IMG/VR virus record: IMGVR_UViG_3300020473_000112
Location: 1 to 25,973 of that record
Length of the DNA: 25,973 bases
Source: a virus
Reading direction: 5' to 3' (one strand)
This document shows, piece after piece, positions 1 through 25,973 of the stretch. The position numbers and the translations under genes were made by a program. Numbering within the stretch: position 1 is the first letter of the stretch; each line of letters begins with the position of its first letter. The notes under the pieces were generated by a model. The model saw only the letters and a list, made by a program, of their open reading frames with translations. It had not been told where the DNA came from and did not search any database.

Positions 1-21
1 TTGGTGTGGACGTAATGGCAT
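1..21 (-). CDS. Possible 5' end of the next gene (truncated by the window edge)
   Basis: An ATG at position 21 opens a frame reading MPLRPHQ that runs off the left edge. It sits 22 bases downstream of an extended -10 promoter and beyond a strong terminator, so it would be the first gene of a new unit. LRPHQ followed by more protein is a common N-terminal motif in phage and restriction-type superfamily 2 helicases (the Q-motif region), which makes a helicase a guess only. Seven codons cannot establish a gene. The Shine-Dalgarno is weak (TGAG). Confidence 0.3.
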
Positions 22-42
22 CAATGTTTCTCAGTTGAATAT

Positions 43-51
43 ATTATAGCA
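43..51 (-). promoter_or_regulatory. Extended -10 promoter for the gene beyond the left edge
   Basis: On the minus strand the sequence TGCTATAAT forms an extended -10 element (TGn plus TATAAT), lying immediately after the terminator's T-tract. The region 17 bases upstream is the terminator stem, so no -35 is present and recognition would rest on the extended -10. The arrangement separates the ParB-like cassette from the next unit. Confidence 0.45.
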
Positions 52-52
52 T

Positions 53-77
53 AAAAAAAGACCCCCGAAGGGGTCTT
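53..77 (-). terminator. Rho-independent terminator after the ParB-like gene
   Basis: Read on the minus strand this is an 8-bp perfect stem (AAGACCCC pairing with GGGGTCTT) closed by a TTCG tetraloop and followed by a T-rich run. It begins 8 bases after the stop codon of the ParB-like gene. It is the only convincing intrinsic terminator seen in the window and marks the end of the methyltransferase/ParB-like unit. Confidence 0.93.
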
Positions 78-84
78 GTGCCAG

Positions 85-1557
85 TTAGAGAAGTGTGTAC
101 AGACCTGATTCTGTAAACTCTAACTTACCATCATTTCTCAGTTTCTGCAACTCTGATCTTAGTGTTCCCTCAAAAGAATTCATACTTTTGAATGTACTTA
201 CACATTTGCGAACTGGATAAACAATATCAGATGCAGACTGGAAGTTAAAAGGAACACCTCTTTCAAAGTTTTGATTGAGGAGAGTATAAGTCATCTCATA
301 CAAAGTCCTTAAATCTTCATCAGTTAAACCACCTTTCTTAGATTTCTTAGATTTCTTAGCTTTCTTAGCCTCAACCTCTTCAGGATCATTAACTGCATTG
401 TGACAAGTTTCAAGTAATCCAGTAGGAGATTCTAATGGAACTAACTGTGAAGCACCGTTCTCACCTACATCTGTCTTAGCAACATGAGGTAAACGATAAC
501 CTATCTTAAGATACTTTAGGTAGTCTGTTTTACCACCAGTAAGTTCGGTTATCAATCTCAAATATTCTTCAAGAACTTTTAACTGGTCATAGCAAAGCTT
601 TTCTACTTTACTTGCCTTATCAATTTTCTTGACATTGAGATACAAGTTGATAATAGATGTTATATCGTTTTTAGCATCTACTAAGAACTGGGGAAGAAAA
701 TCACGATAGATGTGAACAGGAGCCATAGCACTTATCAATCTATTGACCTGACTGTTAGTAACCTTTACTTTGCTGCTTACTTCCCTTATCTTAACTCCAC
801 GCTTAGAGCAATAACCCTTTGCATCTTGACGAGTAAAGTGAACTAAGAAAGATTGTTTTTCAGTTGAGTTAAGGATTCTAGCAATTAGAAGTTCCTGAGT
901 GGCAGAAGTTTGATGCTTGGCATATTTCCTGACCCACTTTGTAACCAGAGTTACAATTTTTTGTGGAATGGGTTGAGTTTCTCTATCCCAATTCTCAAGG
1001 ATTAACTCAACATCCATTTTTGCTCTTCTACCTTGCCACCAATTAATTCCGTTGATAGCAAAGTCCTCAAACTTAGCAGGAGTTCCCTTTGGAAGTGGTT
1101 GAAATAAGAGTCCAACTTCATAATGAACATCAGCTCTAGTGCAACCAACTTTAGGAACTACTCTAAAGGTTGGGCAAGATGTGATCCCTCTTAATTCTAA
1201 GTCCCATAATCTATGAGCCCCGTTTAAGCGAGTATTGTCCTCAAAGGAAAATGGTGGCATGCAGTTAGGATTCCAACCATCTTTAAAATTTCTTTGTACT
1301 GTTGCTAGAGCATCTGGATCATTACCTTTCGCTCTACCAAAGTTAGCGTCTCCAAGATTTCTTAGATGACTTACATTTGCAGATTCGCAACGAATAATTG
1401 TGCAATTCTCAAAAAGATCATTTAGTCTATCAATTTGACTGTTGTAGTGATCTACTAGTTTTTGCATCCCGTCAGCAGTCTGGAATTCCTCCCAAGACAT
1501 AAAGTCCGTTGTTGAACCATCAAGATCAGGGATCTCAAAATTTGGATAATTAGTCAT
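85..1557 (-). CDS. ParB-like nuclease-fold protein with Lys-rich linker and C-terminal winged-helix-like domain
   Basis: This is a 490-residue protein starting at the ATG at 1557. The frame stays open to a TTG at 1608, but the added residues look unlike a conserved N-terminus. Residues about 84-135 resemble the ParB/sulfiredoxin N-terminal fold: a PP pair, then NGAHRLWDLELRGI (112-125), like the [D/N]GxHR...A...G signature. Near residue 415 a Lys-rich linker (KKAKKSKKSKKGG) leads to a last ~75 residues ending in TLRSELQKLRNDGKLEF, which resembles winged helices found at the C-termini of some restriction enzymes. ParB-like domains often accompany phage and plasmid methyltransferases. The gene lies directly downstream of such a pair but has its own promoter. 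It could bind DNA, assist methylation or act as a nuclease; I see no proven catalytic motif. It is the last gene before the terminator. Confidence 0.6.
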   Translation of the reverse strand: MTNYPNFEIPDLDGSTTDFMSWEEFQTADGMQKLVDHYNSQIDRLNDLFENCTIIRCESANVSHLRNLGDANFGRAKGNDPDALATVQRNFKDGWNPNCMPPFSFEDNTRLNGAHRLWDLELRGITSCPTFRVVPKVGCTRADVHYEVGLLFQPLPKGTPAKFEDFAINGINWWQGRRAKMDVELILENWDRETQPIPQKIVTLVTKWVRKYAKHQTSATQELLIARILNSTEKQSFLVHFTRQDAKGYCSKRGVKIREVSSKVKVTNSQVNRLISAMAPVHIYRDFLPQFLVDAKNDITSIINLYLNVKKIDKASKVEKLCYDQLKVLEEYLRLITELTGGKTDYLKYLKIGYRLPHVAKTDVGENGASQLVPLESPTGLLETCHNAVNDPEEVEAKKAKKSKKSKKGGLTDEDLRTLYEMTYTLLNQNFERGVPFNFQSASDIVYPVRKCVSTFKSMNSFEGTLRSELQKLRNDGKLEFTESGLYTLL

Positions 1558-1655
1558 ATTTAAAGTGCCTATGGCATAATATGGTGAACATATCAAGAAT
1601 ACTAACAAGTGTTTATTGCTGCGATAGCTTCACTTGATTTCCTCTCAACATTTGT

Positions 1656-1683
1656 ACTATAACATAACCAGAATGAATGTCAA
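1656..1683 (-). promoter_or_regulatory. Sigma70-type promoter of the ParB-like gene
   Basis: On the minus strand TTGACA (1683-1678) and TATAGT (1661-1656) are separated by 16 bases. A start near 1649 gives a leader of about 90 bases before the ATG at 1557. The leader contains AGAGGA followed by a very short GTG frame, and a weak CAAGTG/CACTTG inverted pair. The consensus -35 suggests recognition by the unmodified host holoenzyme, that is, early expression. Confidence 0.7.
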
Positions 1684-1700
1684 GTGTGTGTCGAATTATT

Positions 1701-2102
1701 TCAAAAGAACTGCTCAACACCTATCGGTTCACCAAAACTATAGTCGTATTTCAAAGCATCTGCACAAACATAGTGCGGATGATGAACTGTCACACCTAAA
1801 CGACCACATAGTTCCTTGTGGTTATCCTCTAGTAATTCTACTGCATATAGCATATGATTCAACACATGCTTCTCACTATGATACAAACAGAGGCGTTCCT
1901 TTAGTCCAATTAAGAAATTGCCACTACCAGCACAATTATCAATGAATTTGCTGTTAGGATCTTTCAATAACGAAACAGCAATCTCATCTATCATCAATTC
2001 TACCAACTCAGCAGGTGTGAATACCTCTTGGGTTTCTTTTATTCTTTCATCAGATCTTTCAATACTAGATCCAGTCTCTATATTATGCTTATTCTTTTTC
2101 AT
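1701..2102 (-). CDS. N6-adenine DNA methyltransferase, SAM-binding half (motifs X-I-II-III)
   Basis: A 133-residue protein carrying the AdoMet-binding half of a class I N6-adenine methyltransferase: VFTPAELVELMIDEI (motif X-like), FIDNCAGSGNFLIGL (motif I, the SAM-binding GxG loop), MLYAVELLEDN (motif II-like acidic residue) and CADALKYDYSF (motif III-like). It ends where a normal enzyme would continue to the catalytic NPPY motif. That motif is instead at the start of the gene transcribed just before it (2664-2089), so the halves are encoded in swapped order. The start overlaps the upstream gene by 14 bases, and an in-frame TAG directly precedes the ATG, so no longer start exists. There is no clear Shine-Dalgarno, so translation is probably coupled. 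I infer that the two polypeptides assemble into one enzyme. Confidence 0.82.
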   Translation of the reverse strand: MKKNKHNIETGSSIERSDERIKETQEVFTPAELVELMIDEIAVSLLKDPNSKFIDNCAGSGNFLIGLKERLCLYHSEKHVLNHMLYAVELLEDNHKELCGRLGVTVHHPHYVCADALKYDYSFGEPIGVEQFF

Positions 2103-2664
2103 CTAGACATTGAATATAAGTTGTAATCAAATCATTCTTACCAAAGTGATACCTTCCATTACATTGGGTTGCTACCTCTCTAAACTTAGGAGCGAACTCA
2201 ACTAGATTCTGTATAACCTCTGGTGATCTAACATTTAGAAAGTGATGTCCCTTAGCATAATGTGTAAAGTTCTCGGTCTTTACTACTCCACTAGGACCAC
2301 ATCCATACTCACCAACGAAAACATCTGCTTCAAATCTATCTTTGTAATCTAGAAATTCAAAATCTGGATGCTCGGTGTGCATAGGAATCTCGTTCACTCC
2401 TATTTCAAATCTCGATGTGTTTTTTACTTTCCAATACTGTTTCACAGCATTGATTCCACCAGGAAAAGTAGCACTGTCTAGATCATCATCAACTTCACAA
2501 TGGAGATATGGTTTAATCTTATTCTGACAAGAAGGTTTCCTCATAGAGGTAGGTAATACAAACCTAATATCATCTGTGATCTCGGAAGTTTTATTTAATA
2601 TCTTTATAGCAAGATTCCCTCCTACACCATAAGGAGGGTTTCCTATTGCAAGAGTAAATTTCAT
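2089..2664 (-). CDS. N6-adenine DNA methyltransferase, catalytic half (NPPY motif IV and probable target-recognition part)
   Basis: A 191-residue protein starting MKFTLAIGNPPYG. NPPY is the catalytic motif IV of N6-adenine methyltransferases, here within the first 12 residues, with FVLPTSMRKPS following like the next conserved block. The remaining ~130 residues are a plausible target-recognition region. No SAM-binding motif I is present; it is in the next gene downstream. Together the pair shows the order IV-VIII-(TRD) then X-I, as in beta-class enzymes, although NPPY and CAGSGNFL look gamma-like. Naturally split methyltransferases are known (M.AquI, M.EcoHK31I). Expression is from a near-consensus sigma70 promoter so close that the mRNA is probably leaderless. 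Phage uses include self-protection from host restriction or regulation. Confidence 0.82.
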   Translation of the reverse strand: MKFTLAIGNPPYGVGGNLAIKILNKTSEITDDIRFVLPTSMRKPSCQNKIKPYLHCEVDDDLDSATFPGGINAVKQYWKVKNTSRFEIGVNEIPMHTEHPDFEFLDYKDRFEADVFVGEYGCGPSGVVKTENFTHYAKGHHFLNVRSPEVIQNLVEFAPKFREVATQCNGRYHFGKNDLITTYIQCLDEKE

Positions 2665-2670
2665 AATAAT

Positions 2671-2699
2671 AGTATACTAAAAATCTAGTTCACTGTCAA
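2671..2699 (-). promoter_or_regulatory. Near-consensus sigma70 promoter of the methyltransferase genes, probably giving a leaderless mRNA
   Basis: Minus strand: TTGACA (2699-2694), exactly 17 bases, TATACT (2676-2671), then six bases and the ATG at 2664. The expected start point is at or within a base or two of the A of ATG, and there is no Shine-Dalgarno. The -35 is one base away from the stop codon of the preceding structural gene, so the promoter fills the whole intergenic gap. Confidence 0.83.
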
Positions 2700-2700
2700 G

Positions 2701-5700
2701 TTACATTATATTTCTTTCTTCTATATCAGCACCACCAGGTCCTATAGCAGTGAATTTATATTTCGTTGATGCCATTGGTTCTACATTATCAGATCCAGTC
2801 TTTCCAGCAAATTGGAATGTAGGATCATTAGGTGTTGCTGTTGCTGTTAATGTATTCTCAGCATCAGTAGACCAAGATAAAGCAGCACCTAGATATATGA
2901 CATCTTGCCATTCGTGTAATATTTCAAATCTACCATTAGCATCAGTACTATCATCATCTAATAATTGTATTTCTTTTCCTTGTTGGAATTGCATCCTAGA
3001 AGCATTAGGATAATTCTTACCAGCATCAACATTTCTAGGATTCAATCCACCCCATTCAATAGGATAAGCTCCTTGTGGTAAATCAAAGTTTTGTATAGTA
3101 GATCCAGTTCTCTCATATCTAAGATTACTTGTTCTTCTAGAAGATATCATATAATCTGGATAACCATCATCGTCATCATCATCAAATCTATCATCCCATG
3201 ATGGCCAACTACCCCTCATCATAACAAAAGCAACTCCACCTGGATTATATGCCCAATCATCATTTGCACCTTCTACTGGTTCCTGTCCAGCAGGGAACTT
3301 AGAGTTCTTTATAGTAACATCTAAATTATAATCACCTGGTGTAAATCTTGAATCATTAGCAGGGAATGTTAAATCCAGTACATCACCACCTTCACCAGGA
3401 TTACTAAATTCTGCAATCCTACCTATTTCTCTAGTTGATTCTCCAACTTTTCCCAGTGCAAATGTTGCCTGATTATCTGCCTGTGCAACTAATCTAAATG
3501 ATTGGCTATTATTTCTAGGAATAGAAAATCTATATCTGAGTGTATGTACCTCATCAGCTAATGTTTGATGTGGATACCTATTATATTCAATATCCTCATT
3601 ATCCATATAATTAGCATCACCAGGGAAGATTGCATACACTTTCATATACTGTGACCAGTTATTTTCCATTCCTGGTGATTTGTTAGGGTTATTATAAGAA
3701 AGATACCAAGTTTTTGATGGTAGTCTGAATATTCTACCAGCAACTTCCATTCCACTCATATGAACACCCAATCCTTCTCTATCATTCCAACTATATTTAA
3801 TTCTGAAATTACAAATATTACCATCAGAACTGTCAGGTGGTGCTGTTACAAGTAGATTTGCTGCTCCATCTGCACCATATCCATCAGTTCCATTACCAGC
3901 ATCATCTCCAAATCTAACATAATGTGGTTTACTTACAGTAACCGTTGCAGGTGATGGTACTGGTGGTATTGGAGCTCCACCACCGATACAATCTCCTGTA
4001 TATTTTCCTTTTAGTGTACTATCTGATATTGTTCCACCTATTACCCAGTTCTTTGCTCCAGTATCAGGATTCAATCCACAAATAGCAGCACCACCTTTAC
4101 CAGCATCTTGTAATGGTGCAGCATCTAATGGTGCTGTTGGTTGACCATCTTTTCCCCAATCTCCACCATCACCACCTTTACCACCTGCACTAGAACAATT
4201 TCCACCCTGTAAATTAGTTCCTTCAGGACAAACTCCACACTGAGGTTCTGTACCATCACCACCTTCAGTTTCTTCTTGAGGACCTCCAAAAGGATTAGGC
4301 ATGGTATACCTCCATCCAGCACCATCTCCACCTCTACCACCTATACCTTGAATTGGTTCAGTAGATTTTACAATATTTTGACAAACACCAGTCTTTGTTT
4401 GATCTTCTCCTTCAGGTCCACAAGGTCCAGTACTTTCAACAGAACCTGGAACTAAGGTATCACCAGCATTACAAGTTGGTTCTTGTCCACATCCACTATT
4501 TACAACATAATTTTTAACACAATTATGTTTCATATCTTCCATAGAAGAACCAATAAGTTCTCCCATAGTGCCTTGTTCACCACCGCCACCGCCACCCCAG
4601 ACTTTAGCGTTATTCTTTAGGTAAATATCAGTTTGACTTCCAGTATGAAGTATTTTTAATGCTACTCCACCATCTTTACCTGGAGCAGATTTCTTAGGAA
4701 CACCATTTGTATATCCACCATTTGGATCATATCCACCTAAACCAGCAGATCCATAAATTGCTCCACTATCCTCAACATATATTCTAACATTATGTGCTGG
4801 AACTGCTGCATTATTTGGTTCGCTTGGTATTAACCTAGCAGCAGGTACTTTATCCTTACCATTACCAACATCACTATGATATCCATCAGTACCCATATCA
4901 CCAGAATATAGTACTTTAGTAATATAAATGTGCTTTTGAACATTTCTTGCAACATTACCATCAAGTTGATTAATACTATCTACTCCCTGTGTACCACCAT
5001 TACTCCAATCTGCTCCATTAGCACCACTAAATCTACCCATACTTAATTGAGAAATAGCACCTCCAGTACCTCCACCTGTATTATTTGTGGTTGCATAATA
5101 TCTTTTTACTGATCCTCTAAATTGACTTGTCTTCCAATCAAATCCAGCAATAGGTGTTACATTACTATTTTCTGTAGAATCTGGGACAATAGGATTTCTG
5201 TCAAGATCATTAATATTTCTTTTAAGTTCTTTTGCTGATACTGATCCAGTAGTTTTTTCTTTGAAATAACTCCTCATCTGACTGAACTTAATAGGAACAC
5301 TTCCAGTGAAATATGGTCCTGCTTTCTCAATATCTAAAAAAGCAGAAGCATGCATTGTTAATGGTCCTCCATTTGAGGTTTTATCACTATAAGAAGGATC
5401 TTCAGAAGTATTAGATGATGTTACTATTAACTTACCACCCATTCCAGCGTGATAAGAACATTGATAATAATATGTTCCTGTACTACCAGCAGGTGCAGTC
5501 CAATAGACAACACCATTTGCTAATCCTTGACCAGTTACACCAGATATTTGATCTCCAGATCCTAAAGATGCTTGCGTTTTAAGATAAAATGGATGTCCAG
5601 AAGCATCTACTAAAAAATTAACTCTCTCACCTTCCTTTATTGTAATATCAATATCATCTCCAGATACATTACCAGTACTATCCTTACCTACAAGAGTATA

Positions 5701-6006
5701 ATCTGCAGCACTAGCAGCAGTTACATCTATACTATATCCAGGTAATGGTGCAGAACTTTGAATAACAATGGTTCCACCCATTGCAGCATGATTTCCACAT
5801 TTATAATAATAAGTACCAGCATCACCACCTACAGTCTGCCATATAACCATACCATCTGTAGTACCATTATTACTTACACCAGAAACTTGATCACCTGATC
5901 CTGTTGTATCTGTCGTTTTAATATAAAATGGATGCCCAGTTGCACCATCTACATTAAGATTAATTCTATCACCTTCCTTAAATGTTATCGTAGGATTACT
6001 AGCCAT
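2701..6006 (-). CDS. Tail-fibre/adhesin-like structural protein with two cupredoxin-like domains and a Gly/Cys-rich centre
   Basis: A 1101-residue protein. Residues 1-83 and 90-197 are two homologous cupredoxin-like domains with GHPFY near the middle and YYYxCxxHxxMGG near the end. They carry His25/Cys70/His73/Met76 and His138/Cys183/His186/Met189, a complete type-1 copper ligand pattern with amicyanin-like Cys-x2-His-x2-Met spacing. The first domain lacks its expected first strand, which is found at the end of the upstream 2176-residue protein. Residues about 230-260 (SVPIKFSQMRSYF) resemble segments common in marine phage structural proteins. Residues about 470-690 are rich in Gly and contain ten Cys (GGGGGGEQG, GGKGGDGGDWG, GKGGAAICG), reminiscent of T4-like gp38-type Gly-rich receptor-binding regions. 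The C-terminal ~400 residues look beta-rich. The role is inferred to be host-surface recognition on the virion. Confidence 0.7.
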   Translation of the reverse strand: MASNPTITFKEGDRINLNVDGATGHPFYIKTTDTTGSGDQVSGVSNNGTTDGMVIWQTVGGDAGTYYYKCGNHAAMGGTIVIQSSAPLPGYSIDVTAASAADYTLVGKDSTGNVSGDDIDITIKEGERVNFLVDASGHPFYLKTQASLGSGDQISGVTGQGLANGVVYWTAPAGSTGTYYYQCSYHAGMGGKLIVTSSNTSEDPSYSDKTSNGGPLTMHASAFLDIEKAGPYFTGSVPIKFSQMRSYFKEKTTGSVSAKELKRNINDLDRNPIVPDSTENSNVTPIAGFDWKTSQFRGSVKRYYATTNNTGGGTGGAISQLSMGRFSGANGADWSNGGTQGVDSINQLDGNVARNVQKHIYITKVLYSGDMGTDGYHSDVGNGKDKVPAARLIPSEPNNAAVPAHNVRIYVEDSGAIYGSAGLGGYDPNGGYTNGVPKKSAPGKDGGVALKILHTGSQTDIYLKNNAKVWGGGGGGEQGTMGELIGSSMEDMKHNCVKNYVVNSGCGQEPTCNAGDTLVPGSVESTGPCGPEGEDQTKTGVCQNIVKSTEPIQGIGGRGGDGAGWRYTMPNPFGGPQEETEGGDGTEPQCGVCPEGTNLQGGNCSSAGGKGGDGGDWGKDGQPTAPLDAAPLQDAGKGGAAICGLNPDTGAKNWVIGGTISDSTLKGKYTGDCIGGGAPIPPVPSPATVTVSKPHYVRFGDDAGNGTDGYGADGAANLLVTAPPDSSDGNICNFRIKYSWNDREGLGVHMSGMEVAGRIFRLPSKTWYLSYNNPNKSPGMENNWSQYMKVYAIFPGDANYMDNEDIEYNRYPHQTLADEVHTLRYRFSIPRNNSQSFRLVAQADNQATFALGKVGESTREIGRIAEFSNPGEGGDVLDLTFPANDSRFTPGDYNLDVTIKNSKFPAGQEPVEGANDDWAYNPGGVAFVMMRGSWPSWDDRFDDDDDDGYPDYMISSRRTSNLRYERTGSTIQNFDLPQGAYPIEWGGLNPRNVDAGKNYPNASRMQFQQGKEIQLLDDDSTDANGRFEILHEWQDVIYLGAALSWSTDAENTLTATATPNDPTFQFAGKTGSDNVEPMASTKYKFTAIGPGGADIEERNIM

Positions 6007-6014
6007 TAGTCTCT

Positions 6015-9000
6015 CTAAATTGTGCCGTTTCTATCTACTCCTGTTAGTATATATTCATTATTATTAGGTGCTGTCACTCTTATACAATATCCTGGTTGAG
6101 AACTGTCCCTGATAGTTACAGCAAGAGTATTACCAACCTGAATTGTTCTATCAGCATTAATGTATAATTTAATAGAAATTACTTCATCACCTTCAGTAAT
6201 TGCATCTTCTTTAATTGTATGATTAAAGGTAAAAGTATTACTTGTAATAGTACCCGAACCAGTAGTAGTATCTGCTAGATTAAAGTCATCCTCAGATACT
6301 CCAGTACCACTTAATGCCCAATAAAGAACAGTTCCTTCAGCAACATCAGTTGTAGTAACTGTAGTTGTAAATGAATCTCCTTCATTAAATCGGGTAGCAG
6401 TAGTAGAAAGAGTATAAGTAGGACTTCCTGATGATTCTGAAGTATCTTTAATAAGAACATTTGTAGTTGCTACTTGATTAGTTCTTGCAGAATCAGTGAA
6501 TAATTTAATTACAGCAGTTTCATCTCCTTCAGTAGTTACATCAAGAGAAGTTGTATGAGAGAATGAAAATGTTCCATTAGCTGCAGTAACATCATCACCA
6601 GTCAATGCACCTGAAGAGAAATCAGAAGCATCTAAATTAGTACCACTTAATGACCAATATAAAGTTGTTCCTTGAGCAACATTACCAGTAACAACTTCTG
6701 TAGTCCAAGCTCCACCTTCATCAATCTGACTTACATTAGTATTCAATGCATAGGTAGGAGTTGGTGTAGTTGATGTATCATTAATAGTAACATTAAGTGT
6801 ATTACCAACCTGAGTTGTTCTTGCAGAATCAGTGAATAATTTAACCAAAAGAGTCTCATTTCCTTCAGTAAGAGCATCTGATTTTATACTGGTTGACCAA
6901 TTATTAACTCCACTTGCAGGAATTACAGTATTACTTTCTAATGTTCCCTCCATAAAGTCAGCAGCAGCTATACCAGTTCCACTAAATGACCAATATAATG
7001 TTGTATTTTCTGCAACATTAGTTGTTGTAGCAGTGATTATAAGTGATGAACCTTCATCTATTGGATTAGTATTTGCTGAAAGCACATATGTGGGTGATCC
7101 TGATGGTTGAGATGTATCATTAATTGTAATTACTGCTGAAGTTGCTACAATATTACTAAAACCAGCATCAGTAGCTAATACAATCGCAAACTTTTCTTCT
7201 CCTTCTGTTGTTGCGTCAGCAGCAATAGTATGAGAGAAAGTAATAGTATTATTTGATATAGTATCATCACCAGTCCAAGAACCTGAAGAAAAATCAGCAG
7301 CATTTACAGATCCAGTATGCTGATCTAACGACCAATATAAAGTAGTTCCTTGAGAAACATTACTTGTAGTAACTGTAGTTGTAAGGGTTTCTCCTTCATT
7401 AATAGAAGTTTTAGATGGTGTAATAGAATATGAGGGAACTACAGGAGTTTGTGATGTATCATTAATAGTAACATCTACAGTAGATCCTACTTGAACTGTT
7501 CTTCCAGAATCTGAATATAATTTGATATTAACAGTCTCTGCTCCTTCAGTAGTAACATCTTCATCAAGTGTATGTGAGAAATTAAATGAATTACTCGTTA
7601 TAGTTCCAGATCCAGTCAATGAACCTGAAGAGAAATCAGAAGCATCAACATTAGATCCACTTAATGCCCAATATAAAGTTGTATTTTCTGGAACATTAGT
7701 TGTCGTAACTGTAGTTGTAAAACTAGAACCTTCATTAACACTGGTAGGTGAAGCAGATATAGTATAAGTAGGAGCATCTACAGAAGTATCAACAATAGTA
7801 ATTGTAGAAGAAGTTGCAACTAAATTTGATCTTGAAGAATCTGTGTATAATTTTAATGTAAATGTCTCATTTCCTTCTGTGGTAGTATCGTTAGATATTA
7901 CACGAGTGAAAGTAAATTGCCCATTACTATCAAGAGTTCCTGACCCTTCTAATCCACCACTAAAATCACTAGCATTTAAAGTATTAGATATTGGATCTAT
8001 CTTCCAATAAAGAGTAGATCCTACTGAAGCATTAGTAGTAGAGACAGCAGCATACATAGTCTCACCTTCATTATAAGAAGTCTTTGCTGCTGCTATTCCA
8101 TAAGTAATACCTAATGAAGTATCCTTTATAACCTGTGTCCAAGTACTAGCAACCTGATTTGTTCTACCTGAATCCGTATATACTTTTAGATTAAATGTCT
8201 CATCACCTTCAGTAGTTACATCATTCGCTAATGTATTTGTCCAAACTGCATTACCAGAACTATTAACTGATGATGATCCAGTTAATGATGTAGTGAAATC
8301 AGCACCTGTTATATTAGTTCCAGATATTTCCCAATAAAGAACAGTTCCTGTAGTAACATTAGTTGTAGCAACAGTGGCTACTATATTAGAACCCTCATTA
8401 ACAGAACCTGTTGGTGTGCAACTCAAACTATATGATGGAGAGGCATCCACAGATGTATCAACAACAGTAAGACTACTATTTGATGCTACTTCATTTGTTC
8501 TAGCAGAATCAGTATATACTTTGAAAGTAATTACTTCATTTCCTTCTGTCGTAGAATCTTCTGCTAAAGTATAATCAGCAAAGAATGTATTATTAAATAC
8601 AGACCAAGATGATTGTAGTTGACCAGATGAAAGGTCATTAGCAGATATACCAGTCAAATCTGTATATAAGACTGTTCCATTCTCAACATTAGTTGTTGTA
8701 AGTGTATACCTAACAGTTTCTCCTTCATTAATACTTAATTCATCAGGTGCTATTGAATAAGTTGCACCTTTAGAGGTATCTTCAATATTAACATTAGCTG
8801 TGGCAACCTGAGTATTTCTAGAAGCATCTGTAAATAACTTAATATTAATAGTCTCTGTTCCCTCTGTACTTAAATCATTAGCAAGAGTATGATTGAAAAC
8901 AGCATTTCCATTAGCAGCAATAGATACCTGTCCAGTTAGAGAACCTGATGAAAAATCACCAGAAGTTATACCAGTTCCAGATAAACTCCAATATAAAGTA

Positions 9001-12000
9001 GTATTCTCAGCAACATAAGTGGTTTGAACAGTAGTAATAAGTTGTGAACCTTCATTAACAGTCAATAAATTAGTAGTTAGAATATAAGTTGGAGTTGTAT
9101 CTTCAGGTAAAGTAACATCATCAGCAACATTTAAATAATAATATACTAAACCTTGCCTAGAAATAACAAAGTTACCATTGACAACTCTTATACTAAAGTA
9201 AGTATAAGTAGATCCACCATCATTAGAAACTTCAAGAATTTGATCATTTGATCCCGATTTAATCCTAAACTTGATATTACCACGCTCAGCTGAGGTCATA
9301 TCATTAGTTGGATAAACTGGATAATATCTAACACCAGCATCAGCACCACCAACAACCCTTAGAGAAACAGGAACACTAACATCTGATTCTGAAAATTCCC
9401 TAATACCCCTAATCATCATAGTAACACCAGATTCTGAAGTTATAGTAAATCTTTCATTTAAATTTCTAGTTGCATCAATTCCACTATCTACTGTATAACA
9501 AGGATTGGGAGTGTTTATATGTGTAGTTACCTCTTTAATTACTTTAATAGGATCACCCATATTAGAATTTCCAAGTAACCATAATGGATCATTTGGATTA
9601 CTACTAGATGGTTTATATCCATTAAAGAAACTAGTTGCATCTGGAGTATTAGACTTTAAATATGATTTAAGATGAACTGGTGATGTGTGCCTATTTTGTT
9701 GTAGAACACATGCAATAGTACCAGCAAGAGCTGGGCAAGCAGAAGAAGTACCATCAAACCAACCATCAAGATATGCTTGAGATGAAGAGCTCCAACTTGC
9801 AGGAATATCATCATTTCTAGTAACATACCTGTTATCATTGGAGACAATTGAATTTGAACTCCCACAAGCTGATAACATACCATCAGCAGGTGCAAAAAAG
9901 TCTACAGCAGATCCTTTACAACTATAAAATCCACCATCAGTCATTTTACGACCAAAATACCATCCACTAAATCTATCTTTCCAAAATGGATAATCTTCAT
10001 AATTAACAGTAGCTCCAAAATCTAAAGCTGAAGGATTTCCTCTTGGACCTCCCATCGCCATAGATTCTAACTTATCACCTGTAAAATTAGAATCTACAGT
10101 TCCACTATCATTTTTTGGATCTGCACTATGATCACTAAATGGATAATTTGAATTATATCTATCATCCATTGCACCTACAGATAAGATAGTGTTTAATCCA
10201 GTTGCGTCATATGCAAGTTGTGATGGATAACTTGAACGATTGGGATATACTTTTGCATGACTTGAGTTATCACCTGCTACACCTTTAATTGTTCCATCAT
10301 CATTAAGTCTTGCTATCCAATTATCATAATTAGGATCATCTTTAGTTACAAAATAATTCTGATCATTTCCTGCAGAATTACAAAAATGAATTCCACTATT
10401 AACAGCTTCTAATGCAGCATTATATTCTGCTGCAAATCCTTCACGGGGATCATCAGTATTCTCTGCTCTAAGATGTGGAGACATTTTCCAATAATATCCA
10501 AAAGCATAATATCCAGTTGATACAAGTGCATTTCTACTAGAGGTTCTAATAAATGCTGGTAGATTAGTAACCCAAGGATTTGAATAAGAATTGTAATCAA
10601 ACCCACTTCCAGGTCCATCTGGATATTCACTATAAGAATTTCCATAAACATCCGTAGTAGGTCTATTTGGAAATGATGCCTCTGTTCCTTGATAATTATA
10701 CTTAACTCTTTCCATTCCAGATACAAAAAATCCAACATAAGCACTACCATATCCCCAACTATTACTAGAAACAGTTGGATTTTTTATAGAATTTCCACTA
10801 AACTTAGGATTATTTGGTTTAGTCTTATGAAATATTTTTTGCATCGTCCAACCACTTTCTGTAGGAACTCTGGTGGACATATCAATAGCACATATTGCCC
10901 ATTTATTACAATTGAACGCTTTTCCAAAATTCTTACCATATGCAACACCACCACACTTAGTTCCATGATCATTCACAGTAGGAAGTGTAGTATCAGTTCC
11001 ACAATTAGCTGCTCTTGTATAATTTGATGGAATAGTTATACTAAACGAACCAGTACCTGCAGCTGTACTGACAGCATTAAAAGTAGATGATCTAAGCACT
11101 GAACTATACCACCAATTTCTTGCAGTACCTTCATCTGGGACTATTGTTCCATCCCATCTAGTTATTAGCCTACTAGAAGGATCTGCATCAAACCATTCAG
11201 GATCAAGATAATATGGAGCATCCAACGCTAAATCTAAAACACCAGATTTTCCAGATCTAGATAAAACATTACCTGGAATGAAGTTTTGGGGATCTTTATC
11301 ATTAGTACAAAATTCTGGATGACCAGTCCAAGTACCAGTATCAACAATAATTAAATCAATATCAGTTCCATCATTATCATATGTAACATCACTGTTTACT
11401 ATAGCATTTGCATCTGAAGACCAAGGATTAGTACCAGCCGTAGACATTCTTAATGGACCATAATTGGTTCTATTATCTTCAGAACTAGGAATTGAAGCAG
11501 ATGTACCACTAGGAAAAGCATGAGTTAATGGTTGAGAAGGAAATGCACCACCTTGAAGTTCTGTAGTTACAAATCCTAAATGAAGTAGTTTCCAACCAAT
11601 TCCTGCAGGATTATTAGCCCAATTTCTTTTATTTGGATCAGTAGCAGTACCATTTCTTACTTTACATGTTATCTGTATTTGCGTAGACGCTGATATGTAT
11701 CCAAGATTTATAATCTCATGAAAATGCCCTCTACCTCTCTCATCTAAATCTAGAGTTCTAAATTTACTATCATTATTTTCTAATTTAAATCCAGTTGCAA
11801 CATTTTCAACCATACATCCTGCCCATTCACCATCAGCCCAGACTTGTAGTTGATAATGTCCTGCAGATGAGCAAGTAACAGTATTTGAAACCGTTTGTAT
11901 AGATGCTCTTAAAGGATCTTGATCATTAGCATTTGCAGGAGCAGATGGATATACAGCATAATCCTTCAAATCTTGACAAATTACACCCCAATAATTCATT

Positions 12001-12545
12001 GCAGGAGTATTTGGATGACTATCTGATACTTTTATCCAATTAGGAGAACCAGTAGTAGCAATTAAAGAATTTGCAACCTCAGTTGGTGTAGATGGACTAT
12101 TATTTTCTTTACTTAAATTCCTATAATTTTTTACATTCTTACCAAATCTATTAATTGAATGCACTTCAACAGGTATTCTAGCTTCTTCATGAAACTCAGG
12201 ATCTAACTGAACCCATTCAATATCAGGATGACTTTTTAGAGTATCTGCTTCTGTTTTAGTTAATTCATAACAACCTGTAGTTTCACTATGAGTTCTTTCA
12301 TTTTTACATAAAATTTGCCTAATTGGTACACTGGAAGTATGAGAACCACTACCCATCAATTCTAAATGTACTTTTTTCCAGCACTTACCATCTTTTGCTT
12401 TAATTTGATAGTTTTTTATTTCATCAGGTGCTGAATTATTAATTACACCAAAGTTATGAGTTCCACTCCAATATGCCTTACCAACCTCTTCACCAAGTTT
12501 TAGCTCTTCTTCAGAGAGCAAATAAGTTGAAAATCCAATTGACAT
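6015..12545 (-). CDS. Giant structural protein: subtilisin-like (S8) protease plus nine Calx-beta-type repeats
   Basis: A 2176-residue protein. Residues about 75-105 (ELTKTEADTLKSHPDIEWV) resemble an I9-type subtilase propeptide. The catalytic domain spans about 395-960: Asp402 in IIVDTGTWTGH, His527 in NDHGTKCGG, oxyanion Asn727 in NSAGND and nucleophile Ser934 in GTSSACP. All four are present, so the protease looks active. The spacing is much longer than in secreted subtilisins, implying insertions. A beta-rich linker follows, then nine repeats (about 1150-2148), each opening like PTYxLxxxxxxxNEG and closing xINDTS, typical of the Calx-beta family, which binds Ca2+ through acidic loops. The last residues, from PGYCIRV to DRNGTI, match the first strand of the cupredoxin-like domain that continues in the next gene 8 bases on. 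A Shine-Dalgarno TAAGGAG (12561-12555) includes the upstream stop codon. A role in adhesion with surface proteolysis or self-processing is inferred. Confidence 0.8.
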   Translation of the reverse strand: MSIGFSTYLLSEEELKLGEEVGKAYWSGTHNFGVINNSAPDEIKNYQIKAKDGKCWKKVHLELMGSGSHTSSVPIRQILCKNERTHSETTGCYELTKTEADTLKSHPDIEWVQLDPEFHEEARIPVEVHSINRFGKNVKNYRNLSKENNSPSTPTEVANSLIATTGSPNWIKVSDSHPNTPAMNYWGVICQDLKDYAVYPSAPANANDQDPLRASIQTVSNTVTCSSAGHYQLQVWADGEWAGCMVENVATGFKLENNDSKFRTLDLDERGRGHFHEIINLGYISASTQIQITCKVRNGTATDPNKRNWANNPAGIGWKLLHLGFVTTELQGGAFPSQPLTHAFPSGTSASIPSSEDNRTNYGPLRMSTAGTNPWSSDANAIVNSDVTYDNDGTDIDLIIVDTGTWTGHPEFCTNDKDPQNFIPGNVLSRSGKSGVLDLALDAPYYLDPEWFDADPSSRLITRWDGTIVPDEGTARNWWYSSVLRSSTFNAVSTAAGTGSFSITIPSNYTRAANCGTDTTLPTVNDHGTKCGGVAYGKNFGKAFNCNKWAICAIDMSTRVPTESGWTMQKIFHKTKPNNPKFSGNSIKNPTVSSNSWGYGSAYVGFFVSGMERVKYNYQGTEASFPNRPTTDVYGNSYSEYPDGPGSGFDYNSYSNPWVTNLPAFIRTSSRNALVSTGYYAFGYYWKMSPHLRAENTDDPREGFAAEYNAALEAVNSGIHFCNSAGNDQNYFVTKDDPNYDNWIARLNDDGTIKGVAGDNSSHAKVYPNRSSYPSQLAYDATGLNTILSVGAMDDRYNSNYPFSDHSADPKNDSGTVDSNFTGDKLESMAMGGPRGNPSALDFGATVNYEDYPFWKDRFSGWYFGRKMTDGGFYSCKGSAVDFFAPADGMLSACGSSNSIVSNDNRYVTRNDDIPASWSSSSQAYLDGWFDGTSSACPALAGTIACVLQQNRHTSPVHLKSYLKSNTPDATSFFNGYKPSSSNPNDPLWLLGNSNMGDPIKVIKEVTTHINTPNPCYTVDSGIDATRNLNERFTITSESGVTMMIRGIREFSESDVSVPVSLRVVGGADAGVRYYPVYPTNDMTSAERGNIKFRIKSGSNDQILEVSNDGGSTYTYFSIRVVNGNFVISRQGLVYYYLNVADDVTLPEDTTPTYILTTNLLTVNEGSQLITTVQTTYVAENTTLYWSLSGTGITSGDFSSGSLTGQVSIAANGNAVFNHTLANDLSTEGTETINIKLFTDASRNTQVATANVNIEDTSKGATYSIAPDELSINEGETVRYTLTTTNVENGTVLYTDLTGISANDLSSGQLQSSWSVFNNTFFADYTLAEDSTTEGNEVITFKVYTDSARTNEVASNSSLTVVDTSVDASPSYSLSCTPTGSVNEGSNIVATVATTNVTTGTVLYWEISGTNITGADFTTSLTGSSSVNSSGNAVWTNTLANDVTTEGDETFNLKVYTDSGRTNQVASTWTQVIKDTSLGITYGIAAAKTSYNEGETMYAAVSTTNASVGSTLYWKIDPISNTLNASDFSGGLEGSGTLDSNGQFTFTRVISNDTTTEGNETFTLKLYTDSSRSNLVATSSTITIVDTSVDAPTYTISASPTSVNEGSSFTTTVTTTNVPENTTLYWALSGSNVDASDFSSGSLTGSGTITSNSFNFSHTLDEDVTTEGAETVNIKLYSDSGRTVQVGSTVDVTINDTSQTPVVPSYSITPSKTSINEGETLTTTVTTSNVSQGTTLYWSLDQHTGSVNAADFSSGSWTGDDTISNNTITFSHTIAADATTEGEEKFAIVLATDAGFSNIVATSAVITINDTSQPSGSPTYVLSANTNPIDEGSSLIITATTTNVAENTTLYWSFSGTGIAAADFMEGTLESNTVIPASGVNNWSTSIKSDALTEGNETLLVKLFTDSARTTQVGNTLNVTINDTSTTPTPTYALNTNVSQIDEGGAWTTEVVTGNVAQGTTLYWSLSGTNLDASDFSSGALTGDDVTAANGTFSFSHTTSLDVTTEGDETAVIKLFTDSARTNQVATTNVLIKDTSESSGSPTYTLSTTATRFNEGDSFTTTVTTTDVAEGTVLYWALSGTGVSEDDFNLADTTTGSGTITSNTFTFNHTIKEDAITEGDEVISIKLYINADRTIQVGNTLAVTIRDSSQPGYCIRVTAPNNNEYILTGVDRNGTI
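6100..9097 (-). repeat. Nine tandem Calx-beta-type coding repeats (~333 bp each)
   Basis: Nine in-frame copies average 111 codons. Hallmarks in each copy are an N/DEG near the start, TTLYWxLSG or a variant in the middle, a TEGxE motif and a final DTS/DSS. Amino-acid divergence is moderate but some DNA stretches are identical, for example 28 bases at 6481-6508 and 6817-6844. This suggests recent duplication or gene conversion and a potential for copy-number change. Confidence 0.85.
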
Positions 12546-12554
12546 CTATAAGTA

Positions 12555-12561
12555 CTCCTTA
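12555..12561 (-). promoter_or_regulatory. Strong ribosome binding site of the protease/Calx-beta gene
   Basis: TAAGGAG on the minus strand lies 9 bases before the ATG at 12545. Its TAA is the stop codon of the preceding 622-residue protein, so termination places ribosomes on the initiation site. This fixes the start and suggests translational coupling. Confidence 0.75.
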
Positions 12562-14427
12562 GTGTAAATCAACCCAACTGCTTCCATTATAAACTTGCAA
12601 CTTATTAGTTGTTTCGTTATAAATGAACGCACCTGCGACAGTTGGTAAAGTATCTCTTATTGTAGTTGTAACTTTTGGTGGACGCATATAACTTGTTGCT
12701 CCTCCACTACCAGCATCTTGGAAATCAACAGCACATCTTGGAGTGTGAGTTCCGATACCTAGATTTTTAATAGAAGCATTACCCTCTACATGCAATTTAC
12801 CACTAATTGCAGTTGTTCCAATACCAACTTTATTAACTAATGCTGTACTTAACTGTGCATCAATATCAGCAACTACATTTTCAAAAGCAGTTCCAATAGC
12901 AATAGTAGATACTCCTACAACATGTCCTACACTAATATGACTAAAGGTTGAAACACCAGCAGTTGTATTAAGATTTGATCCATTAATAATATCTGGAATT
13001 GCAGCACTTCCCGTAAATCCACCCGTAACTTCAAAATTACCAACAACTTTAACATTACCAGTAAATGTTGATACACCAACAACATCGAGTGCTGTCTCTG
13101 GATTTTCCTTATTAATACCCAACTTACCATCATAGGTAAGAGTCATTATATTATTGTTACTTCTATGGAACCACTTAAATGATCCTGTATTAAGACCAAC
13201 AAAACTACCAAGATGAATATAGTTATTAACATCTCCAGTATCACCATTAAAAATATCAAGTGATTTTGAAGTACTACCAAATCTAATACCACCTATACTT
13301 TCACCAATACCAGTACTAGATACCAATTTCTGTCCAACATTTATTCTAGCACTATCAGTTCCAATAACCGTTGCTGTAGCTAATCCAACTTTTAATACTT
13401 GAATGTCATGGTCTGGAGTGTTTACCCCAACTCCAAGTTTATCTGAAATATTAAAGAGAGATGCTGTTGAAATACCAATATTAGCACTAGAAGAATTAAT
13501 ACTTCCAGTAGTAACAACACCAATAGATGTTGATGAATTTATATAAGTTACATCTAACCTAGTTGATGTAGATAATCCAAGAGAATTAACAGTACCTGTT
13601 ACATTTCCTTCTACATTACCAGTTACATCACCAGTCAAAGCTCCAGTAAATCCTATACCAGCAGTTACAATTCCAGATACATTAACATCAGTACCAACTA
13701 TATTTGTAATGGTTGATATACCACTTACTACATTACCCCTTATATCTCCAGTAAATCCTATACCAGCAGTTACAATTCCAGTAACATTAGTATTAGTAGA
13801 TTCTATTTGTCCTATGGTTGATATTCCACTATCAATATTACCAAGAACATCACCTTTAAGACTAGATGCAGTTATAACTCCAGTTGCTACAATGCCACCA
13901 GTAGAGTTTATACCTACACCCTCTGCAAAACTACCTAAATTATCTGTATTGTTACCACCAACTTGGAAGGAGAATCTAGGATCTACAGTATTGACACCTA
14001 CATTTCCTTTTGCATATATGCTTGTATATCCTAATCCAACATTAATATTATCCCACTGTGATGTAGGAACATTTTGTAAATATTGTCCATCACCAAAATA
14101 TGTAACAATACCACTGGTAGCAGTTACAACTCCAGCAGGAGATCCTACAGCAACACCTTCACCAACTTGTCCTGTACTTACATTGGCATTATTAACAATT
14201 AGTGTATCAGTTACAGTAAGTGATGTAATTATACCACTTGTTGCATTGATCATTCCAGATCCTGCAACACTTGGATCTTGAAGTACGCTAACTTTACCTC
14301 GGACATCCAAAGCCTCAGTGGGAATAGTAGTTCCTATACCAACCAGACCAGTTTGATTTACAATTAGGTTGTCGTCATCAACCTGGACACCATTACGGAA
14401 ATTGAATGCCTTTGTAATATTAGCCAT
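12559..14427 (-). CDS. Tail-fibre-like structural protein with repeated GIGTT/TGNV motifs
   Basis: A 622-residue protein starting MANITKAFNFRNGVQVDDD. Near the N-terminus VGIGTTIPTEALDVRG, and later LGVGVNTPDHD, LGINKENPETALDVVG and VGIGTTAISGKLHVEG, recur as the 'xGIGTxxPxxxLxVxG' motif seen in many phage fibre shafts. Residues about 190-290 hold degenerate repeats of the form SGISTI...VSGIVTAGIGFTG, one pair identical at DNA level over 36 bases. The C-terminus (AGAFIYNETTNKLQVYNGS, then WVDL) is a short domain common at fibre ends. There are no catalytic motifs. It lies between two other giant structural genes, 19 bases after the 1884-residue gene, without a clear Shine-Dalgarno. A tail-fibre or baseplate-associated shaft protein is inferred. 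Confidence 0.72.
   Translation of the reverse strand: MANITKAFNFRNGVQVDDDNLIVNQTGLVGIGTTIPTEALDVRGKVSVLQDPSVAGSGMINATSGIITSLTVTDTLIVNNANVSTGQVGEGVAVGSPAGVVTATSGIVTYFGDGQYLQNVPTSQWDNINVGLGYTSIYAKGNVGVNTVDPRFSFQVGGNNTDNLGSFAEGVGINSTGGIVATGVITASSLKGDVLGNIDSGISTIGQIESTNTNVTGIVTAGIGFTGDIRGNVVSGISTITNIVGTDVNVSGIVTAGIGFTGALTGDVTGNVEGNVTGTVNSLGLSTSTRLDVTYINSSTSIGVVTTGSINSSSANIGISTASLFNISDKLGVGVNTPDHDIQVLKVGLATATVIGTDSARINVGQKLVSSTGIGESIGGIRFGSTSKSLDIFNGDTGDVNNYIHLGSFVGLNTGSFKWFHRSNNNIMTLTYDGKLGINKENPETALDVVGVSTFTGNVKVVGNFEVTGGFTGSAAIPDIINGSNLNTTAGVSTFSHISVGHVVGVSTIAIGTAFENVVADIDAQLSTALVNKVGIGTTAISGKLHVEGNASIKNLGIGTHTPRCAVDFQDAGSGGATSYMRPPKVTTTIRDTLPTVAGAFIYNETTNKLQVYNGSSWVDLH
13641..13781 (-). repeat. 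Direct 36-bp repeat inside the 622-residue fibre gene
   Basis: The same 36 bases occur at 13641-13676 and 13746-13781, 105 bases (35 codons) apart and in frame. They encode the SGIVTAGIGFTG element of a longer degenerate fibre repeat, and the identity points to recent duplication. Confidence 0.88.
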
Positions 14428-14446
14428 TTATATAGTAATTTTTTAG

Positions 14447-17400
14447 TTATTTATTAGATAAAGCATCAACCTTAGTTGAAAGTTCCTTAATTGCTTCTAT
14501 TAGAAGAGGAACAAGTTTTTCATAATTTACAGCGTGAGTTCCAGTTTCTCTAACAGTTGTTACACCAGGAAGTCCAAGTTTCTCAATTTCTTGAGCGATA
14601 ACACCAGTATCTTCTTGCCCTGCTTTAGGATTCACTGTAGCACTAAGTCCATTATTCCACTTAAAGGTATTACCACTAATTGAAAGAACTTTATCAAGAG
14701 CATTAGGAATAGGTACTATATTATCCTTCAACCTTTCATCAGAAGATGCGAAGGCAGTAATGTCACCAGTACATACCAAATTACCATCAGTTTCACCAAC
14801 AACACCAATCTTAACACCATCACTGGTAGTTTCTAGTCTTTGTCCACCACCGTGGAATAATTTAATACCCTCAGTAGCAGTATAAACTAAACCTTGCTGA
14901 CTATTATCTTTATTACCAATTTCAATATTGGCATCACTCTGAAGATATATGTTAGAGAGTTTGTTGTCTCTAATAATATTGGTGCGAGTAGTACCAGAAA
15001 CATTGTGCCATATACCAAGATAAGAGTCTGAAGCAGCTCCACCAAGAGTTAAAACTTCATTATCTACTACATGTATACCACCTTGATGTGTAGTATTACC
15101 AGTAAATACTGATTGCCCAGTTACAGCAAGTTTTCCACCAATACCAACACCACCAACAGTTGATAATGCATCATCAGCAGTTGAACAGATCTTAACTTTA
15201 TCACGAACTTGTAGTTTCTTACCAATCGCAACACCACCTGTTACAGCAAATGCTCCACTTAAAGGTCCCTGACAAGTATCAAAGTTATCTACATCATCTT
15301 GAGCAGTAAACTTAACCTTACCAAATACATTAAACTCATCAGTTATTACTAACTTATTATTAAATCTAACAGGTCCGTTGAATGTAACAGGACCATCAAA
15401 CTGAGATAGTATTGAATTATTAGATCCACCTTCAACAAGTAATCTCTCTTTGATAATTACTTCATCAAATACAACACTAAGTGTACTTGGATCTTCACCA
15501 GTTACAGTTGGAACTGGAATATCAAATGTTATTTGTTCACCAGAATCAGATGAAATCTTAGTGTTTCCAATGTAGAAATCACCCTTATCATTCATACCTG
15601 TGTAAACAACAGTACCACAAGAAGTTTCTTGTGACTGTGATAGGAACTCTTCCCTTTCAGTTAGAGTCTTAAGTTGAACCTGTGGTAAACCAGTTGAATA
15701 GTTACCTGGACCATAACCAAGATATTCAAATGTATGCCCTGAAGCTCTTAAAATAGATGGTCTTCGTAATTCAACAGGAAGTGGATTAATCTTAGTTACT
15801 AACTGTCCAATAACATGGTTATCAACAATAGTACCTAATGCACCACGAATAACTTTTAATTTAACACCAGTTTGAATCGTCTTATCAATAACTCTTAGTA
15901 TCTCATTCTCAATTTGAATATAACATCCTAATGGGAATCTTGCTTGAATAGATGCAGATGTTGTTGATCCATCAGGTAAAGCAATTGGAATCTCATCTTC
16001 TGTAGAATTAATATTAGCAGTTAACTTTAGATTCTCATTACCAAAGAATGATACTCCTCTAGTTCCTAAACTCTCTCCACCCTTACCAGATTGTGCATCA
16101 TTAGCAGATAGACCATGTTTAAGAATATACTTAGGATCTGTTAATCCAGCAGCAGAAGTTATCGCTTCAAATTGAGAGAAATTAATAACTTTTGAAACTA
16201 TATAATCACCTAGATTTGCATCAGAAGAATTTAAGACCCTAAATCTATTTCCTTCTAATAATCCATGAGCAGCACTACAAACAAAAGTAGTAGTATTGCT
16301 TGATTGAACTGCTGAAGTCACATCAACAACAGCACCTAATCCAATTACTTGCTGACCATCAAGAATAAGTTCATTTGCAGTCTTATTAATATTGATAGAC
16401 TTTGTAGATGGAACATCATTAATTCTGAAATAATGATCTGTACCAGTAGTAATACCTGTTACCTGAACATAATGTCCTACAGATGAACTAACATTATCAC
16501 CAGCGATAGTGATATATGCACCAGGACCTCCTCCACTACTGATTCCACCTTGATCTACTAAAGAAGCATCAAAGAATAGATTGTTATTTGCTGCATTACC
16601 ACTAACTTTATAACCAGATCCTGGTTCAGTTATCTCGAATGAAGTAACTGCTCCACTAGCAACTGTAACTGATGCAGTAGCACCTTTCCAAACAGCAGTA
16701 GATGGTGCAGATGCATCATCAAATAATTTTATATTATGATATGTACCATCAGCATAATTAGATCCACCAGACCCAAGTGTAGTAGCATATCTTAATCCAT
16801 TAAACTCATGTTCAGTATCAAAATTTAAAATAGCAGTTGTCGTACTATCATTTACCGTAGTAATAGTATTAGAAACACCAAAGTTACTTAATAACTTATT
16901 AGTAGTTTCTCTAGTAATACTCTTTTTAAGGTCATTAGTAACAACATCACCTATTGGGAATCGTTTTGCATAGGTTTGTGCTTCCTGTGGGTTCTCATTT
17001 ACATTATCTCTATCTAATTGTGGATAAAGATCTGTAACTGCCTGATTATATTTTGAATCAGTAAACTCTTCTTCTATGGCATTATTACCATTAAGAACAT
17101 ATAAGTGGAAAACACCATCTTGAGCACCTTCGATATATGGTGATATTGTTTCTGATCTATAAATGTATAGATTATCTTGGTTATCTGTTCTTTCAAATCT
17201 AGGTAAGGTTGTGTTCCTAGTATGAGTATCATTTGTCCAAGTTCCAACATTATGCTCTATACCTAAAACATCAGTTGTCTTGTATTCAAATGTTTTATCG
17301 TTTATAACATTATTTACTAAGAATATTCCATTATATCCACGATCAGCAGCACCATTAGTATTAGTATCACTGATTATATTCTTAATTGTTATCTGATCAC

Positions 17401-20101
17401 CAACATTTAAATTATGCTTCTTATCAGATCTAACAGTAACAATCTTCGTTGTAGGATTATAAGTCAGATAAGATATAAACCTTAAGTTTCTATTGAAATC
17501 ATAATCAGTTGATCCAATTGATACTCTAGTAAAGTCTTCATTAAATCTAGAATTAGTAGAACTAGAATCCTGAATTACAAATCCATCATTAGGATCTCTA
17601 GCATTTTGCAATTCTTTTGGAATTACATATCTAACCTTATAAAGTTTATCATCTAAACTTCTATTATCACTTCTTCTATCAATATATGGAATTTCCTCAT
17701 CATCGTCAGATAACACTGATGTTGCTGAAACTGCCTCTGAAGTATAAGTGTTTGTACCAGAGTCTACATGCATATACCAGTTATTCTGTGTAGAATCCCA
17801 TTGCATTGGGTGTCCTAAATCACCTGGTTGCTTATCAGAAACTCTACTAAGAATTTTTAGTAAACCTGCAGCAGGGTTAGATATAGTTTTAAGATATACA
17901 GGAGTTGTTCTTTCAGCATTAGTTCTTGATGCTGCAATTTGTATTTCATACTGATTTAGACTTAAACCATCTTGTCTACTTGCATTCTTTTCATCAGTAA
18001 TTGCATAATAGACTTGGTGTGGATTTAATCCTTCAGGTAAATCTCCACTCTCAGATATAATTCTTATCGACTCACCATTATTCAAATGATGAGCTGTTGT
18101 CATTGTTAACTTATGAATTAAAGTAGCAGCCCCAGTTGTAGTATCATTATGGGTTGCTTCATATGCTTTTTCTGAGGAGAAACTAGTGCTTTCATTTGTA
18201 GTACCATTTGGTCTTACCTTAGATGGCATTACAATATATGCCTGTAAATCAGTTCCACCATCTATAGGAATAGTAATCTTTTCATTAAATCTAGAACCAA
18301 TCCTGAATCCTTGTGCAACATCAGTTGGTTTAATACTCTGAGTTGTCTGACCTAAAATATATAATCTCTCAGGATTATTTGCATCTTTGTTTACTGACTT
18401 ATCAAGTTGTGCTAATTCAATAGGTGCTTCATTAGTAACAACTGCTTTTGGTGCAATAATGGAAGTAATAAATCCTTTATCATCCTTAGCAAATGCATCC
18501 TTCTTAAATCCATCAGCAGCAAGAGCAAACTGTCCAAAGTTAGAGTTAGAGTTTGTAATTGATGCGTCACCACCAGACTTCATATAGAAGTGAATGTGAT
18601 AACCAATAGCGAACACAGAAACTATCTGGAAGACAGCATCATTCTCTAGTGTAATGTGAGCAGTTTTCCAACCATCTCTATAAACAGCATCCTTATCTAA
18701 ATGATAAACCTGTCCTTCAGTAGGAGCAGATGACTTAGATGATAATAATTCACCAGTTTGTTTTTGATATTGAATACCTTCATAAGATCTACTCTCTGGA
18801 AGATATTTTACAAATGCACGATCATCTTTCTGTAGTGAGACACCAGTAAACTGGGCAACAACCATAGATTTGAAACCTGTTGCCTTAGATCCATCAGCAT
18901 GCATACCTTGCATACCATAAACAGATCTCAATGAACAGTTAAAGATATATGGAGATGCACCACTAACAGTATCAACCTCAACACTAACTTCTGCACCACC
19001 AGCAGTCAACCCACTAGCAGGACCAGCAGCTAAATTTGCAGGAACAAATGAAAGTAGATAAGTGAACTGAGTATCATTTAAAACATTCTGTACCTTTGTT
19101 GAAATATTATACTCTTCCCAATTAACACCTTCAATCTTGATAGGAGTACCACCAGTTAATTCATGAGGAACTGCTGTTGTTACTGTAACAACTTGTCCTG
19201 GTGTTGCACCATCACCTGAAATAATACTTGTAATCTGAATACGATCAGAATTAAAAGCACCAACTATTTCATACTCAGGTCTTTGCTTGGCAAATGATTC
19301 TCTTTCTGTTGGGAATTTCTGATCTATTTCTCTACCAGATGCCCTGTTATATGCATTAGATAATTTACTATAGTAAACATCTAGATCAGTTAATCCACTA
19401 AAATTATCTAATGAATTTATACCATCTGCATATGCAAATACAGTTAATTTATGGTGAGAAAATACTGGTTTTGATTGATTAGTTGTACTGAAATCTTGTG
19501 GGTCAGTATATACTAAAGTATTCTCATCTCCATCAAAAATAGTAAATTGCCAGAAATAGCAAGAACCAGTAACTCTGAATATTGCAGCAGTTTTTACAAA
19601 ATCATCAGTAGGATTAGGAACATACTTAGGTCTTATCTTAGTCTTTCTTAAATCTAGTCCAACAATAGATGTTCCTCTAGGAACTATAACACCACCTTCT
19701 GTACTGTTAAACTTATAAAGTAAATTATCTTCTTGCGTTAAATCAAAATTAGAATTTAATGTAAGTGTTAGTGTATTAAGTGCTCCACTTTCTGTTCCAG
19801 CAGGACTAACTGCCTTTGCTACACCATTCTCATCCCTAATACCAAATCCTGGTCTATTATCTACAAGGTGTTCACCAGGAAATAATAATATAGTTGTTTT
19901 CTCTACTATATCATTATCATTCCCTCGCAGGTAGGAAAATCTAGCAGATTCAAGAAGTGCTCTTTGAATCGTTTTAAACGGTTTTGTTAATGAATTACCC
20001 TGATTCTCAATACCGTCTGTAGCATCAAGGTCATTGGGATTTACATAAAGAATGCGTCCTTCACTATTCTTTATAAAATTTTCTAATTTATTAAGAGGCA
20101 T
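14447..20101 (-). CDS. Giant tail-fibre/tailspike-like protein with C-terminal S74 intramolecular chaperone
   Basis: An 1884-residue protein. The N-terminus, GRILYVNPNDLDATDGIENQ followed by KPFKTIQRALLESARF, resembles the start of long marine T4-like phage structural proteins, with a KTIQRAL motif like the capping region of right-handed beta-helix tailspikes. The middle ~1500 residues are beta-rich with recurrent ligand-like segments such as VTVTTAVPHELTGGTPI. From about 1600 the motif 'VFTGNTTHQGG' and relatives suggest a fibre shaft. The last ~97 residues are a peptidase_S74 domain: ASSDERLKDNI with the Ser1787-Asp1788 self-cleavage pair, then NTFKWN, TGVIAQEIEKL, AVNYEKLVPLLIEAIKEL. In this family the domain trimerises and folds the fibre, then cleaves itself off. 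No clear Shine-Dalgarno precedes the ATG at 20101. Confidence 0.83.
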   Translation of the reverse strand: MPLNKLENFIKNSEGRILYVNPNDLDATDGIENQGNSLTKPFKTIQRALLESARFSYLRGNDNDIVEKTTILLFPGEHLVDNRPGFGIRDENGVAKAVSPAGTESGALNTLTLTLNSNFDLTQEDNLLYKFNSTEGGVIVPRGTSIVGLDLRKTKIRPKYVPNPTDDFVKTAAIFRVTGSCYFWQFTIFDGDENTLVYTDPQDFSTTNQSKPVFSHHKLTVFAYADGINSLDNFSGLTDLDVYYSKLSNAYNRASGREIDQKFPTERESFAKQRPEYEIVGAFNSDRIQITSIISGDGATPGQVVTVTTAVPHELTGGTPIKIEGVNWEEYNISTKVQNVLNDTQFTYLLSFVPANLAAGPASGLTAGGAEVSVEVDTVSGASPYIFNCSLRSVYGMQGMHADGSKATGFKSMVVAQFTGVSLQKDDRAFVKYLPESRSYEGIQYQKQTGELLSSKSSAPTEGQVYHLDKDAVYRDGWKTAHITLENDAVFQIVSVFAIGYHIHFYMKSGGDASITNSNSNFGQFALAADGFKKDAFAKDDKGFITSIIAPKAVVTNEAPIELAQLDKSVNKDANNPERLYILGQTTQSIKPTDVAQGFRIGSRFNEKITIPIDGGTDLQAYIVMPSKVRPNGTTNESTSFSSEKAYEATHNDTTTGAATLIHKLTMTTAHHLNNGESIRIISESGDLPEGLNPHQVYYAITDEKNASRQDGLSLNQYEIQIAASRTNAERTTPVYLKTISNPAAGLLKILSRVSDKQPGDLGHPMQWDSTQNNWYMHVDSGTNTYTSEAVSATSVLSDDDEEIPYIDRRSDNRSLDDKLYKVRYVIPKELQNARDPNDGFVIQDSSSTNSRFNEDFTRVSIGSTDYDFNRNLRFISYLTYNPTTKIVTVRSDKKHNLNVGDQITIKNIISDTNTNGAADRGYNGIFLVNNVINDKTFEYKTTDVLGIEHNVGTWTNDTHTRNTTLPRFERTDNQDNLYIYRSETISPYIEGAQDGVFHLYVLNGNNAIEEEFTDSKYNQAVTDLYPQLDRDNVNENPQEAQTYAKRFPIGDVVTNDLKKSITRETTNKLLSNFGVSNTITTVNDSTTTAILNFDTEHEFNGLRYATTLGSGGSNYADGTYHNIKLFDDASAPSTAVWKGATASVTVASGAVTSFEITEPGSGYKVSGNAANNNLFFDASLVDQGGISSGGGPGAYITIAGDNVSSSVGHYVQVTGITTGTDHYFRINDVPSTKSININKTANELILDGQQVIGLGAVVDVTSAVQSSNTTTFVCSAAHGLLEGNRFRVLNSSDANLGDYIVSKVINFSQFEAITSAAGLTDPKYILKHGLSANDAQSGKGGESLGTRGVSFFGNENLKLTANINSTEDEIPIALPDGSTTSASIQARFPLGCYIQIENEILRVIDKTIQTGVKLKVIRGALGTIVDNHVIGQLVTKINPLPVELRRPSILRASGHTFEYLGYGPGNYSTGLPQVQLKTLTEREEFLSQSQETSCGTVVYTGMNDKGDFYIGNTKISSDSGEQITFDIPVPTVTGEDPSTLSVVFDEVIIKERLLVEGGSNNSILSQFDGPVTFNGPVRFNNKLVITDEFNVFGKVKFTAQDDVDNFDTCQGPLSGAFAVTGGVAIGKKLQVRDKVKICSTADDALSTVGGVGIGGKLAVTGQSVFTGNTTHQGGIHVVDNEVLTLGGAASDSYLGIWHNVSGTTRTNIIRDNKLSNIYLQSDANIEIGNKDNSQQGLVYTATEGIKLFHGGGQRLETTSDGVKIGVVGETDGNLVCTGDITAFASSDERLKDNIVPIPNALDKVLSISGNTFKWNNGLSATVNPKAGQEDTGVIAQEIEKLGLPGVTTVRETGTHAVNYEKLVPLLIEAIKELSTKVDALSNK

Positions 20102-20133
20102 CGGAGAATATTGGCCAAAATATTTCTATGTTT

Positions 20134-20343
20134 CTATTTAGCCTTCCGATCTGTCGTTAATTTTGGTTCAACATAAGTAATCATCTCAGGATCAGCATTA
20201 TCTTTAATGACTTCCATCACACTCATAAACTGTTCTGTGCTTTCGCATTTAACAAATCTAGTTTCACCTTGAGTACTAATTAAGGTAATTCTCTTTTTAC
20301 ATACATCAACTATAATATCTTGTACGGTCTCTTCAGTATCCAT
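20134..20343 (-). CDS. Small acidic protein of unknown function
   Basis: A 69-residue protein starting MDTEETVQDIIVDVCKKRIT, without a signal peptide or membrane segment. I do not recognise the family. The pattern (IIVDVCKKRITLISTQGETR, then a likely helix EQFMSVMEVIKDNA) suggests a small beta-hairpin plus helix fold. The start is well supported by the Shine-Dalgarno AAGGAG six bases upstream. It sits between the oxygenase gene (24-base gap) and the 1884-residue fibre gene (32-base gap). Nothing in the sequence says whether it is structural or regulatory. Confidence 0.7.
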   Translation of the reverse strand: MDTEETVQDIIVDVCKKRITLISTQGETRFVKCESTEQFMSVMEVIKDNADPEMITYVEPKLTTDRKAK

Positions 20344-20349
20344 AAAATA

Positions 20350-20355
20350 CTCCTT
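20350..20355 (-). promoter_or_regulatory. Strong ribosome binding site of the 69-residue gene
   Basis: AAGGAG on the minus strand lies six bases before the ATG at 20343, one of the best Shine-Dalgarno sequences in the window. A TATTAT just after the preceding stop codon (20367-20362) could be a -10 element, but no -35 is convincing. Confidence 0.7.
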
Positions 20356-20367
20356 TTTTGTATAATA

Positions 20368-20895
20368 CTACAATCTAAGGATTTTGTCAATATTCATAGA
20401 GATACACATTCTCTTTCCTTTAGTGGGTGGAATCTCATGAAATAAAATTGATGGCCAAACTAAAAGCAATCCATTTTCTGGTGTGATGCTAGTTTCATCT
20501 TCAAATATAATCGGTGAGCAATCATCCTCAACATCAATATAATAGCAACAAGAAAATGCACTAGTAGGAAAATGATGATGCTTAATAGCAAAATCACCTT
20601 CTTCATACATCATTGCCCACATATTAATAGGTTGATACGAACTATCTAACTTATAATAAGAACAAGATATAAATTCACAGACACTGCACACCTCTTCAAT
20701 TAATGGATTAAATTTATCAGTTTCGTGATGTGTATAATATGAACTTGTCCATGATGACTTTACATTAGTCTCATTAGTTTCTGGATATTTTTTTCTATGA
20801 TTTAAAACATCCGTCTTCAAATAAGTATAATTTTGCAAATTAGTATAAAAAATACTTACAGAACTATTAACATTCTCTACACCAATATCAATCAT
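20368..20895 (-). CDS. 2OG-Fe(II) oxygenase-like protein (putative hydroxylase)
   Basis: A 175-residue protein matching the shape of the small phage/bacterial 2OG-FeII_Oxy_5 family. WAMMYEEGDFAIKHHHFP (93-110) supplies the first metal ligands (His106-108), TSAFSCCYYIDV is the following strand, LLLVWPSILFHEIPP carries the distal His153, and KRMCISMNI has Arg162, which would bind the 2-oxoglutarate carboxylate. Family members couple oxidation of 2-oxoglutarate to hydroxylation of a substrate; the substrate here is unknown. Its ATG overlaps the carbamoyltransferase stop as ATGA, so the two are translationally coupled and probably act together. An unusual feature is the three consecutive His where HxD or HxH is expected. 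A link to the Lys-rich collagen fibre is a hypothesis only. Confidence 0.75.
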   Translation of the reverse strand: MIDIGVENVNSSVSIFYTNLQNYTYLKTDVLNHRKKYPETNETNVKSSWTSSYYTHHETDKFNPLIEEVCSVCEFISCSYYKLDSSYQPINMWAMMYEEGDFAIKHHHFPTSAFSCCYYIDVEDDCSPIIFEDETSITPENGLLLVWPSILFHEIPPTKGKRMCISMNIDKILRL

Positions 20896-22619
20896 TTAGA
20901 TATTATATAATTCCCAATAACAAGATAATCTATATCCATCTTTTTAAATGCATTCATAGCATCTTCTGGAGTTTCTATTATAGGTTCTTTATTGTCATTA
21001 AACGATGTATTTAATAATATTGGATTCTTTAATTTACGAAGTAAAGAACTCATCTTAGAATTCAACTCATCATCAACTGTTTGCATTCTACATGTTCCAT
21101 CTACATGAGTGATAGCAGGAATATCATCAGTTAATACTTTATGATTAAAAAGCATATATGGGGAAGATTCATATCCACTTCCCTCCAAAGTTATACCAGC
21201 AAAAGGTCTCCAATACTCTCTGTGCTTAACTCTCTTATTCATTATATCCTTATTTTCTTCTTTATGAGGACTCATTAAAAGAGATCTAGATCCAAGAGCA
21301 CGAGGACCAGCTTCAGATCTACCTTGAAACCATCCAATAATCTTATCATCCTCAAGATACTTAGCAACTACTTCACATAGTTCATCAAAATCTTTATACT
21401 TAATATATTTAATTTCTCCTATATTTTTCAAATCATTAAATCCTATTGCCTTTTCAATCTCTTTATCATTATAAGATTTACCTAAAAGAGCAATATTGTG
21501 TGGTATTTCAATCTCATATTTAAGTCTATATGCTGCCCAAGCTGCTGCTCCAAAATGAATACCTGAATCATTAGTATTGGGTGGAATATGTATATTCTTG
21601 AATAAAGGTCTTAACTTATCATTAGCAGTAATATTTAAAAAACAACCACCAGCAAAACACACATCATCCGTAAGATAATCATCTCTAAGTTCTTTAATTA
21701 AATATAAAAGAGCTTCTTCATAATGCTTTTGTACAAAGAAAGCCTTATCTGCTGGAGAAATTTTCATTTTTAACATATTTTCAACAACTCCACCAGTAGG
21801 ATGAAAATTTATATAAGGAAGACCCATTTCATACCTATCAATTTGAAATGCATCTAAAGCATCTAAAGGAGATGCTGCATAAGGTCTAGTATTTTCTGTA
21901 CAATATTGAGGCCAATCATATCCCCTATCCTTGCCATAAGCAGATAATCCCATTATCTTACCTTCACAATTCAAGAAATCCTCAAAAGCCTTTTCTGGTT
22001 CATCACTGTAAATATCCTTTTGTATATGAAGTGCTATAGCTCCATAAAACTGACCAAAAACATTAGTTCCTGAAAACGAACCCCATGATGGCATCCTAAA
22101 AAATCTGAATATTCTTTTCTTTTTATCAAAATATCCAATACTATTATGTTCACCTTCAGGTGTATTGGCTAAATTAAAGTTCCACATAGAACTTCCCATT
22201 CCATCTAGTGTTAAAAAACTACCACTATTAAAAGGAGAAGTAAAAACAGCAGAGGCAGCGTGACATAGATGATGACCAACAAACCATAATTTAGCATTGG
22301 GAAAAAGACCTTTAAGTTTTTGAGATGCAATTTTATTAATCATTTGAAAATTGCAATCTTCTACACCCGTAGGTGCAAAACATACTACATCAACATCTTC
22401 TCTAGTAAGATCTCCAAGACAATAATCTATTGCCTTTAATGGCAGTCTTCCGTCGTGTTTTAATCTAGATACTCGTTCTTCATCAACACTTCTAATATGT
22501 TTTCCATCTACAAATAAAGTGCATCCAGCATCATGCACTGTATCTTCATATGTACCTTTATTTTTCCAACCACCTGCACCAGCAACATCTAAGGAACCGT
22601 GTATACCAATAATATTCAT
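20892..22619 (-). CDS. Carbamoyltransferase (NodU/CmcH/TobZ family)
   Basis: A 575-residue, apparently full-length member of the O-carbamoyltransferase family, which uses carbamoyl phosphate and ATP to carbamoylate a hydroxyl via carbamoyl-adenylate. Visible motifs are HDAGCTLFVDG (29-39), DEERVSRLKHDGRLP (46-60), the metal-binding HHLCHAASA (His116 and His120 in an HxxxH pattern), LTLDGMGS (137-144), AGGCFLN, GRSEAGPRALGSRSLL around residue 436, REYWRPFAG and ILLNTSFNDNKEPI around residue 536. Kae1-like and C-terminal domains are therefore both intact. Genes of this family occur as auxiliary genes in marine T4-like phages, but the acceptor is unknown. It is followed by the oxygenase with an ATGA overlap and preceded by a TATAAT-type element. 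It may modify a glycan, nucleotide or fibre protein. Confidence 0.88.
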   Translation of the reverse strand: MNIIGIHGSLDVAGAGGWKNKGTYEDTVHDAGCTLFVDGKHIRSVDEERVSRLKHDGRLPLKAIDYCLGDLTREDVDVVCFAPTGVEDCNFQMINKIASQKLKGLFPNAKLWFVGHHLCHAASAVFTSPFNSGSFLTLDGMGSSMWNFNLANTPEGEHNSIGYFDKKKRIFRFFRMPSWGSFSGTNVFGQFYGAIALHIQKDIYSDEPEKAFEDFLNCEGKIMGLSAYGKDRGYDWPQYCTENTRPYAASPLDALDAFQIDRYEMGLPYINFHPTGGVVENMLKMKISPADKAFFVQKHYEEALLYLIKELRDDYLTDDVCFAGGCFLNITANDKLRPLFKNIHIPPNTNDSGIHFGAAAWAAYRLKYEIEIPHNIALLGKSYNDKEIEKAIGFNDLKNIGEIKYIKYKDFDELCEVVAKYLEDDKIIGWFQGRSEAGPRALGSRSLLMSPHKEENKDIMNKRVKHREYWRPFAGITLEGSGYESSPYMLFNHKVLTDDIPAITHVDGTCRMQTVDDELNSKMSSLLRKLKNPILLNTSFNDNKEPIIETPEDAMNAFKKMDIDYLVIGNYIISK

Positions 22620-22641
22620 ATCAATTTATTCTGGATTCAAT

Positions 22642-22655
22642 TATTATAACACATT
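22642..22655 (-). promoter_or_regulatory. TGTTATAATA promoter-like element before the carbamoyltransferase
   Basis: In the 35-base gap the minus strand reads AATGTGTTATAATA, containing a consensus TATAAT (22648-22643) with only a weak CCGACA 18 bases upstream. The 14-base block is identical to the one at 23513-23526. A start near 22636 would give a leader of about 17 bases. It could be a host-type or phage late promoter. Confidence 0.5.
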
Positions 22656-23164
22656 TATGAAGGTTTTGTCGGCCAAGCAGAATGTGAATGATTATCTGCT
22701 AATGCTTTTGATGTTAAGTTAGAATCTGCTGCTATAGTTGCTGGAAGATCTCTTAATGATTGTCTATAGGTTACATATTCTGCTTTCTTACTAGAACTTA
22801 ATGGAGAATCATTACCTTGAGTCCAATCACTAACAGCAAGCAACCAATTTCTATAATCCTTTACTTCCTGTAAATGATCTCTTGATGCTTCATATGCAGC
22901 AGTTGCAAGGGTTTGTTCATTCGCATGATCTGTTACTGCTTGTTGCCAAATACCTATTTCAGTAATATTCTCACCCCATTTTTTATCTCCATTTTCATCT
23001 ACAGCATCTTCTTCATATTCAATAAAACCTTTTCCTGTAGTAGTATCAAAACACATTCCATGAACATCTGATGGAATCCATGAAAGATCAACATGAGTAC
23101 AATTAGGTACTGAAACATTGTCAATGACTATAGTTTTATCTGGTGGAACAACTGTTAATTTCAT
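22655..23164 (-). CDS. Phage tail assembly chaperone-like protein
   Basis: A 169-residue protein. The N-terminal ~85 residues (KTIVIDNVSVPNCTHVDLSW, then ENITEIGIW) form a small beta-rich region. A helical part follows and includes DYRNWLLAVSDWTQGNDSPL and KKAEYVTYRQSLRDLPA, a close match in pattern to the phage tail assembly chaperone family (RxxLLxxxDWTQxxDxPLs...WxxYRQaLRDLP). Such genes lie beside tail fibres, and their products are thought to help fibre folding or attachment. It is ATGA-coupled to the preceding 110-residue gene. The last residues HSAWPTKPS include a WPxKP-type ending common in this family. Confidence 0.78.
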   Translation of the reverse strand: MKLTVVPPDKTIVIDNVSVPNCTHVDLSWIPSDVHGMCFDTTTGKGFIEYEEDAVDENGDKKWGENITEIGIWQQAVTDHANEQTLATAAYEASRDHLQEVKDYRNWLLAVSDWTQGNDSPLSSSKKAEYVTYRQSLRDLPATIAADSNLTSKALADNHSHSAWPTKPS

Positions 23165-23493
23165 TCTTCTGTCTCCGTTACATTTTTCATTTGTCTAGAT
23201 TGCATTAATCTTTCTTGTGCTTGTAATTCTAACTCTCTTTGATATATCTCTTGTGCTTTCATAGTTGATTTCACAGTTTCATTTCTAAAAGATTCAATAG
23301 CAGCACCAGTTTGTCTTTGTTGATTTGAATTTTCAATTATCATTAATGGCAACCAAGTAACAGCACAACCCCAATCATCAACTTCTTCTCCTGTTTGTGG
23401 ATTCACTCCACGAACCTGAGTGAACCAAGAACATTGTAATCCAATACAATCTTTACCGATCAAAGGACAGAATTTGCCTGGTTCTAACTTCAT
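23161..23493 (-). CDS. Small Cys-containing phage protein, function unknown
   Basis: A 110-residue protein with CPLIGKDCIGLQCSWF near the start. Cys9, Cys16 and Cys21, with Cys43 in DDWGCAVTWLP, form a possible four-Cys metal or Fe-S site (C-x6-C-x4-C...C). The C-terminal half (MKAQEIYQRELELQAQERLM) is a likely amphipathic or coiled-coil helix. The pattern resembles a small conserved protein encoded near tail genes in other phages, but I know of no assigned function. Its TGA overlaps the next gene's ATG as ATGA, so it is expressed with the tail assembly chaperone-like protein. There is no clear Shine-Dalgarno, and a TATAAT element lies about 20 bases upstream. Confidence 0.72.
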   Translation of the reverse strand: MKLEPGKFCPLIGKDCIGLQCSWFTQVRGVNPQTGEEVDDWGCAVTWLPLMIIENSNQQRQTGAAIESFRNETVKSTMKAQEIYQRELELQAQERLMQSRQMKNVTETEE

Positions 23494-23512
23494 TATATTA
23501 AATCTTTATTCA

Positions 23513-23526
23513 TATTATAACACATT
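23513..23526 (-). promoter_or_regulatory. TGTTATAATA promoter-like element before the 110-residue gene
   Basis: The 35-base gap after the collagen fibre gene contains, on the minus strand, AATGTGTTATAATA, identical over 14 bases to the element before the carbamoyltransferase. A third partial copy, ATGTTATAATA (23554-23544), lies in the last codons of the fibre gene. No good -35 is visible. Confidence 0.5.
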
Positions 23527-23528
23527 AT

Positions 23529-25973
23529 TTAATTCTTTGTGCATATTATAACATCAATATACTGAACTGCAACATTTACATTATCACTACCACTAATACT
23601 AACAGTATCACTACCACTAATACTAACAGTATCACTGCCACTAAAACTACCACTGATGTTTACAGTATCACTGCCACTGAAACTGAAGTTAGATCCATTA
23701 ATATAATACATTATAACTGCGTGTGTGTGGTAGTTACTGCCACCCCTAGCCTGAGTATTAGGTTGTCCTGAAGAACCAGAATTTTGAGTATCTACAAATC
23801 CATGTTGTCCACCAGAAGTACCAATTGGATTATGGTATTGGTGAGTGTGAGATGGCATCTGATCTATCGATAACCAATTTTGAGTGGTAGTAACATACAT
23901 TACCTGTTGTCCAGTACAATTACCACTGATGCTTACTGTATCGCTACCACTAAAACTACCACTAATACTTACAGTATCACTATCACTAATACTTACAGTA
24001 TCACTACCACTAATACTTACAGTATGATTTTGAAAAGCACTAGTAAATGATTGACTACCACCAGAACCACCACCAGAACCACTTACAACTCTGAGTGCTT
24101 TATTATTATGTGATGTTGATTTTGTCCATCCAGTAGGAGCAGAAGATTGATAGAACAACATGGTAGATCCAGAAGGAACAGATGGACTAGATGTACTACC
24201 TGTATCTCCTTTTTGACCCTTGGTTGAGTTATCTTCTCCTTGTTCACCCTTTTGACCTATACCAATCTCACCTTTCTGTCCTTTGGTGGAGTTATCTACT
24301 CCCTTTTGTCCCTTTTCACCTACACCAATCTCACCTTTTTGTCCAATCTCACCTTTCTGACCTTTAGTAGAGTTATCTTCTCCAGTTTCTCCCTTTTGAC
24401 CTACACCAATCTCACCTTTCTGACCCTTATCTGCAGTCTCACCCTTTACTCCTTTTTGCCCAACACCTGTAGTTCCTTTCTGCCCTACATCACCTTTTTC
24501 ACCTTTTTCACCCTTAGTAGAATTATCTTCTCCCTTTTGACCCTTAGTAGAGTTATCTTCACCCTTTTCTCCCTTTTCACCTACTCCAGCTTGTCCTTTT
24601 TGCCCTTGATCACCCTTCTGTCCTATTTCACCTTTAGTACCTTTATCACCTTTAGGACCAAGACCACTAATATTAATGGTTCCTGTCATACTACTATGAT
24701 ATTGGCAAATATAATACAAAGTATTAGGTGCATCATATGGAACAGCAAATGTTAATACACCAGATTGTGTACCATTATTTGTTACTCCTGAAGTATATGC
24801 ACTACCTGTACCAGTAACTTGTGATGTTTTAATCCAGAATGGATGACCACTTGCATTTACAGTAAAGGTATAAGTAAATCCCCTAATCAATTCAAGAGTC
24901 GGATCACTAGCACCATCTATAGTGTAATCACTTGAATTACCAGCAGTTACATTATAATTTCTTGCACCCAACTGACCTTTATTACCTTTATCACCTTGAT
25001 CACCCTTATTACCCTTATCACCAGGCACAGTAGATTCTTCACCTTTTTGTCCTTTAACTTCTTCACCTTTTTGACCCTTGGTTGAATTATCTTCACCCTT
25101 TATTCCTTTCTCACCAACTTCACCTTTCTGACCTTTAGTGGAGTTATCTTCTCCTTTCTGTCCTTTAACAGTACTAGGTTCACCTTTATCTCCAGTATCT
25201 CCTTTCTCTCCTTTTTCTACTTCTCCTTTTTGTCCTTTGGTGGAGTTATCATCACCCTTCTGCCCTTTAACATCACTAGGTTCTCCTTTGACACCTACTT
25301 CACCTTTATCACCTTTATTACCTTGTGCTTCTACATCACCTTTCTGTCCTTTCTCACCTTCTTCACCTTTCTGTCCTACTTCACCCTTTTGACCCTTGGT
25401 TGAATTATCTTCACCTTTTTCACCCTTCTCTACTTCTCCCTTCTGACCTTTATTACCCTGTGCTTCTACATCACCTTTCTCACCTTTCTGTCCTACTTCT
25501 CCTTTTTGCCCCTTAGTAGAATTGTCATCACCTTTCTGACCCTTCTCTACTTCTCCCTTCTGACCTTTATCATTAGCTTCACCTTTTTGTCCTACTTCAC
25601 CCTTTTGACCTTTCTCAGCTAGTTCTCCTTTCTGACCCTTAGTAGAGTTATCTTCACCCTTTTGACCCTTAGTAGAATTATCTTCTCCCTTTATTCCTTT
25701 CTCACCTACTTCACCTTTAATACCTTTATCACCAGGCTCACCCTTATCACCCTGTGGTCCTAATGCACCATCACGGAATACAGATTCTGTTTGTGGTATT
25801 GGTGTTAACTCAAGCCATCCTTGATTACCAACATAGACTGCCAAGTTAAAATAATAATCTCCAGAAAGAGATCCCATATCTCCATCTTCTCTTAAGAAGA
25901 AAGTTGGAGCACTATCTGGACGAACTGGATCAGCTCTATTAAATGTTCCACCTACACCAGAAGTATAAACATA
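23529..25973 (-). CDS. Collagen-like tail fibre with cupredoxin-like insert and receptor-tip-like C-terminus (5' end outside the window)
   Basis: The frame stays open to the right edge (YVYTSGVGGTFNRADPVRPD at the edge), so the first ATG seen, at 25877, is internal and the gene is partial, with at least 814 residues visible. Order of parts: an N-terminal segment; a collagen-like Gly-x-y stretch (25769-24963) built from KGQKGE and KGEVGEKG units; a cupredoxin-like domain (about 24960-24665; His codon 24845-24843, Cys 24707, His 24698, Met 24689); a second collagen stretch (about 24660-24195); then a collar-like segment APTGWTKSTSHNNKALRVV; DTVSISGS repeats; and a tip containing SHTHQYH and YHTHAVIMYYI. 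HxH pairs in the T4 gp12 and gp37 tips bind metal between the three chains. Pro is scarce and KGE/KGD abundant, as in charge-stabilised bacterial collagens. A trimeric receptor-binding fibre is inferred. Confidence 0.83.
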   Translation of the reverse strand, partial: YVYTSGVGGTFNRADPVRPDSAPTFFLREDGDMGSLSGDYYFNLAVYVGNQGWLELTPIPQTESVFRDGALGPQGDKGEPGDKGIKGEVGEKGIKGEDNSTKGQKGEDNSTKGQKGELAEKGQKGEVGQKGEANDKGQKGEVEKGQKGDDNSTKGQKGEVGQKGEKGDVEAQGNKGQKGEVEKGEKGEDNSTKGQKGEVGQKGEEGEKGQKGDVEAQGNKGDKGEVGVKGEPSDVKGQKGDDNSTKGQKGEVEKGEKGDTGDKGEPSTVKGQKGEDNSTKGQKGEVGEKGIKGEDNSTKGQKGEEVKGQKGEESTVPGDKGNKGDQGDKGNKGQLGARNYNVTAGNSSDYTIDGASDPTLELIRGFTYTFTVNASGHPFWIKTSQVTGTGSAYTSGVTNNGTQSGVLTFAVPYDAPNTLYYICQYHSSMTGTINISGLGPKGDKGTKGEIGQKGDQGQKGQAGVGEKGEKGEDNSTKGQKGEDNSTKGEKGEKGDVGQKGTTGVGQKGVKGETADKGQKGEIGVGQKGETGEDNSTKGQKGEIGQKGEIGVGEKGQKGVDNSTKGQKGEIGIGQKGEQGEDNSTKGQKGDTGSTSSPSVPSGSTMLFYQSSAPTGWTKSTSHNNKALRVVSGSGGGSGGSQSFTSAFQNHTVSISGSDTVSISDSDTVSISGSFSGSDTVSISGNCTGQQVMYVTTTQNWLSIDQMPSHTHQYHNPIGTSGGQHGFVDTQNSGSSGQPNTQARGGSNYHTHAVIMYYINGSNFSFSGSDTVNISGSFSGSDTVSISGSDTVSISGSDNVNVAVQYIDVIICTKN
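23575..23690 (-). repeat. 24-bp repeats encoding GSDTVSIS (C-terminal block)
   Basis: Four to five in-frame units, each GSD(T/N)V(S/N)(I/V)S or a close variant, some identical over 24 bases, lie at the very end of the fibre. They are homologous to a second block at 23927-24027. The units alternate polar residues with small hydrophobics and probably form a narrow beta-structure. Confidence 0.85.
23927..24027 (-). repeat. 24-bp repeats encoding GSDTVSIS (upstream block)
   Basis: This second block of the same 8-residue unit (HTVSISGSDTVSISDSD, then TVSISGSF) precedes the HxH-containing tip. The tip segment between 23690 and 23927 therefore looks like a loop or domain inserted between two copies of one repeat ladder. 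Confidence 0.85.
24195..24660 (-). repeat. Collagen-like coding repeat, second stretch
   Basis: About 155 codons of mainly Gly-x-Lys-Gly triplets (GPKGDKGTKGE to GQKGDTGS), with five DNSTKG interruptions that shift the Gly register by one. The plus strand shows recurring 'cacctttttg' and 'cctttctg' pentads typical of such repeats. Confidence 0.85.
24963..25769 (-). repeat. Collagen-like coding repeat, first stretch
   Basis: About 269 codons from GALGPQGDKG to GNKGQLGA. Lys is very frequent in the y position before Gly, Glu/Asp after it, and Pro is rare. Seven DNSTKG interruptions and several GEVEKG and GDVEAQG breaks are spaced through it. Frequent internal DNA similarity suggests expansion by slippage or recombination. 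Confidence 0.87.

What the first reader, a model, noticed from the sequence alone, without database searches (positions are those of the whole stretch)
5387..6006. Two fibre domains with complete type-1 (blue) copper ligand sets
Both N-terminal domains of the 1101-residue protein contain His then, 45 residues later, Cys-x2-His-x2-Met (His25/Cys70/His73/Met76 and His138/Cys183/His186/Met189). This is the cupredoxin ligand set, with the C-x2-H-x2-M spacing of amicyanin. Blue copper domains normally carry electrons; on a phage fibre they could bind copper for stability, sense metal, or engage a copper-rich host surface. The ligands are retained in all three such domains in this window, arguing for selection.
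Basis: partly seen in the sequence, partly recalled or inferred. Interest (0 to 1): 0.75.

Follow-up and report, generated by a model that had tools for sequence, protein, structure and literature searches.

The report
Copper-ready domains on cyanophage tail fibres
Tail-fibre proteins of ocean viruses that infect cyanobacteria carry small domains that look able to hold a copper atom in the way 'blue' electron-carrying proteins do, and in this virus group one of these domains is divided between two neighbouring genes, which may couple two tail proteins.

Summary
The 1101-aa protein (2701-6006, minus strand) has His25/Cys70/His73/Met76 and His138/Cys183/His186/Met189; a third domain lies in the collagen-like fibre at 24660-24962 (spacing 46, not 45). 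Profile search, AlphaFold2 and structure comparison agree on a cupredoxin fold; amicyanin is the best solved-structure profile hit, with all four copper ligands in register. The ligands are among the most conserved positions in about 135 viral domains and in marine bacterial relatives. In ten whole phage records nearly every domain keeps them; in the clear exception three of the four are lost together. Copper binding is therefore likely (about 0.7), but electron transfer, sensing and receptor binding are untested.

Its first three strands are the C-terminus of the upstream subtilase-type protein, in another frame. The same split, always a -1 relation, occurs in seven related contigs, with purifying selection on the tail, so it is not a sequencing error. 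Most likely two translationally coupled chains complete one cupredoxin domain and so join protease and fibre. No paper describing either feature was found in the open library searched.

The parts
2701..6006 (-). 1101-aa fibre-like protein with two N-terminal cupredoxin domains
5752..6006 (-). Domain 1, downstream part (residues 1-85): carries all four copper ligands but lacks the first three strands
   Evidence: profile match starts at model position 22; AlphaFold2 pLDDT 93.6 for residues 1-89
6018..6089 (-). Domain 1, upstream part: C-terminal tail YCIRVTAPNNNEYILTGVDRNGTI of the 2176-aa protein, the missing first strands
   Evidence: best of 2148 windows against an independent profile, model positions 3-24; conserved in 7 contigs
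6004..6017 (-). Gene junction: TAG stop (6015-6017), 8 intervening bases, ATG (6004-6006), -1 frame relation
5413..5736 (-). Domain 2, complete cupredoxin domain
   Evidence: AlphaFold2 pLDDT 93.6; Z 11.3 to 2dv6
5932..5934 (-). His25, first ligand of domain 1
5779..5799 (-). Cys70-x2-His73-x2-Met76, ligand loop of domain 1
5593..5595 (-). His138, first ligand of domain 2
5440..5460 (-). Cys183-x2-His186-x2-Met189, ligand loop of domain 2
24660..24962 (-). Domain 3, cupredoxin domain of the collagen-like fibre (His345, Cys391, His394, Met397)
6015..12545 (-). 2176-aa upstream protein: subtilase-type region and Calx-beta-like repeats, ending in the domain 1 tail
   Evidence: phrog_9158 match; relatives annotated as subtilisin-like protease or PF00082; no Pfam hit of its own
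23529..25877 (-). 782-aa collagen-like tail fibre that carries domain 3

Best explanation
These are true cupredoxin-fold domains that serve as exchangeable extracellular modules of tail proteins in T4-like marine cyanophages. Each keeps a complete type-1 copper ligand set on one chain. The most likely mechanism is that the site takes up copper in the lysate or seawater and the metal locks the two ligand loops, rigidifying the exposed end of the beta-sandwich, so that the domain works as a stable linker or contact module on the fibre and not as an electron carrier. In this virus group domain 1 is also a joint: its first three strands are the C-terminus of the subtilase-like protein, translated just before the fibre, and the two chains complete one domain and so dock protease and fibre together. 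Shown: fold prediction, ligand conservation, conserved split, selection on the tail. Inferred: copper occupancy, stabilising role, two-chain assembly, virion location.
For: Fold: Pfam Copper-bind 24.1 bits over the 21.2 cut-off; amicyanin is the top solved-structure profile hit, 3.5e-5, ligands in register; AlphaFold2 pLDDT 93.6; Z 11.3 over 98 residues to 2dv6, 9.5 to rusticyanin. Ligands: 124 of 135 domains intact, 56 of 56 and 21 of 21 in the halves not used as bait; 10 of 10 domains of three whole phage genomes; S-B43 lost His, Cys and His together. Split: same -1 relation in window and seven contigs with different intervening bases; tail dN below dS; tail is the best of 2148 windows at model positions 3-24; joined halves match the length of a whole domain; the truncated domain aligns to 51-137 of 2dv6, the whole one to 24-137.
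Against: No metal was measured. Pro follows the first His where classic blue copper proteins mostly have Asn (own knowledge). Gly36, Pro49 and Tyr91 are as conserved as the ligands, so folding may explain part of the conservation. The truncated domain 1 is predicted with high confidence without its tail, so the tail may be dispensable. No two-chain model could be made.
Confidence: 0.55

Rival explanations
1. The domains bind no copper in nature, or another metal such as zinc; the motif is kept for folding and the domain is a plain structural module.
For: Non-ligand positions are equally conserved (G36, P49, Y91); a few copies without ligands persist, such as S-B43.
Against: Four ligand side chains of different chemistry are kept together over very diverged domains, and are often lost together.
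Confidence: 0.25
2. Copper on the fibre is used for adsorption: the loaded site docks on a copper-handling or metal-rich surface component of the host, as proposed for iron in phage tail fibres.
For: Tail location by family; published proposal for HxH iron sites in tail fibres, including cyanophages (PMC11705849).
Against: The domain also sits on subtilases, baseplate connectors and as linkers far from fibre tips, and in bacterial surface proteins.
Confidence: 0.12
3. Split explained otherwise: the two ORFs are joined by a programmed -1 frameshift into one chain of about 3,280 residues with an intact domain 1.
For: The -1 relation is constant in all eight contigs.
Against: No slippery heptamer is seen in the overlap; the fibre has its own ATG with a purine-rich stretch before it; the intervening bases differ in length and sequence.
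Confidence: 0.12
4. Split explained otherwise: the tail is a relic of gene fission and domain 1 folds without it.
For: AlphaFold2 predicts the truncated domain confidently on its own.
Against: Tail under purifying selection and better conserved than the repeat before it; no residue of the domain is missing when the halves are joined.
Confidence: 0.3

Closest known systems
Amicyanin (and the N-terminal cupredoxin domain of three-domain nitrite reductase 2dv6)
   Same: Cupredoxin fold, His ... Cys-x2-His-x2-Met ligand loop
   Different: Far below the amicyanin equivalog cut-off (15.9 against 110.2); on a phage tail protein; no methylamine dehydrogenase or other partner; Pro after the first His
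Phage-encoded plastocyanin PetE (PSSM2_230)
   Same: Cupredoxin in the related phage P-SSM2
   Different: Scores only 18.2 bits against the fibre-domain profile, where fibre domains of the same genome score up to 129: the fibre domain is not a recruited PetE
Cupredoxin-domain lipoprotein-like proteins of marine Flavobacteria (L127, L131, L145)
   Same: Closest cellular relatives, up to 59% identical to domain 2, ligands kept
   Different: Cell-surface type proteins of bacteria, function unknown; no phage tail context
HxH iron sites in phage tail fibres (T4 gp37, alterophage R22Y; PMC11705849)
   Same: Metal sites on phage tail proteins in marine phages
   Different: Iron held between paired histidines of trimeric fibres; here a predicted mononuclear copper site inside one domain
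Subtilase plus cupredoxin proteins of S-CAM4, S-H9-1 and ACG-2014 phages (phrog_9158)
   Same: Same protease and domain combination
   Different: There both are on one chain; here the domain is cut by the gene boundary

Membership tests
Cupredoxin superfamily / Pfam PF00127 Copper-bind | Cupredoxin beta-sandwich fold | tested here: met
   AlphaFold2 pLDDT 93.6; Z 9.5-11.3 to solved cupredoxins; Foldseek E 3.1e-5 to rusticyanin
Cupredoxin superfamily / Pfam PF00127 Copper-bind | Pfam gathering score | tested here: met
   24.1 against 21.2 bits for the whole protein; single domains fall below, 16.7-18.5 bits
Type-1 (blue) copper proteins | His, Cys, His, Met ligand set in cupredoxin positions | tested here: met
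   aligned with amicyanin; conserved
Type-1 (blue) copper proteins | Bound copper, band near 600 nm, small EPR hyperfine splitting | not testable with these tools
   needs expressed protein
Type-1 (blue) copper proteins | Electron transfer with a redox partner | not testable with these tools
   no partner gene seen in the window
Amicyanin (TIGR02657) | Equivalog cut-off | tested here: not met
   15.9 against 110.2 bits
Plastocyanin (TIGR02656) | Equivalog cut-off | tested here: not met
   19 against 87.85 bits
Programmed -1 frameshift | Slippery heptamer in the overlap | tested here: not met
   None seen by eye in the overlaps of the window or its relatives; no structure search was done
HxH iron tail fibres | Paired HxH motifs in a trimeric fibre | not tested
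   -

The most novel reading that the evidence does not exclude
A copper-site domain of a phage tail is built from two separately translated proteins, the last three-strand piece of a subtilase-like protein and the start of the fibre, so that strand exchange across a gene boundary couples a virion protease to a metal-binding tail fibre.
Probability: 0.42. Interest if true: 0.78.

Novelty: new variant of a known kind. Interest (0 to 1): 0.6.

Why it matters
If the sites hold copper, virions of abundant marine cyanophages carry several copper atoms each, which bears on virion stability, adsorption and trace-metal budgets, and adds copper to the iron sites already proposed for phage tails. The gene-spanning domain would be an unusual way to join two virion proteins with fixed stoichiometry and is easy to test with two short constructs.

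Tried and rejected
Sequencing error as cause of the split: rejected, seen in 8 contigs with diverged sequence. Recruited host or phage PetE: rejected on scores. Programmed frameshift: no slippery site seen. Stop-codon readthrough: rejected, the frames differ. Biased sampling (scan patterns contain the ligand motifs): checked with domains found by the other motif and by whole-genome profile searches. Paper searches for cupredoxin or copper domains on phage tails found nothing relevant; subscription papers and preprints are not held, so absence there is weak evidence. The BFVD search shows that the fold occurs in viral tail proteins annotated without mention of copper.

Full report
Observation. 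The window is a 25,973-base IMG/VR virus record, related to the Prochlorococcus phage P-SSM2 group (about 81% identity over 21% of the window). Shuffles give the pattern in 2 of 20,000 cases.

Fold and site. Pfam Copper-bind hits the protein above its cut-off. A profile of 20 viral domains finds amicyanin first among solved structures (3.5e-5), then nitrite reductases, plastocyanin and rusticyanin, with the His, Cys, His and Met of the phage domains on the copper ligands of amicyanin in the printed alignment. AlphaFold2 gives domain 2 at pLDDT 93.6 with nine strands; the best solved cupredoxins align over 96-98 residues at Z 9.5-11.3. It is not an amicyanin or plastocyanin by NCBI's equivalog cut-offs.

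Conservation. In 135 viral domains 124 have HCHM; most of the rest are broken or overlapping calls. Because the scans used motifs that contain ligands, three controls were made: 56 of 56 domains found by the Cys motif alone have the first His; 21 of 21 undamaged domains found by the His motif alone have Cys, His, Met; and profile searches of whole phage records gave 10 of 10 intact in P-SSM2, S-H9-1 and S-CAM4, one of them the true plastocyanin PetE, and nearly all in seven more. The exceptions are telling: S-B43 has Phe, Ala and Val at His, Cys and His, and single copies in L051 and L152 lost several ligands together, as expected if the site is either used or dismantled. Gly36, Pro49 and Tyr91 are also conserved, so conservation alone does not prove metal.

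Distribution. The domain is a module of many tail proteins of cyanophages: proximal tail fibres, baseplate wedge-fibre connectors, collagen-like fibres, S74-chaperone fibres, and subtilases. Marine Flavobacteria and others carry close relatives, some as small proteins with a lipobox-like N-terminus, up to 59% identical to domain 2, 73 of 78 with intact ligands. So the domain is an extracellular module shared by marine bacteria and their viruses, and not a recruited photosynthetic plastocyanin, which scores 18 bits where fibre domains reach 129.

The split domain. Domain 1 begins at profile position 22. The missing first part is in the upstream gene, whose last residues are YCIRVTAPNNNEYILTGVDRNGTI and then TAG; the fibre ATG follows 11 bases after the start of that stop codon, in the -1 frame. 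Seven related contig stretches have the same arrangement with 8 bases and other intervening sequence, while the rest of the fibre is only 46-52% identical. The tail scores best of 2148 windows of its protein against a family profile built without this clade, at model positions 3-24, and is under purifying selection (dN below dS in all pairs; 90-97% identical in pairs whose preceding repeat is 63-82% identical). Joined end to end, tail and downstream part match domain 2 in length. In solved relatives the truncated domain aligns to 51-137 of 2dv6 where the whole domain aligns to 24-137, so the tail stands for an integral part of the fold. In other cyanophages the protease and the domain are on one chain, and in P-SSM2 a subtilase gene directly precedes a proximal tail fibre with an N-terminal cupredoxin domain. 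No slippery heptamer was seen; a purine-rich, weakly Shine-Dalgarno-like stretch overlaps the stop codon, which fits termination-reinitiation. The most economical reading is two coupled chains that complete one domain. That they associate is inferred; the truncated domain is predicted well on its own, which keeps the relic reading alive.

Mechanism. Copper binding is likely on ligand evidence (about 0.7). Of the roles, metal-locked stabilisation of a linker or contact module is favoured because the domain occurs at many positions and in several kinds of tail protein, and no electron partner is in sight; adsorption through copper remains possible. Iron in tail-fibre HxH sites is the nearest published idea (PMC11705849). 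No paper on copper domains of phage tails was found in the open library.

Noticed in passing
L022 (same in L023, L024), ORF 1708-7011 +, residues about 1413-1545: The C-terminal half of the domain (CxxHxxM) precedes an N-terminal half (GHPFY), as in a circular permutation, or as the remains of a tandem pair.
   Followed up: partly
L187 (Prochlorococcus marinus MIT 9201), ORF 1560-10178: A host genome contig carries a giant repeat protein (2873 aa, open at the edge) with a related HPL...CxxHxxM domain.
   Followed up: no
L207 (Synechococcus phage S-B43), ORF 940-3267 +: A copy of the domain with three ligands lost together (Phe, Ala, Val), a natural copper-free control.
   Followed up: partly
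window 20892-22619, minus: Complete carbamoyltransferase gene (Pfam Carbam_trans N and C) between tail fibre genes, next to a 175-aa gene.
   Followed up: no
L051 ORF 1-1566 + residues 20-144; L053 ORF 3593-9838 + residues 587-699: Copies with Gln or Glu in place of the axial Met, as in stellacyanin-type sites for Gln.
   Followed up: no

Follow-up and report, generated by a model that had tools for sequence, protein, structure and literature searches.

Proteases of the subtilisin-like S8 family are already known from the tail regions of phages and are common in cyanophages. In about 46 cyanophage records, an S8 protein lies next to tail-fibre genes, and S8 genes are contained in the tail-fibre clusters of P-SSM2, S-SCSM1, and S-T4. 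Some of these proteins have been annotated (i.e., "peptidase S8 family domain" for S-SCSM2R XQU50116; "subtilisin-like serine protease" in S-WAM2, S-H38, and S-H9-1; and "contains PF00082 domain" for P-SSM2 PSSM2_297), and an S8 peptidase was mentioned, without a function, in P-HM1 and P-HM2 (Sullivan et al. 2010, PMC3037559). The phage family is listed in PHROGs as being of unknown function (phrog_9158), its members occur in at least 320 viral stretches, and the literature searched yielded no account of a cyanophage tail S8 protease that had been characterised. A cellular-origin search of 84,980 genomes returned only five loci; in two of these, L098 and L101, T4-like phage genes are clearly present. 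L098 is a Pelagibacteraceae single-cell contig.

Here we describe a member of this family, P0001, encoded in a stretch of 25,973 nucleotides (the window; IMG/VR record IMGVR_UViG_3300020473_000112) from a marine phage of the cyanophage kind. Like the cyanophage S8 proteins, P0001 has a catalytic domain with an invariant tetrad, a conserved N-terminal prodomain region, and a tail-fibre neighbourhood (Table 1). Most of the cyanophage proteins differ from it in being 600 to 750 aa long, in lacking both Calx-beta repeats and an extra domain between the prodomain and the catalytic Asp, and in lying at another locus. The assignment of P0001 to a tail fibre is well supported; its gene lies within a fibre cluster and its relatives contain fibre-domain fusions, the two features by which Kyanoviridae tail-fibre proteins were recognised. 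A preliminary description, made from the sequence alone, knew of no characterised tail protein with the architecture of P0001; the architecture is unusual, but a tail-region S8 protease is not. Three features are new: the combination of S8 with Calx-beta repeats, in relatives fused to the downstream fibre protein; the division of a cupredoxin-like domain between P0001 and P0002, recurrent in seven other contigs; and the same locus in P-SSM2 without the protease.

Table 1. Features of the P0001 locus (positions in the window; aa, amino acid positions of the protein named)
Feature	Position	Strand	Basis or remark
P0004, tail fibre protein with C-terminal Peptidase_S74 chaperone	14447..20101	(-)	68% to P-SSM2 fiber
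P0003, upstream tail protein	12559..14427	(-)	phrog_3269; 51% to PSSM2_034
P0001, S8 protease/Calx-beta fibre protein, 2176 aa	6015..12545	(-)	single open frame; tail-fibre neighbours
I9-like prodomain, aa 43-114	12204..12419	(-)	AlphaFold2 topology b-a-b-b-a-b; conserved in relatives
Beta-rich domain between prodomain and Asp, about aa 140-350	11496..12128	(-)	
S8 catalytic domain, about aa 355-1010	9516..11483	(-)	Z 30.6 to keratinase 5wsl, 279/282 residues
Asp402 codon (VDTG)	11340..11342	(-)	Asp in 89/89
His527 codon (DHGTK)	10965..10967	(-)	His in 89/89
Asn727 codon (SAGN), oxyanion hole	10365..10367	(-)	Asn in 89/89
Ser934 codon (GTSSACP)	9744..9746	(-)	Ser in 87/87 sequences extending that far
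Beta domain C-terminal of protease, about aa 1011-1140	9126..9515	(-)	AlphaFold2 strands; also L013-L017, L098
Nine Calx-beta-fold repeats, aa 1152-2149	6099..9092	(-)	repeat analysis; fold by structure comparison
First strands of split cupredoxin-like domain, P0001 aa 2151-2176	6018..6095	(-)	
TAG stop, then AGAGACTA before P0002 ATG	6007..6017	(-)	sequence
P0002, downstream fibre protein, 1101 aa	2701..6006	(-)	aa 224 onward orthologous to PSSM2_035
Remainder of split cupredoxin-like domain, P0002 aa 1-82	5761..6006	(-)	ligands H25, C70, H73, M76
Intact second cupredoxin-like domain, P0002 about aa 88-196	5419..5745	(-)	PF00127 E 5e-5; phrog_677

The catalytic domain and its prodomain

The four catalytic residues were found exactly where the preliminary description had placed them, i.e., in Asp-His-Ser order, in DTG, HGT, and GTS contexts, and with the oxyanion Asn. 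The tetrad is invariant in an alignment of 89 phage S8 proteins, although mean column identity is 20 to 34% and only about one-third of the residues are common to P0001 and the aligned proteins. P0001 itself had no match to Pfam PF00082 at E values up to 1, while all eight relatives scanned matched it (E = 1e-9 to 2e-28). Similarly, P0001 as a single query matched nothing in the PDB, while a profile built from P0001 and its relatives retrieved keratinase, aqualysin, and proteinase K (E = 2e-20). A single-query search of viral contigs found no relative of P0001, and relatives were recovered only by an alignment-based search.

An AlphaFold2 model of aa 1 to 1155 (mean pLDDT, 67; >85 in most of the blocks that surround the catalytic residues) superposed on keratinase 5wsl with an rmsd of 2.7; since nearly the whole of 5wsl was aligned (Table 1), the subtilisin fold in the model is complete. 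The model points to a proteinase K-type fold with added loops. Proteinase K, aqualysin, and keratinase share this fold (Z of about 29 to 31) but are secreted stand-alone enzymes with far shorter loops. The catalytic spacings of P0001 are 125 (D-H), 200 (H-N), and 207 (N-S) residues, compared with 30, 92, and 63 in proteinase K. Thus, the long insertions noticed previously are real; calling them unusual was wrong, since the medians across the phage family are 125, 146, and 144. Overall, the identification of P0001 as a protease is well supported, and the earlier proposal of an intact S8 protease within a tail-fibre protein is backed by the sequence, the modelled fold, and the conservation of the tetrad.

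The region N-terminal to the catalytic domain had been proposed to be an I9-like propeptide. The modelled beta-alpha-beta-beta-alpha-beta topology fits this proposal, while sequence support is weak (Pfam Inhibitor_I9 in 6 of 25 members of the phage S8 family; best E = 0.012). Among the 89 aligned proteins, the beta-rich domain that follows is common only to P0001, L013, L014, and L015; L098 also has it. An esterase-like domain occupies this place in S-TIM54.

The Calx-beta stalk and the split cupredoxin-like domain

The approximately 1,000 residues of Calx-beta repeats that had been reported correspond to nine copies. Pfam scores for the repeats were weak for Calx-beta (PF03160, 0.026, below the cut-off) and were 6e-4 and 2e-4 for the Ig-type families Ig_3 and Big_2, respectively. 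A single-repeat model (pLDDT, 95) had CALX-CBD1 as its best match (Z = 10.6; 101 residues; rmsd, 2.8), and Foldseek matched it to a Calx-beta structure (E = 3e-4). On the basis of these models, the repeats are predicted to adopt the Calx-beta fold, and an Ig identity was dropped because CALX-CBD1 ranked first by fold. Five acidic residues (E14, D46, D72, E76, and D105) are invariant across 26 repeats and are candidates for calcium binding.

The last 26 residues of P0001, overlooked in the preliminary description, form, by sequence comparison, the opening strands of a cupredoxin-like domain whose remainder lies in P0002. Aligned with the beginning of the second P0002 domain, which is intact, they are identical at 12 of 26 positions, a level reached by none of 20,000 shuffles. 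The predicted type-1 copper ligands of both P0002 domains (H25, C70, H73, and M76; H138, C183, H186, and M189) are conserved in three aligned proteins, and the H, C, H, M pattern is present in 50 loci. The split is kept in eight contigs (the window and seven others). An assembly error or frameshift was rejected, since the seven further contigs have the same split with a spacer unlike that of the window (stop-to-ATG, 8 nt in the window versus 5 nt in L013 and L015); inspection of the boundary by eye revealed no slippery sequence. Tentatively, the two parts may complete one cupredoxin domain that locks the two fibre proteins together, in which case assembly or display of the protease may need copper or joint folding.

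S8 joined to Calx-beta repeats, for which a search in other phages had been suggested, was found in relatives. The IMG/VR contigs L013 and L015 resemble the window in carrying S8, the extra N-terminal domain, seven to nine repeats, the split cupredoxin-like domain, and an identical gene order, but their S8 parts are only about 40% identical to that of P0001. L014, L017, and L098 likewise have S8, a Calx-beta repeat, and a P0002-type fibre region; they differ in having a single repeat, no cupredoxin-like domain, and one continuous open reading frame from S8 to fibre (in frame in L014 and L017; ended by the contig end in L098). L016 combines S8 with a Peptidase_S74-type fibre chaperone. The virion structural protein of S-TIM54 (UYE97265; 2140 aa) is likewise a giant fibre-type protein in which S8 accompanies repeats and a cupredoxin-like domain; its repeats are Ig instead of Calx-beta, and its esterase domain, between prodomain and protease, is of the BD-FAE type. 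In the S-SCSM1 record, 48 genes bear the label "(virion protein)," among them the homologue SSCSM1_228; 45 S-SCSM1 proteins are stated in PMC9602691 to have been detected by mass spectrometry, so the label is not proof of detection.

Candidate roles of the protease

Three roles had been proposed, i.e., trimming of virion proteins, digestion of host surface proteins, and release of the fibre, of which we consider host-surface digestion the most likely. We lean towards P0001 being a fibre protease that is carried on the virion, matures itself, and cleaves surface proteins of the host. It would be a virion component consisting of a proteinase K-type protease on a tail-fibre scaffold. The prodomain would fold the enzyme and then be removed by P0001 itself, as is normal for S8 enzymes. 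The Calx-beta array would form a stalk stiffened by calcium in seawater, and the cupredoxin-like domain completed by the P0002 N terminus would link P0001 and P0002 within a single fibre. The protease on display would cut proteins on the host surface, the presumed substrate, and thereby give access to the receptor or membrane. Observations that favour a host-facing role are that, in related phages, S8 is combined with other modules, namely LamG in S-SCSM1 and both esterase and Ig in S-TIM54; that it is missing at the equivalent P-SSM2 locus; and that it has been swapped as a cassette between two phages, with a dN/dS (one pair only) of 0.87 in the catalytic core versus 0.3 to 0.6 in most neighbouring parts. 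Counted against this reading is that some S8 relatives carry no stalk at all.

It seems unlikely, though worth serious consideration, that P0001 is instead a maturation protease with no host substrate, which during assembly cleaves itself and adjacent proteins of the fibre or baseplate. Conservation of the prodomain across the phage family, the normal self-removal of such prodomains, and the adjacent Peptidase_S74 chaperone, which shows that fibre proteins are cleaved in such virions, all fit maturation. However, P-SSM2 and AG-345-F15 retain the neighbouring fibre proteins with no enzyme at the same locus, T4-like phages already have the prohead protease gp21, and large, changing accessory modules suit display more than assembly. 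Both genomes have an S8 gene elsewhere, which qualifies the same-locus absence; PSSM2_297 was rejected as the counterpart of P0001 at this locus, as it belongs to another fibre cluster of P-SSM2. A cut made after binding, in the phage's own fibre or in the receptor, could let the phage go or change the shape of the fibre. The fibre protein presumed to bind the receptor is indeed either part of the protease polypeptide or encoded one gene away, but no cleavage linker was recognised on non-systematic inspection and nothing specific favours such a trigger, which we regard as improbable. That the S8 fold is a mere rigid fibre module or adhesin is very improbable: P0001 has diverged too far to give a PF00082 match, and the long insertions could block its cleft, but invariance of the tetrad amid such divergence argues against a pseudo-enzyme.

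Implications

The split domain provides a specific hypothesis on how two fibre proteins join. Naming the phrog_9158 family gives hundreds of fibre genes now called "hypothetical" an enzyme identity that can be tested, and the culturable phages S-SCSM1 and P-SSM2 have members of the family. Most of the virion enzymes known to open a path to the host act on polysaccharide or peptidoglycan. For the T4-like phages that are most abundant in the ocean, the presence of a widespread and strictly conserved S8 protease in tail fibres suggests a barrier or receptor layer of host surface proteins that they digest.

Catalytic domain of P0001 and its flanking domains

A motif search located the catalytic residues of P0001 (i.e., D402, H527, N727, and S934) where the preliminary description had placed them, and structural alignment showed that the S8 fold it proposed is intact. 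In the AlphaFold2 model of this protein, confidence is low for the inserted loops and rises across the core. The top VIA-align 2 matches of the model were keratinase, aqualysin, and proteinase K (Z, about 29 to 31), with nearly all of their residues aligned. In a Pfam scan, P0001 on its own did not match the S8 profile PF00082, and eight relatives did; a PDB search with an S8 family profile matched S8 enzymes at an E value of 2e-20. The Asp, His, and Asn residues were present in 89/89 aligned proteins, and the Ser residue in 87/87 of those reaching that position. Protease activity is predicted and likely.

From its N terminus, P0001 carries a putative I9-like prodomain, a beta-rich domain, and the S8 protease; the protease is followed by a beta domain and then by nine ~108-residue repeats. 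The prodomain, also suggested earlier, agrees with the predicted topology and has weak support in Pfam. The beta-rich domain (about 200 residues, between the prodomain and Asp) is present in few relatives only; S-TIM54, in contrast, has an esterase-type domain in this interval. Sequence profiles did not separate Calx-beta from Ig-type repeats in P0001, and the Calx-beta assignment of the preliminary description was settled by a model of one repeat, which matches CALX-CBD1 (Z, 10.6). Five acidic positions were invariant among the 26 repeats compared, a pattern as expected if they were to bind calcium.

Features in the window and in related loci
Feature	Locus	Coordinates	Strand	Remark
Nol-like carbamoyltransferase gene	Window	20892-22619	-	Among tail genes
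2OG-Fe(II) oxygenase gene	Window	20368-20895	-	Among tail genes
Cupredoxin-like domains of tail-fiber proteins	Window	5419-6006 and 23529-25877	-	Three copies; four type-1 copper ligands each
S8 gene and first Calx-beta repeats	L013	7703-12442		84% DNA identity to L015
S8 gene and first Calx-beta repeats	L015	712-5463		
S8 fiber protein	L006 (S-TIM54)	11995-18417		BD-FAE esterase-type domain between prodomain and protease; also Ig repeats
PSSM2_126	L011 (P-SSM2)	11830-13287		Same Calx-beta repeats (49% identical) without protease; gene adjoins terminase genes
S8 protein	L101 (T4-like phage contig binned as Gammaproteobacteria)	5701-8112		Whole cupredoxin-like domain inserted between the catalytic-domain residues Asn and Ser

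Cupredoxin-like domain divided between P0001 and P0002

The downstream fiber protein P0002 contains an intact second cupredoxin-like domain, the beginning of which is identical to the last 26 residues of P0001 at 12/26 positions (0 of 20,000 shuffles reached this value). At its N terminus, P0002 carries the rest of a domain of this kind, on which the copper ligands H25, C70, H73, and M76 lie. P0001 ends in a TAG stop codon, and after a few bases of spacer P0002 opens with an ATG in a different frame. Since seven other contigs, including L013 and L015, are split in this way and differ in having a shorter spacer, the arrangement is real and conserved; we infer that the two parts fold together. 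The type-1 copper ligand pattern (H; C-x2-H-x2-M) was complete in 50 fetched loci, as the search pattern itself demanded these residues.

Gene neighborhood and mobility of the S8 module

Nearly all genes of the window, a virus record of 25,973 bases, lie on the minus strand, in the order collagen-like fiber protein, small tail genes, carbamoyltransferase, 2OG oxygenase, P0004 (tail fiber), P0003 (upstream tail protein), P0001, P0002, and methylase-like genes. Because P0004 is 68% identical over its full length to the fiber of Prochlorococcus phage P-SSM2, the phage belongs among the T4-like marine phages, Kyanoviridae type.

A tblastn search with family members returned 46 cyanophage records, and an IMG/VR scan returned at least 320 stretches encoding S8 relatives, the genes of which are located in tail-fiber clusters. 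The S8/Calx-beta part runs on into a P0002-homologous region in two loci (L014 and L017), the start of the same fusion occurs in a Pelagibacteraceae single cell (L098), and a Peptidase_S74-type fiber chaperone forms the C-terminal end of the S8 protein in L016. At the orthologous locus of P-SSM2 and AG-345-F15, the P0003 gene leads directly to a shorter P0002-type gene without a protease, and the S8 gene of P-SSM2 lies in a different fiber cluster. These variations show that the S8 module is a mobile part of fiber loci. The L098 phage contig belongs to the single-cell genome AG-345-F21 of a SAR11-group bacterium, which may hint at a host or represent a passenger.

Between L013 and L015, the high-identity stretch begins shortly ahead of the S8 start codon, and DNA identity is about 70% on both flanks. 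Since synonymous divergence is 0.12 in S8 versus 0.5 to 0.9 around it, the comparison points to a recently exchanged cassette.

Probable virion association and proposed function

The S8 homolog of phage S-SCSM1 (SSCSM1_228) is labeled "(virion protein)" in its record, as are NMNAT, ORF213, and ORF214, which are named in the S-SCSM1 proteome study (PMC9602691). Given these labels and the similar totals (48 labels in the whole record and 45 virion proteins in the study), the label most likely denotes detection by mass spectrometry, although the two counts differ.

Cyanophage S8 genes next to tail-fiber genes are already annotated (S-WAM2, S-H38, S-H9-1, S-SCSM2R, and P-SSM2), and an S8 peptidase in P-HM1 and P-HM2 was mentioned in 2010 (PMC3037559); our literature search on cyanophage S8 genes found no functional study. 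The combination of an S8 protease, a Calx-beta stalk, and a domain divided over two genes is new. The protease may possibly act in maturation of the phage's own fiber or in release after binding. The dN/dS of 0.87 in the catalytic core, a noisy statistic from the single pair L013/L015, fits a host-facing protein. Judging from context, P0001 is most likely a fiber-borne protease that would mature itself and digest host surface proteins.
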